Shown piece by piece: positions 1 to 64,000 of a stretch of DNA of 64,000 bases (the first letter of the stretch is position 1; each line of letters begins with the position of its first letter). The notes beneath the pieces were generated by a model that was not told where the DNA came from, did not search any database, and saw only the letters and a program-made list of their open reading frames with translations. A program made the translations under genes and the position numbers. The stretch covers positions 434,001-498,000 of the forward strand of contig JAMXDE010000045.1 in NCBI GenBank assembly GCA_026770025.1. The letters are read 5' to 3'. This stretch comes from Craspedostauros australis (Eukaryota; Bacillariophyta; Bacillariophyceae; Mastogloiales; Achnanthaceae).

Positions 1-3000
1 CAGACGTGTAGGTTGTGGAAATGCTTCTGTGGGAAGCGAATTCGGGCAAGGATGTCGAAGGGAGAGAGGCCGTTCGCGAGGTTTGGCAGCCGATTGAAGA
101 TGAATGCGGAATGACGAATTGCCATTGGCCAGAGTGGCACGACGTCCAGTTCGGGCCAGTGCAGAGTGGCATGGAGCATCATGGTTCGAGCGCTTGACAC
201 CACGGTACGAATGCTTCGTTCGGCGATGCCGTTGTGGTGATGCGCTCCGCGTCCTGCATATCGATGGGATTGATGGAAGTGTCGAAGGTGGTCAGCATAG
301 TCTGATGAGGTGAATGCCCTTCCATTGTCGCTTTGGTATTGTTGGACAACAATGCCGAGATCTCGACACATGCTCTCGAACTTCTCCTTTGCTCTGATCA
401 TGTCTTGAGAAGATGTAGACAGGACTGGCTCAGCGAAGATGAATCCTGAAGCATGGTCGACGAATACGATGCCAGCTCCGTACATTTCGTCATCGCTCCC
501 TTTTCCATATCCCGAGAAGAGTCGTCCCTTTCCACCCCCTTCAAAATGATCCACAGAGACGAGTTGGCCAGGCCGAAGATTACCAAACTTGATGGCTCCC
601 TCTCGATCACGTACTGGTCGGTGCAGATGGCCAGGGCTTGAGCGACAGACTTGTTTCCCAAACTGGCATGCTGCGCACTTTGGAAGTGTGGCGAGGCGGG
701 AGGCGCTTGCTTGTAGCTTGCGTGCGGCTTCGGTGTGGGCCAGGGTTCCCGAACGAAAAAGGTGCTGGATCTTCCGCATGTCATTGTGGCCCAGGCGTTG
801 GTGCCAACGCAGCAGCTCCTTCTGTGGTTCGGACAGGTTGCAGTTGGCGGAGGAAACAGTAGTGATGGTTGCATTGAGGGCATGTGGAATGTGCTCGGTC
901 AATGACTTCATGTTGTATGCCTTGGAAGTTGGAAGCTTGTTCTTGGGATTGATCTCGATGTTGATCTCTCCCTCTCTTCCTTGGACCTTCCACCTGCCAT
1001 TCACATACTGCAGCTCGCCTGGATACATTCTTTCGAACACAGAGGTGCTGATGATCTTGGCGTTGCTTCTTGGCACATAGTATGCCGGGAATTTGAGACG
1101 GCGAATGTTTCCTCTCGTGTCTTGGATGCCCCATTCCACGGTTCCCACCAAGTGGTCAGATCGTCCTCCAAACAGCCCTGTCAGTTTCTTGGCTTGGTTT
1201 CCAATTGGCCTTCTGGGTTCGGAGACGAAGTCGGACTTGTCATGTGAGATACAGACGGTGGATCCGCTGTCCCAAATGACATCACTTATCATCTTGGCTG
1301 GAAGTACGTTGGCGAGCTCGTCTGAGCTGTGACGGACAGCCGAGAAACTTGTGATAGAGGATGGTCCATCGTGTGTGCACACAGAATTTGACGGAGGCGC
1401 GTCCTCAGGCTTGAAGTAGGTGCTGAGGATCTGGGCCAGTCTGCTGGTTTGTTTCTCGGTGAGTCGCTGTCGCTGAGCAGGAGCAGGAGCATCAAATACC
1501 ATCATTCGCTGACGCTGATTGCGATGTTTCTTCTTGGATGGTCCTTGCACTTCATGTCGACGAATAGGAACGGCTCTGGTTCCGAACCTGGCACCATGGC
1601 TGATGGAATTGGCTCTTGGCCGTGGGTTGGAGAAAGCCGTGCTTCTGAATCTGTGCTTGTTCGGGTTGTTCTCAAGACCGATCACACGATGACTGCGTCG
1701 CCTCAACCCAGCTGCTCTTGCTCTGGGATGCATGTTGGTTGATGCATGCATTGCAGATACTGGAGGGTCGAAGCGAGAGCGGTGGTGGCAGAGACGAATC
1801 GGAGCACGACGATGAAAGTTGATCCAATCCTTGGGTTGGGCTCGGTCACGACGGCGATCTTTCTTTTCCCAATAGGCTTCGCAGCGGCGTTGCCAACGAG
1901 GCTTGGGAACTGGACCATCAGGGTGGCGAGGCATGTCATGGTGCTTGCGTGCCAGGTATGTTGCAGTGACCATCCATGCTGCAATCGAGGCTGTCTCCCA
2001 CCCATGCATGACTGCAAAGATGAGGACCTGGATGAGCAGTGGAATGAAAAGAGGAAAGGCACCAATGAGGAGAGCCAATGGACCAAGGTAGGCCTGGATG
2101 ATTTGGAACCACCCAGATGGACTTTCTTCCATCACCTTGTAGACGTGCCATTCGGTGGAATCGAATGTGACTGTGTTGGCAGCGGTCTCGCTCTTGTTCT
2201 TGTTCTTGTCCTTGTCCTTGAAGTCGCTTCTGTGTTTGCTGGTGCCATGGGAGGTGAGCCAACGCTTGCACTTGGCACACCACTTGAAAGTGGAGCTCCT
2301 GACAACCTTCTGGTGCGGTTCACCCTTGGAAGGGGGAACAGAACGCCAACTGGTGTTGGAAGAACCCTTCTTCGCGTTGTTGGAACCCTTCTTGCCCTTG
2401 CTGCTGTGGTTGGAGCCTGCACCTTTCTTCAGATTGGGGCAGTTGGCCTTGACATGACCAGGTTCTCCGCAGTTGTGGCAGATGATGGGCGTCTTTCCAC
2501 CATTCTGCATGAGAGCCAGCGCCGTGCTTTCGTCGATCTCGATGCCTCCATTTTCTCCAGAGAGGAAATACCCAGCATTGCTGTTCTTGCGATTGCGCAA
2601 GTAGGAGGCAGCATGCCATTGTCCAGCATGGAGCTCTTGCTTGTACAGGTCGGTGGCAAGATTGCAGACATCACGCCAGTGAAGGCGATCCTTCAAGATG
2701 CGTCGGTCCTTCTCGGCCTTGGTGCAGCACCCGATTTGGATCAGCACTTCTTTGAGGTTGCCGAGTTTGCTGTGGAGACCAAAGCGGTAGCGCTCCCCGG
2801 ATGTGCCAGAGCCGCCAGCAGAGAGAAACTTGGTGAGGATGTCCGCAGTGAGGGCGTGGTCATATTGGCCAGCATCTTCGAGAACTTGGGCGTCCTTGCG
2901 GGTGTCATCAGCAAACTTCTTGATGTTCTCACCGGAGTAGGTCTTGGGAGTGCGACGGCGGATGTTCTGCTTGATGCGATCATACTTGTCGAAAGTGGTG

Positions 3001-3851
3001 GTTCGCAAGTCCTCGATCAGCTCCATCCAAAGAATGACAAAATCCTCGCGTTGATCCGGATGGACCCGCGCCAAGATGTCGTCCTTCAGGCTTGGCTGGA
3101 GAGAGTTGAGGAGAAAGCAGCAGGCAGTGACGTTGTTGCGGCGGTCGTACTCATCAAAATGGCTTGCCATTTCGGTTGCTTCTTCCATGATGGTCTTTTG
3201 GTTGAAGCGGTACGGATGGGCAACGACACTGGTCGTGTCTTTGGGGTCGGATGGCTCCTTGAGGTAGGAGATGGTGTCGAGCCCTCTGGCTTTGAGTTCG
3301 GACATAAAATCGCGCTGGAAGGCTTGGAGATCACTCTGGCGGTGGAACTTGGGTTCAAGGCCCTTCTCCATGTCGGGTTGGCTCTTGACATCGGCTCCGC
3401 TTGCAGTGGAGCGCTTCTGGAGAACGTAGAGGTAGGTGTTGGGCTCGTCAACAAGCCCAGACCAGTCAGCTTTGGGCTTTCCCCCGGTGAAGGGGAACCA
3501 GTTCTTTCCCACCTTGACGATGTTGCCCATCACCGGCTTGGTTGGGCGATTGGCGAGTTCACGTTCCGTCTCGGCTGCGGTGCGGCCCAGTTCGAAGATT
3601 TCCTGGGAGGTGTTGACACCAGATACCTCGGTTTGAAGGAGACGCTCGTGGGCTTCCTCCCTCTCAGTCAGATTCGCGAGTCGTTCTTGAAGGACTTGGC
3701 TCGCTTCGTTCAGTTGTTGTTGCTGGGCCAGAAGGCGGGCCTGCATCTGGCTGAGTTGTTCCAAGGTTGCTGCTTGAGTGGCAGCTACCTCGGCTTGAGT
3801 TGTGGTGGCTCCACCTTGGGTGACGGTGGCCTCCGGTTGATTATCCGCCAT
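1..3851 (-). CDS. copia gag-pol polyprotein, partial
   Basis: The frame begins at an ATG complementary to 3849-3851. Seen in order: a Gln-rich helical N-terminus and gag-like region (residues ~1-440); a CCHC zinc knuckle with C458, C461, H466, C471; a hydrophobic stretch (~582-640) that could form two membrane segments; an aspartic protease DSGST motif at D861; a pre-integrase HHCC-type zinc region; and an integrase core with D1101, D1175 and E1211, giving the canonical D-73-D-35-E spacing. The family makes virus-like particles, cuts the polyprotein with its own protease and integrates the cDNA. The hydrophobic insert between nucleocapsid and protease is not a standard copia part. The visible frame appears open and the element looks whole as far as it goes. 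Confidence 0.85.
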   Translation of the reverse strand, partial: MADNQPEATVTQGGATTTQAEVAATQAATLEQLSQMQARLLAQQQQLNEASQVLQERLANLTEREEAHERLLQTEVSGVNTSQEIFELGRTAAETERELANRPTKPVMGNIVKVGKNWFPFTGGKPKADWSGLVDEPNTYLYVLQKRSTASGADVKSQPDMEKGLEPKFHRQSDLQAFQRDFMSELKARGLDTISYLKEPSDPKDTTSVVAHPYRFNQKTIMEEATEMASHFDEYDRRNNVTACCFLLNSLQPSLKDDILARVHPDQREDFVILWMELIEDLRTTTFDKYDRIKQNIRRRTPKTYSGENIKKFADDTRKDAQVLEDAGQYDHALTADILTKFLSAGGSGTSGERYRFGLHSKLGNLKEVLIQIGCCTKAEKDRRILKDRLHWRDVCNLATDLYKQELHAGQWHAASYLRNRKNSNAGYFLSGENGGIEIDESTALALMQNGGKTPIICHNCGEPGHVKANCPNLKKGAGSNHSSKGKKGSNNAKKGSSNTSWRSVPPSKGEPHQKVVRSSTFKWCAKCKRWLTSHGTSKHRSDFKDKDKNKNKSETAANTVTFDSTEWHVYKVMEESPSGWFQIIQAYLGPLALLIGAFPLFIPLLIQVLIFAVMHGWETASIAAWMVTATYLARKHHDMPRHPDGPVPKPRWQRRCEAYWEKKDRRRDRAQPKDWINFHRRAPIRLCHHRSRFDPPVSAMHASTNMHPRARAAGLRRRSHRVIGLENNPNKHRFRSTAFSNPRPRANSISHGARFGTRAVPIRRHEVQGPSKKKHRNQRQRMMVFDAPAPAQRQRLTEKQTSRLAQILSTYFKPEDAPPSNSVCTHDGPSSITSFSAVRHSSDELANVLPAKMISDVIWDSGSTVCISHDKSDFVSEPRRPIGNQAKKLTGLFGGRSDHLVGTVEWGIQDTRGNIRRLKFPAYYVPRSNAKIISTSVFERMYPGELQYVNGRWKVQGREGEINIEINPKNKLPTSKAYNMKSLTEHIPHALNATITTVSSANCNLSEPQKELLRWHQRLGHNDMRKIQHLFRSGTLAHTEAARKLQASASRLATLPKCAACQFGKQVCRSSPGHLHRPVRDREGAIKFGNLRPGQLVSVDHFEGGGKGRLFSGYGKGSDDEMYGAGIVFVDHASGFIFAEPVLSTSSQDMIRAKEKFESMCRDLGIVVQQYQSDNGRAFTSSDYADHLRHFHQSHRYAGRGAHHHNGIAERSIRTVVSSARTMMLHATLHWPELDVVPLWPMAIRHSAFIFNRLPNLANGLSPFDILARIRFPQKHFHNLHV

Positions 3852-3899
3852 CCTTCAAAAGCTGCGCTTGAAGAGGTTGCGGATTTCCTGATGAGCAGC

Positions 3900-4180
3900 T
3901 GAGCTGCTGGTTCGCAGATGTTCTGCTGGAGTATCGATCGATGGTCGCAACTGCGTTGCAAGTTGTGATTGCTGAGCTTCAGTCAGCAGGTGTCTGGGAG
4001 TGAGGCAACTGTGTTGCGGGCAGTCAGCTGCACTGCTGCGGGTAGATCAGTGGGTGCCTGTGGCAGGAGCAACTGTGTTGCAAGCAGTCAGCTGCGCTGC
4101 TGCGGGTAGATCAGCAGATGATCGGCTGATTATTGTCGGAGCAACTGCGTTGCTGGCGTTCGGACAGCTGGACTGTCAGT
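3900..4180. repeat. Imperfect ~65-bp tandem repeat in the copia leader
   Basis: Units containing GCAACTGYGTTGC and CAGTCAGCTGC, followed by CTGCTGCGGGTAGATCAG, recur near 4003 and 4068. Weaker copies lie near 3947 and 4140. The array sits between the primer-binding site and the gag start, where packaging or translational control signals can lie in LTR elements. Function is unknown. Confidence 0.6.
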
Positions 4181-4337
4181 GGGCGGCTTGACTCTTGCTT
4201 CCTGCAGTGAAGCTCACAGGGTCCAAGCCACGGATGCGGGTCGCTGTGGCAGCGACTTAGTTGGATGAGGAAGTCTGAGACTTCGTGGGATCGGTTCTTG
4301 CGCTATTGATGAGGCTCTCTGTCGAATCTTGACTTCA

Positions 4338-4359
4338 GCGTAAGACCAGGCTCATAACC
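4338..4359 (-). other. Primer-binding site of the half-tRNA-Met (copia) type
   Basis: On the minus strand, directly inside the presumed LTR, the sequence reads GGTTATGAGCCTGGTC. This closely resembles the Drosophila copia site GGTTATGGGCCCAGTC, which pairs with the anticodon arm of initiator tRNA-Met rather than with its 3' CCA end. The complement contains CTCATAACC, a Met anticodon loop (CAT). The primer is therefore probably a cleaved 5' half of a tRNA-Met. Confidence 0.65.
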
Positions 4360-5149
4360 AGCGAGAATAGAGGGCAAAATGAAGTCCGGTTGTGTCCGGC
4401 TTTGCCTTCCAGTGTCGGACTTTGGCAGGTCAAAAGGGGAAGTGAAACTGCCAACGTCAGCGCGGTTAAACGTAGTGTGACCACGAACGTAGATGAGACG
4501 ATTGAGAATGTGTTTTGAGTTGATTTGGTGGTTGTAAAGCTTGAGTTTTGTAAGATTGTTGTTTTTATGAGATTGTTTTGGTTGAAGGTTGGAGAGGAAA
4601 ACGAGATGGGCTGGTCATCACACTGCTCTGCTGTTGGTTGTCGCTGTTCATGGTCTTGTACATTTGAAAAATTGCTCCACAATCCCCAGGCGATGAAACC
4701 ACGATGCTTCATCGCTCTTGGCAGGTTTGAGAGCTGATTCTCCAGTTGTTGGAGTGAAGGTGCGAGTGTTCCATGTCTTAGTCTTGTTCCAATTTTGCAG
4801 GATAGTCTTGCTTTTGATCCAAGACCGGCACATCCTGCATGGAAGATGTCAGTTTCATACATATGTAATCTTGGAACACATGGCAAAGAGGCAAGTGAGA
4901 AGCATCAACTGTGCATGCAGGATGAGCCATGCACTTGTATTCTTGCAGACAGATGCCTTCACATATGTAGTCTCTTTTGGAGGTAGAGTGCCTGTCCATT
5001 TGTTGCTCAATCGTGTGTACTGGTGGTAGTACAGACAATTCGGTCACCGGTCAATGGGGGCATGAAGGGAAAATACCAATTTTCAGCAATTTTTCAGTGA
5101 CATCATGGTATATTGCAACTGTACGAGTGGATTATTGAAATATGACTCT
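4360..5149. other. Presumed 5' LTR and the spacer to the next gene
   Basis: No credible host gene was found. The left part is the 5' LTR of the copia element on the minus strand. A short inverted repeat (GATGAAACCACGATGCTTCATC) lies near 4692. Where the LTR ends and host DNA begins cannot be fixed without a second LTR copy. Confidence 0.4.
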
Positions 5150-5992
5150 CTAGCTTTTGTCGGCGCTCACATTATCATCATCCGGGTCGCTGGTATCAGT
5201 GGGAACCACGATCGGAAGTGCAGGGAATACAACGACATCCTGGTGCTGCCGATGATGATTGGCAGGCCGTCGCTGCAGATTATGGCGTTGATGAATGTTC
5301 ATAGCAAGGGCGTGTGGATGCTCGACTCTTCTACCGTTGTTCGGCTGTGGTGATGGAAGTTCCGATTCTTGAATATCCATCCCTTCCGAACCATTGCTTT
5401 GAGATAATGACGCTGACGCTCGCATCTCTGCCGGATACTCATCTTCGTCGTGATGCAGGCTGGTGCTGTTTACACTGTCGCTGCTGCTGCTGTTGCTACT
5501 CTGACTGGCTTCATCCAACATGGCCTCCAATTCGGCAATGCCATTACGCAGTCGATGCACCTCGTCATGAATGGCAATAGCAATATCTGTCGCCTTCTCT
5601 TTCCTCCGACTGGCGGCATGCTCTTCGTCATCCATCTGGTTGGACTCTCGTGCCGATTGTCGCAGCATGGCTTTCATCGCTTCAAAGTCCTCTCGCAGCG
5701 ATGGCGGTAACACTCCATTGTTGCTGCTGCTGCTGCCATTGTCGGTTGCGTCGGCAGCATCATGGAGTATGATTGGAACAATCTGCGCTTGATTTCTTAC
5801 TCCCCCTTCCAAGCCAGGTTGCTGTTGCTGCTGTTGTTGCGGTTGTCGTGGTGATGGCGGACGATGGTTGGGTCTATCCGTCGCGTGGTGACCAGCGCTT
5901 ACACGGCCATCTCCCCTACTTCCTTGCCGAAGGCCATGCTCGTCGCTGTCATTCTCATCATCGTCGAATATTGGTGGGACAAGCAGTTGCAT
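5150..5992 (-). CDS. Hypothetical acidic, Gln/Ser-rich protein with a short coiled coil
   Basis: I do not recognise this 280-residue protein. The only good ATG start is at 5992; the reading frame upstream of it has only a non-ATG start. Visible features are an acidic N-terminus (PPIFDDDENDSDEH), a poly-Gln run, Ser/Asn-rich linkers, and a central helical region (VHRLRNGIAELEAMLDEAS) with heptad-like hydrophobics that could form a short coiled coil. A His/Asn-rich segment follows and the C-terminus is acidic. No signal peptide or membrane segment is seen. The composition suggests a mostly disordered nuclear or cytosolic protein. It may be one exon of a longer gene. Confidence 0.5.
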   Translation of the reverse strand: MQLLVPPIFDDDENDSDEHGLRQGSRGDGRVSAGHHATDRPNHRPPSPRQPQQQQQQQPGLEGGVRNQAQIVPIILHDAADATDNGSSSSNNGVLPPSLREDFEAMKAMLRQSARESNQMDDEEHAASRRKEKATDIAIAIHDEVHRLRNGIAELEAMLDEASQSSNSSSSDSVNSTSLHHDEDEYPAEMRASASLSQSNGSEGMDIQESELPSPQPNNGRRVEHPHALAMNIHQRHNLQRRPANHHRQHQDVVVFPALPIVVPTDTSDPDDDNVSADKS

Positions 5993-7783
5993 ATCGCCCT
6001 TTAACAACAAGTGTTGTTGTATGTGTGTGGGTTGGATGGTATGTGCAGATAAAGCTGTGGATTGTTCTCCTTCTTTGCGTTCATGCGATGAATGTGTATG
6101 GTATGGTTTGGTGTGAGTGTGATGATGCAAAGATCAGTGTGGAGTATCTATGTGTCTGTGCGTGTCCGCATTGACGGATCGAAGAATACGCGAGGTTGAA
6201 GTACGTCGCGAACCGATTCAATTGATGATGGATGTGTGCGAATGCGGAGTATGGGAGTTTAATTGTCGAGTGCTCTGCTCTATTCTCCTTCTGATGTGAG
6301 AGAACCTGCGTACGGATATTGAATTGGATGGCATTGAATTGAGAAAGGTGAGTTGAGCAAGATGGGAGAGAGGTGAGGAGAAAGATGGGACCGCATTGGA
6401 TCGGGGCGGTATCAGATCGTGAAACGCGCAGACGAGACAGTTTCTGCGAGAGATCGTGTGACCATGTCCGAGCCGCTCTCCATGCACATGAGACGCACAG
6501 AAAGAGAGCGACGGCAACCAACCGGCCACGCCTCTCCATCCATTCGTCAACAATAACCGCACCGACTATCATCGTCACCATCGCCATGGTCAACAAGCAT
6601 CCACAGCATCCATCCTTTCTCAACACTCACCAATGATTTTGTGAATCTTCCGATGAACTGAACCACGTTGGAAAAAAGCCGAAAAACGTGAATCCCTCGT
6701 TGAAGTGTCCGATCTGTCTCCGGGTCTGAATTGATTCACACGACTCACGTAGGAAAGAAGGAAACCTCGATTGCAACGCAATCACTTGTGACCGCAACAG
6801 AAAATGCTCCTCGACTTGTTTGTTTGTTGCCTGTTTGCGTGACAATGCAACAAGAGCGCAACAAGGAAGAAGGAACGAACGAAGGAAGACGACGGCCGTG
6901 TGTGTGGTAGACAAGTCGTGTTGCTCAACTCGCACCGACAAGAGAAAGAGGAGGGGTGGATGAAAGCCTTCTTCTTTTGGAAGGTTTGGATTTGTTCCTT
7001 TCGGCGGTTGGCTCTTGTGGCGTTGTGGATGAGGACGATGGGCGTGATGATGTTGGAGCCGTTTTCTTGTTGATGTTTGTGGTGGAACAATCTGTGTCGT
7101 TGTCGTTGTTGGTATCGTTGACGCAGCTGTTTTCACGTTTTGAGGCACGTTGCGCGTAATTTTTGTGCGTGTGTGCGCCTTGTGGTGTTGAGCATTGTGT
7201 TCGCCACGATCTTGTGTCTGCCCACGCACGATCTCGTATGTTTTCTACGGGGAGCCGATGACGTCGAGCACGTTTTCGAAGATACTTCCAGGTGGCGATT
7301 TCGAATACTGTTTTAGTCATGGATATGTAGTCACATGAATCGGTTCGGTCATCGGCATGATCTTTGTTGTTCATCGTCAATAGTATATTTCAATGACAAT
7401 TCTACCGTATATCCCACACTTCTTGTTTTCTGTCGTTCACATCCAAACACCACATGACCAATGAGCACCCAGGTCATCCAGCCGGATCACACTAACACGT
7501 GCACAGAGTGCACAATGGATCGCCATCGACATTGAGGATCTGCCTGTTGAGACCTATAATATCGTAATCATACTTGCATGTATCGTATTGCGTTGTGCGG
7601 TGCTATGCTGTGTTCCTTATGCTGATTGATAGTAATGCATGGGTAGTACTGGTGTAATAGCTACTATTAGAAGGTGGCGCGGTTCTTCGCTCCGAAGCCT
7701 CGATTGCGTCACGTGGATGATGTTGTCACCGGATGGCGTCCTTGCCTGCATCCTGACATGTATCTGTTCTGTTCCAATTTGTT
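5993..7783. other. Intergenic, no supported gene
   Basis: Several short frames occur on both strands (for example 6925-7374 minus, 149 codons from its first ATG). They show low-complexity Asn/Thr or Arg/Ser composition and no recognisable domain. The region probably holds the leader and promoter of the 5150-5992 gene and the 3' side of the 7784-8692 gene. Confidence 0.4.
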
Positions 7784-8692
7784 CTATATCAGCCTGTGTT
7801 CCACATCATCTGGATCCTGCACGAACCGGGATGTGAGCGTGCCATCAAAGTCGATGCGGCAACTGTCGTACTCCCCGAATTGGTAACGATTCTGAGAAAT
7901 GACCTGATAGACGGCTTCACGGATGAACGACGGCGTGATCTGCCCCAGCTTGCCCAGGACCTGCAGAGGCACGGCGTCCAGCTCGGCGCAGATGCGCGCG
8001 ACGGCGTCGGAGCTGAAGTAGGCATCGGTGGAGGATTCCATGAGGATGATGGTGGAGATATCGTACTGCGACTTGCCGATGCGAAGCAGCAGGGCCTGTC
8101 CGACCTTGGATTGCAGCGAGGCGAAGCGGAATTTGCCCGATTCGTCCTGATCCATGGCGAAGTTGATGCCGCCGTTGCACAGGTTGCAGACTCCGTCGAA
8201 GAGTATGATGGGACGCGTGTCGCCTTCGGCAAAGACCTTCGTGGACAGGGCCTGCCAATCGAAGTCGATCTCGTCTTCGTTGGGCATGATGGTGGCGCCG
8301 TTGGCATCGGTGGCGGCCGTCGCTTCATTCATCAGGTTGCTGCTGCTGCTGGCGGCCGTGGCAGGTGGTGACTCGTTCGACTCGTCGCCGCTGGACGATG
8401 TGACCGACGCTGCCACTTGCAGATAGGTGGCTCTGGAGAGCGGGGTCATGGATGTTGACGTGGACGGAGCAGCAGTTGAAGAGGAGGAGCTTCCAAACCC
8501 GCAACGCGAGAAGGGAGCAGCGGCATCCGCTGTCGTGGCTGTTGGTGGGGTGGTCGTCACGAAGGGTCTGGGTGCAACCGCGAAGGCGGCCACACCTTGG
8601 GATCCAGCTGCTGCTGCTGCTGCATTGGCGACGGATGGAGAAGCCGATGCCAGCAGAGCGGCGATGAGAAGTGTGCGCTGTGTGTCGTTCAT
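7784..8692 (-). CDS. DCC-family thiol-disulfide oxidoreductase, plastid-targeted
   Basis: The 302-residue protein has a DCC (DUF393) domain in its C-terminal half. The name-giving motif is at D166-G-V-C169-N-L-C172, in the context RPIILFDGVCNLCNGG, and the conserved FASLQS segment follows. This family has a thioredoxin-like fold and is presumed to do thiol-disulfide exchange; substrates are mostly unknown. The N-terminus is a hydrophobic signal peptide (residues ~7-28). It is followed by VAAFAVAP, an ASAFAP-like cleavage motif with F37, and then a Ser/Thr/Ala-rich transit-like stretch. That bipartite pre-sequence directs proteins into secondary plastids of diatoms, so stromal or thylakoid-side location is inferred. 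Residues ~40-140 are a low-complexity spacer. The start is an ATG with no competing upstream ATG in frame. Confidence 0.85.
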   Translation of the reverse strand: MNDTQRTLLIAALLASASPSVANAAAAAAGSQGVAAFAVAPRPFVTTTPPTATTADAAAPFSRCGFGSSSSSTAAPSTSTSMTPLSRATYLQVAASVTSSSGDESNESPPATAASSSSNLMNEATAATDANGATIMPNEDEIDFDWQALSTKVFAEGDTRPIILFDGVCNLCNGGINFAMDQDESGKFRFASLQSKVGQALLLRIGKSQYDISTIILMESSTDAYFSSDAVARICAELDAVPLQVLGKLGQITPSFIREAVYQVISQNRYQFGEYDSCRIDFDGTLTSRFVQDPDDVEHRLI

Positions 8693-9878
8693 TGTTCAAG
8701 AGTGTCTGTTGTTGCTATTGCTATTTCTATTGCTATTAATACTGTCGCTATTGGTGCAGAGTAGTGTTGTGGCTGTCGCTAAAGTGTTCGTTCGATTGAG
8801 AACTATGGGATGGCGCGGAAAGGGGAAACGGAGAAGTTGCTGATGGCGATGGCGATGTTACTTTGTGGAACACACAAGGAGGAACTTCACTGCTCACCTT
8901 TGGTGCGGTGCGACGCAATGCGATTCTGCGCAAGACGAAGGAATGTGATGTCTGTTGCGCGTTTGGACGCGTGGGTGAGTGGGTGAGTGAGTGAGCGACG
9001 GAGAACAAAAGGGTGCTCCACAATTCCAGAAGCGCAACACACACAAACACGCACAAACCATGCGATCGATCAGTGTTCTCGTGGTCGGTGGTTCGGTTGC
9101 GGCTACTCTCTGTGCTCTCTTTGGTACCAAAACTGCCAACACCCTTCGTACTTCTGCTGGAAGCATTGGCTTCGTGTCTTTCTCGTACTCGTCTTCTTTC
9201 TTGTTCGGCCAGATGCTACTCAAAAAGCATTGCCGTTTGGCGCGGTTTGCTCACCGCACTTCGGGAAGTCTCGGCGCTTGTGACGCGCTACGCCAATCAT
9301 TTGCGCGATGTCACCAATCGTACACGACATGGATGCGTCTGATTGGAGAAAGAGAGTTCGCATTTTTGCATCTCGTGACGATCGGTGTCGTCTCGCAGCC
9401 AATCAGAGTTCAACGATGTCATAGAAACCCGGACGCGCGGATATTTGTCCGCCAATCGGCATGTGGTATTCACGCGAGGTTGACACCCGATCCATGGTAT
9501 CGTGATGTCGTGGCTCGGTTCCAAAATGCTGGAGGGAAGTCGGCGAACCTCACATCGCTTCGACGAACTTCCGTTCCCTTTCTGCACGAGAAACGGAAAG
9601 AGATGGGAAGCCATAGTAGAGTATCGACGGAGAGTAGACCTAATAACACTTGACCAGATGTATGGTAGCATCACCAATCACGCCTATTGTATGTCTGCAT
9701 CCTAACATCTTACCGTTGCTGTCACCATACATGAAGGCGTTTCTAACCTCGTCGCTCTGTTGTCATCGCTGTCATCACCCATCATCATCATCATCACTTC
9801 TATTAAAACACAGCTGTCAACAACACGATCCAAGCAAATACCACCACGCACGTCGCACTCCACACTCTCTGTCTGTCT
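8693..9878. other. Intergenic, with one doubtful plus-strand ORF
   Basis: From an ATG at 9060, preceded by a CA-rich leader like those of real genes here, a frame runs to 9653. Its first ~75 codons (MRSISVLVVGGSVAATL...) read like a small membrane protein; the remainder looks random. It could be the first exon of a gene or chance. A short ATC/CATC microsatellite lies near 9778. Nothing else is supported. Confidence 0.3.
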
Positions 9879-11732
9879 CTATACGGCGCCGGCTGGCATC
9901 TCGTTGGAAAGGAAACAGAGGGCATCATTCTGGATCTGATATCCGACACCTCCGGCCCCATCGCTGGCTCGAGGAATAAGCGTCAGCGTATGACAAAAGG
10001 ACAAGCCGGCCTGCTGCGGCGACAAGCAGACGCCCGTCGTGATGACGAGGATACTGCCCGCCACGCTGGTCTGCTGCAGGACGCCCTTGAGCTGCACCAC
10101 CATGGCTTTGAGGGATTCGAGCTGCCGGATGATGTCGAGGGGACCGGCGCAGAAGGCATGGGCCCCGCCGACCGTGATGGACTTTTGGCAGGCCAGCGGC
10201 ACGAAATGGGCGGCCAGCTCCTGGATGAGGCCGCGGTTGAGGCAGGTGAAGTAGGTTTCGGAGACGACCTGCGCCAGCGTGGCGTTGGTGTTGCGCGGCA
10301 GGACGAATTGGCGCGTGCCGTTGACCCACATGAGGCCGGGTGGCGGGGATGCGGGTGTTGTCACGCCTGGTGGCGGCGGTGGCATGGATGGCAGTTGTTG
10401 TTGTTGCTGTCGTTGTGACTGTTGTGAGAGATGATGAAGGTTCCGATGAGCTTGATGCGGGTGTTGTGGTGGTGAATGATAGGCGTGTACGGGTGCAGTC
10501 GGAGGCGCATTGATGTTGCTATTGTTGGCAGTTGGTCCAGGATTGTTGTTGATGTTGACATTGGCGTTGATGTCGTTGTCAATGGACTGCCGCGAGGAGA
10601 CAGATCTTTGATGTTGACTGTCAGTGAGCGACGATGCCCCGCTCTGCGATTTGTTCCAATCGGATGCAGGTGACTCCAGATGCTGCGGCGTTGGCATTTT
10701 CATCGCATCCTTGTCAATTTGTTGTTGTTGTTGCTGTTGCTGACTGCTGTCAATGGGACTCGCAGCAGCAGGAGTAGCAGTAGCAGGAGTCGCAGCAACA
10801 GCAGATTGCTCTGTGACGGATACGCGCTTTTTCTTTTTCTTCTTCTTGCCAGTTTTGGGCGATGTTATCTTGGCGACAAGATCCTTCGTCCCGTTGATGG
10901 TTGCATCGTTCGCGCTGCCAAGCGAGACTGCGAGCTTGTTGGCACCATCGTGCGTGCCAAGTGCGGTTGCAGGAGCTCCAAAGCCTGGCGGCGGCACATC
11001 CGCAGCAGGCGGCTTTTGCTGGACAAGAGATGGTCGCTTGTCGCCGCTGGCCATCTTGTGCTTGTGCTTGCCCTTCGTCTTTGGCTTCTCTTTGTCCTTG
11101 TCTCTCCCCTTGATGAGCTCCACGCCGATGCCAACGTCGTCATTGTCGCCGTCAATGGCGGGGTTGACCGTTTCGGCGGTGTCGGCCGTCATGACGGTGC
11201 TCGTGGTGCTGCTCACGGAGCTGTCGTTGCGGTTGCTCTCATGGCGATTGCCGCGATTGGTGCTGCCCCCGGTGCCTCCGCTGTCCGAAACGGGGGCCGG
11301 ATGGACAGTGCCGTTGGCATCACGGCTGTTGGTGATATCAGTGTTGATGATATCAGTGTTGACACCACTGCTGTTGGCGATATCACTGTCGATGATATCA
11401 CCGCCGCCATGCCGACTGCCAGAGCCCAAGCTCGCCTGCCGATGCAGCACGAGCGACTTGCGCTGCTTCTTGAGCTCCTTCTTGCGCTCCTTGAAGAGCT
11501 CGAGGATGCGCTTCTGATCCTCCTTGCCGAATTTGGGCGTGTGCTCCAGCGTGTCGGGCAGCTTCCACACCACGCGCTTCTTGCGGCGGCGCGGAGGCAG
11601 ATTGGCGTTGCTGATCTGCAGCGTGAGGATGGGCAGATCCACGCCTTCGCGCAGGACGTCGACCTCCCACGTGGGGGCGTCCTTCAGCTGCGGCAGTGGT
11701 CGGGGATCGGAGAGGTAGTGGCGGTCTTCCAT
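9879..11732 (-). CDS. NTF2-like-domain protein with a long disordered region
   Basis: The protein is 617 residues, starting at an ATG. The N-terminal ~100 residues contain a conserved-looking block (HYLSDPRPLPQLKDAPTWEV), a basic PPRRRKKR segment and a Lys/Arg-rich helix. The middle ~370 residues are low complexity (Asn/Asp/Ser, a KKKKKK run, poly-Gln, PPPPPG). Residues ~486-617 fit an NTF2-like fold of the G3BP/NTF2 type: LAQVVSETYFTCLNRG, GPLDIIRQLESL, SILVITTGVCLS, then YQIQNDALCFLSNE, matching the typical '(F)YvxNDiFrf' end strand. NTF2-like domains in such proteins usually dimerise and bind FG or short linear motifs. No RRM is seen, so this is not a standard G3BP. A role in RNA or nuclear transport is only a possibility. 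Confidence 0.65.
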   Translation of the reverse strand: MEDRHYLSDPRPLPQLKDAPTWEVDVLREGVDLPILTLQISNANLPPRRRKKRVVWKLPDTLEHTPKFGKEDQKRILELFKERKKELKKQRKSLVLHRQASLGSGSRHGGGDIIDSDIANSSGVNTDIINTDITNSRDANGTVHPAPVSDSGGTGGSTNRGNRHESNRNDSSVSSTTSTVMTADTAETVNPAIDGDNDDVGIGVELIKGRDKDKEKPKTKGKHKHKMASGDKRPSLVQQKPPAADVPPPGFGAPATALGTHDGANKLAVSLGSANDATINGTKDLVAKITSPKTGKKKKKKKRVSVTEQSAVAATPATATPAAASPIDSSQQQQQQQQIDKDAMKMPTPQHLESPASDWNKSQSGASSLTDSQHQRSVSSRQSIDNDINANVNINNNPGPTANNSNINAPPTAPVHAYHSPPQHPHQAHRNLHHLSQQSQRQQQQQLPSMPPPPPGVTTPASPPPGLMWVNGTRQFVLPRNTNATLAQVVSETYFTCLNRGLIQELAAHFVPLACQKSITVGGAHAFCAGPLDIIRQLESLKAMVVQLKGVLQQTSVAGSILVITTGVCLSPQQAGLSFCHTLTLIPRASDGAGGVGYQIQNDALCFLSNEMPAGAV

Positions 11733-12509
11733 TGTAGAATAGAGAGTAGGATATTATATAATAGAATATACTTGATTTCGGTGTAGACTTGGATCTTTGT
11801 GGTGGCTCGGTGCTTGTGTCGCTGATGGATTGCTGACTCTTGCTGACTCTTGCTGGTGGATGTGGATCTGATGTCAAGGTGAGGGGGAACGAATGAACAA
11901 GAAAATTACCCGTACATGCGCGGTGCACCACGGCAATGCGTATCGTAGCTCGCACACATACTGTTCTGGCGCGTTGTGACTGATCTGTCCCTGTTTGTTG
12001 GTTTGTCTGGGTGGACGGTCTGTCGGTCTGCTGTTTGGCTCTGGGTTTTGGTGGGCAGTTTCCTGCACGCAACTCGATACAACACGACACGACGCCACGC
12101 AAGCAAGCAAGACACAACAACAGAGTTTTTTGGGTCCGATCTGATTTGGTGAAGGACGCGAAAAACAATGCAACAAGAACAGTTCTCACAAATCAAACAG
12201 CGCAACCGAAAAGGGCACTTCCCGAATTCGGTCTGAAATCGCGCATCTCATAACCCAATCAAACGGCGTCATTCGGGCGATCCCAAATTCTTTCCGCACA
12301 GCTGCGCACAAACAGAATCCTGCCGTGTGCACCACAAACAACTCTCTGCGCAAACAACCACGAAACCGCCCCTCTGTTTGGTGGTGATAGTGCCGAAATC
12401 GATGGTGTGACGAACACATCTCAAACCACCACCAGAATTCATTCATTCCTCTTGCGCAACCAGGGCGGTGTCCAACTTGGAACGAGATCAGGTGCAAGCA
12501 TCATTCACC
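11733..12509. promoter_or_regulatory. Shared divergent promoter region
   Basis: This 777-bp spacer separates two divergent genes (9879-11732 minus and 12510-13691 plus). Immediately upstream of the minus gene there is an AT-rich stretch (TATTATATAATAGAATATA near 11750). No supported ORF lies in it. Confidence 0.4.
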
Positions 12510-13691
12510 ATGACTCCACAAGAAATCATCCCGGTGCCCGCGGTGGGCAATGGAAACGCCGCGGCATCCAAACACCCAAGCGAGGTGGCAGATGTCGATG
12601 CCGATGACGATGTGGCTGATCCCAAACAGCAGCAGGAGTTGCAACAGCCGGCGCAGCAGCAGACGAAGAGGGCCTTCAGCGAAGCGGGCGGCGATGAAGG
12701 GGAGTTCATCAACGGCGACACGGAACCGACGCCGTCGGGAAAGAAGCGCGGCAAGTACGTCACGTACAAGAAGTACTACAACGAGCGCCAGCAGATATAC
12801 CCGTGGTTGGAGGAACCCGATCCGCGCGACATCATTCTGGCGCGTCAGCTGCTGTCCAGCGACCGCATGCCATGGGAGGGGAACATCCGCAAGAGCTGGG
12901 AGGTGCTCGTGGCCACCATGAAGCTGTACCATCCCATGCTCTTCGGGGACAACTACAGCGGCCGCAAGGCGCAGGCACGATGCATGGAGCTCATCCAGTA
13001 CGCCAACCGATTCAACAAGGAGGCGTCGCTAAGGGGAGACACCATGGATTACGGTGAGACCCTGCGCCTTTGGACCAAGGTCAGCGATCGCCATCAGCGC
13101 TTCCAGGATCAGAAGCAGGTGGGACCGTATCCGAGTTCCCAGCACGCGACGCCGACGCAGATCAAACCAGCGGCGACAACGCCGGCATCCGCCATGAGAA
13201 CCACCGCGATCAACTACGCAGACGTGCCGCAGCGACAACCCCATGCGACAGCCATCCTGCCGGCGGCACCACGACCCGCGACGAAGATGCCTGCACCCAA
13301 GATGTCCCGGACGCGCCACGCGAGTCCCAACTATGCTGCCGCGAAACCATCCTCCGACGCGACGTCGCCCTACGCAATCAAGGACGACGACGCGGAGTTC
13401 GACAGGGATCGGCCACGCACGAGTTCCATCGACGCCAACACCGTCTCGGCTTTGACAGACGCGCTGGACGACATGAAGAAGGCATTCCAGAATCACAAGG
13501 AAGAGACGGATCGTCGGTGGGAAGAGCGCAAGGAATCGGAGGACCGGCGCTTCCAGATCCAGGAGAAGCAGATCGAGATCACGTCCAACATGGCCAAGTC
13601 CATGACCAAGACGATCGAGCAACAGCAGCACCTGCTCAATTTGCTCATCGAGCAGCAGCAGGAACAGAAACAGAAGTCATTGAGTATATAG
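12510..13691 (+). CDS. Unknown protein: putative DNA-binding-like domain plus coiled coil
   Basis: The ATG at 12510 sits in a good context (TTCACCATGA), and the same frame upstream has only a GTG. The 393-residue product has an acidic/Gln-rich N-terminus and a basic KKRGKYVTYKKYY segment. A compact helical domain follows at ~98-200 (YPWLEEPDPRD, IRKSWEVLVATMKLYHPMLF, ARCMELIQYANRF), with spaced Trp/aromatic residues reminiscent of MYB/trihelix-like domains. A Pro/Ala-rich linker leads to a charged coiled coil (~310-385, EETDRRWEERKESEDRRF and onward). No family is recognised with confidence. Domain plus C-terminal coiled coil suggests a dimerising nuclear protein. Confidence 0.6.
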   Translation: MTPQEIIPVPAVGNGNAAASKHPSEVADVDADDDVADPKQQQELQQPAQQQTKRAFSEAGGDEGEFINGDTEPTPSGKKRGKYVTYKKYYNERQQIYPWLEEPDPRDIILARQLLSSDRMPWEGNIRKSWEVLVATMKLYHPMLFGDNYSGRKAQARCMELIQYANRFNKEASLRGDTMDYGETLRLWTKVSDRHQRFQDQKQVGPYPSSQHATPTQIKPAATTPASAMRTTAINYADVPQRQPHATAILPAAPRPATKMPAPKMSRTRHASPNYAAAKPSSDATSPYAIKDDDAEFDRDRPRTSSIDANTVSALTDALDDMKKAFQNHKEETDRRWEERKESEDRRFQIQEKQIEITSNMAKSMTKTIEQQQHLLNLLIEQQQEQKQKSLSI

Positions 13692-14171
13692 GATGGACAG
13701 CAACAATTCATTCCATAATATTGTATTGTATTATCTGATGCATCATGAATCAACCGGGACCCAGACACACTGCAGAGTGGAGACAGCTTCTGCAATGCTT
13801 CTCTACTCTTGCTCTGCGCATTGGGTCAACGAGGTGAATCATGAAGTGGGGTGCCCATTCTTGGTCGCCGAAGATTCGCAATTGTTGTGGCACAATTCCG
13901 AGTCGTGCGAATGACTGGAAACCATGCTGCTGACGCCGGACAGACAGTGTGAAATTCATGACAGAACGCAAACAAGAACGAAAAACGGACAAGATCTCTC
14001 CCGAAGCGCACAGAGAAACGCAACAAGAGGTCTCCCCCCACGTCTCTCGCAGTTCGCCCAGGATCCCGACATTGCCATTGCAGAGACGATTGAACGCGGT
14101 GCGGAGAGAAGATCATTGATTGATCGAAGTGCAATAAGAGACTATACTACAATACCACGAAAGACTTGACA
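13692..14171. other. Intergenic, nothing seen
   Basis: This is the 3' side of the preceding gene and the leader of the PH-domain gene. Only short frames occur, and none resembles a protein family. Confidence 0.4.
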
Positions 14172-15073
14172 ATGGCAGGAGTTCCCCAACCGACGCTTCG
14201 GACGCATCTTTCGCGTCCACCGTACGTGGATCCCACCACGAACATCATGTACGACACGGACAACTCGGAGTACGAAGGGTGGCTGACGAAGCAATCCGTG
14301 TGGCTCAAGGTGAGTTGCAATGGATGAGATCACATGGATAGCATTGGATGGACTTGGATGGAGTTGCATTGCATTGGTTTGGTTTGAAGTCAAGCCATGC
14401 GATGGAAACAGTGCCTGCATCCACGGAGTCATGAACACAAACAGATCCTCAAACCTCTCGGGTTCGCCTCTTGTTTCCTTTCTCGCGCCATTCTTCGTAC
14501 CCTCACACACACACACACAAACTCACACGCATGTGTGTACCATATGTATTGCACTATCTCAAAACTGAACACACCCATGATATTGTACCACACCACCAGG
14601 ACTGGCGCCGCCGCTACTTCGTCCTCAAAGGATCCAAGCTCTTCTTCTGCAAGCACGAGTACGGCACACCGCACGGCATGATCGATCTGGCGCAGTGCAC
14701 GACCGTCAAAAGCGCCGACCTCAAGTCGAAGAAGCGACATTCCTTCGAGATTTCGACGCCCGAATTCACCTTCCTCCTCTACGCCGACACGGAACAGGAG
14801 AAGGATGATTGGATCGGCCGCGTCGGCAAGGCCATCGTGCGGTGTTCGTCGACGTACTACAGCAAGAAGTCGCCAGCCGCCGATGCGCAACCCGCGGGAA
14901 TTACGCCCATGCCACCAGGTCTGACGCCGCAGCAGCAACAGCAATTCTTCCAGCAGCAGCAGCTCATGATGATGCAGCAACAACAGCAGCAGCAGGCGGT
15001 CGACGAAGATGATGATGACGATTTCCTGTATTACAACGATCCCAACAATCCGAATCCGTATTTCAATGATTGA
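14172..15073 (+). CDS. Pleckstrin-homology (PH) domain protein, two exons
   Basis: Exon 1 is 14172-14309 and exon 2 is 14600-15073. The phase-0 intron has a GTGAGT donor and a CCACCAG acceptor. The product is 203 residues. Residues ~34-125 form a PH domain: YEGWLTKQS, then DWRRRYFVLKGSKLFFC (WxxRYFVLxG is the PH signature), HGMIDLAQC, FEISTPEFTFLLYADT, and the closing helix EKDDWIGRVGKAI with its invariant Trp. PH domains bind phosphoinositides or proteins at membranes. The splice junction falls inside the beta1-beta2 region, so the assignment depends on joining the exons. The C-terminus is poly-Gln followed by an acidic VDEDDDDDF tail. No catalytic domain is attached, so it is probably an adaptor. 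Confidence 0.88.
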
Positions 15074-16155
15074 GGTGATTTGCGGAAAGTGCGGAGGGGG
15101 ACGGAAGGCAACAACGGTGCCGGTGGCCGATTGAGGAGCGATGGGCACACGAACATCTCGGGCCCACCAGCCAATGCGAAAACATGAAAGGGGAGGAGGA
15201 GGAGGATTGAATGGGAGACACGTGCAACAAGAGTATTACACCATATAGAGTGGGAGGATGTGAATCGGCTTGAACAGGAAAGAGAACGAGATTACGCAAC
15301 AGCACCATGAGGCAACGAATACATGTGAAAGTATGTTCTAGTTATTGAGCTGCAATCAAGTTGTTCGTCATCGACCCATTCAGTGGGGCTTGTACTTGTT
15401 CTTGATCCAATGATGCGCTTGCTCGCTGTTGGTCCGCGTGCGGTACGTACACGTTACCGAAGAGAATGAAGAAAGGTTGGGTTTGATCCTCACTTTGGTG
15501 TGAAACGATGTGAATAGTCGCAAGGAGGCGCTGGGACAATCTACTCGTGCTCTCCATGGATCTCGTCCATAATGGACTTGGACGAATGGATGGTCTTGCT
15601 AAGACTGGAACAAGCTGGAGTGCGTCAATTTCTCTCTTGGCGCCAACGGTCCAATAACTTCTATGGTCGCATGACACCGCGGTATAATAATAACGCAAGA
15701 CCAGCGGTTGGTCGTCAAGACCATGTCATTCACGCATGCTATACACACATGATGGTGCCTGATATCCTGCTCGAGATCCATATCCACACCTGGTTGTATT
15801 CCCTCCGATTCTGCAAGCGTTGATTTGCTTCTTTCACTAGACGCCGACTCGTCGCAGCACTTCTGCGTTGTGTTTGGGTAGGCTTGCACTTGCCCATGCA
15901 CATTTAGGTCTAGAGTACGGATGCACATGTGGTCTCTTTGAAGAGTGGCAGAGAATTGCTGAGATGTAGTCCGGTAACATTGCGCAAGGAAGGCAAAGAG
16001 TGTAGTAATGGGGTCGAGAATTGAACTTTGATGTCTACAGTATGTACGAGTATCGTGCTCGGAATGCATTACAACTACGGACACGGACGGATGCAGATCC
16101 AGAGATGGGATACCAAGAATGCATGGTACCCGATGACAGAGCGCGCCATGGCATG
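15074..16155. other. Intergenic between convergent genes
   Basis: About 1.1 kb between the ends of the PH gene and the MYB gene. Short overlapping frames on both strands have no family resemblance. The first 250 bp are probably the 3' UTR of the PH gene. Confidence 0.4.
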
Positions 16156-16788
16156 CTACGCCGCATCCTTCTTGAGCCGCTTCAAGTAGGTTTGGGCGTG
16201 ACTTCGAATCTGCGCCGATGATCGTGTCGTGATGCGTCGTGTCATGCGATTCCAAAGAGGGCCAAACTCGATGTAGCATTCGAGGAACAGCATGTGTTCT
16301 TCATCCGACCATTTCCCTTTGTTGTATTTTCGTGGCGGCATTGGTGTTGGTCGATATGTTGGTGGCGGCAGATGTGCTGGTCCGATGGGTTCTTGCTGGA
16401 TGCTTTGGTCTTGCTCATGGCCTTGCAGCGGCGGTGGTCGATCATTGTTAGGATCGACGGCGGCGACTGCCAAGGTTGCCGGCTGTGGTGGGAGCGGCAG
16501 ATCATGGCGAAGACCAGCGACGGCGGCATTGGCAATGGGCTTCGCAGGGACCTTTCGGGATGGCTTGCCGTCATCGTCGTTGGCGCCATCGTCGTTGCCG
16601 TCATCGTCAATGTTGCGATCCACGGCGACGGACGGCATGGCGGCAACCGCTGACGTCCCTGGTTGCGATGGTGGTGGCTGCGTTCGCTGCCGTTTCGTTG
16701 CGCGGTCCAGTCGAGCCTGGAGGATCTCGATCGCTTCTTCGACCGTCTCGTTGCGAAAACGGGGCACGCCTGGTGGCGAGTCTTCCAT
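16156..16788 (-). CDS. SHAQKY-class single-MYB-repeat protein
   Basis: The start used is the ATG at 16788, giving 210 residues. The frame upstream has only a GTG. The N-terminal two thirds are low complexity with an early helix (VEEAIEILQARLDRATKRQR). The C-terminal ~51 residues are one MYB repeat: KGKWSDEEHMLFLECYIEF, W160 being the first core Trp, followed by LWNRMTRRITTRSSAQIRSHAQTYLKRLKK. The SHAQ(K/T)Y(F/L) signature is present as SHAQTYL at 196-202, a variant of the plant/stramenopile SHAQKYF class, which binds DNA through one repeat as transcription factor. The domain is right at the C-terminus, with no room for an activation domain after it. Confidence 0.85.
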   Translation of the reverse strand: MEDSPPGVPRFRNETVEEAIEILQARLDRATKRQRTQPPPSQPGTSAVAAMPSVAVDRNIDDDGNDDGANDDDGKPSRKVPAKPIANAAVAGLRHDLPLPPQPATLAVAAVDPNNDRPPPLQGHEQDQSIQQEPIGPAHLPPPTYRPTPMPPRKYNKGKWSDEEHMLFLECYIEFGPLWNRMTRRITTRSSAQIRSHAQTYLKRLKKDAA

Positions 16789-17761
16789 CTTCACAAATGC
16801 GCGCGCAACAATGATCGCGGCATTGACTTTCGTGGTGGCTCACGCAATGCTTGCGCAGCGTCGATGTTGGCGTGGCCTTTCGTTGCTCGCTCGCTCATTT
16901 TATGGAAGAGAATGATGCCACGAGGATCATCGTCTCGCAAGCATCGCTCACCGCATCATTGTGTATCTGCGTCAGATCATGATCGTTGTCGCCATCACAG
17001 TATCTCGTAACGCAGAACATGGTGGATCCCGCATGGGCCCGCACGCGCAGATGCGATACTCCACGGTTCGACTTCATGCGGTATCGCGGTTGTGTTCTTG
17101 GTCCTCCCATGCGTCGCACATCATGGTGTTGCTCCCATCATGTGCTCTTGCGTCCGCTTGTGGAGCGACTTGTTGTGGCATCGATTTGTTGCATCCTCTA
17201 ATTGTCGTGAACGATTTGTGAAGTACTCTTGCGTCAACAGAAGGAACGTTGGGGTGTTGGACGTTCTGCCGCGATACTTCCGCGATGATCCTGGGATTTA
17301 TTTTTCGTGTCACAGTGACGTCTCTATTCACTCCTCAATAGCCTGTCGCTGACCATTGTGAACAAAACGAGGCGAATCGCCGCATGTCTGGTCTGTGTGG
17401 TGGTGGTGGTTGAGAGACGTCACCATCGTGGTGGTACGAGGGAGGGAGCAAGCAAGAACAATCCAACACAGCGGCAACATCGACATCACCAACAGCGCGG
17501 GGACAGGATGAATGGCGATACCGTGTCACACCTCGCCACACGAACCACCCTTCACGCAAGAGCATCACACACAAAGAATCCAAGACCACGATCTTTGCGA
17601 CTGTTTTTATTGGCGGATGATACCGATACCCCACGCAAACCAGGCAGCACGACTCAATCAATGAGCAGCTGCTGTCAACGTGATGCGAAAGATAGACAAT
17701 AAAAGAGAGCAGAGGCTCCATAGATCGGACACGACGCTCGCTCAGTGATCGCCGCGTGACG
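16789..17761. promoter_or_regulatory. Divergent spacer between the MYB gene and exostosin copy 1
   Basis: Nearly 1 kb with no supported ORF. It must carry the promoters of both flanking, oppositely transcribed genes. A GGTGGTGGTGG run lies near 17399. Confidence 0.4.
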
Positions 17762-19162
17762 ATGAAAGGGAGGAAGAGCGGTGATGGCAGGACCGTTCCA
17801 TTTGCCGGCGCTCATGGTCGCAACCGCACCAATGACAGCGGCACTCATCGCAGCTGTCACGTGCTGCGCTACCGATGCCTGCAGGCGGCATTCTTCGTCT
17901 TCCTTGCCTTCGTGTGGACCATCAACCTCACGCTGTCGGACCAACCCATTCATCAATCCACCATCACCACCGATTCCAAGCTCCTTTCGCCGAATCAGCC
18001 GTCCAACGAATGTTATCCGAGAGTGCGGGAGGATGATATGCCCATCATGGTCCGTGATGCCAACGCTGGCATCAGCATCGGAAGCAGCAATGGCAGCAGC
18101 AATGCCAATGACAAATTCCAGCTGAAGGTCCCGTTCTACGTCTACACCAACGAACTCAACTGGTCCAACATGACCAGCTGCGGCGTGCCCATCGGACAGA
18201 CGGATTACCCAATGACGAAGCATGCCGATGACTATTGGATGTATCAGAGTGCGATGCAACATCCCATGAGGACGGACGATCCAGAGCAGGCCAAGCTCTT
18301 CTTCGTACCCTTGTATATGAATGCAATTGGTCGTTCGATATCCAAAACGGATTACCATCTGTGCATCCCATCGTCGGACGGCAAGCACACCAGATGCTTC
18401 GATCGCGAACATCCGGGATCGTTGTATAGATGGGTCGATACTGTCCTCGCAGAATCTCCATATTTTCAACGCAACCGAGGCAAGGATCACGTGCTTGTCG
18501 CGTCCCACTACGTCCTCAAGCGACGTTCGCTGCAATTCATTGCCTACAACAATCTCCTGCGTTGCAATCGGGTCATTTTTGAGAACTTCCCGCAGCAGCC
18601 CTTTTGGGTACCCGGCCGCGTCGAGATACCCAGCCTTTACAATGCCAATCACATGGGATGCACTCCTGTTGAAACCAAGACGTCGGACTTCGCCATGATC
18701 GCATCCATGCTCGATCGGCCCACCTTCAAATCGCGTCACAACATCTGCAGGTGGCTGCGGGAGGATGCTGATCAGTACTCCGTCGGTCATTGTGGAGAGG
18801 GAGACATGTGTCCTGTCCTGGCCACTTCCAAATTTGGTTTCCATCCCCGTGGCGACACCTTGGGATCGAACCGTATCATGGACACCATCCTGAGCGAGAC
18901 TATCCCGTTGTTTACGGAGCAAGAGCAGTATGATATCCTCCCCGATTTCATTCCTTTCCGTGAGATGAGCTACTACATCGATTCATATTCGTATGAATCG
19001 TTCACCAAGACGATGCACGAGCTGTCTGCTGTATCGCAACAGGAATACGATGAGAAGATGGCGGTGTTACGGAAGTACAAGGACAGATGCAACTTCATGA
19101 CGGGTGAACCTTTCGATGCGTACATGACGAGCTTTGCTCGCAAGTTGGGGCTGCAACCGTAG
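17762..19162 (+). CDS. Exostosin-like glycosyltransferase (GT47-type), copy 1
   Basis: The start is the ATG at 17762; the frame upstream opens with GTG. The 466-residue protein is a type II membrane protein: short basic N-terminus, one signal-anchor at ~38-58 (CLQAAFFVFLAFVWTINL), then a lumenal catalytic region. Exostosin-family marks are FYVYTNELNW at its start, the segment ending in AKLFFVPLYMNA, and the C-terminal KFGFHPRGDTLGSNRIMD, followed by ETIPLF (the donor-sugar site of the family). Such Golgi enzymes build cell-wall or extracellular polysaccharides; the sugar specificity cannot be told. The next gene downstream is a close tandem copy. Confidence 0.85.
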   Translation: MKGRKSGDGRTVPFAGAHGRNRTNDSGTHRSCHVLRYRCLQAAFFVFLAFVWTINLTLSDQPIHQSTITTDSKLLSPNQPSNECYPRVREDDMPIMVRDANAGISIGSSNGSSNANDKFQLKVPFYVYTNELNWSNMTSCGVPIGQTDYPMTKHADDYWMYQSAMQHPMRTDDPEQAKLFFVPLYMNAIGRSISKTDYHLCIPSSDGKHTRCFDREHPGSLYRWVDTVLAESPYFQRNRGKDHVLVASHYVLKRRSLQFIAYNNLLRCNRVIFENFPQQPFWVPGRVEIPSLYNANHMGCTPVETKTSDFAMIASMLDRPTFKSRHNICRWLREDADQYSVGHCGEGDMCPVLATSKFGFHPRGDTLGSNRIMDTILSETIPLFTEQEQYDILPDFIPFREMSYYIDSYSYESFTKTMHELSAVSQQEYDEKMAVLRKYKDRCNFMTGEPFDAYMTSFARKLGLQP

Positions 19163-19842
19163 GCGTTGGCAGAAGTGGCGAGAGTGGCGCAGGTGGATGC
19201 GTTCCTATTGGCACCACTCATGATGCTCGCAGAGTGTTCTTGGGAGATGTGGAGCATTCTCCGAGATGTTGACCCATCCTGTTTGAAGCTAGAGATGTAG
19301 ACTACTTGTGCTCAATATATGTCTGTAAATGCACACTTACCGTAACTTTCAATACGTGAGTCGTTGGCTTGAATCTCATTGGAAACGTGCATAAAACGAT
19401 ACCATTTCAGCTTGGTACCGAAGTACCATCCAGTGCAAGAACGCAAAATGGGCCCAAAGGCTTCGCTGGGTGTCGAATTCACGAACAACCACGCGTGCGA
19501 CACACGTAAACGTGTATCGAATCAGTCATGGGATCAAGACACCACAAATTTTGTTTCCCCTCATGTTTCCGCGGTTGTCGTCTTGAACTGTGGGACAATG
19601 ACATCGCGGGGTAGCTCACAAGGTGGAGGCGCCCAACAACATCCACACGGTTCGTTCTGAGCCGGATGCTCTCCGTGCCATCAGTGTTGCCATCGGTGTA
19701 CCATTCTCACATACTGATACTCGTGCCTCGCATCCCACACAAACAAGGCAAGGCAAGGCAAGGCAGAGCATAGTTACCATACATCCTCGTACTCGTACTC
19801 GTACTCGTAATCCACATACACCACACATTCCCCATCGTGGCA
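19163..19842. other. Spacer between the tandem exostosin copies
   Basis: Contains the 3' end of copy 1 and the promoter of copy 2. A short AAGGCAAGGC tandem lies near 19747 and an ACTCGT microsatellite (CGTACTCGTACTCGTACTCG) near 19787. No ORF is supported. Confidence 0.4.
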
Positions 19843-21435
19843 ATGCGGCAGGTCGAGAGCGCCGGAAGGAAGAGGACCGACAGGCCAACAGGAGCACCCA
19901 GCTCGCCCAGCGATCGCTCCAACACGATGAGAGGGAGAATCGGGAGCACTAGCAGCAGCAACACCAGTAGCAGTACCAGCAGCAGCAGCAGGACTCTTCC
20001 CTTTGCTGGTGCCCATACGCTCTTGCACAGCCGCAATCACAGCAATGACACTTCCAATGGCGACGGCGGTGACGATGATGGCAACGGCAATAGCAATACC
20101 AGCGACATCGACAGCCAACGACATCATGGACACAGCCATCGCAGCTGCCATTCACTTCTGCAGCAGTGCCATCCACCGCAAAATCGATGTCTCAAGGCGA
20201 CATGCTTTCTATTCATTGCCTTCATCTGGACCGTCAATTTCATGTTGTCCGGGCAATCCATCCATCAATCCACCATCACCACCGATTCCAAGCTTCTTTC
20301 GCCGAATCAGCCGTCCAGCGAGTGCTATCCCAAAGTGAGAGACGACGACATGCCCATCATGACGACGGATAGAAGCGCGGAAGATAAATTCCAGCTGAAG
20401 GTCCCGTTCTACGTCTACGCCAACGAACTCAACTGGTCCAACATGACCAGCTGCGGCGTGCCCATCGGACAGACGGATTACCCAATGACGAAGCATGCCG
20501 ATGACTACTGGATGTATCAGAGTGCGATGCAACATCCCATGAGGACGGACGATCCAGAGCAGGCCAAGCTCTTCTTTGTGCCCTTGTATATGAATGCAAT
20601 TGGTCGTTCAATATCCAAGACGGATTACCATCTGTGCATCCCATCGTCGGACGGCAAGCACACCAGATGCTTCGATCGCGAACATCCGGGATCGTTGTAT
20701 AGATGGGTCGATACTGTCCTCGCAGAGTCTCCATATTTCCAACGCAGCAAAGGCAAGGATCACGTGCTGGTAACATCCCACTACGTCCTCAAGCGACGTT
20801 CACGGCAGTTCATTTCCTATGGCAACCTCCTGCGTTGCAATCGGGTCATTTTTGAAAATTTTCCACAGCAGCCCTTTTGGGTGCCTGATCGCTTCGAAAT
20901 ACCGAGTCTCAGAAACGCCAATCACATGGGATGCACTCCTGTTGAAACCAAGACGTCTGACTTCGCCATGGTCGCATCCATGCTCGATAGGCCCACCTTC
21001 AAATCGCGCCATAATATCTGCAGGTGGCTGCGGGAGGATGCCGATCAGTATTCTGTTGGCCATTGTGGAGAGGGAGACATGTGTCCGGTCCTGGCCACTT
21101 CCAAATTCGGTTTCCATCCCCGTGGCGACACCTTGGGATCGAACCGTATCATGGACACCATCCTGAGCGAGACTATTCCTTTGTTTACGGAGCAGGAGCA
21201 GTATGATATCCTCCCCGATTTCATTCCTTTCCGTGAGATGAGCTACTACATCGATTCATACTCGTATGAATCTTTCACGAAGACGATGCAAAAGTTGTCA
21301 GCTGTATCACAACAGGAATACGATGAAAAGATGGCGGTGTTACGGAAGTACAAGGACAGATGCAACTTCATGACGGGTGAACCTTTCGATGCGTACATGA
21401 CGAGCTTTGCTTGCAAGTTGGGGCTGCAGCCGTAG
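19843..21435 (+). CDS. Exostosin-like glycosyltransferase (GT47-type), copy 2
   Basis: A tandem duplicate of the preceding gene. The first ATG in frame is 19843 (530 residues); 19927 is an alternative. The N-terminus is extended by Ser/Asn/Asp low complexity that copy 1 lacks. The signal-anchor (CLKATCFLFIAFIWTVNF) and the catalytic region are shared. From KFQLKVPFYVY to the end the two proteins are almost identical, including FGFHPRGDTLGSNRIMD and the C-terminal KLGLQP. The nucleotide differences there are few and mostly synonymous, whereas the N-terminal thirds differ by many indels. This points to recent duplication or to gene conversion of the catalytic part. Role as for copy 1: a Golgi type II glycosyltransferase of unknown specificity. 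Confidence 0.85.
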   Translation: MRQVESAGRKRTDRPTGAPSSPSDRSNTMRGRIGSTSSSNTSSSTSSSSRTLPFAGAHTLLHSRNHSNDTSNGDGGDDDGNGNSNTSDIDSQRHHGHSHRSCHSLLQQCHPPQNRCLKATCFLFIAFIWTVNFMLSGQSIHQSTITTDSKLLSPNQPSSECYPKVRDDDMPIMTTDRSAEDKFQLKVPFYVYANELNWSNMTSCGVPIGQTDYPMTKHADDYWMYQSAMQHPMRTDDPEQAKLFFVPLYMNAIGRSISKTDYHLCIPSSDGKHTRCFDREHPGSLYRWVDTVLAESPYFQRSKGKDHVLVTSHYVLKRRSRQFISYGNLLRCNRVIFENFPQQPFWVPDRFEIPSLRNANHMGCTPVETKTSDFAMVASMLDRPTFKSRHNICRWLREDADQYSVGHCGEGDMCPVLATSKFGFHPRGDTLGSNRIMDTILSETIPLFTEQEQYDILPDFIPFREMSYYIDSYSYESFTKTMQKLSAVSQQEYDEKMAVLRKYKDRCNFMTGEPFDAYMTSFACKLGLQP

Positions 21436-21655
21436 GAGTTGATGAGAACGATGGAACTGATGGAGGTGGAGGAAGGTTGGTGCATCGTACAAGTTTCACA
21501 GTGTAGAGCATGTCGCACAATAGAGCATTGTAAAATACAACATATTTGTATTACTCTTGGAATAGAGTACTGTCATCTGCTGTGTTTCTGCCGAGATGCA
21601 TAATGAAAATACTAAAATCACACGCTAACGTACGGTACTCTGGAGTACTACTAAT

Positions 21656-23461
21656 CTAAGTCAAGATCGCTGGATTGTCGGCGTCTGCTTGCGACTGTGC
21701 TTCTGCAGCCTTTGTTTCCTCGCACTCTTCGCGAAGTTCCTCCAAGATCTCATCGCGCGCCAGCTGTTCGATGGAGGTCACCAAGCAGTACTTGAGGAAG
21801 GTTTGCGGCGCCAACACCAACTGCCCGGCCGAGACCAGAACGTAGAATCCAAACACCATCAGCTCCGGCACGAGCAAATCCGGGTTGCCCACATTGTCGG
21901 CATGCTGCGTCAGCGCGCTGATGTCGCGCGCCACGATCTGCGTCCCCCACAGCACGATCTGCGAGATGACCAGCCAGATCTGGAACTTGATGGATTTGAT
22001 GTACAGCTCCGGCCCCGCCGCCCCGGCCTTGCCGAACAGCCGCTCCTGATCGTTCGTGGCCGGTTCACCGAACTGCGATTCGATCCACCCGAAGATGCCG
22101 GGCGAGGAATCGAAATTGCGCAGCAGGTCGTCGTCCTCGTACTTGGGGGGCAGCAACTGGACCTCGCACGAACTCTGCGAATCCTTGACGAGGATCGGGG
22201 TCAGCATCTGCATGATGGAGTTCAGCTTCCAAAAATTCCACCACCCCCAGGTCCAACCCACGAAGGCGGCGAACGTGCACACCGCGAAGTTCTCGGGCGT
22301 TCCTAGAAAGTATCCGCTCGACGCGAATGCGTTGTGGGATGCCGCCGACACGACGTCGCGTGAGACGTCAATGGAATTGGCCACGGCCAGAGCCGGGATG
22401 AGCGGCAGCCACGTGAGCGGCGACAGCTCGACGATCTCGGCCAACTTCTCACCGAAGATCTTGGAAAAGTAGAGATCGATGCGAAAGTCGGCGGGGACCT
22501 TGGCGGAACGGATCAACCGCTCGCGCACGACGAGCGCCTCGGCCTTGATCTGCGTGTCGGTCATGCGCAGTTCGTCCCACAGCGACGGTGGCGGCACCGT
22601 GCGGACGGCCTGTCGGATCTCATCCTCCGTCAAGACGCCGTCGCCATCGAGATCGACGGGGACGCTGGGTACGTTGAGAAAGGCGGCCAGCTCGGCCAAT
22701 TCGACAACGCCGTCCTGGTTCTTATCAAGGACGGCCTTGCGGAATTCAAGCAACGACGCGAGCTTCTTAAGGACGAGAAAGACGGTCAACCCGGCGACGC
22801 AGAAGAAGGCGACTCCGACCTCAAAGAAGGTGTCGTGCAGAAACTCGAACGTTTCCAGCAAGATCTCGCCGTTGCCGAGGAATTCCTCGCTGATTTGTTC
22901 GACGATCATGCCGAAGGGCCCGTTGACGACGAGGGTGCCCAGCAACAGACCGATGAAACCGAGTCCGCCGATCTCTCCCAAGATGGAATCCAGTACGGGC
23001 ATGAGGGTGGTGGGCAAGGTTTTGCGCAAATTCTGGATGGTCATCTCCCACGAATAGAGGAGGGCCACGATGGAGACCATTATGAGGGATGACCAGACGG
23101 TTGGACTCTGCAGGATGGTTTCAAAGACCCCGATGGATTCATGCGCGGAACGCAGGGTGGTGGGAGTTGACTGGAAATGACTCGTTCGGTGTTTGGATTG
23201 GGTATCATGGAAGATGGTGGCAGCGGCGGTCGATGGAGAAGATGGATGGTGTTCCATGCGGCCTCTGTGGTTGATGACGTTGGTGCCAACGCCGGTGCTT
23301 GTGGTGACCTGGGTCATGGGAGCAAACGCATGCACCATGACTGGGGATGGAAAGGAAGGACCCATGGTCGTCATCAGCAGAGACATCAGCAGGGCCATCC
23401 AGGCATACTCGTACGCTGATATTCTGCCATAGCGGGGAACTGAGAAGCGGGAGGACTTCAT
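21656..23461 (-). CDS. Plastid-targeted multi-pass membrane protein with two EF-hands
   Basis: The start is the ATG at 23461 (601 residues); the frame further upstream has only a GTG. A signal peptide (residues ~22-40) ends in VHAFAPM, an ASAFAP-type motif with F46, indicating import into the plastid. About seven hydrophobic segments follow: ~123-139, 165-187, 213-232, 348-362, 392-409, 492-511 and 530-553. Between the third and fourth lie two EF-hand loops, DKNQDGVVELAE at 246-257 and DLDGDGVLTEDE at 270-281, both with the Ca-binding Asp/Asn and final Glu in place. A charged amphipathic helix (ARDEILEELREECEETK) ends the protein. I cannot name the family. The layout suggests a calcium-responsive channel, carrier or scaffold in a plastid membrane. 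Confidence 0.75.
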   Translation of the reverse strand: MKSSRFSVPRYGRISAYEYAWMALLMSLLMTTMGPSFPSPVMVHAFAPMTQVTTSTGVGTNVINHRGRMEHHPSSPSTAAATIFHDTQSKHRTSHFQSTPTTLRSAHESIGVFETILQSPTVWSSLIMVSIVALLYSWEMTIQNLRKTLPTTLMPVLDSILGEIGGLGFIGLLLGTLVVNGPFGMIVEQISEEFLGNGEILLETFEFLHDTFFEVGVAFFCVAGLTVFLVLKKLASLLEFRKAVLDKNQDGVVELAELAAFLNVPSVPVDLDGDGVLTEDEIRQAVRTVPPPSLWDELRMTDTQIKAEALVVRERLIRSAKVPADFRIDLYFSKIFGEKLAEIVELSPLTWLPLIPALAVANSIDVSRDVVSAASHNAFASSGYFLGTPENFAVCTFAAFVGWTWGWWNFWKLNSIMQMLTPILVKDSQSSCEVQLLPPKYEDDDLLRNFDSSPGIFGWIESQFGEPATNDQERLFGKAGAAGPELYIKSIKFQIWLVISQIVLWGTQIVARDISALTQHADNVGNPDLLVPELMVFGFYVLVSAGQLVLAPQTFLKYCLVTSIEQLARDEILEELREECEETKAAEAQSQADADNPAILT

Positions 23462-24064
23462 TCTGCCAGTTCCATCAATTCTGCTGTTGCTTGAGAGTCT
23501 GCAACGTATAGTAGACACTCTGCGAGTTTGTAGAATATTTCACTCCACTTGATGGCTACAACCGACAACAAATGAACAATTGTCGGCGATGTTGATGTTG
23601 ATGGCGATGTGAATGCTGATGGTGCAGAGTATGTACGACCTCTGCACTAAGAGTGTATGGTATGCAGTCTGGAGTGTTGATCTTTGTGACAGTGCCGTCT
23701 TTCTCTGTCACACCCCTGCAATGCCAACGAACTGATGTCACCATCGCACCTTCAGTCGCAACTGAGCAGCACACCCAAACACCACAACATGATGGTATGT
23801 GATGTCACATGATGCGCATTTGTTCGCGACGGGGAGTTCCTGGAGTTTGTGCCGAAGTTGAACTTTGCCGTTGTTTTGGAGACACGACGTCACACATTGA
23901 TGGATCGTTGATTCATTCGACTACAAAAAGTGAGAAACGAATCTTTCCAGATCTTTCTGCGATGGAGCGGGAAGAGAGAGCAGAGAGTGGTCATAATCTG
24001 GCAGCGCTCTCACTCTGGACATACCACAACTGCAACAAAGGCAACAAAGGCAACAAAGGCAACC
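23462..24064. promoter_or_regulatory. Divergent spacer
   Basis: About 600 bp between two divergent genes. Just before the plus gene there is a short ACAAAGGCA tandem (three copies near 24034-24060). It lies in the leader and is in frame without an ATG, so I treat it as 5' UTR. Confidence 0.4.
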
Positions 24065-25225
24065 ATGGATCCATCGCACCAACCCAACAGCAACGTCGAG
24101 GAGCAAGATGGCCACCAGAAGCAGACGCTGTCTGTTCCCATCATCGATCTCTCCCAATCCGACAGCGATCACCAACTGGCGCGGTCCATCGCGCATGCCT
24201 GTTCCACCATCGGATTCTTTCAGGTCCTTCACCACGGCATCCCGCCCGCGTTGATCCAACGCTTCCGTCAACAATGCAAGCTCTTTTTCGCCTTGCCGCG
24301 CGACGTCAAGCTGCAGCTCAAACGCAACGCGTCCAACGCGCGCGGGTACTTTGACGACGAGCTGACGAAGCAACGGCGCGATTGGAAGGAGGCCTTTGAT
24401 TTTGGAGTGCAAGGCGAACACTGTCTGGATGGATCGAACCAGTTTCCTAGCGAGCAGATCTTGCCACAATTCCGTGACGTCATGATGCAGTACTTTGATG
24501 CGTGCGCCGAACTATCGCATCGTTTGGCCGTGCTCATGGTGCGCGGGTTGCGGCAGGGCAATACCGCTGCTGCTGTGGATGAAGACGACATACTGGACGA
24601 CCTGAAACACCATCATTCCAGTTACATGCGCATGAATTACTATCCGCCGTGTACCGAAACGCAGGCCACCGAGCATGAATCTCCGTTGGGCATCTCGCCG
24701 CATTACGATGCCGGATTCCTCACGGTCCTGCTTCAGGATGACGACTGTCATTCCCTGCAAGTGCAGCCACCGTCCACCAATGGCGAAGCGATGCCATGGA
24801 TCACGGTGCATCCGGAGCCTGGCGCACTGACGATCAACACGGGCGACATGGCGCAGATCTGGTCCAACGGGCGGTACAAGGCGCCGTTGCATCGCGTCTT
24901 GACCAACAACGCCCGCGTGCGGTATTCGACGCCGTTCTTCTACAATCCCAGCTACCGCTGCATGGTGCAGCCTGTCATCGTAGCTGACGGCAATCATCAA
25001 GAGACCAACTACCATCTTGTGTCGTGGGGGTACTTTCGTGCGTTGCGCTTTGCCGGCGATCTGACGGATCTGGGGGTGGAAATTCAGATCTCGCACTTTG
25101 AGCGGGATGACGAGAACGGCAAGGAGCACAGCCATCTTCGCAAACAGCAGCTCTTTCTCGAACAAGTCGATTTGGACGAGCCATTTTCTGTGGAGAAGCA
25201 CAGGCAACTACTCACGATGGCTTGA
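24065..25225 (+). CDS. 2-oxoglutarate/Fe(II)-dependent oxygenase, isopenicillin-N-synthase-like
   Basis: The start is ATG 24065 in the context AACCATGG; the product is 386 residues. The N-terminal DIOX_N part reads VPIIDLSQSDSD, then ACSTIGFFQVLHHGIP and FFALPRDVKLQL, all typical of this superfamily. The catalytic jelly roll has the iron triad H213-Y-D215 (ISPHYDAGFLTVL) and H276 (APLHRVLTN), plus the 2-oxoglutarate-binding pair R286-x-S288 (RYS). The enzyme should therefore be active, hydroxylating or desaturating a small molecule with O2 and 2-oxoglutarate. The substrate is unknown; plant and fungal relatives act in hormone and secondary metabolism. No targeting signal is seen, so it is probably cytosolic. 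Confidence 0.93.
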   Translation: MDPSHQPNSNVEEQDGHQKQTLSVPIIDLSQSDSDHQLARSIAHACSTIGFFQVLHHGIPPALIQRFRQQCKLFFALPRDVKLQLKRNASNARGYFDDELTKQRRDWKEAFDFGVQGEHCLDGSNQFPSEQILPQFRDVMMQYFDACAELSHRLAVLMVRGLRQGNTAAAVDEDDILDDLKHHHSSYMRMNYYPPCTETQATEHESPLGISPHYDAGFLTVLLQDDDCHSLQVQPPSTNGEAMPWITVHPEPGALTINTGDMAQIWSNGRYKAPLHRVLTNNARVRYSTPFFYNPSYRCMVQPVIVADGNHQETNYHLVSWGYFRALRFAGDLTDLGVEIQISHFERDDENGKEHSHLRKQQLFLEQVDLDEPFSVEKHRQLLTMA

Positions 25226-26286
25226 TGAACAGCGGAGGTCAGAGTAGAGTAGAGTAGAGTAGAGCAGAGCAGAGCAGAGCGGAGTAGAGTAGAGTCGCAC
25301 ATTACGTTTTTGATAGGTACAGCTCGCCTTCACGTGCACTCACGTGCAAGAGAAAGAGGGACGGAGACAGAGAGTAGATGGGGATCTCGGTGCTTGTTGC
25401 AACCACGAGTAGAACTATCGGCAGTGCGATGTAGACTTCACAGTAAGGCCGCCACCACCAACCCGCCAGTCGAGGCTTTTTTCTCCAGTCCTCTTTTTGT
25501 CGTTCCAGGTGATTGGCATCTGTCAAACAACACGTTCGGCTTGTGACGTGACGAGTTCGGGTTTCTCACGAGATTCGTCTTTTTTCCGATTTGACGTGGG
25601 GTTTTTGCAGCTGTTCGGAATTGTTGGCACAGGTCGATAAGTGGAGAATCTGTTCTTCTTGGCACTCTGGTGCACTTCATCTATGTTCGCAAACCGTCAT
25701 CTTTGACGTCATCGTTCTGTTTTAGAACACACCATCCATTCTTGTTCCGAAACACACACAAACTTCACTTTCGCGATCTTCCTTGACATCATGTGGTGCT
25801 GTCATTGTTGATGTCGTGTCGTGTCGTGTCGCGTCGTGCGATGGCATCATCGTGTCTTGTGGGGGCGTGTCGAGTTTGGCAGAATGTTGCCTTGCTTCTC
25901 CTGCACGATGTGTGTGTGGCCTCTTCTCTTGTTGTTTGTTCTGTTCTGTTTCGGTTTGGTTTCGGCTGCAATCGTGTGCCGTGTTGTTCCTCGCAACAAA
26001 AAAGGAGAACAGCCGAAGGAACGATTGCTCTACTCCACGCTACTCGTGCAGCATCAACAGGAACGGCAACAAACAACGCACACAACCAATCATTCAACTG
26101 CTCTTGGGCATCGACTCAACTCCATTGATTGCTACGCTATAATTATTGAACGCGCTGCTTCGATTACCAGTCACTCAACCGTCCATCCATTCAATCACCA
26201 AGAGAGACAGACTCTTGCGCAGGACACCAGGCGAGACCCGTGGGATGTTGACGTGCTGGACGCACGTTGGGAGATTGCACGAATAG
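25226..26286. other. Intergenic, with a GAGTA/GAGCA pentamer tract
   Basis: At 25239-25295 there is a tandem of AGAGT/AGAGC pentamers, about eleven units, just after the oxygenase stop. The rest is the presumed promoter and leader of the large MYB gene. Short frames on both strands have no family resemblance. Confidence 0.5.
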
Positions 26287-29200
26287 ATGACCACCTTCAT
26301 CGCAGCAGCAGGCCGAGACAGACTCATTTCACCACCACCAATGTCTCACCATCCCATCCAGAACACCGCAAACAGCGGCGGCAGGGAATCCGAACCGCCA
26401 CAACATCAACATCAACTTCGGGATCATCGCCACCAACCACAGCAACAGCAATTGGAACAGCATGCAAGGAAGAAGCCGCGAGAAGACCATCCGCAACCTC
26501 CTCATTCATCCACAACAAGCATTCCGCAGCAAGGCGAAGCATCCAACATTGAAGCCAACATTGAAGCCAACAGCACCGATGCCATTACGGCACTGACACC
26601 AAACCAACATCATCAAACAAAAACACCACAACCACCACAAGTATTGCGAGAAGCATCGCCATCCATTCAACTCGAGCATCAAACACGGTTTGGGTCATCC
26701 TCTTCAGTGCACGTGACACCAAGACAAACATCAAGAATACCAAGCACGACCACGACGTCAACAGCAATCGCAACAGCAACAGCAATACATGTCACAGCAT
26801 CTACCACAGCTATTTCCAACAGAAGCTCTCTTTGCTCAAACCTCACACCACAGAAAGAACAAGAACAAGTACCCCCGCAAGCAACGACACAAGTACCAAT
26901 ACAAACACCGACATCAACACCAACACAAGCCGATGACACCATGATGATCACACAACGATCACGACCAACGACAACCGCGATGATGGCGAAGTCTGGTGCG
27001 ACAGGGAAAGGCACGACACCAGAAACAGTACTGGCACACCATGTCAACGCGATGATGGCAACCGGGACACGACTGAAGGCATCGTTTCTGACGGACGATA
27101 ACAGACGATCCATCAGCTCCCACCAACAACAAAACGGGACTTGCCGTGTTGCCGCCACGTCTGAAGAAGTTGGCAACGCCACCACGCCGACGCGCCACGA
27201 TAGAACGAGTTCGAAGCAAATCGAGGACCACGTCGCCGTGGACACGTCTCGTGAACCAGACGAACAAAACATCAATGCAAGTGCGCAACATCAGAACATG
27301 CCAGCGCACAGGATGATGGATTCGGAGATTCAGGAACGATGCACGCCAACATCTGCCAACGCAGCCAATCGTGTTGTTGTTGTTGGTGGTGGTGCTGCCG
27401 ACAATCATGGACAACAGACACTCATGGGTGCTGAGTCAAGCGATGCCAACGCACTCAGCGTCGTCAACACGAGTGATGGGCGTCAACATCGGCAACAGCA
27501 GGAGCTCCAGCAGCAGGTACAGCAGAGTCAGAACATGCCAATACAACAACAACCTCTCCTGTCAAGCGCAATAACTGTGGTTGTAGCACCAGCGACGCTG
27601 CAGGTTGCTCGCACTCCAGAGACAAACTCTCATCCATCAACTGCCACTCGGCATTCTGCCAACACCGTCACGAATGGCAACAGAACAACAACGACAACGC
27701 AGAGCGCAGGTTTCAATCATTGTGAAGGATCAGAACTTTCACGTGGAGCTTCGCAAAGCATTTCAGGTGGAACCCAGCCTTCACTTCCACCTTGCACACA
27801 ATCAACAGTCCAAGGTCCAGCTCCCATTGCTGCCAAACGTGTCCAAGTGCCGAATGGACAACGCACAAGTGCAAACCAACAAGCCGCACTTCCTTCGTCT
27901 CATTCTTTGTCATCAGCAAGTCCAGGACAGAACTCATTGAAGACTCCTGTTGCTGAAGTACGCCCAAGTGCATCGCTCATGCCGCAACCGTCCCCTTCGG
28001 ACGCAAACCCACCGAATCAGCAGGCAGCCAGTACCAGCAGTACAAGCACCACCAGCACAAGCACAAGCACAAGTACAAGCACTTCCAGTCCAACCGCGCA
28101 GATTGCAGCTGCATCGCCATCAGAATCGAACAAGCGCACGCACGCTGCAGCATTCGCGTTGGAAACTTCATCGGCCAGCGCCACATCTTCAAGCAGTCCC
28201 AGAACGCCGACCGATTCTACGTCTCCCGATCGCAACTGCAAGACTGCCAGAATCGTGCCTTTCAACGGTGCATCTCAGACAACCCCGGAATCTGTCACGT
28301 CCTTCACACCAACGCAGAACACTCCCAGCATGTCCATTCTGTCCACCGTCACGGCGACAGCGACACCGTCGTCGGCATCGCCATCGCAAACGAAGAGTCC
28401 CCAAAAGCGCGGCAGGAAGAGGAAACAGCAACAAGGCACGAACACGGGACGCTGGACTCCGCAAGAACACAGGGCGTTCCTCGAAGGCCTCCGCATTTGC
28501 GGTCGAGAATGGAAGCGCGTCGCAAGCCGCATCCCCACGCGAACGTCCGCCCAAATTCGCTCGCATGCGCAAAAGTACTTTGCCAAGCTGCAGCGCGAGC
28601 ATGAAGAATCAGCGTCGGCCGGTATGTTCCTCACTGCGTCGCATCTGGCCGATCCGCGGTTGATCGCTGTGCAGCCGAATGCAAACAACGCACCGTCCAA
28701 CAGTCAAGCCGCATCCATTCCAAACGCACAACTGCCAGTCTCCGTGCAGCGCAACGTGCAGCGAATACTCGAGAATCCATCGGCGGTGCAGCAGGAAGTC
28801 GAGACAACGCTTCAGGCTCTGCGACGACGGTACCAGAAGCTGCAGCGGCGTCTCGAACGACAGCAACGCAAGCAACAAGCGCCGCGGCCGTCCACCAATT
28901 TTGACCGACAGAAACAGTTGCTGGAGACCCGCTCGTCCACCAGTCCTCGTAGTCTTCCGCCCACGCCGACCGAAGCACAGGGCGAACTTCAGATCGTTGT
29001 GGAGGTCGAGACGTCCACCAATCCACCCGCAAGCAGCAACGTGGCAGCCGCGCAACGCGCCGATACCGACGTCCGATCCATCCAATCCTCCGCGTCCTCG
29101 CGCGAGCTCGACAAGGAAGAACTGATTGCGCTGCACGTGCTGGGTGGCAATCTGCGCCGCGATCCCAACTTCCAGAGCACGGCCTCGCACACGTCCCACC

Positions 29201-29340
29201 TCTCGTCGCTTGCTTCTGTGCACGAGCCAGCGGCGGCACCGCAACATCAACGCGACGCTGCGAGCGGCAGCAGCAGCAGCACCGGAAGTAGTCAAGAACA
29301 TACAACGACCACCACAACCAACAGCCATGAACAAGAATGA
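26287..29340 (+). CDS. Large SHAQKYF-class MYB protein
   Basis: A single open frame of 1017 residues from ATG 26287; an ATG at 26341 is an alternative. Residues 1-~705 are low complexity, rich in Thr, Gln, Ser, Asn and Pro, with a Ser/Thr repeat (STSTTSTSTSTSTSTSS) near 580. A basic PQKRGRKRKQQQ stretch then precedes one MYB repeat: GRWTPQEHRAFLEGLRICG with W723, EWKRVASRIPTRTSAQIRSHAQKYF with the SHAQKYF signature at 759-765. Downstream, ~842-875 (VQQEVETTLQALRRRYQKLQ and onward) is a basic coiled coil, probably for dimerisation. It is expected to be a nuclear sequence-specific DNA-binding protein. The long disordered N-terminus is unusual in size, but the frame stays open for 3 kb and supports a real gene. 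Confidence 0.88.
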   Translation: MTTFIAAAGRDRLISPPPMSHHPIQNTANSGGRESEPPQHQHQLRDHRHQPQQQQLEQHARKKPREDHPQPPHSSTTSIPQQGEASNIEANIEANSTDAITALTPNQHHQTKTPQPPQVLREASPSIQLEHQTRFGSSSSVHVTPRQTSRIPSTTTTSTAIATATAIHVTASTTAISNRSSLCSNLTPQKEQEQVPPQATTQVPIQTPTSTPTQADDTMMITQRSRPTTTAMMAKSGATGKGTTPETVLAHHVNAMMATGTRLKASFLTDDNRRSISSHQQQNGTCRVAATSEEVGNATTPTRHDRTSSKQIEDHVAVDTSREPDEQNINASAQHQNMPAHRMMDSEIQERCTPTSANAANRVVVVGGGAADNHGQQTLMGAESSDANALSVVNTSDGRQHRQQQELQQQVQQSQNMPIQQQPLLSSAITVVVAPATLQVARTPETNSHPSTATRHSANTVTNGNRTTTTTQSAGFNHCEGSELSRGASQSISGGTQPSLPPCTQSTVQGPAPIAAKRVQVPNGQRTSANQQAALPSSHSLSSASPGQNSLKTPVAEVRPSASLMPQPSPSDANPPNQQAASTSSTSTTSTSTSTSTSTSSPTAQIAAASPSESNKRTHAAAFALETSSASATSSSSPRTPTDSTSPDRNCKTARIVPFNGASQTTPESVTSFTPTQNTPSMSILSTVTATATPSSASPSQTKSPQKRGRKRKQQQGTNTGRWTPQEHRAFLEGLRICGREWKRVASRIPTRTSAQIRSHAQKYFAKLQREHEESASAGMFLTASHLADPRLIAVQPNANNAPSNSQAASIPNAQLPVSVQRNVQRILENPSAVQQEVETTLQALRRRYQKLQRRLERQQRKQQAPRPSTNFDRQKQLLETRSSTSPRSLPPTPTEAQGELQIVVEVETSTNPPASSNVAAAQRADTDVRSIQSSASSRELDKEELIALHVLGGNLRRDPNFQSTASHTSHLSSLASVHEPAAAPQHQRDAASGSSSSTGSSQEHTTTTTTNSHEQE

Positions 29341-30480
29341 TCGAACGTCCACGACATGAACAAGGAAGCAAGCAAACAACGTCCACAACTCCATCAAGAG
29401 AGAATAGAGATACACACATACGGGAGATGCAAGCGCGCACGCGCGCGAAGCACCATAGAGTCCCATGGTTGTGGATGTATGCAATGAAATGAATCAATGA
29501 ATGAGCAAAATATGAACAGCTCTGTACGAACAGAGAGTACTGCGAGTACTCTACTATACCGAATGCCGAACAATACTATGCAATAAGTAAGATAAGATGA
29601 TACTACTAGTGTAGCTGTAAATCAGATCACACCATCGACGTGATACCGTCGAGAGGAGGGAAAGGAAGGCATGCAATGGCAAGCGTCGGCGAGCGAAAAT
29701 AGGCATGGTGTTGCTGCACGTAATGCTCATAGCTTGTAGAGTATGTACTGCTTAGCATGACGCATCGACATCGCCTCGTTGCCGAAGGGTGTTTGAGAAT
29801 ATCACTCTCTCTGTCTCTAGCTTCAATTTGTACCATGCTCCTCAGAGTGTTCTCAACAGAAGCATTCGGACGAATCGATAGCTTCATGCAAGGTTTCATG
29901 CATGGCTTCATGCATGATTTCATGCATTGTTCGAATGATGCATAGACTCGTTCGACTCAAGAGCAATCGGGGTCAGAAATGTTGATCAGAAACAAAACAG
30001 CGAGTTGGTTTGCCCACAAAATCAACACGGACCAAAAAGCGATTCAGTTCGAACGACGAGGATGCTGGTTCCATCAATGCACTTCATCACCAACACAAAG
30101 GGTCTTGCAGTGCCTTGATGGATCCAGCAGTGGCGACGGCGACGATAGCGGCAACGACAGCGGCAGCAACGACGACGACCGACATTGGAACCGAGGCGTG
30201 TGTGCTTGGTTGCTTGCGGCGTTGTGCGATTTGAAGCAACCGCAAAGAGATCGAAGCGAGGCTCCTTTTTTGGAACAAATTCTGCGGAGCATCGACACAA
30301 CGCGAAACTACGCGATACAACGCGATACAACGACAACTACGAGGAATTACGCGAAGCAAAGTCACACAACTACCACAACCACGATACACTGGTCCACGAG
30401 CATCGGTGACAACTACCACAACTACCACATCCACCAGCAGCAACAACGACAACTACGAGCAACAGTATTACCATACAACC
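29341..30480. other. Intergenic
   Basis: At 29881-29929 a 12-bp unit (GYTTCATGCATG-like) is repeated four times. The last ~200 bp are a CA/AAC-rich leader of the following gene. An upstream frame from 29979 overlaps this leader and is Asn/Thr low complexity, so I do not call it. Confidence 0.45.
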
Positions 30481-31971
30481 ATGGCGCCACAACGCGAACA
30501 ACCACACGGCGACAAAGACGCTTCAAATGACAACGACGACTACGACAACAACGATGGCGAAAATCATCGCCGCCACCACGAGAACACTGTGCGAGAAATT
30601 CTGCATGATCCACTACTACTAACAACCAGGGATCTGAGTGGAGAAAGCAACGGAGTAGCCAACGTCGATGTCAACGCCAACACCACCAACGAAGCGTTTC
30701 GCACTCACGCCGCAACGACCACGAGCACTACCAATGGCGATGGTGACAGCGATGCTACCAGCACCGACCAATTGCCCACATATATCCACATGTCGCTGAT
30801 TGTGTTTCTGATAGGCGGAATCATTTACTTGGTGTTGGCTGTTTGGGACTTGGCGTCGCCGCTGGATGAGGATGACGCTGCGGCGACCAATGCGACAATC
30901 AGCGGCAGCCACCGCGCCATCCCGCCCATTGACGATTGGGATTGGTACACCATCCTCACCGTGGTGGCGCCGCTCATGTATGTTCTCAACTTCGTTCTGG
31001 ATATCTACGAGATTCAGACGAATCCGGACGGCACCGTCAACACGCCCTACCCAACAGGCCAGAACATAATGATTCCAATCGGCCTGTTCGGCGTCGCCTC
31101 CGCTACGGATTTGCTCGGTTCCATTCTGTATTTGTGTTACGGTACGGACGAGGACAAGGACGGCGACGGGGGCAGTGGCGGCCTTGACGCGGCCATCGCA
31201 AATGCAACGGCGGGCCTTGATGCGGCCATCGCAAATGCAACGGCGGCTTCGGAGTGGATGCAGAATCACACGCTCCTGGAGGCCGACGGCGTCACAGAAG
31301 ACGCATCGTCGACATCGGGCTTCATTGCTTTCGCCAAATACCTCGTCGACCATGATATACTGTCAACCGTGGCGGTGCACTTTTACCTGATCCAGGCGAT
31401 AGCCGCGCTGTGGCCCGGCGACGGCAAGGAACGAGACGCAGGGTACTCACCCGCCAACAATTCCGAACCGGACGAGCATTCCGGGACAGCAGCAGCAGTA
31501 GCGGCGTCGCCTGAATCCTTCGTGGATGAACCGCAGAATGACGACAACGACGACGCAACGAGCGCAGCGTCCTCCGGAGGTGATCGGGACAATTCGCTGT
31601 ATAGGGCAGGCGACGCGTTGTTCTTCATCGGGTGCATCATCGATGTCATCATCAGTTACCTTGACGTGGACGGTATGGAGACGAAGCACCAGCGCATGAT
31701 GCAGGTGTGGGCGTTGGTGTCGGCCGTGCTGTGGTTCCTGGACGCCGTCTGTTACATCCTGGCGGGCATCATGGAGTATGACAAGGCGGTAGCTGAACTG
31801 CTGCTTGATGACTTCGTGAGCAACGATGATGCTGAGGCGGCAGACGAGAAGCATGTGGCGGCTTCAGCAACCACGAGTACAGCAACTGCAACGGCATTGG
31901 AAGGACGGGATCCGCTGGTAGCGTATGGGCAAGAGGAGCACGAAGAAGAGGAGACCCGCATCGTTGTGTAG
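30481..31971 (+). CDS. Unknown six-pass membrane protein
   Basis: The start is ATG 30481 (CAACCATGGC); the product is 496 residues. After a ~95-residue acidic/Asn-rich N-terminus there are about six hydrophobic segments: YIHMSLIVFLIGGIIYLVLA (~101-123), WYTILTVVAPLMYVLNFVL (~155-178), MIPIGLFGVASATDLLGSIL (~196-221), TVAVHFYLIQAIAALW (~303-320), and two near ~385-432. An 11-residue direct repeat, GLDAAIANATA, lies in the loop after the third (~234-255), encoded by a 33-bp tandem duplication at 31180-31245. Loops carry NxT/S sites and acidic runs. The C-terminus is acidic and probably cytosolic. I do not recognise the family; transporter-like or tetraspan-like roles are only guesses. Confidence 0.7.
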   Translation: MAPQREQPHGDKDASNDNDDYDNNDGENHRRHHENTVREILHDPLLLTTRDLSGESNGVANVDVNANTTNEAFRTHAATTTSTTNGDGDSDATSTDQLPTYIHMSLIVFLIGGIIYLVLAVWDLASPLDEDDAAATNATISGSHRAIPPIDDWDWYTILTVVAPLMYVLNFVLDIYEIQTNPDGTVNTPYPTGQNIMIPIGLFGVASATDLLGSILYLCYGTDEDKDGDGGSGGLDAAIANATAGLDAAIANATAASEWMQNHTLLEADGVTEDASSTSGFIAFAKYLVDHDILSTVAVHFYLIQAIAALWPGDGKERDAGYSPANNSEPDEHSGTAAAVAASPESFVDEPQNDDNDDATSAASSGGDRDNSLYRAGDALFFIGCIIDVIISYLDVDGMETKHQRMMQVWALVSAVLWFLDAVCYILAGIMEYDKAVAELLLDDFVSNDDAEAADEKHVAASATTSTATATALEGRDPLVAYGQEEHEEEETRIVV

Positions 31972-33661
31972 AGGGGACGGGTTGCTCTCCTCCTTCCATG
32001 CATCTCATTACCACTGCTCTGGTGGCGCTGGGATCTGGCGGGAACGAGATGGTGCTGGGGAGTGCCGTGTTCCCTGGGACCAAACGCGGTTGCAGACCCA
32101 CACGGATCGATCGATGGATTGATGAGCTGGACCGACATTTTACTCTGGTTGCGATGCAACTGGCGGCTGCGATGGCGGTAACATTTCCAACGAGTAGAGC
32201 AACAGGAACACCAGGATATCGCTCCTGATGCGCTGGCAATGGAGGAACATGCGTTGCCCTGGGGCAATCACGCGGCTTCAGGGTGCAAGAGACGGTTCTG
32301 CGAAATGACCCGTCATTGTTCTGCGCATGAGCATCATTCTCTTCTTCCATCATGCACGCGTTAAGAACACAGCGTTGAACTGTGCCAATCCATGTCCCCC
32401 CGTTCTTTCGGCCAATACCGAAATGACCACACTCACGCTGCATGGTCTCGTTTTCACAAGTTCTCACAGAGACATAACCTGTGCGTGCATCAAACACCCA
32501 AGCCACCCACACGACCCCTTCACAAAAGAAGGTGATCACTGTTCTCAATTGCCCAAATCGTGTGGACATTGGTCAATTGGGACCTCGGAAATTCCGTGAT
32601 ACGCCGGGATTGTCTTGTTGCGCTTTGGCTCACGCGTCTTACGACACGGCGTGGTTGTGCCGTGACCTCCACAAACCGCCTTAGGATGTCGGAGGCTGGT
32701 TGTCCTTGTACTCGGACTGTTGAAGGCGTTTTTGTCATCGTTGTCTTCAATAACACTGTTGTATCAGGAACGTGTTGTGCGAAACGTGCGTGTCTCAATT
32801 CGGTTTCGGGCAGCGGCCCTTCTCACAACGGGTCATCAGTATTCTTCGGTATGCGCTGGAGGGGATAATTCGAAAAGTGTCGCATAGCCTGTGCTGGTGT
32901 TCGCTGCGGTTTGGCGAAACCAATTCGTGGCGAATAGCGTCGGTGGAAGGTTTGGCTCTCATATTCTCTTGTGGAGACCATAAGCATGTGCCAGGCATGA
33001 GTGTTGGTCCTTCGTTAAGCAAAAGGTAGGCTTTGGGTTCCACCGTTTGTCATCCTATCAATTCCACCTTGGCGTGTTAAGTCAAGCCTTCGCCCGGATA
33101 AATGGGGTGGTGGGTTCGGCCAAACGGATACTGAACCAAACGCGGATCACGAACCCGTTTCTGTACCGTTGTGCCACAGGCGTGAACCTCGCAAGAGAAC
33201 AGCCGCAAATAGCGAGGCGGGGTTGGGGGCTCTTTCTCTTTGTGGACGACTGACTGGTTTGATTTTGTGTGTTTGTGTCCCCTGCTCTCCTGTGGATCCA
33301 GAGATTCGTGTCCCTCAGTCTCTCTCTTGCTCCGCTTCTTCTCACAAAACTCACAAACATCAACTCCAGAGACTCTCATCACACAATCACCAACCACCAA
33401 CCACCACCATCAACAACAGCAGTAGCAGTAGCAGTAGCAGCAGCAGTAGTAGCAGCAGCACCATCGGCATCATCATTGGCAACAGCAAGCAGCGATCATC
33501 GGGAAACACTTACCATCGTTATCACAATCGAAAACAGCCATCACAACGACAGCATCATCATCACCATCATCACAGGAATAACATCCGTGAAGACCCATCA
33601 CATCACAAGGCAACGCAACACAAATACAAACGAGTGCAACAACCAACGCACCAACGAAAAC
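31972..33661. other. Intergenic, with an AGC/AGT microsatellite in the downstream leader
   Basis: About 1.7 kb without a supported gene. A trinucleotide tract of AGCAGT units lies at 33417-33465, followed by a CA/CATCA-rich leader of the next gene. Minus-strand frames here lack recognisable domains. Confidence 0.45.
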
Positions 33662-35239
33662 ATGATGCAGTCAACCACACCAAGGATGCTGTCGCAGAAC
33701 TTCACGCCCACCAGAGCGGATGTGTTGTGCGGCCGCGATCAGGAGAGCTACATGCACGGTGAGTTTGAGACTTGAGCAACGCTCGCTTGCAAACATCGCA
33801 AAATACGGCACCGTAATCGCACCCCATGTCAGCGTTTGCGCGTGTTGGGAAACTGCGCGTCGTCATCACCAATGCCATCATCACGATCTCTCTTGTGCTC
33901 ACATTTTCATCTGCTTCCTTTCTCATCACGAAAAAACCGCGTCCTCGTTACCATTGTCACCGTTGCCACCACAACAACAAACAATAACGAAAACAACGCC
34001 ATCAACATTATCGACAACCGCAATGATAACAAACAAATAACAGAGGGAAACAGGATCCTCCGCAAGATCATCAAGGAGAGCATCCCAAGTTACGTCGCCG
34101 CCAAGAGCAAGGTGTCTAAGAGCCACATCGTCGCTTCCATCGTCCGACAGATCCGCAACGTCAACCCCAACGGCGGCTTCGTTCGCAAGGATTTGGAGAG
34201 CCGACGGTGGATCGAGATCGGCGAGACGAAAGCCAAGGAGAAGGTCGGACAAGCCATCCGCATTGAGATTCGCAGATCGAAGACCAACTCTAAAAAAGCA
34301 TTCATGAAGAGCTCCAAAACAACGACGGCGACTACAACACCACCAACAACGGCCAGCATCACATCAAAGAACAGCAGCACAATGAGCCAAACATCCAGCC
34401 CCTCTGTCTCGTCGGCAAACAGCATCGTCAAGCCGACCGACTTCGAATCGCAAACACCCATCCAGTCTGCCATGGCTTCTCTCCCCATCGACCCCGGTTT
34501 TGCCATGCCGACCAGGCATCAATCCACGAGGAGCATGTCAGCGCCTACGATCACATCTCTGTCCCAATTCCTCGGAGACGACAGCCTCCTCCTCCAGCCG
34601 GACCCAATCGATGGTCCTCTCACCAGAGTCGGAAGCATGTACATGCCCCAGCAGGCCAAGAGGAACAGCGCGCCGGACCTGAGCATGAGCATGAGCATGA
34701 ACGCCGTCAGCGGCAGTCGCAGCAACAGCACCACCACACCGGCCCCGCTCTTCGATCAGGACTGCCAAACCTTCGCCAACGACATCTTCACGGACACGAC
34801 AGCACCCATGAAGACACCGTCGTTCCATCCCATCGATTCGATCTTCCAGTCGCTGGAATCGTTCAACAACGGCTCCTCCGTGGAAGCATCGCGATCATTC
34901 GAGATGTTCGAAGCAGGAGCAGTTGGATCGTCCATGGACGATGCGCTGGGAAACAGCAACATCAGCAACAACAACGGCGCCGCCAGCACCCCGCACCGCA
35001 TCGCTCCCATCGACACAATGGCGTGCATGAACACCAGCGTGCGCGCCCAGTGCCAGAACCAGCGGCAGACAATGCAGGCAGCCTCGTCGCAGCAGCCACG
35101 ATCGCAGCAGCGACAATCGCAGAACCAACCGATGAATGCCGCCGAAAGGTTGGCGGACAACTGCAACGTCCTGTCCTGGCAGATGAACTTCACGCCTATG
35201 CCGCTCATCGGAGACATTGGCGACTTCGACGATCTCTAG
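33662..35239 (+). CDS. DVLCGR-domain protein (probably DUF6824), two exons
   Basis: Exon 1 is 33662-33758 and exon 2 is 34044-35239. The intron is phase 1, with a GTGAGT donor and an AACAG acceptor. The joined product is 430 residues. The junction restores a continuous domain: DVLCGRDQESYMH, then EGNRILRKIIKESIPSYVAA, ASIVRQIRNVNPNGGFVRKD and RRWIEIGETKAKEKVGQAIR. This matches the diatom-rich 'DVLxGRG...GN..(F/L)R...' domain, which I believe is DUF6824. Members are often found with transcription-factor-like features, but the function is not established. The remainder is Ser/Thr/Gln/Asn-rich with a Met/Ser repeat (MSMSMSMN) and ends in an acidic IGDIGDFDDL tail that could be an activation motif. 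Confidence 0.82.
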
Positions 35240-37200
35240 AGAGTAACGGAGAGCATCGTGCCAGCATCCACCACCACAGGAGGAAGCAGCGAGGCCCAAA
35301 CTCAACAGTGCACAGGACCGTCGGCACTGACACGCAGAAGAACGACGAACACACAATTTTTGAACAAACCCAACAGCAACACGCAAAGGTCAGTTGCATT
35401 TAAGCAACGACGACGACGATGGCGGCGACGGTGCGCGCTGGAAGGAGAGGAGACAAACGGACACGGCTCCGCTCATGGTCTCCTCGCCACTCAGGCAAGC
35501 AATCGACGAATCGGCCAGTCGATCACCAAGCAATGACACGGCCAGCAACAGTTACTTTCCAATACATTTTACAATTAAACAAAAGAAAACAACAATTGAA
35601 CGAAGCAAGATGCCACTGGCGATTAGGACGGAAGGTCCCCAAGTTGAGCCCAGGTATATTCGAGAAGTCGTAGAGATGCAGTGCTCATATCCAACTGATG
35701 ATGCCAAGATGCGTCTCTCTCTCTAGAGAGAGAAAGTCCTACTATCGCATCATAGCCATGCAATACCGTAATACCAGTTCACCCAACTCAACCTCAGCTG
35801 GTACTGGAGTACCAAAGAGCCACCAGCTTCCGTGCTGTCGCGTAGGTCGTAGCTCGTACGATCTTTGCGTACGCATCGCCATACCAGCGTCAAGGCTGCT
35901 GGTCACTTCGAATCGGCGCATCGAGGTTCAGATACGCATCATGGTAAACACCAGTAAACACCACGAAACACCGGTGGAGAGTACAGCCCGAGCAGCTCTG
36001 CTCACACCGTCCACGATCACACCACCCAATGCATCATTCTTGCGGCGTTAGGCCAAACTCCAACAGCAGAGACGGCGTTTCGCCCACCTGGCTCCGCGAA
36101 ATCGAAAAAACGGGACTTGGTTTGGCCTTCCAGGATTGGGATCGGAGGAACCTAACAAGTCGCTTCTTTTTGTCCGGTGGTTTGGTTTGTGGATCGTTTG
36201 CGTCCGTCATTCGTTCCATCGGTCGTGCGAAATTCGGCGCTCTTCTCGACATCGTCGATTGACCCATTCGATTGCATTGTCTGATCTCGATTTGCTCACG
36301 ACTTCGCCATCAAGCGGCCACGAAGATCGTGAGCAAATCGAAACAACCACTCGAAAATGGCGGGGGCGCATGTGTGTCGTAGTATCAGTAGCAATTCGGT
36401 TCGGCTGTCGCATTCCTGCTCTCTCGTACTATTACGACCAATGAATGGTACCATACTCTCACATTCCCACCGACACCATCGTCCCAGGCAATCGCATACG
36501 ACTACCACACATACGTCTCATACACGTGCATACATTTGTTGGTTGATTTGATTGAATGGAATGGAGATGGCAGAGATGCCTTGTTAGTTTTCCAGCGATA
36601 GCTTCTCTTAGAATGTAGGTATGGATCCCACCGACACTGACAATGGCCAAAGATGCGTTGACGATACGTTGGCAATGTGATGAAGCAGGTCCCCCTCCTA
36701 GCTCATGATGAGCATCTCCATTGCTGCAGCACAGTTTCAAATACTTGGCAATATCGCCATTATTATAATACGATTGTGTTGTTATTAACTTGTTGATTAC
36801 AGAGGACGGTTATTCATCATTCCAATTGCGTGTGCTCCGCGGCGGTTCATCTATTAGCACAACAGAGAAGAAAGTGCACGATCACTCATCTACGCTGTGT
36901 CCTTGTCGACGAGATCACGTCTTCAACACACGCGCATGCACGCACGCATGTATGCATCCATCTCTACGTCCTTTCACGTCCACTCTCGTGCTCACGTTCG
37001 CAAGGACATGATGGTGCAGACCAGCAGCGCCAGCAACAGTGGCAGCAACGTTCACCGACATCTTCACATTCACATAGTATTATCGTACAATCACACTGTC
37101 GGTCGACCCGCTGATTGGTCTGCTCCACGAATCCAAATCGGTCATTTGTTGGGACAGCAACCTCTCTCTCTCTCTCGCTCTTTCTCTGCTCGCAGAGAGT
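35240..37200. other. Intergenic
   Basis: Nearly 2 kb between convergent genes. It contains an 18-bp perfect palindrome of TC/AG repeats at 35716-35733 (TCTCTCTCTAGAGAGAGA). No frame resembles a protein family. Confidence 0.45.
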
Positions 37201-38013
37201 CTATCGCTTTCTGAGCAACGGAAGACCTTGGATCTTGGCCATAATATCCTGCGTGTCGGGATGGTCGCTTCCCAAGGTGACTGCGTATATCGCCAAGGCG
37301 TTTCCGTACTCCACGGAGGCCTTCTTGCGATCACCCTGACGGGCCAAGCAGGCTCCGATCTTGGCGTAGATATCTCCGGTGTCGGGATGATGCTTGGCGT
37401 CCGGTATTTCCTCCACCACCAAGGCGCTTCGGTACCCCGCGATGGCCTTGTCAAAGTCCCCTTCCTCGGCCAGGGTGTCGGCCTTGCGCTTGTGCTCCAT
37501 GCTGTTGAGCAGCGCCGACTTGTACTGCGCCGTCTCCGTGTCGCTCATCCCTTGCGATTTGAGGACGTCCTCGATGCAGCTGATGACGTCCTTCGTGTGA
37601 TTGTGATCCCTGCCCAGCAGTGTGACGAGGATGCGCAACGCGCTGCGGTACTGCCCGGCGGCCTCATCGAACTCCTTCTGCGCTCTGAGCGCGTGTCCCA
37701 CGAAGCAGTACGTCTTTCCCGTGTCGCGATGGTCCTTGCCCAGGATGTGCTCGCGGATCTTGAGGCACTTGCGGAACTCCGTGAGGGCGGCCTCGTCGTC
37801 GTTGACCTTGTAGAGGAGGTCGAAACCGCGCGAGAATTGCACCTCCGCGACGAGCAGCTCGACCTGATCGACGGCGACCTCCTTGCCGCAGCGTGCCCAG
37901 AGCTCCTTGAAGAGACCTTCGGCGATGAAGCCGATCTGTTCCTTCGTCACCTCCTTCAGCACGTTCTTCGTCCAGTGCTCTTCCGGGCCGCCGGGTTCTG
38001 CTTTCTTCGACAT
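37201..38013 (-). CDS. TPR protein, kinesin-light-chain-like repeats
   Basis: The start is taken at ATG 38013 (MSKKAEPGG), giving 270 residues. A longer frame upstream only translates a (TTTGG)n leader repeat into NQTNQTNQ. Visible repeats have the TPR_12 style with 'GxDHxDT' turns: AALTEFRKCLKIREHILGKD, AAGQYRSALRILVTLLGRD, AIAGYRSALVVEE and ASVEYGNALAIYAVTLGSD, each followed by a paired helix. Such repeats form a right-handed superhelix that binds peptides or proteins. There is no kinesin heptad region or catalytic domain, so this is a free-standing scaffold or adaptor. No signal peptide is seen. The partner is unknown. Confidence 0.82.
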   Translation of the reverse strand: MSKKAEPGGPEEHWTKNVLKEVTKEQIGFIAEGLFKELWARCGKEVAVDQVELLVAEVQFSRGFDLLYKVNDDEAALTEFRKCLKIREHILGKDHRDTGKTYCFVGHALRAQKEFDEAAGQYRSALRILVTLLGRDHNHTKDVISCIEDVLKSQGMSDTETAQYKSALLNSMEHKRKADTLAEEGDFDKAIAGYRSALVVEEIPDAKHHPDTGDIYAKIGACLARQGDRKKASVEYGNALAIYAVTLGSDHPDTQDIMAKIQGLPLLRKR

Positions 38014-39537
38014 GTTGATTGGTATGTTTGGTTTGTTTGTTTGGTTGTTTGGTTGGTTTGTTTGGTTTGTTTGGTTTGTTGTTGCTACTGGTGCTGCTGT
38101 TGCTGTGTCTGCGGGTGCGACTCTCTCTGTCTGTCTTTGTCTCTCCAATTCTCAAACAATGATGCAGGCTTCTGGTTTTGATGCCAAACAAGGTGTCGTC
38201 AAAGAGATGTGGATGGTGTTGGTATCGATGCTTCTTTTGATGTTGTTGCTGTTGTCGCTTTTGTCGCTGCGGTCGTGATGAGTTGCTTGTTGCACAAAGT
38301 GTACGATATAGTACCATACGATGTGATGCTCAATCTGTTCTGATGCTCAACTCATCTCAACCCAACTTGATTTGCTCTGTGCTTTGCCAACGCAAGGGTC
38401 ATGCAATTCTGATGTCAACACCGATGTCCTCGTGCGGATGCCGTTCGCCATGGTGTTGCGATTTGGTCGGCGTGGGACAGTGTTCTGTGTCATGTCTTGA
38501 TTCTTGTCGGGATTCGCGAAAAACTCCATCAGCCCAATTTTTCGACTTGACAAATTTGTTCTTTGTGGCTGATTTGTGGCGGCGCCTGCTCTGTCACATA
38601 CAGGTCCGTTGAAACGGCTGGTTGTTATGTAGGAAACATCCTCTTGTCCTATGGAATGAGCGCCCGCCGAGTCATAGTTGGCGCACTGATCCACGAACAA
38701 CTCCAAAGATCCGAGGTGATTCTTGGAACTTCGTCGACGCTGTCCTTGTCACCAATTGCGTTGATTTGCTTTGGTTGTTATGGTTGGTTGGCCATTGTTC
38801 GTTGTGTGTTGTTTCCGTGTCTCACTCGTTTCCTTTGTGTCTCTTTTCGTGAGTGTCTGGGAGTGTGATCCCAATTGTGATTGTTTTGCACGTGCAGCGT
38901 TGAGTATCGCATCTGCGTCGTTTCTGTCAGTGATGTGATGAAGGGATGGTGCGTTGCAGCGGTATGACAGGTTGCACTTCAATGCAAGAGAAGAGATGTT
39001 GTCCGTGAGTACGTCTCCGACGAAGTCTCCCTTGTCGCCAACTTCCCACGGATACTCCTCCATCTCCTCATCGGTTTCGCTTTTCCACAAACCATCTCCG
39101 ACAGTTCCCACCCAAACACATGACGTGAGAGATTTGGGTGGTTGGAGGCGGCAACGCTGATTCATGGTTCGATGTGCTTCCGACAGGTGGAAGCCGTAAG
39201 AGTTGCATGCAGCCAACAACAACAACGACAATCGCAACGATACCAACGGCAAAGATTCACATCACATCAAATCACTTGACACACAACATCAAACGAATGC
39301 ACACAAAAACCAAACCAAACCAAACACTCTGATTGTCAACATCGAACAATACTTAATCAGCCACATAAAAAAGACAAACTGCGATCCACAACTGTTGTTC
39401 CACCATACGCACATTTAGTTGAACCCATCATTGGTACCTACCACTGTACTAACAGGTCGTACAGTACATAACAGATCATCCCCAACCCCATCCACATCCA
39501 ACACAAGCACAAACACAAACACAAACACGAATCCACC
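38014..39537. promoter_or_regulatory. Divergent spacer with a TTTGG-type leader repeat
   Basis: The minus-strand leader of the TPR gene holds a tandem of TTTGGTTTGT/TTTGGTTGTT units at 38027-38085. Before the plus gene the leader is made of ACAAACACAAACACAAACAC repeats (39505-39528). A minus-strand frame at 38749-39252 looks secretory but has no ATG start. Confidence 0.45.
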
Positions 39538-40161
39538 ATGGGATGCAACGCAAGCAAGCAACTCGGCGCCGAAGTCGCACCAGACATCTCCAATGACCAG
39601 GGCATCACGAAACAGCCCATGGCACCCGTGTCGTCGCCCACCGTCCCGCCACCAGGTTGGACCGCGTCGCGAACGGGACCCTCATCACCGACCGAGACGA
39701 CGGTGGGCACGGTCGCATCGCCGTACTCTGCCGCATCGTCGCCGCAGATGAACGCTGACACTCAGCATGACTTTGCCAAGGTCGTGGACCGATACGTCTT
39801 CGAGCAGCCGGGCAAGGAGAGCAGCAGCAAGAAGAACAAGAAGTTCGGGCGCAGCAAGAAGCAACAGCAGCAAACGACGACACCGCACGAGGCCAGCGTC
39901 GAGTTCTCGATGCCTGAGATCGCCATCATCCACAATCCGTACAACATTCCGCAGAACGAAGCACCTGCCCAAGACACTCCGCCATCATCGACGCAGTACC
40001 ACAGCAGTGCATCGCCAGGTCACGTCAACATGTACGCAGCTCCACAACAACAACAGCAGCAGCAGATGTACAACAACTACAATCAGCACAACGGCATGCA
40101 GAACACTGCGTATCCAGCCGCAGCAGGTGGCCACCTCCAACCACAGCAGCTCCAGTACTGA
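39538..40161 (+). CDS. Small protein with probable N-myristoylation and palmitoylation
   Basis: The start is ATG 39538 (TCCACCATGG); the product is 207 residues. The N-terminus MGCNASKQ has Gly2 and Cys3 followed by Ser6/Lys7, matching the N-myristoylation consensus with an adjacent palmitoylation site. It is therefore likely anchored to the inner face of the plasma membrane. The middle contains DFAKVVDRYVFEQPG, the only conserved-looking stretch, followed by a basic KKNKKFGRSKKQQQQ segment that would strengthen membrane binding. The C-terminus is Pro/Gln/Tyr-rich (QQQQQQQMYNNYNQHN). No catalytic domain is seen. It probably acts as a lipid-anchored adaptor; the family is not recognised. Confidence 0.7.
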   Translation: MGCNASKQLGAEVAPDISNDQGITKQPMAPVSSPTVPPPGWTASRTGPSSPTETTVGTVASPYSAASSPQMNADTQHDFAKVVDRYVFEQPGKESSSKKNKKFGRSKKQQQQTTTPHEASVEFSMPEIAIIHNPYNIPQNEAPAQDTPPSSTQYHSSASPGHVNMYAAPQQQQQQQMYNNYNQHNGMQNTAYPAAAGGHLQPQQLQY

Positions 40162-41734
40162 TTGCAATAGTGCGTGCAACACGGGGAAGATGACGCCACC
40201 ATGTCCAGTGATGAACATTTACAAACACGAAGAGAGAGAGAGGAAGTGAACCAGTCTTATCGTATCGTATCATACCACATCCTTGTACAAAGATAGAACT
40301 GTGGATCCGCAAAGCGAACACAAAACACAACATCCCATGACACACAACGTACATAACAACATTCATGTCAGATTACTGTATTTCATAATATTACAGTACA
40401 AAGAACACCACCCGGGGGGCAGTTCAAAATGCAATAATTGGCTCTATTCCATAGCGTTTAATTCATAAATCGCTTGTTTCCGCCTAGTTCTTATCCTCGA
40501 CGGAATAATATGGAATTTTTGTTATTTTTTGGATAATTGGTGCTTTCCCCCCAAAATTCGCCCGAGTTGCTTTCGCTCTTCGTCATTGCTCCATTTCCCC
40601 ACTTTACACTGTGTCGGTGTTTGCTGCGCGTGTTTTCGTCTCCGGTCGGCGCAAAACAAGGCTGCTGTCTTGGGCCAGCACAGAGCACACAAAACTCACA
40701 ACCCCAAACTCTCCACAGAGATCGTTGCTCCACAGAGCACTTCGTTCCTGTTACAATCACAACCACAACCACAACAACAACAGGTACACCAACATCACCA
40801 CTGCAACAGTGTTTCGTCCATGGGTGGCTCCTGTATGCGATGCAACTGGAATTCGTCCGTTCCAACAGTTCTTCCTGCACCAGCAATGATGTCCGGTGAA
40901 TTAGTTGCTTGGTTGCCACTGTGCCACATCAACAATGGAATGCTTGGCTGTAGTTCGTTGTATGCCTCAATTTGTGTTCGATACACATTGTGTTCGCCCA
41001 TCATGCAGATCGGACATGTGGGCTTCCTGTGGGTGACTGCATTCCCTCCATGCACATGACTGTCCATTTGCTTGCACTCCTTGTCCTGGTTTCCAGATAA
41101 CGAGGACCGCCATGGTAGGATCACAACCGAGGTGATTCTGTCCGCACCGTCTCTCTGGATTTTGGTGTCCTTCTTTTGTTGTTGTCAGGTGTGTTGGTAC
41201 AGCCATTCGTTCCTTTGTTGACATGTCCATGACTATCCTTTGTTGTTGGGAATGAGGTTCATGTGCATGCTCGTATTGTCGGTTCTGTTGACATCATCAA
41301 CATACAGTGGGGCATTCTAGTGTCGACCTTCTAGGCAACGCAAAACACCCCCAGGCTGGTGGGGATGCCATGCTCCTTTTCGTACATCCGCATTATCTAC
41401 ATGCCACCCTCAAGCAAGGTGCATTGCAGTGAACAGCTAAACATGCATTGTGTTGTGGAACCATGACAGTGTTGTGTTGGCCATTCGTGCTACATGCTTG
41501 TTGTAGTCTTTTCTTTGGAGGTGCCTGTGTTGTTTTCCGTTTTCCTTCTCACAGCATGGGTGCTCGCACATGCATGCACGCTCTTCCGCAATTCACTGAC
41601 AGCCACAACAAACTCCATTGCGGGTAGCACCAACGCAAATGACAAACAACGACGCAGCTACTTGTGCAACACCAGATGAACGATACGAGATTGAGGTAGG
41701 GACTATGTGAAAATTCTATTATGCACCAGACGGC
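40162..41734. other. 3' UTR, then presumed left arm of transposon 1
   Basis: The first ~250 bp look like the 3' region of the MGC gene. From about 40411 (a short G-run, then CAGTTCAAAATGC) the sequence changes character and probably belongs to the transposon whose transposase ends at 41735. No ORF here has a family match. Confidence 0.35.
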
Positions 41735-42959
41735 TTACTCCCGTCCAGAGCTGCTGTCATCACTGCTTGCACTGCCACTCGTTCTGCTGTCACTCGTCGG
41801 GCTGCTGCTGATGCTCCCACTTGTTGTGCTGCCACTCATGCCCTCGCTTGTTGTGCTGTCGTTCATACCCTCGCTCGTTGTGCTTTTGCTCTTGTCACTT
41901 CTGGCTTCTTCCTCCACCATTTCCTCCATATCCACCTCCCGTGAGGTGTCTGCTCCTGAGGGGGGCACCAGTGATGCCACCCAATTCTCCATTTCCCTGA
42001 TATCCGCCATGGTCTCCTGCAGGTCAAACAAAGGATTTTCATGCTGCAGTTCGAATTGTGTGATAGCTGCGATGGCATACATTGCCAGTTGGTGTTTGCA
42101 AAGTTGGTGCCGCCACTCCACCCGCAAGCACTTCCAGTTTTTGAAGCGTTTGTGAACTGTTTCGTGCCTTGCACGTATCACTCCATTGTATCTGGTCCTC
42201 TCAATGCAACACGAAGGCTCACCCCTGTAGCCTTGATCCGCAATCACCTGCTCCCCTTTGTCCAGTTCCTGCCTCAGCTTGCGTCGAAAAATGGTTACAT
42301 CATTCCACTCCCCACATGGAAATGGACCCTCAACCCAAACAAGATGGCCAGTCTGAATGCACACACCAGTCTCGTATCTGAGGCCTGCCCCATTGAATTT
42401 GTGAGAGTACCAATCTGTGTCGAAAGGATTGGGCTCCACAATCCGAAAGTCAGTGCCATCCACGGACATGAAAACAGTGTTGTGGCCAACACTGCCATTC
42501 TTGCGTTCCTCTATTCTGATCTGCAGTGATACAAAAAGGAACTTGAGCATGTGCAAGGGATGTGAGTCATGTCAGGCAAGCACACGCATTCAAGTCATCT
42601 CCACACACAGCACCAAGTTCACTCACCTTTGTTCTGCTCAGTCGTGCAATGCCTTCCAAAACAATCCATGTCCACTTCATTAATGTTCTGCGATCCCTAT
42701 TCAGCATCACTGAAAGAATCTCCCATGGAATGTATTGCTTCAGGAATACGAGTGCACCAAGCATGTGGTTGATTGTGGTGTTGCCTGGTAGCAGCCCGTC
42801 TTGTGTCAGTGCTGTCCATACTGCAGAAGCCACTGCGATGCTGGTCCCATACATCCTGCGGAAAAGGATGGTGAGCCATGGGGGTTGCTCCATGCAAGTG
42901 AGCATGTCCACGTCGCGACCCACAATTTGCATACCAGAGTGGGCAATCTCAACCTCCAT
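41735..42959 (-). CDS. PIF/Harbinger-like transposase (DDE_Tnp_4), copy 1, two exons
   Basis: Exon 1 is 42627-42959 and exon 2 is 41735-42520. The phase-0 intron has a GTGAGT donor and a TATCACTGCAG acceptor. The joined product is 372 residues. Exon 1 carries the helical N-terminal region (LGALVFLKQY, then RDRRTLMKWTWIVLEGIA) typical of HARBI1-like transposases. Exon 2 carries the DDE nuclease: D132 in SVDGTDFRI, a second Asp in IADQGYRGE, and the Glu in RARHETVHKRFKNW, with the family segment VWVEGPFPCGEWNDVTIF between. All three catalytic acids are present, so the enzyme may be active. The last ~75 residues are an acidic Ser/Thr repeat tail (TTSEGM/TTSGS) absent from copy 2. The intron lies at the same place as in copy 2, immediately before the DDE core. 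Confidence 0.88.
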
Positions 42960-43479
42960 CGTCTTCTGAATGAGTCATTGCGAGGTGGAGCAAGTTGATG
43001 CACAATGTAGTGGATTGGATGTTGGCTTGATGGTGGATCGGATACTGTCGTGGGCAGGTATTGTGAGAAGTAGTTGATTCGGTTGCTTGCACATGATTGT
43101 TGGCTGTCGTTGTTGTTGACATCAATATTTTGTTGGCATCAGGCAGCATGTGAGTTGCTGTCGAGGTGCAGCCGATGGCCATCGCACATTGATGCTGACA
43201 TCTCGAGAAGCAGAGTCCGCCATTTGCTGCATTGCACAGCAATCACTTGCAATACACGGTGATGCAGAACACAAAGATTTCCGTGTTTGTCTCCACGATC
43301 TGTTGGCTGGTGGGAGTATTCGCGCGCTGTTCTCTCAACGCGAGTTGGTCTTGGGTCATGTTCCTTGGCTTCCTCAGACATTCCACAGAACACTCACTGA
43401 CATCGACATCATTCACGAACATCCATGCAAGATGTCCGTAAGACAAATCGAGGCTTATAACATGGATACATATTCAGTC

Positions 43480-43890
43480 CCTTTCCGCGCAAGCCATCCA
43501 TTTGGTTGAAACATAGTATATCAATGACACAGGAGCGTTCCAATCCATACAAGCCCTCCATTTGGTTCCAACAGTGTTCATGACAGGGACAGATTTGTTC
43601 TTGTCCGTACAAGCCCTCCATTTAGTGGAAAGAGCGTTTATCAATGACACAGGAGCGTTCCGATTCATACAAGCCCTCCATTTGGTTCAAAAAGCGTTTA
43701 TCAACAGCACAGATTAGTTCTTATCCATACAAGCCCTCCATTTGGTGGAAAAACGTTTACTACAGATGCAGATTAGTTGTTATCCATACAAGCCCTCCAT
43801 TGGGTGGAAAGAGCGTTTATCAATGGCACAGATCTATCAATAGCACAGATCAGTTCTTATCCATACAAGCCCTCCATTTGGTTGAAAAAC
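43480..43890. repeat. 60-bp minisatellite
   Basis: Seven imperfect units, marked by CAAGCCCTCCATTTGGT, recur near 43490, 43550, 43610, 43670, 43730, 43789 and 43868. The period is almost exactly 60 bp until the last unit, which carries an insertion. Units alternate between ACACAGGAGCGTTCC and ACAGATTAGTTCTTATCC inner segments. Confidence 0.85.
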
Positions 43891-44106
43891 ATTCACTACC
43901 GGATAAGATTATTTCTTATCCGCATAAGCCATCTGCTTATGTTCATAGAGCATTCACTACCGGATAAGATTTGTTCTTATCCGCATAAGCCATCTGCTTA
44001 TGTTCATAGAGCATTCACTACCGGATAAGATTATTTCTTATCCGCATAAGCCATCTGCTTATGTTCATAGAGCATTCACTACCGGATAAGATTTGTTCTT
44101 ATGGTG
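43891..44106. repeat. 61-bp minisatellite with two hairpins per unit
   Basis: Units start with ATTCACTACC at 43891, 43952, 44013 and 44074 (the last is partial). Each contains CGGATAAG and CTTATCCG separated by 7 bases, a perfect 8-bp stem, and ATAAG...CTTAT around CCATCTG. The inner segment alternates ATTATTT/ATTTGTT between units, implying a two-unit higher-order period. Confidence 0.9.
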
Positions 44107-44680
44107 CTATTCATATGGATAAAACTGCGCCTATCACATAAACATAGGTGCAAATCTGCCCTTATAAGCCCGCGTTAAAGCAATATTGGCGGCTATGGGC
44201 CAGAATCAGATGCATTTCTGGCCCTTATGCGCTATCCATAAGGACGCGATGAGTCTTACAACATAGACTCAATTTTGTTTCGTCCTCACAGCAGTTATGC
44301 ATAAGACGCAAATAGTGCTTTTGAAGCCGTCCATAAGGCCAAAACAGCGCTTATAATTCTATCCATAGAGGTGTTTTCGACACTATGGAGCCGTCATAAG
44401 ACTGAATTGGATGTTACGACTACTTCGACTCAATATGAAGCGCTATGCCTATCCAATGTGACCAACACGCCATATTCGTAAGGACAATACATTCCTTATC
44501 ACACAGGCATCAATTTAAGTGCTTCATGACACCAATCCAAACGGTGAATATTGCCCTTATGGAGTGGTCATAACGCAATTTTCACCCTCAAAAAGTGATT
44601 CATAAGGCCAAATTAGCCCTTGTGAACCCGGCATAGACGTTAATTCATCCTTTCCCGCGCTCCATACACTCAAATATTGC
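44107..44680. repeat. Degenerate CTTAT/ATAAG-rich zone
   Basis: No regular period remains, but CTTAT and ATAAG keep recurring, as in CCTTATAAGCC and CTATCCATAAGGACG. It looks like older, decayed array material linking the 61-bp and 48-bp arrays. Confidence 0.6.
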
Positions 44681-44687
44681 GTATGAA

Positions 44688-45170
44688 GAGGACCGATTAT
44701 GCATTTAACAGAAGCGCAAAAGTGCGTTATGATCGTAGGACCGATTATGCCTTTAACAGAAGCGCAACAGTGCGTTATGATCATAGGACCAAGTATGCCT
44801 TTAACAGAAGCGCAAAAGTGCGTTATGATCGTAGGACCGATTATGCCTTTAACAGAAGCGCAAAAGTGCATTATGATTGTAGGACCGATTATGCATTTAA
44901 CAGAAGTGCAAAAGTGTGTTATGATCATAGGACCAAGTATGCCTTTAACAGAAGCGCAAAAGTGCGTTATGATCCTAGGACCAAGTATGCCTTTAACAGA
45001 AGCGCAAAAGTGCGTTGTGATTGTAGGACCAAGTATGCCTTTACCAGAAGCGCAAAAAGTGCGTTGTGATCGTAGGACCGATTATGCCTTTAACAGAAGC
45101 GCAAAAAGTGCGTTGTCACCGTAGGACCAAGTACGCTTTCAACGCAAGCGTAAAAAGTGCCTTGTGAACG
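44688..45170. repeat. 48-bp minisatellite, about ten units
   Basis: Units carry AGGACCGATTATGCCTTT or AGGACCAAGTATGCCTTT, then AACAGAAGCGCAAAAGTGCG. Period is 48 bp, with 49 bp in the last units where the A-run grows. Because 48 is a multiple of three the array stays open in several frames (for example MPLTEAQKCVMIVGP repeats), but this is not evidence of a gene. Confidence 0.9.
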
Positions 45171-45752
45171 AAGGACCGATGCTGTACCTACGCATTGTGG
45201 TTCCGAAGACGAACATTGGCCCTCCTTCGCGTTGTCGCCATCCCGCGAATGGCTTTTCGCGCTTGCAGCAACTTGGTTACGCCCCTTTGACATCGGCCAT
45301 TGTTACAGTTTGTACGGGGAACAGTACACCCTTCTTGGGCACCGGTGTCTTTTGCCACGGACAGGAACACAAAAAACACTTCAAGCCAATGCAAGTATCT
45401 CTTGACATTTCTTTTCTGATGTTCAGATGGCCACGAATTACAATCGTTGTACATGTGTGTGCAAGACACCAGCGCGCGTCACCAGCGCATGTAATGCGTC
45501 GTCGGCAAGAAATTGCTGCGATGGTTGTTTGCTCGTTGCAAAGCACAGCATCTTCCATGTCCTTGGCAACCACACAGCAGCACCCCATGGCCAACTCTGC
45601 GAATGAGGACGACACAAACCACATCACACCAACGTACACACATCCATTGCGCCAAACACTGCTGCTCTCTCGCAGGTGCACTTCAATGGAGCCTTGGGTT
45701 GAGCAGAGGTGCCCTTTGTCACACAAATCAGAAACACAACCAACCACCGATC

Positions 45753-48359
45753 ATGACGCCACCAAGGAAACGAGCCCCTCGCTTCTTGAAAAAGGGAGTC
45801 GACGCCAAGCTCCTCATCCGTGAGCTTGCAGCTGATCCCAACTTGTGGATGTGGGAGCCTTGCCACATCCGAGACAAGTATCCGACCCTCGCAAAGTATC
45901 CAGCAAAGAACTTCATCAAAGGGTATGTGACGCTGAAGAAAACGCTCGTGAAGAACAAGATCTTCTTTGGTAAGTCAACTCCAATGCAGGCAACGTGTGG
46001 GCCCGACCACTCGGTGGACACATTCATTTGGGGTGGTGGCGATTGCCCTGTTGCATTTCTTGTCCTCGAACTTTGCTTTGATCATGCTGCACAAACACAT
46101 CACAACTCACAAGCAACCACTCGATCTCTTCATCTGTTTGCTTTTGTGAGGGTTTTGGCAGCAAATGGACGCTTCAATCCAGACGCATCAGGTAACTTGG
46201 GCATGCATCTTCGCCCCATCGATGAGCCAGAGGGCTTCGACAACACGAAGCCCTCGAAATCTCCTCCTGCAAAGGCCGTCGCAGAAACCACAACAACACC
46301 CACAATGACAGCACTCTCCAAAAACGCTGCCACCAACACAGACAAGAGCTGCCATGGAGAAGGGAATCAAAACCCATCTTTGCAAATGGCATCAAACACC
46401 AATGGGTCGTTCCGAAATGATGCCTTCCTTGACGATGACTGGGCCATGGGCGACTTTGGCGAGGAACTTTCATCAGTGTTTGGTCGAGAAATGGACTTCG
46501 ATGATGACATTGAAGTTGTGGGCATGACAGGCCCTCCACCATACAACTCACTGACAGCAAGATATGGTCATTTCTTTGACATGGCCGAGAACTCTCGCGT
46601 CGCCCAGTTCTCTTCCGTCCCAACACATGTGGACGTCTTCTACACTACACAATTGTGGAGACCGAAGGGAGAGGCATTCCGGATGATCAGCATCGACTTC
46701 TACATGCCTGCAGCCACCATCCAGCAGGATACACAGCTGACCATTCAATATCGCGAAGTGGGTGGGGTGCCTCGGCCCTTTGTGGTGCTGAAGTATCGGC
46801 CTCCAGTGGCCATTGGAGCAAAGGGGGGTATTGCAAAGGCCATTTGCAACCTTCAGGCAACCTGCTTCGTCGATGCAGCACAGAAGGCACAAGCACACGA
46901 CCTGCAAATGCAGAAGGCCGGTTTTGCAAAGGGGCACTGGTGCGAAATGCTCGTGCCAATGCCCTTCGCTATCGACACCATGTTCTGTCCATCCGCTTGC
47001 GGCACGCTGGGGGGCGTTGTCTGGCTCAATCATGTGATGCCAGACAACAATGGGCAACCACGTAAAGTCCTCATCTTGTCGACGAGGGTGAAGGAGAAGA
47101 CAACGACTGTGGGAATGACGTGCAGGTTTTCAAAAATGCATGCACTTGGTTTCAACTCAGGCGGAACCAATCCCATCGACAAAGGGGCCAAGTCACAAAT
47201 GCTACCTCCACAGTCACACAGAATCCCCCAATACACGGACAACAACAGCAACTCCAGCAACTCCAGCAACCCGCCATCTGCCAGCAATGCCCAGAAGGTG
47301 ACCCCATGGCCACAACCCTTGCAACCCAGGAGCCCAATGGGCAGCCGCATTCAACAAGGCTTCCAATCGCCAAGAACGACACAGAATCCCCGCACCCTTG
47401 GAGCACGCAACATGCTTCATGGAGACGATCAATCAGTCACGACGCAGGTGACTCAGGTGTTGGAAGCCCAACTCGAATGCCAGGTTGGGAGGGTGGCCGA
47501 ACTTGAGCTGAGGGTGGCACTGCGAAAGCAGGCTGCCAGAGAAAGGGCAGAGCTGAGACGGCAAGGACAGCTCAACCAGAGCCGTCCGGGAATGGTGGTG
47601 ACTGGTGGTACAGCTTCTGATGAGGCTGCCAGAAACCTTCCTAATGGTGTCTTCAACAAAATGGACGACCTCACCAGACCGTATTTCGTAAAGGGCCCAG
47701 GATCAGTCCAGCACCCGGCAATGATGCAGAATGGTCAGAATGAGACGGGCAACATGCAGTCGACGAATCCGCAGCAACCCAGCACAGGGCAGATCCTTCC
47801 ACACGGACGGGAGGAAGGAATATCGGCAACAACAACAGCTCAGATGTCTCCTCCACCACCACGATTTGTTTATCCATGTGAAGGAATGCTGGTCCTTGCA
47901 GACCAAGCCAACAAACTGACAGAGGCAGCAGCGGTGGGAGCAGCGGCAGCAGAAGCAACCAACCTTGCAACTGCAACAACCACCATCACAGCGGGGTCCA
48001 CAGCTGTAAATACGAATCAGAATCCGGAAGGAGAGAATGTGAGGCAATCCGCAGGCAGTGCAGGAGCTCAAATGACCAGTCAGGAGGCGTCAAACCAACC
48101 TGAAGGCGGAGGGGATGGGCCAACAACCAACAACTCGTTGGTCGAAGATGTTGAGATAGTGCAGGACCCAACAGCACCATTGAATGCTGCAGAGGCACCA
48201 TTGAATGCTGCAGAAGCACCATTGAATGATGCAGAAGCACCATTGAATGATGCAGAAGCACCATTGAATGTTGACGAGGCAATGGACATGACTGGAGATG
48301 GAGAGAGGCAGGGTGACAATGGAGGCAGTGACGGAAACGAGCATGACACAACAAACTAA
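45753..48359 (+). CDS. Transposon accessory protein 1 (unknown family), two exons
   Basis: The ATG is at 45753. The likely intron is 45970-46161 (GTAAGT donor, TTTTGGCAG acceptor, phase 1); exon 2 is 46162-48359. The spliced product is 804 residues. N-terminal domain ~14-72: basic and aromatic, LWMWEPCHIRDKYP, then NFIKGYVTLKKTLVKN. An acidic, low-complexity linker follows. A beta-rich core spans ~194-395 (HVDVFYTTQLW, RMISIDFYMPAAT, TLGGVVWLNHVMPDN). A coiled coil lies at ~497-542, and five 7-residue repeats (APLNAAE/APLNDAE) at ~743-778, encoded by 21-bp units at 48174-48278. Family and function are unknown. Its divergent pairing with a Harbinger-like transposase, as in element 2, suggests the role the MYB-like partner has in classical Harbinger. 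The 192-nt intron has no stop, so a retained-intron form with 64 more residues is possible. Confidence 0.75.
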   Translation: MTPPRKRAPRFLKKGVDAKLLIRELAADPNLWMWEPCHIRDKYPTLAKYPAKNFIKGYVTLKKTLVKNKIFFGKSTPMQATCGPDHSVDTFIWGGGDCPVAFLVLELCFDHAAQTHHNSQATTRSLHLFAFVRVLAANGRFNPDASGNLGMHLRPIDEPEGFDNTKPSKSPPAKAVAETTTTPTMTALSKNAATNTDKSCHGEGNQNPSLQMASNTNGSFRNDAFLDDDWAMGDFGEELSSVFGREMDFDDDIEVVGMTGPPPYNSLTARYGHFFDMAENSRVAQFSSVPTHVDVFYTTQLWRPKGEAFRMISIDFYMPAATIQQDTQLTIQYREVGGVPRPFVVLKYRPPVAIGAKGGIAKAICNLQATCFVDAAQKAQAHDLQMQKAGFAKGHWCEMLVPMPFAIDTMFCPSACGTLGGVVWLNHVMPDNNGQPRKVLILSTRVKEKTTTVGMTCRFSKMHALGFNSGGTNPIDKGAKSQMLPPQSHRIPQYTDNNSNSSNSSNPPSASNAQKVTPWPQPLQPRSPMGSRIQQGFQSPRTTQNPRTLGARNMLHGDDQSVTTQVTQVLEAQLECQVGRVAELELRVALRKQAARERAELRRQGQLNQSRPGMVVTGGTASDEAARNLPNGVFNKMDDLTRPYFVKGPGSVQHPAMMQNGQNETGNMQSTNPQQPSTGQILPHGREEGISATTTAQMSPPPPRFVYPCEGMLVLADQANKLTEAAAVGAAAAEATNLATATTTITAGSTAVNTNQNPEGENVRQSAGSAGAQMTSQEASNQPEGGGDGPTTNNSLVEDVEIVQDPTAPLNAAEAPLNAAEAPLNDAEAPLNDAEAPLNVDEAMDMTGDGERQGDNGGSDGNEHDTTN

Positions 48360-48931
48360 GCAGCAACCACGTGAGAAATAGATACACACCTTTGAAGAAT
48401 CTATTGTGGATGTAGTGTGCCCATGATAGTCGGAACAAACGAGGAAGTACTGAATGGTTGATTTGTACCATAAGAAGAATGACATTGTGTGGGTAGTGGG
48501 AGAGTAGAAGGAAGCACAAGTTGGCCATGACAATGAGGAATGTCCGGACAACACACACGATCAGGCGACAGGGTGTAAAAGTCAAAAATGGAGCCACGAA
48601 TCTGGGTTTTGCATAAATCAGGATGATTGTGCAAACAACTGACAGGAAGAATGCTCAAAGATGGCAAATTTTCAGTTTGGTTTTTGACTTTTGAACTGCT
48701 GATTATGGAAGAAACTGTTGTTGCCTTATCATGGGAAATGCAAAATTACCGTCTTTCCCCCCCCCCCCCCGATGGCGCAGAGCAGCGTCTTGTCTCGTGT
48801 TGGATGCTGTACCATACTGTCAATGGCATGGCCAAAGACACGGATCGATACCGCACGAGACAGGCACAAACACAACACAGATACAAGGACGCTACCAACA
48901 TGAATGGATAGATGAACAACGCAAGCTGCAG
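48360..48931. other. Right arm of transposon 1 and a short host segment
   Basis: AAAAGTCAAAAA near 48579 and its inverse TTTTTGACTTTT near 48682 form a 12-bp inverted pair. A 14-base C homopolymer lies at 48757-48770. From there to 48931 the sequence resembles host DNA and ends in the CAG target site of transposon 2. Confidence 0.45.
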
Positions 48932-48967
48932 GGAGTCATCGTAAAAGTTGCAAATAAATTTAATTTG
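48932..48967 (+). repeat. Left terminal inverted repeat of transposon 2
   Basis: Begins GGAGTCATCGTAAAAGT, continues A/T-rich and ends AATTTG. It matches the inverse of 55101-55136 at 30 of 36 positions. It is flanked outside by CAG. Confidence 0.92.
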
Positions 48968-50050
48968 CTTTTTCGCCGACTTCACGGGTCCCACGACAGC
49001 AAAGGGACGAAGTTGTTGCGCATACAATGACCACTTCGACCAAAACAAAACGAAGACCATCGACCCACTCGACCAACGCACAACACAATCCGCCTCGGCA
49101 CTGGTGACCTGGTCAGACTTCGAGAACATTCGATATGACTACTTCGAATGACCTTCCTGGAAGAACTTATTTAGGCTCTATTTTTCCGCTTCAACGATTC
49201 TGGCGTATTGGTGTGGTGTGTTGTGTCTCACACGTCGGGTCGCGACCGATGGCCGTTTGCCGCACATCCCATCGTGCCGCATCACAACACACCACACCAA
49301 CCAAACACCGTCCCCCTGTTTCTCGTCTCACAACACGATGCCTGCGATCCACGCAAGAGGGCCCAAAACATCGGACAACACAACCTGCTTTGCATCGTGT
49401 TTCATCACCAGGACAAGTTGCGGTTGGTGTTTTGCCTGACAGTGTCGTTTGTTATCGAATGGTGTTTGTTGCAACAGATAGTAGGAGTCCATCATTCCTT
49501 ACCAATGGTGAAGACAAGCTTGGCATGGTCTGCAAGTCCTGGTTACACCACCATCATTTTCTCGTCGTCATGCTCTTGTTCGTCCCAGAATTCTGCCATG
49601 ATGGTCTGCGCTCGAAGATCATGGTCGGTACAGCTGAATACCTGGCATATTCATTGCTGTGACAGTGTTGTGCACGATGGCTCGTCGTCGTTCATCAAGC
49701 TTGCTGTAGAGTATTGGAATTGCATGCCATGTCACATGCGATATTGTGTGGAACAGAAACACTGAATGCAGTGCATCCTGTGTCGATCGACGTGATGAGT
49801 TGGTTCACACAATTTCCACATGGTCAATCGCACTATCGAGATGCTTGGAACCAAAAATGAAATGAATACTATTCTGTGAAGCATACCGCTTGCACTTGCA
49901 GTGGCTCCAATCTGCACACAACAGAGTAGAATAGAGAAGAGGTGTGCTGCCATATTAACTTAATTGCTCTCAGGTTATTCTGTGCTATTGATGAACCAGA
50001 TCGAGGCCATCTTTGTCATGGCAATCAGCAGTTGATTTGTAAATAATTCC
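48968..50050. other. Left arm of transposon 2
   Basis: Lies between the left terminal repeat and the transposase stop. It contains overlapping frames on the plus strand (49135-49765) with no family resemblance. It presumably holds the transposase 3' UTR. Confidence 0.45.
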
Positions 50051-51051
50051 TTAGTATGTGACATGGAATGGGCGATTGCCTGCATTGATCTGAATCTGTG
50101 TGATGGCAACAATGGCCTTGAACACATACTTGTGCAGGTTGCGATCATGGCGGAAGCGCTGCTCAAGAATCTTCCAGTTCTTGAATCTGCCATTGATGGT
50201 CTCATGCCGTGCTCGTGCGATGCCCTTGGCCCTCTTCTCTGCCATGGAGACGAAGTCATCAGATGTTCTGACGCATTCATCACCACGATATCCACGGTCC
50301 GCCTCGATCATCTCACCATCGTCGAGGTAATTCTTGAGACCAAGCCGAAAGATCTTGAGGTCTGGATGAGACCCACAAGGGAAGGGTCCGTTGATCCAAA
50401 CAATGTCGCCGCGTTGGATGGAGATCCCAACTTCATATCGCAAACCAGGTCCGCGGAATTTGTGGGAGTACCATTTCTTGTTGAATGGGGTTGGTTCTTC
50501 AATTTGAAAATCGGTGCCATCCACTGTGATCCTGCATGAGTGGTCAACTTGGCCGAGGTTGCGGCGCTCCCACACAACCTGAAAAGGAATATGCACAATG
50601 GGTGTGAGTGTGTTCATTGGGAATCAAGCAATTGCACATCATCACAGCAAAGCAGATCCAGACAGGCTTCATGCGGACTTACCAGAGTGTAGAGCTTCGA
50701 AGCAATTTGCTTGATCACAAGCCACGTGTATCTCTTGAGAGTCCGATCTGCCACTCCAAGGAAGACACAAGCCATGCGGACAGTTGGATAGTGACGCAAA
50801 TAGTAGAGCGTCCACAACAGATGTTTGGGCTTGAATGGAGCAGCAAAATCGCAGTGCTCCCAGATGCGAAGACACAAGTGTGGATTCACACCGAATGTGG
50901 ATGCGAAGCTCTCTCCGAACTGAGACTGCGCAAGAGGGTGGTTACCATTTCTGGCCTTCAGAGTGATGTTCATCAAGAACTGACCGACAGTCACGAAGTC
51001 ACTGACATCCACATTGGCGTAGTCGAAGCGAGATGCCATGCTTGCTTTCAT
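50051..51051 (-). CDS. PIF/Harbinger-like transposase (DDE_Tnp_4), copy 2, two exons
   Basis: Exon 1 is 50683-51051 and exon 2 is 50051-50578. The phase-0 intron has a GTAAGT donor and a TTCCTTTTCAG acceptor. The start is the first in-frame ATG (51051; 51039 is an alternative), giving 298 residues. Exon 1 has the N-terminal helical domain (KHLLWTLYYLRHYPTVRMA, then ADRTLKRYTWLVIKQIA). Exon 2 has the DDE core: VDGTDFQIEEPTPF (first Asp), WINGPFPCGSHPDLKIF, EADRGYRGDE (second Asp) and RARHETINGRFKNW (Glu). It ends soon after, without the Ser/Thr tail of copy 1. The order of motifs and the intron site match copy 1, but the sequences have diverged well beyond a recent duplicate. Confidence 0.9.
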
Positions 51052-52655
51052 GTGCGATGGTGATGGTGTTTGTGATGGTGCTTGCGATGGCTTTTGTTCG
51101 ATCAAAATTTCGAAAGTATGCGCTCAATGATGATGTTGGGTGCACGTTTTTGTTTGTTGCTTGCGTTTGAATGCCAGGATGGCATCTTGACGATCTTCTG
51201 TGGCTGTCAACCTCAGCTAGCTGGAATGTATCAATGTACAAACAAGGAAATGGAGATGGATGGTGTGAGAATCAACATGGAATGCAGATCAAGGAACCCG
51301 CCTTTGGTACGAATGCCACATGACACGCCACGACAGCAAAGACTGACACCACTCATCCTCAGTGTGCTCGTCATGATGAGCGGTGGGATCAAAGCAACGA
51401 CACTCAATTCAAGGATTGTCAATGGCAGCAATGTTCAGAAGATCAAACGTACCAAGTGGAGTCAAATTGAGTTCATCAGCTGCTTTGGAGGAGTTTCATC
51501 TTGTGAGAGATGCATGAACTGTCATTGGTGCTCAAGAAGCACTGCTCGCCATCCAACTGGCACAGGTGTTGCTGTTGGTTCGTTTCTCCGCGCAACTTCT
51601 GGTGGGAAGCTGCTCCGCCACGAAAATCGAACGTCAAGTTGGTGCTGCTGGTGGAAAACACCACATGAACGAGTCAGAACAATGCAGCGCGCACACCCAG
51701 CACCAAAACGGGCGCGCGAATGTGTGCACACAGTGTCATGGAAACTTAGTGCGAGACGGGACTTCAAGGGCCAGCAGCAACCAGTTTAATTCGTTCCATC
51801 TAACGGAACCAACTGTCACAACGACACCCCCTGCCGTCCGATACGACAAATCAAAATACAGTGACGACATCGCAAAATAAATTGACGACATCGCAAAATA
51901 AATTGACGACAGACAAGAATCGCACCGGGCCTTCTTTTCATTTCTGTTTGAAACGGTGGCTGGTGAGTTGTGTTTCGTTTTGTCGTCATTTGGGGAACAA
52001 AAGATCCCTGAGGGAAGATCCTACGAACAGTTCCTACTGGATTTCTACGGAGAACCGGCTGGCGTTCACGTATTGTTGATAGTACGACACGACTTGAAGT
52101 CTTGCTTTGTCGTAGAAAAACCGTGTCCTGTCGTACGATTTTGGCATGACGACGTCGCAAGAATTCGAGTTGTCGTCACCGACGACATGTGATCACGTTA
52201 ACATGATTTGTGTCCGTCCCGCAAACCAAACACTGAACAACAAGCGAGGCTACGCGGCTTCCCACATGCGAAAATCAATCACGAAATGAGCACAACAGCG
52301 CCACAAAATAAGTGTCCTCCTCCTCAAACTGCAAATGGCAAGACATGAATACTGCAATGATGTTCGATGATGAATCCATTTGAATGATTGAGTGTTCTAA
52401 ATCGTCTCGTTCCAAACCTTACTGTTAGTTGTAGTGCAAGCTAGTCGTACCGATTCCTCGTTCGTGGCTTTGGATGACTTTGCCTCCTCTGTTCATCAGA
52501 GGTGCGCTCTCTCGATGGAACTTGTGCATGGGCTGACCCTGACTTGCAAGCATCGCACCGATAGGTTGCGCATTTCGATCAATCTATTGTCCTCCCAACT
52601 CATGCTGTTGTTGCAGGATGGATGCAGATCGTCGTGTGTTCACAAATCATGCACG
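51052..52655. promoter_or_regulatory. Divergent promoter of transposon 2 with an ACGAC/GTCGT cluster
   Basis: This 1.6-kb spacer lies between the two start codons. Within 51820-52190 the pentamer ACGAC or its inverse GTCGT occurs 13 times, against less than one expected by chance. It includes two direct copies of TTGACGACATCGCAAAATAA (near 51861-51908) and the compact GTCGTCACCGACGAC dyad near 52171. It probably contains both promoters and binding sites for an element-encoded protein. Confidence 0.6.
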
Positions 52656-54784
52656 ATGTCACAAAATCGAAACGACGACGGCCGCTGGTCAGCAACAGGC
52701 GACCACGCAGCGTACATCATCAAAGGCTTCAGTGAAATACCTCCACGCTTCCACCCCTCCATCGAAGGGTTCAACCATTTCTGGGAAACACACACTGATT
52801 GGCAAGCCAAATACAAGAAACAGAACCTCCAACGCAACTACAGAAGCTGTCACAAGCGCTTGCAAAAGTTTCTGCAAACTGGCAAAGGTACGAATTGACT
52901 GAGAGCATTTGATGGTTGTTTGATGTTGGCGTTGCATTGCTGGTTGCAACCACTCACTTCCTCTCTGTGCTTTCAGGCTTTGGACTCGAGTTTCGTGCCA
53001 AGTGTGGATTGAGCACGCCGGAAAATTACAGTGATTTGCCGAAGGAACGTCAAGACGCCCTCCAGTACCACCCATCAGGCCGCAACAACAGCAACGACAC
53101 GAACGACGAGGACTTCGAACCCAACAACAAAGACGAGGACGACACCAGCTGCGACGACGAGGAGGAGCTTTCTAATTCACCAACAGTTGTAAACGCATCA
53201 CGCTCCAACAGAGCCAGCGGTACCGACGACATCAGCGACAGCACTGACGAGAGTTTCTCCTTCGCTGGATCCAAATCGGACGAAGCTTCCGCAGATCAAC
53301 TGCCGCCCGACTTCATCGACGACGAGCTCAGTCTCGCCACTCCACCATTCATCATGCCTCGTCGTACCACAGTGCCCAAATCCGCGAAGTTCGCACCAAC
53401 CACCATCACAAAGCGCGCAACGCCCAGCCGCGGCAACAACAACATCGAAGAAGCAATGAGCAGCCTCAACATCAACCACGAGAAAGGAAAGGAGGAAATT
53501 GTGGCAACTTCGAGCGCCGAAATGGTCAAGCAAGGATCGTTCCGAGAGAATGCGCCCGATCCGGTGTTGGGAGGCGGCCTGATCCACAACCGCCGCGGAG
53601 TTCACATCTTCTTTGTGCTCGAACCGCTTGTCAACCCGGAATCTATTCGCTTCTCCAGCGAGGATGATGGGTGGAGCGTTAAATTGGCGTACAAGCTACC
53701 GGCGACTTATTACTCCGCAAGCAGCATCTACGGGCCATTCACGGATCGTCCTCACTTTTCCGTTGGCCTTCGTCAGGGACAAGAAGCGCTTCGCTCGATG
53801 GCACAATCGCAAGCCGATGAGAACGGTGAACTCGCAGTCACGCGCAGGGTAAGTGTTGACTTCCAGATGGACAACAACTTCCGGCATGCTGTGACGAAGA
53901 TGCCAATGCCTGAGCAGTACCACATCATTTACAACGGGCTGGGGTCGTTCACCATCGCAGCGTTTTGTTTTGAGCGGCAGCAGAAGGCAGCGATTCCGCT
54001 CGGGCACACCATCTCGCGCACCATCGAGGGAATGGCGCCAAACAATACATTTGGTGGAACACCATTTGGGACACCACAACGCAGCCACAACGGGTTTGCA
54101 CCCAGCGTCTTCTCTCCACCAGGAGCCCCAGCATTCTCAGGACACCATGGCGTCGCTGCCAACGGGCATGGATTTGCTGCTACTGGGTTCGGAGCACAAC
54201 AATTTGCAACCCCAACTCAACCACATCAACAGGGAGCAGCAAGCCAATTTGGCAACATCCCCCAAGCAGCAAACTTCGTGCCGCGCTCTACTGGGCGCCA
54301 CAAGAATGAGCAAGAGGCAGCCCACAACCAAGCAGCGGAGGCTCGTGCGCAACAGGAGGAGGCTCGTCGTCGCCAGACGGAGCAGGAAGCCCGTGCTCTC
54401 ATTGAGCAGGCAAACGCTCGCGCGAACTTGGCACAACAGAGGGCGGCAACCGAGGCAGAAGCGCAGGTCCGTGCTGCGCAAGCGCACAATGCTCGTCTCA
54501 TTGAGCAAATGAGAGTGCTTGAGGAGGAGAAGGCCAAGTATGCTCGCATGGTGGAGCAGCAGCGCACAGCAGCAGCGAGCAACATTGACGATACCGGATT
54601 CTCCATCTCGGACATGCCACAAGCCCCCACAGCAGGGTTTGTGCATCGTCGCGAGAATGACCATGTCCCAAGCCGAGGCGATTCTGTTCGCCAACGAATG
54701 GATGGTGTCCCAGCCTCTGTCACAACAGGAAGTCATTCAGCTGCTGTCTCTGAGGATGGGCTTGCATCAACTGTGCATGCATGA
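52656..54784 (+). CDS. Transposon accessory protein 2 (unknown family), two exons
   Basis: Exon 1 is 52656-52887 and exon 2 is 52977-54784. The intron is phase 1, with a GTACGA donor and a GTGCTTTCAG acceptor. The product is 679 residues. N-terminal domain ~17-75: HAAYIIKGFSEIPPRFH, then HFWETHTDWQAKYKKQN and a basic SCHKRLQKFL end. A strongly acidic Ser/Asp linker follows (~95-190). A beta-rich core spans ~273-416 (RRGVHIFFVLEPLV, WSVKLAYKLPATYY, EQYHIIYNGLGSFTIAAF). A Gly/Pro/Phe spacer leads to an Ala/Gln/Glu-rich coiled coil at ~518-608. Domain order and the phase-1 intron just after the N-terminal domain match accessory protein 1. No known family is recognised. By position it is the partner of the transposase; DNA recognition through the N-terminal domain and multimerisation through the coiled coil are inferences. 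Confidence 0.78.
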
Positions 54785-55100
54785 GACCCATCCAATTGCA
54801 TGTCACAAGAGGATGCTCGATCAACACATCAAACAGAAAAAATGCACAATGAGAAAAAACGAGCACCAACCAAAAAACACACACACACACACACATCAAC
54901 AACACCACAAAAATCGAAAAAACACCCACAAACACCCACAAACAAACAGTGCACCAGTAGAATAAGCCGATACCGTTAGTAGTCACAGTAACGAACACAA
55001 CAAACCTGACTTGTCGCAGCGCGAGATCCAGCCACCGCAGGGATTGCCGTTGTGGATTCGCTCAAGTGCGACGAAATGCCATTGATTCGTGACCTAAGAA
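54785..55100. other. Right arm of transposon 2
   Basis: This is the 3' UTR of the accessory gene, with a CA microsatellite near 54878-54895 and an A/C-rich tract. Nothing else is seen. Confidence 0.5.
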
Positions 55101-55136
55101 CAAATTATTTCTTTTTGTGACTTTTACGATGACTCC
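55101..55136 (-). repeat. Right terminal inverted repeat of transposon 2
   Basis: Ends in ACTTTTACGATGACTCC, the exact inverse of the first 17 bases of the left end. It is followed by CAG, the same triplet that precedes the left end. Confidence 0.92.
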
Positions 55137-56469
55137 CAGGTCAGGATTGCAAGAGAAGAGTGCGAGTGAATGAATGAGTGAGTGAGATCGAGAGATGGAG
55201 CCGAATCGAAGCACTTCTCCACGACTTGTGCAGTTCTGTCATCTTTTCGCACTCGCGATTGGGCATGTTGTTGTGGTTTGGGGTGTTCTGTTTCGTTCGT
55301 TTGTTCGTTGCTTTGTGCGGACTTCCCACGATTCGTCAGTACTCCATTCTAAGACACATGCGACATGTCGTGACAGTGTCGCATCGACTACAACGGATAA
55401 ATGGTTTCGTCAGCAACAGGACATTGTCAGATGCATGTTTTTCGCATATTTTCGTCGTTTTTCTGCTAATTCCGGCAGTTCTCAGATGGGCGCCAGTTTG
55501 ACCGCGGCGATTAAAAGAACGATGTCTCCACGCGCAAGTTTTTTGGAGATGCGGTGGTACGGAACCAACATACCCAGCGACCGCACGTACCCACAATACC
55601 AACAAACCCTCAAAGGTGGCAATGGTACAAACGTTTACATACAGCAGACCAAACGTATCTTTTGAGCCAGGCAAGAAAATCACAAGGGAAAGACGACGCA
55701 ACAGGCCAAGGTGAGAGCGACAGCAAGCATGTCTTGATCCGCTTGTGTGTGTCTGCGTGCGGGCGCTTTCGTGTTTCGGTGAGGTTTGTGGTGAACATGT
55801 GACAGAGTGACTCGAAGAGTACTCTGCTCTTCGTATGGTACGACTATGTTGCATTGGGATGCACGAGCACCATCCTTCTCGTTGATGGGAGGGACGGTCA
55901 CAACCCAGCAAACAGAATCACCGACAGTCAACACATGTCATGTTGTGCACAACACCACTTTGAGGGCGCGCAATGCCTTCAGGCATCATTTGTTCCTGTT
56001 GACTGCGATCAGCTTCATGACGACAATGTCGATCGTGCATGTTATTCATTGCAGCCTGTCAGATGGCGAAGTCGAACTCCATTGTCACGATGACCACCAT
56101 GTCACAATCGGCGATGCTGTATTCGGGGGCGTGTGCCTGACACCACGCTGCCGGATGACGGAACGGAACTCCGGTTGCGGCATGGTGGAAGCGCGCGCAG
56201 CACAGCACCAGCGACGATGACAATGGCGATGATCCTCCACGGACAATCGACAGCAACAGCAGCGGCAACAAGATGAAGGCTCACACAGGCTTGACTCAAC
56301 GGCCGTCCATCCACCCCCCTTTTCTCCTTCGCCCATGGTGTCTTGTTTCGCTCTGACGTCAAATCAAACAGAGCAGCAGCGCCAGCACCTTCACTCTCCT
56401 GAAACACGCACACACACACCCACACACCACAACAACACGCAAAAGGACGTGAAAGGACGGAACTCCAAG
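55137..56469. other. Host intergenic DNA upstream of the HMG-box gene
   Basis: A TGAGTGAG/GAATGAATG tract lies near 55168. The last ~100 bases are a CA-rich leader. No frame resembles a protein family. Confidence 0.4.
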
Positions 56470-57477
56470 ATGGCGAAGAAACCAGGACGGGACCCCAACG
56501 CGCCCAAGCGCAACATGAGCGCGTACCTGCTGTACCAGAATGCCATGAGAGACCAGTTCAAGTCTCTCAACCCTGGCATGACGTTCGGTCAGCTCTCCAA
56601 GTACACGTCCGCCATGTACTCCGAGCTCACGCCGCACGAGAAGGAGAAGTGGGTTGCCAAGGCAGATGCCGACAAGGCCCGCTACCTGCACGAGCTGGAA
56701 TCGTACGAACCACCGCCGGGCTACGACAGAAAGGGCGACGCCGTCATCAGCCCCGTCATCACAAAGAGCGGCCGCCGCGGCAAGCCGGAGCGCGATGTCA
56801 ACGCCCCCAAGCGCAGCATGAGCGCCTACCTCCTGTACCAGAACGCCATGCGAGACCAGTTCAAGCGTGAGAATCCAGGCATGACCTTCGGACAGCTCGC
56901 CAAGTACACGTCGCACATGTACAAGAACCTCACGCCAGAGGAGAAGACGACGTGGGAGACCCGCGCCGCACAGGACAAGGCTCGGTACGAGGCAGAGCTC
57001 GCTGCGTACGTCCCGCCACCTGGACACGATGCGCGCGGAGTCCTCATCGAAGATCACCGCCCGCGCAAGCGCAACAAGCGCGCGCCGAAGGATCCATCCG
57101 CTCCCAAGCGGGCCAGCGGCGCCTACGTCTTCTTCACCAACGACGCCCGCCCCAAGGTCCTGCGCGAGTACCCCGGCATCAAGTTCGTCGATCTCGGCAA
57201 GATCATGGGCGAGCGATGGCGCGCGCTGACGCCGGAGGAGAAGAAGCGCTACGAAATCATGGCGGCCGAGGACAAGGTCCGGTTCCAGCTGGAGATGCAG
57301 CAGTACACGGCCAACCAAGCGGCCGCCGCCACCACCGTGCAGTCCATCCCCGAGACCTTCGCCCAGGCGGCGCCGCAGCACACCATGGATGCCGCCTTCT
57401 TCCCCAACGACGTCGTCAGCTACGGCGTCAACTACGGCAACGATCCGTACAGCCAGCTGCATCAGTACCACAACTGA
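56470..57477 (+). CDS. Protein with three HMG boxes
   Basis: The start is ATG 56470 (TCCAAGATGGCG); the product is 335 residues. Three HMG-box domains are visible, each preceded by a basic PNAPKR/PSAPKR-type motif: box 1 ~9-79, box 2 ~109-180, box 3 ~209-279. Boxes 1 and 2 are near-duplicates (MSAYLLYQNAMRDQFK in both). Instead of the core Trp of the usual 'GERW' motif they have Met-Tyr (TSAMYSEL, TSHMYKNL). Box 3 is canonical (LGKIMGERWRALTPEEKKRY). HMG boxes bind and bend DNA in chromatin. The protein lacks the acidic tail of HMGB proteins and ends in an Ala/Gln/Tyr-rich region. Expected to be a nuclear chromatin architectural protein. Confidence 0.93.
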   Translation: MAKKPGRDPNAPKRNMSAYLLYQNAMRDQFKSLNPGMTFGQLSKYTSAMYSELTPHEKEKWVAKADADKARYLHELESYEPPPGYDRKGDAVISPVITKSGRRGKPERDVNAPKRSMSAYLLYQNAMRDQFKRENPGMTFGQLAKYTSHMYKNLTPEEKTTWETRAAQDKARYEAELAAYVPPPGHDARGVLIEDHRPRKRNKRAPKDPSAPKRASGAYVFFTNDARPKVLREYPGIKFVDLGKIMGERWRALTPEEKKRYEIMAAEDKVRFQLEMQQYTANQAAAATTVQSIPETFAQAAPQHTMDAAFFPNDVVSYGVNYGNDPYSQLHQYHN

Positions 57478-58117
57478 AGCCAGGCCTACGCATCGCAACC
57501 GCACGGTGCGGGTCCAGGCCAGTTCTCGGGGGGAATGAAAAAATGAGGATTTCTGAACTTGGATGTACTGGGTGAATGAGCGGATGAGCACTCCACTAGG
57601 CGCTCCAGTCCAGTCCAAGAGAGAGCAAGATGGCAGGCGATGGATGGGCTCTTGAACGCGCTCGAATGAATTTTGTTGATTTCGGAAGATCAACAGCGGT
57701 ACGTACCATGCATACCATACACAACTACTATTCCTGTCCTGAATGGGGAGGATTTGATCAAAATAGTGAGATATAACGATAGTGAACTACCATTACATGT
57801 ACATGTCACAAATACTATTATGCATGCAAGCGATCACAGTGTTGGATGTAGCGTGTGCGCGTGAGCGTACCATCCGCAGAGTGAGGTCGAGCCAATGTTG
57901 GTGTTTCTTCCTGACTTGCCCCGGCATGACCGCTCGCCTTCTCACAACTTCAGAAGAGGTGGATGTGGATGCATGCATCCATGCATGTTATGGTGCAGTG
58001 CATCTCATCAACAACGCGCGGTGGCAACAACAGCAACAGAATGGATGGACGAATGAGTCAATCAAGAAGATCTGATACCGTTTCATGGGGTGGGGGTTGC
58101 TAGAGTGGTTTATTTGC
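57478..58117. other. Spacer between convergent genes
   Basis: This holds the 3' regions of the HMG-box gene and of the eL34 gene. No supported ORF. Confidence 0.4.
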
Positions 58118-58453
58118 TTATTTCTTTCTCTCGGCCAAGACCTTCTTGACTGCCTTCTGCTCCTCCAGCAAGAACGCTCTCATGATGCGCTCCTTGACGC
58201 ACTTGGCGGAGAGGCATCCTCCGTAGGCACGGCTGACTGTGCGCTGACGCTTCTTCAGGGAGTGGTACTTTGTCGATCGGATGTGCTTGATTCCCTGCAG
58301 CGGCACCTTGCTGTCACCGCATCGTGGTCCCTTGGAGGTCTTCTTGTCGCGCTGTGCCACCAACTTGCCGCCTGGCGTTCGGATGGGGCGGGCAGAGTGT
58401 GAGTTGGTGTTGTAGGAATGGCGTCCAACGCGTGTCCAACGAGAGTCCGGCAT
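58118..58453 (-). CDS. RPL34: 60S ribosomal protein eL34
   Basis: The start is ATG 58453; the product is 111 residues, close to the usual ~115. Diagnostic segments are SYNTNSHSARPIRTPGGKLV near the N-terminus and VSRAYGGCLSAKCVKERI, followed by MRAFLLEEQKAVKKVL at the C-terminus, matching eL34 across its length. The Cys residues of the zinc-binding motif are partly kept (GPRCGDSK, LSAKC). It is a structural protein of the large cytosolic subunit. Upstream, CCCGCACAG just before the leader looks like a splice acceptor, so a 5'-UTR intron is likely. It is divergent to eL36. Confidence 0.95.
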   Translation of the reverse strand: MPDSRWTRVGRHSYNTNSHSARPIRTPGGKLVAQRDKKTSKGPRCGDSKVPLQGIKHIRSTKYHSLKKRQRTVSRAYGGCLSAKCVKERIMRAFLLEEQKAVKKVLAERKK

Positions 58454-59434
58454 GATTGCAATAGGCGTGTTGAGCTGTATTTGATCTGTGCGGGAGTTGA
58501 AAACAGAGAGGGAAGGTAGGAGGATGCAATTGGAGTCAATACAAGTGTGAGCATGATCGTCGATTCGAATACAAGCGAGTGCTGCATGTTCGCGCGTCGG
58601 GTGCAAATGGTGCTTCATTCCGCTGCACAACGAAGCAGTCCACAACGACACGAGATGTCAAACAGGTGCCTGCTTTGCAGCAACGGCGGAATGTCGGTGG
58701 ATCGTTGGTTGCGCATTGCAGTGGTGGGACCATCGATTCTAACGGCCGTATCTTCACATCGTCCCACCATCGGATGCATCCATGCACGGCTCGTGGCCGC
58801 CGACTGCCGCGCGATGTCGACCACGACGATGAATCATCGTCGTCATGATGGCATGCACCTTCTTGACGAAAGAAGACACGAAGCACACCAGCGTTTTCGA
58901 ACGCGTCTTCTGCAACGCGTTCCGCAGCGTCTCCACTTCCAACTCGCATGCACCGTTCCGCCGCTCACGACGCCGCTTCCATCACCATCGTCAGTTCCAT
59001 CGTCCATCATCCTCACCTGAACGCAGAGTTGGGTTGAGATGTCCAGAGGAGGAAGCGGAAAACCAACAACAGGCGCAACAACGACAGGTCGATTTCGGAC
59101 TCAAAATTGCGTTCTCCGACTGGTTGGACTGCAATTGTTTTAGTAAGAGGTGAAGAAATGGAAGGTTGGTTTCTGTAGAAACCCTACTGCGATCGTCTGC
59201 CCAACAGTCCGTTCAACCTGTGAGTTCTGAGATGAGAGAGAGATCGACAACAACAGAGAAAACTACCAAGAGACCTCCGCTGCAAGAACATCGGCACCAT
59301 CAGCACCAACAGCAACACCGCCAACAGCATCGCCGTCAACACCAACAGCAACAACGACATTGAGCAGGACGGAAACAGGCACCGGGAGACCCCACCAACA
59401 TCCAACAACCAATCCATCAACGCAATACTTCACC
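58454..59434. promoter_or_regulatory. Divergent promoter region of eL34 and eL36
   Basis: A 981-bp spacer between two ribosomal protein genes pointing away from each other. It may hold a 5'-UTR intron of eL34. A CAA/CAG-rich tract (59290-59360) forms the leader of eL36. Confidence 0.45.
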
Positions 59435-60249
59435 ATGGCACGCAACGGAATCGCAAAGGGAACTGTCAGTGGTCACGTGACCACCCAGCGCGCAACACCA
59501 GCCAAGGCATCCCGGAAAAAGGGAGTACGTATTCCACTGTCGTCTTGTTGGCGTCAGCAATCGTTGTGGGCAAGATGGGGAGCAAAGGATTGTGAGCATC
59601 ACACCATCGACGGCATCCGTGTGGTCGCGATGTCACCGTGAGCGCTGGATCGAAGAATCAGAGGCATGGTGGTGATCTGCGAACTTGCTTCGTGAAGCTT
59701 CTTCTTGTTCGTGACAGACCGCTTCTGGAGCATGCATCACACTGCGATGGAGAGTGCTCTGGTACTTGTTCCGACAAGCACGCCTCTCCTCGGAACTGCG
59801 GATGGAACATGACGATGATGAATTCAGAAGCAACATCGCAACCATGCGCATCACAAGACTTTGTTGACTCTCTGCCTTGCTTTTATACCAACATGTTGCT
59901 AACGCCCTGCTGCTTTACCATCAACCATCTTGCTTCCTCCGTTGCCTTTAAAATCAACCTGGACTATCGATGACGAATCACCGCGACCTGCACCCCCATC
60001 ATTGCCTCATTGCAGACCCTTGGCGAGCGCACAAAGATGGTCCGCGAGCTCATCCGTGAGGTTGCTGGACTTTCACCATACGAGCGCCGAATTCTGGATA
60101 TGATCAAGACTGGAGGTTCTGCTGCCGATAAGCGTATTTACAAGTTCGCCAAGAGACGTCTGGGAAGCCACAAGCGCGCTGTCGTCAAGCGTGAGGACAT
60201 CAAGGAGGTCAACGCCCAGCAGCGTGCTCGCCAGGCAGGTGCCAGCTAA
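59435..60249 (+). CDS. RPL36: 60S ribosomal protein eL36, two exons
   Basis: Exon 1 is 59435-59524 and exon 2 is 60016-60249. The 491-bp intron is phase 0, with a GTACGT donor and a CTCATTGCAG acceptor. The product is 107 residues, the usual eL36 length. Exon 1 gives MARNGIAKGTVSGHVTTQ, the N-terminal 'GLNKGHKVT'-like part. Exon 2 gives MVRELIREVAGLSPYERRIL, then DKRIYKFAKRRLGSHKRAVV and KREDIKEV, the core signature of the family. It is a structural protein of the large cytosolic subunit. The relatively long intron was checked by eye for a C/D-box snoRNA; a C box (ATGATGA) occurs near 59814 but no matching D box follows. Confidence 0.95.
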
Positions 60250-60662
60250 GCTCTGTGAGACAATCAAACAAAAAACCCAAACATAAAACAACAAACACCC
60301 ACATTCCATTGCACTTTCAAGTGTTGTGCGCGCTGCTCCAAAACCCTCAACCGTATGCATTCTCTAGAATGGGTACTGTCCAAGTATCCGCACTGCATCT
60401 GTGTCGTTGTGCATGAGTGAGCAGAAAGGATCGTGTGGCAAGCTGTCAGCAACCGTAGACAAGGTCTGGATCGTGCTCTCCGGAATGATGCAAGTCCCAG
60501 CACACACTTCGTCTCATACACCCAAATCAACATCTTGCCCAACAAGCGTGACGCCACCTGCGCGCACATAGAAACACGCACATGCTTCTGCACTCCAATA
60601 TGAATACGAATGCGCTACACCTCTAGTATTTGCAATCTACTTTATGTACTGATGAGAGTGAA
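60250..60662. other. Spacer between convergent genes
   Basis: 3' regions of eL36 and the oxidoreductase gene. No ORF of interest. Confidence 0.4.
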
Positions 60663-61775
60663 TTAGATTGGCTTGGCCACTGTCAGAACCACCTTGCCAT
60701 GCGAATGGCCACCTGCGACGGTCTGGAACGCCTTGCGGGCTCCGTCAGCTGTGAATGGCAACGGCATGCCCTCCTCGAGCTTGATGTCCAGTTCCTTTTC
60801 TTCCATCATCTTCAGAACCTCAGCACGGCCCTTGGGGAAGTCGTACGGCATGGCCAGCATGTACGATGGCAACTGGCTCTTGTAGAGCCACGTGTACAGC
60901 GGTCGCATGGGAAGATTGAAGAAGAACTTCACCGCCTTCCACACAGAGGTGACATCTGGCTTGGGATCGTCGCCTGCCACCGCAATGAACACACCGCCAG
61001 CACGACCTGGTTTCAGCACGCGATGCGCCTTGTCCGTGAAGTTTCCGCCACCGACGGTGTCGATGATCTTGTCGAATGGCTGTTCCCATTCCATCTCCCA
61101 CCAGTTCTGCTCCTTGTAATTGATGACCTTGTCCGCGCCCAGCGACTCGCAGAACGCCTTCTGAGTCGACGTGGTGGCAACGAAGGATGCCTTGGCATGC
61201 GTCTTGGCCATGGCGATGGCGGCGGAACCAACACCGCCGGACCCGCCGAGGATCAGGACACGATCTCCTGCCTTCACGTTGTCCAACACTGCATTGCGCG
61301 CTGTGATGGCACTGGAGCTGGCGGCGGCCTTCTCGATGCTGACGGACGCGGGCTTCACGATGGCCTCGGCGTCGTCGACGATCATGTACTCTGCCAAGCC
61401 GCCTTGTGGAGAGGTACCGTTCGATGCCACGATCACGTCGCCATTCGTCAGCCGCGTGGAGCCGTTGCTGTCCACCACCTGGCCGCAAATATCCATGCCG
61501 GGCGTGAATGGGAAGCTGTCGGGATGCATGAAGATCAGGTTGCCTTGCACCATCAGGACGTCGCCCGGCGAAATGCTGCAGGCGAGGACGCGCACGAGGA
61601 TCTGTCCCTTGTTCTTCTTGGGATCCAGCTCCGGAATGGCCGCCGTGTCCGACAGCGTCATGGCGGTCGTCAGATTGTCCATCGAAGCGGAGACGAACTC
61701 ATGGACCTGAATTACCCTCATGGTCTTGGTTGTGGCGGAGGCTGTGGCTTTATCGGATGTGGATGTGGATGTCAT
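60663..61775 (-). CDS. MDR-family NAD(P)H oxidoreductase (quinone-reductase-like)
   Basis: The start is ATG 61775; the product is 370 residues. An internal Met19 (MRVIQVHEF) aligns better with typical family starts, so the first 18 Ser/Thr-rich residues may be a tag or short transit sequence. The N-terminal GroES-like fold includes ILVRVLACSISPGDVLMVQG and PFTPGMDICGQVV. The Rossmann fold has VLILGGSGGVGSAA (177-182 is the dinucleotide loop), then CESLGADKVINYKE and FDKIIDTVGG. The catalytic and structural zinc cysteines of alcohol dehydrogenases are missing, so this belongs to the zinc-less quinone-oxidoreductase/reticulon-4-interacting-like branch. It probably reduces quinones or enones with NADPH. 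The end, HGKVVLTVAKPI, is typical. Confidence 0.9.
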   Translation of the reverse strand: MTSTSTSDKATASATTKTMRVIQVHEFVSASMDNLTTAMTLSDTAAIPELDPKKNKGQILVRVLACSISPGDVLMVQGNLIFMHPDSFPFTPGMDICGQVVDSNGSTRLTNGDVIVASNGTSPQGGLAEYMIVDDAEAIVKPASVSIEKAAASSSAITARNAVLDNVKAGDRVLILGGSGGVGSAAIAMAKTHAKASFVATTSTQKAFCESLGADKVINYKEQNWWEMEWEQPFDKIIDTVGGGNFTDKAHRVLKPGRAGGVFIAVAGDDPKPDVTSVWKAVKFFFNLPMRPLYTWLYKSQLPSYMLAMPYDFPKGRAEVLKMMEEKELDIKLEEGMPLPFTADGARKAFQTVAGGHSHGKVVLTVAKPI

Positions 61776-62777
61776 CTTGAAGCTCGGTTGATTGAATGTT
61801 TTGACCTTTGATGTGTGCGAATGTTGCTCTCTATGTCTGCGGTGTTTGCAGATGCGATTGATGTTGTCTTGATTTTGTGAGACGACATGATGCACATCCT
61901 ATCCACGTGCACGTGAGCGTTCACATTCGCATCGCCTCCTTGCACCTTGCACCTTGCACACAATCGATAAGCATGAACGTATTGCATTCGTCTTCCATAC
62001 TCACGATCATGCCAGCACGTGTACTACCTCCAGGTCGCAGTTGATGCACTCACGATAACACTAGTTGTGGAGTTTTGGCCCCTTGTTGTCACTGGTTTGC
62101 TTGCTTTTGGGAGAAACGGCGATTGGATAATTAGAGCTATTGTGTGTTTGCTCTCGCTGATCCGTCTTCTACGTCACAGGGAACGTATTCCACGTCATGA
62201 GAAACGAGTCACAACAGAGGAAGAGACATCGTGTGACTCTTCCTCCGCAAGACAAGATGATGACTGCGCGCGGCGACAACAGAATGTGCCAGGCCAGGAC
62301 AGCCAACAACACTCCACGTTGACCAGTCTCACAATGGAAACCAGCAACATCCAATCGTCTCGGAATACAACGAAGCGCATTGGCAATCTGTACGACGCAG
62401 ACGACAGTGCTTCGCCAATCACCACAACATCGTCTTCACCTCGGCTGCCAATCCTGTGAATGATGCATGCACAGCTCAGCCAATCCACATTCTTGCCACT
62501 GTTGCTGTTTCCATTTTTCTTCTCCGATAACATGCGGTGCGCACATGATCAACGTGGTACGGTATGCATCCTGCGCAACCGTGCAGCACGATCCTCCTGC
62601 ATGAACGCCAAGGCGCAAGGGACGACATCAACACAACCGAAAGTACCAATCCAGCCACGAGTGTGAAGGAGCCTCGAAGCAAATACGAGCAATAGTAAAC
62701 CGCTTGTCCAAATTCGAGAGGAAAGAAACAGCATTCCAGCAAACCACAACCAAGCAAAGATCACGTGGAAACCGAAG
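61776..62777. other. Divergent spacer
   Basis: About 1 kb between the oxidoreductase and the Pro/Thr-rich gene. A plus frame at 62019-62459 has no ATG start and no domain, and is not called. Confidence 0.4.
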
Positions 62778-64000
62778 ATGCTCAACTTCAAGGCAGTTAC
62801 CATCACGGCGATCTTGCTCGCCAAATGCAAGACGATCGATGCCATCCTTCGCGGCCATAGATTGATTGACCCAACCAACGAACTTCATGTTGCGATGCAG
62901 GCAACCAGACTGCTGAAGGGCGACGGCGGTTTCATTCCAAAGAACGTCAAGGGTAACAAACAGACGGGAGCACCGTCCAACAATCCAAGCAGCAATCCCA
63001 GTGTGGCACCAACCAGTTCGCCTACCAGCTCTCCTACATTGGCACCAACTGCGTTGGCCTGAATAATGACGACAACACCGACTTCTACACCAACCTTGCC
63101 ACCAACTGGGGCACCAACTTCAAGGCCAACTGGGCGGCCAGTTGCCTTGCCGACCAGCAATCCAACCCTGAGGCCTACCTCATCACCGACTGACCAGCCA
63201 ACAGGCGGAGCAACCAGCATGCCGACATCAGGGCCTACATCTGCACCGACAACCATCTCGTTTGCATTTGATTCCAGCATCTCCGTGGCCTGCGAGCCAG
63301 ATGTTGCGCCGCCATGCTTTCTGCCGGAGGCATCCGAGCCAAAGACCATCATCTGCAATCCATCCAAGACATCGTACCGCAAGGCCGTCACTGCTGTTCG
63401 AAGCACACCAGGATTGCAGAATTACTTTGCATGCGCTGGCCTCTTGACCGAGGGGGATGCGCACAAGCTATTCAACCGATATGCGTCCAGCCCCTTGCTA
63501 GCTGAGGAGCTGAAGCTATTGTCCGCCGCCGGCACCACTCTGCTCACAGCTCTCGGTGGCGAGGACATCTACTACATGTGCCAGGACGCTGGGGCTCCAA
63601 GCTGTGCAGAGAAGTATCACTGTACCAGCGCCGACGGTTACAGTTTCATGACCATTGCCACCACTGCCTGCATTGGGTCTGGATCTTGCGACAGGATGGG
63701 ACGAAACACATTGGTCCTGGCTTCATCCTGTACCAGCAAAGGGGTATGCGCCGGCATGAACTCTCTTTATGTTTCCAATTGCTATGGTCCTCACCCAACA
63801 TACGGTGTCACCTTCATTGGTCAACTGGCCTGCACTGATTATCTTTCCTGCGTCCTTGCTGGCACATACTCCTACAGAGACGCCATCATACAAAGCGGCG
63901 CCTGCGTTGGACCCTACGCCTGTGCGAGCGTTGGCTACCGCGTTGAACAGTACGGGCCCAGCCGTTCCCAGAGCCACGTCAGAATTGGGTTCAACGCATG
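62778..64000 (+). CDS. Pro-Thr-repeat and Cys-rich secreted-type protein, partial, with an in-frame TGA
   Basis: From ATG 62778 a frame encodes a hydrophobic start (MLNFKAVTITAILLAKC), a charged pro-region (RLIDPTNELHVAMQATRLLK) and then Pro-Ser-Thr repeats (SSPTSSPTLAPT). A TGA at 63060-63062 interrupts it, but the same frame is open from 63063 to the window end. It continues the same repeat type (PTSTPTLPPTGAPTSRPTGR) and then a Cys-rich region of over 200 residues (MTIATTACIGSGSCDRMG, SCTSKGVCAGMNSLYVSNCY, GACVGPYACASVGY). Such PT-linker plus Cys-rich proteins are common diatom surface or extracellular proteins. The TGA could be a nonsense mutation, lie in an unrecognised intron, or be read through. 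The 3' end is outside the window. No family name can be given. Confidence 0.6.

Follow-up and report, generated by a model that had tools for sequence, protein, structure and literature searches.

Elements of the PIF/Harbinger (PHIS) superfamily are described as carrying two genes between short inverted ends and as duplicating 3 bp of target (PMC4482050), and their second proteins as evolving too fast for detection by BLAST (PMC9710019). In the narrow-sense PIF/Harbinger group, represented by zebrafish Harbinger3_DR, a transposase is accompanied by a fast-evolving second protein of about 300-400 amino acids with a recognised Myb/SANT/MADF domain, the ends measure 25-50 bp and the duplication is TWA (PMC9710019, PMC9179366). 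Elements of the NuwaI type, reported solely from animals in a 2015 survey, duplicate CWG, have ends that usually begin with GGG, pair a DDE transposase with a Myb/SANT protein and average about 4.5 kb when autonomous (PMC4482050). The Pangu group (Harbinger2 in Repbase) comprises two-gene elements with ends beginning with AG or GG and an average autonomous length of about 3.5 kb, from hosts that include one heterokont and two algae (PMC4482050; PMC12730594); its duplication is ANT, and its second gene has no known motif according to the results section of the survey and a Myb/SANT domain according to the discussion of the same paper (PMC4482050). The Harbinger families of Ectocarpus are two-gene stramenopile elements with tail-to-tail genes and ANT or TNA targets (PMC12477816), and Harbinger-like elements have already been published for Thalassiosira pseudonana (PMC2806351).

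The locus described here spans positions 48932-55136 (6,205 bp, coordinates exact) of a 64-kb window, the whole stretch of DNA that was analysed. With a probability of roughly 0.85, it represents an intact cut-and-paste DNA transposon with two genes that belongs to the PHIS superfamily and lies on a nuclear chromosome of what is probably a diatom. This assignment is drawn from its inverted ends, a CAG duplication, a DDE_Tnp_4 transposase with a divergently transcribed partner gene, and a second gene pair directly upstream. The element is a good specimen of a well-known family, not a new kind, and has an unusually large helper protein.

Comparison with described groups

The CAG duplication, seen in a single insertion, fits the NuwaI type (CWG), with which the element also shares two genes, a DDE transposase and ends starting with G (PMC4482050). 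It differs from NuwaI in its length of 6.2 kb, in a partner without detected Myb/SANT domain, and perhaps in its ends, which begin with GGA after the CAG flank (or with GGGA, should the flanking G belong to the end). Pangu elements are alike in having two genes and in the first bases of their ends, but they are shorter and duplicate ANT instead of the CAG of this single insertion (PMC4482050; PMC12730594). Similarly, narrow-sense PIF/Harbinger elements share the transposase with a second protein, a 3-bp duplication and an end length that covers the 36 bp found here, whereas their TWA differs from the CAG of this one insertion and their partner is smaller, with a recognised domain (PMC9710019, PMC9179366). 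As a point against the assignment, the transposase (294 amino acids) is shorter than the 400-500 amino acids and the partner (679 amino acids) longer than the 300-400 amino acids given in PMC9710019. The Ectocarpus families likewise possess two genes, but those of the present element are divergent and its target is CAG (PMC12477816). The marks of ISL2EU elements were not seen: no family of the YqaJ exonuclease was found in the Pfam scans, and the duplication is CAG, not AT. The letters TP in Harbinger4_TP presumably stand for T. pseudonana, which would make it a diatom family. This Repbase family has a 3-bp duplication and sits, with weak support, close to the Nuwa group (PMC12730594).

Ends and target site

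The terminal inverted repeats (48932-48967, plus strand; 55101-55136, minus strand) agree at 30 of 36 positions and are identical over the first 17, in line with the 36-bp repeats recognised in the earlier note. Both are flanked by the same 3 bp, CAG (48929-48931 and 55137-55139), a duplication that is a new observation, absent from that note. In an alignment of the end regions, the best score was 44, compared with a maximum of 29 among 100 dinucleotide shuffles. When up to three mismatches were allowed, the terminal 17-mer occurred at two sites in the whole window, both of them ends of the element (chance expectation 0.14). Furthermore, when paired ends next to a 3-bp direct flank were sought, the pair of the element came first with 17 of 18 positions matching, and the runner-up had 12 of 18. 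The CAG target and the end sequences are derived from a single insertion, that of the only copy seen with ends. The ends, the duplication, the DDE residues and the open frames uphold the view that the element is Harbinger-like, complete with its two genes and possibly functional. Short inverted ends with a duplication of 0-3 bp characterise the element and not the second gene pair; a DDE_Tnp_4-type transposase with D, D and E is present in both.

Transposase

The transposase gene lies on the minus strand, with exon 1 at 50683-51039 and exon 2 at 50051-50578. Its single intron (50579-50682; 104 nt, GT-AG) was picked from 10 frame-keeping candidates on the basis of its splice consensus and of an alignment to the second transposase. 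Exon 2 encodes the DDE domain with D139, D213 and E245, all three acidic residues that had been claimed, and the frame 50051-50623 matched DDE_Tnp_4 above the Pfam cut-off (E 4.1e-11). Exon 1 contained a weak match to HTH_Tnp_4 (E 0.016), which at 15.2 bits stayed below the cut-off of 27. In both transposases, the last E is surrounded by the arrangement R-(3)-E-(6)-K, which we take to be an IS5/PIF-type signature. Searches of PDB sequences yielded no relative.

Partner protein

The partner gene is located on the plus strand and is transcribed away from the transposase gene, its 679 codons being distributed over two open exons (52656-52887 and 52977-54784) with a phase-1 GT-AG intron of 89 nt in between (52888-52976). 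In this respect, the earlier note, which proposed a divergent gene of 679 codons and one intron per gene, was correct. Exon 1 encodes a short basic domain that can be aligned with the first exon of the second partner gene. Exon 2 encodes an acidic linker, a middle region and a stretch of 100 residues (518-617) devoid of P, G and W, which looks like a coiled coil. Neither the partner at the Pfam cut-off nor its exon 2 frame at the NCBIfam cut-off matched a family, and no PDB sequence was found below E 1 for the first 416 residues. A single-sequence model of exon 1 was helical with low confidence (mean pLDDT 56) and had 0 Foldseek matches in the PDB. A second single-sequence structure model (mean pLDDT 44) gave 667 Foldseek PDB matches, none at E 0.001, and was not used. 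A strand-rich region of the partner gave us an impression of likeness to alpha-crystallin/CS folds, which is not claimed here.

As no domain reached the Pfam cut-off, no domain order can be stated, and the different domain order formerly ascribed to the partner is not confirmed. The same holds for its designation as a non-MYB protein, as a missing Pfam match is to be expected for such a fast-evolving class of partners (PMC9710019, PMC9179366). Although no Myb/SANT/MADF family was found in the partner at the cut-off, its short, basic first exon is a plausible putative equivalent of that domain.

Alternatively, as the earlier note proposed, the Myb-type protein may have disappeared and been replaced by a larger, unrelated protein that binds DNA or belongs to chromatin, which we consider rather unlikely. 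The Pfam scans of both partners lack Myb, SANT and MADF families, both proteins are long (679 and 804 amino acids), and a replacement has been published for ISL2EU with its YqaJ protein (PMC4482050), other PHIS-related families carrying additional genes, for example SET or TET/JBP (PMC12730594). Nevertheless, a missing Myb-type match is weak evidence, because published work places the partners in this superfamily beyond the reach of BLAST on account of their divergence (PMC9710019). Moreover, what both partners have in common, a short basic first exon that is helical in a low-confidence model, is as expected of a divergent three-helix domain.

Second gene pair

Directly upstream of the element, a second gene pair (41735-48359) displays the same divergent layout. 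The outcome for the further copies addressed in the earlier note is mixed: there is one more locus with both genes, and it is without the ends of the element. Its transposase gene (minus strand) consists of exon 1 (42627-42959) and exon 2 (41735-42520), the latter encoding D132, D206 and E231; the frame 41735-42571 matched DDE_Tnp_4 above the Pfam cut-off (E 1.5e-7). The phase-0 intron (42626-42521) was selected from many possible ones with consensus and alignment as guides, and has the same aligned position and phase as that of the element transposase. The two transposases are 44% identical over 221 amino acids, with 24 residues separating the second D from the E in the second transposase versus 31 in that of the element, thus seven fewer. 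The second partner gene (45753-48359, plus strand; exons about 45753-45969 and 46162-48359) encodes 804 amino acids when spliced, its frame also staying open across the proposed intron, and the frame 45495-48359 matched no family in Pfam at E values of 1 or less. In all four genes of the element and the second pair, the proposed frame had the best host-like codon score of the six frames.

The short basic first exon, followed in both genes by a proposed phase-1 intron, is the only detectable likeness between the two partners. In an end-to-end alignment of the first exons, z was 3.7 and 0.1% of 2,000 shuffles reached the score (0.001); this alignment was run after, and is not independent of, a local alignment (p 0.018), a free-end global alignment (p 0.055) and an hhalign comparison of the whole partners, whose E value was 0.41, yet which aligned exon 1 with exon 1. 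Outside exon 1, the best blastp E value was 0.58 and a local alignment of the middle regions gave p 0.16. The second pair suggests rapid divergence of the partner while first exon, intron phase and layout persist, a pattern relevant to whether and how proteins of this kind can be identified.

Neither alignment of the end regions nor a scan with a 3-bp direct flank revealed inverted ends for the second pair. A 34-nt inverted match (40583-40616 and 48566-48599; 71%) is placed where ends are expected and was rejected; the best gapped alignment of the end regions was a different pair, with a score of 23 that 66% of 200 shuffles reached, and the best pair in the flank scan (13/18) fell inside the range of 11-15 of 15 shuffles. 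A right end beyond the element was rejected by judgement: its score of 32 was above chance as scored (maximum of 31 in 200 shuffles), but the sequence is rich in GTGTTG, and the corresponding flank scan gave 14/18, inside the 12-15 of 15 shuffles. As it shows no ends and the spacing from the second D to the E falls short by seven residues in its transposase, the second pair may be decayed.

One or both pairs could also be immobile, transposon-derived host genes whose frames are kept by selection. Such co-domestication, documented for both genes among insects (PMC9710019), agrees with the open frames of the second pair, whose ends went undetected, but it is distinctly improbable, as the ends of the element, identical over their 17 terminal bases, and its identical flanks point to recent movement and the catalytic loop of the second pair has lost, or never had, seven residues. 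That the partner is a host gene caught by chance between inverted repeats, outside the transposon machinery, accords with its lack of matches (Pfam at the cut-off; NCBIfam, exon 2 frame only; PDB below E 1, first 416 residues) but is highly improbable, given that, in the second pair, the gene beside a related transposase occupies the same divergent position, has the same intron phase and begins with an exon that can be aligned.

Relatives outside the window

Protein scans confirmed no relative in viral contigs or in genome contigs. The terminal 17-mer matched eight viral contigs; in their stored stretches, none of the four proteins of the element and the second pair had a match at an E value of 1 or less. 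Matches to a WYSHKF-type DNA pattern in one viral contig and four genome contigs were read as chance. Over all 13 loci, the best tblastn E value was 0.20. As the collections searched were those of prokaryotes and viruses, the missing relatives say little about diatoms.

Proposed mechanism

As a PHIS transposon, the element would be cut at its inverted ends by the DDE transposase and inserted at a 3-bp target, CAG, which would then be duplicated. By analogy with zebrafish Harbinger3_DR, the short basic N-terminal domain of the partner may bind DNA near the ends, and the partner may bind the transposase and carry it into the nucleus. The long remainder, with its coiled-coil-like stretch, may serve oligomerisation or host contacts. 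We infer this role of the partner, the Myb/SANT/MADF-like nature of its N-terminus and the present activity of the element.

Tentatively, and with some doubt, one intact element and its end-less neighbour might represent a distinct stramenopile PHIS lineage, with CWG targets, head-to-head genes and a greatly enlarged partner of which the first exon alone was kept between relatives and the rest rebuilt. If active, the element would offer a transposase and its partner in compact form from a host resembling a diatom, and CWG-target elements would then no longer be confined to the animals of the 2015 survey (PMC4482050).

The divergent intergenic centre of the element (51040-52655), between the transposase and partner genes, contains a 21-bp repeat in 2.9 copies (51852-51911).

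A two-gene Harbinger-like transposon

The Harbinger-like element (48932-55136; 6,205 bp) carried two genes diverging from a 1.6-kb centre, which contained 2.9 copies of a 21-bp repeat. On the minus strand, exons 51039-50683 and 50578-50051 encoded a transposase of 294 aa with a DDE_Tnp_4 domain (Pfam; E 4.1e-11) and the acidic residues D139, D213, and E245; exon 1 gave only a match to HTH_Tnp_4 below the Pfam cut-off (E 0.016). On the plus strand, exons 52656-52887 and 52977-54784 encoded a partner protein of 679 aa (partner 1). The inverted ends matched at 30 of 36 positions, the outermost 17 being identical, and the best alignment of the end regions scored 44, versus at most 29 in 100 dinucleotide shuffles. 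The trinucleotide CAG was found immediately outside each end. A scan for paired ends bordered by a 3-bp direct repeat ranked these ends first, with 17 of 18 positions matching and 12 of 18 for the runner-up; the 17-bp outermost sequence had no further site within the window when three mismatches were allowed. The clearest indication that this segment was inserted by transposition comes from the CAG duplication and the ends combined. The element proposed in an earlier note was hence confirmed, slightly better than stated, with the duplication as an addition. Its reading as a Harbinger-like element was right as well, as two genes, a DDE transposase, a 3-bp duplication, and short inverted ends are described as marks of the PHIS superfamily, which includes the PIF/Harbinger, Pangu, NuwaI, and ISL2EU groups (PMC4482050). 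The novelty claimed for it is unproven. Near the end of the partner 1 gene, a 39-bp stretch (54764-54801) was 85% like 4902-4940 (E 1.7e-4), possibly by chance or as simple sequence.

Concerning its affiliation, the CAG of this element agrees with the CWG target of NuwaI elements, although one site is too few for a target rule; a survey found these elements in animals only (PMC4482050). The same single site disagrees with the targets of PIF/Harbinger in the narrow sense (TWA), Pangu (ANT), and ISL2EU (AT). The Repbase family Harbinger4_TP is reported to have 3-bp duplications and to fall near Nuwa with weak support (PMC12730594). In Thalassiosira pseudonana, the transposon complement is reported to include a significant share of Harbinger elements (PMC2806351), and PIF-Harbinger elements occur in Cyclotella cryptica too (PMC7466962). 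In Ectocarpus Harbingers, the genes are described as lying tail-to-tail and the targets as ANT or TNA (PMC12477816), whereas the present element has divergent genes and CAG. Literature listings outside Repbase reports and most subscription journals yielded no study devoted to the second gene in diatom Harbingers. No relatives were confirmed in virus and prokaryote sequence collections, where a microalgal nuclear transposon would not be expected to occur.

A second gene pair and the nature of the partner proteins

Just upstream, the six-frame listing revealed a second pair with the same layout, namely a transposase-like frame (41735-42571, minus strand; DDE_Tnp_4, Pfam E 1.5e-7) and a long frame (45495-48359, plus strand; partner 2). 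The two transposases were 44% identical over 221 aa, the spacing from the second D to the E being 24 residues in the second transposase and 31 in the first. Their candidate introns (104 and 106 nt) lay at matching positions of the protein alignment, both in phase 0, an agreement that is partly built in, because these introns were picked from many GT-AG candidates using splice consensus and alignment. No ends were found for this pair, either by alignment of the flanking regions or by the scan for ends with a 3-bp direct flank. The region between its genes (43490-45180) was packed with tandem repeats, comprising a 60-bp family together with units of 61 bp (3.5 copies, 96%) and 48 bp (10.2 copies, 88%), possibly promoter-like or binding arrays.

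A blastp comparison of both partners gave nothing significant (best E 0.58). When exon 1 of partner 1 (77 aa) was aligned end to end with that of partner 2 (72 aa), z was 3.7, the score being reached by 0.1% of 2,000 shuffles and equalled by none of 106 segments from the remainder of partner 2 and none of 84 from that of partner 1. Furthermore, a phase-1 intron directly followed the first exon in both; the partner 2 frame stays open across its candidate intron. The first exons are likely, not proven, to be homologous, as weaker tests of the N-terminal likeness gave p values of 0.018 and 0.055 and an hhalign E of 0.41.

The second genes of PHIS elements are described as encoding Myb/SANT/MADF domains whose rapid evolution puts them beyond the reach of BLAST (PMC9710019), with mutual resemblance limited to certain portions of the domain (PMC9179366). 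A likeness confined to the first exon is the pattern predicted for such partners, so that the claim of a non-MYB partner is not established. Alternatively, the partner may be a true replacement of the Myb-type protein; for partner 1, no family reached the cut-off in Pfam (best Phage_int_SAM_5, E 0.022, exon 1) or NCBIfam (exon 2 frame), and its first 416 residues matched no PDB sequence below E 1. By analogy with the zebrafish element Harbinger3_DR, as described in PMC9179366 and PMC9710019, partner 1 would bind both DNA and the transposase, the two proteins would enter the nucleus together, and the transposase would cut and paste the element.

Neighbouring genes

Third-position GC was 0.54-0.60 in the four genes of the element and the second pair (partner 2, exon 2 only) and 0.87 in the adjoining HMG-box gene, the sole host gene so measured. 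The latter (56233-57477, plus strand), just right of the element, encoded three HMG boxes (E 1e-58, three stretches). At the window edge, and running past it, a retrotransposon polyprotein (3-3854, minus strand) displayed a zinc knuckle and gag_pre-integrase, plus an integrase-core match below the cut-off, and is probably of the Ty1/copia type. Among seven window proteins scanned, copia-typical matches to gag_pre-integrase and integrase-core occurred in one, and DUF6824, which is tied to diatoms, in one; on this basis the host is probably a diatom. Two adjoining plus-strand frames, 17696-19162 (exostosin GT47, E 4e-21) and 19774-21435 (compared by eye), looked near-identical and probably represent a recent tandem duplication. 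The frame 12411-13691 (plus strand), lacking a Pfam family at cut-off, combined an aromatic-rich N-terminal part with a coiled-coil-like C-terminal part, a layout resembling that of a transposon partner protein; tblastn found no transposase beside it. Finally, two single-Myb SHAQ-type proteins were present, one identified by eye (16156-16839, minus strand) and one with a Myb_DNA-binding domain (26287-29340, plus strand; E 3e-13).
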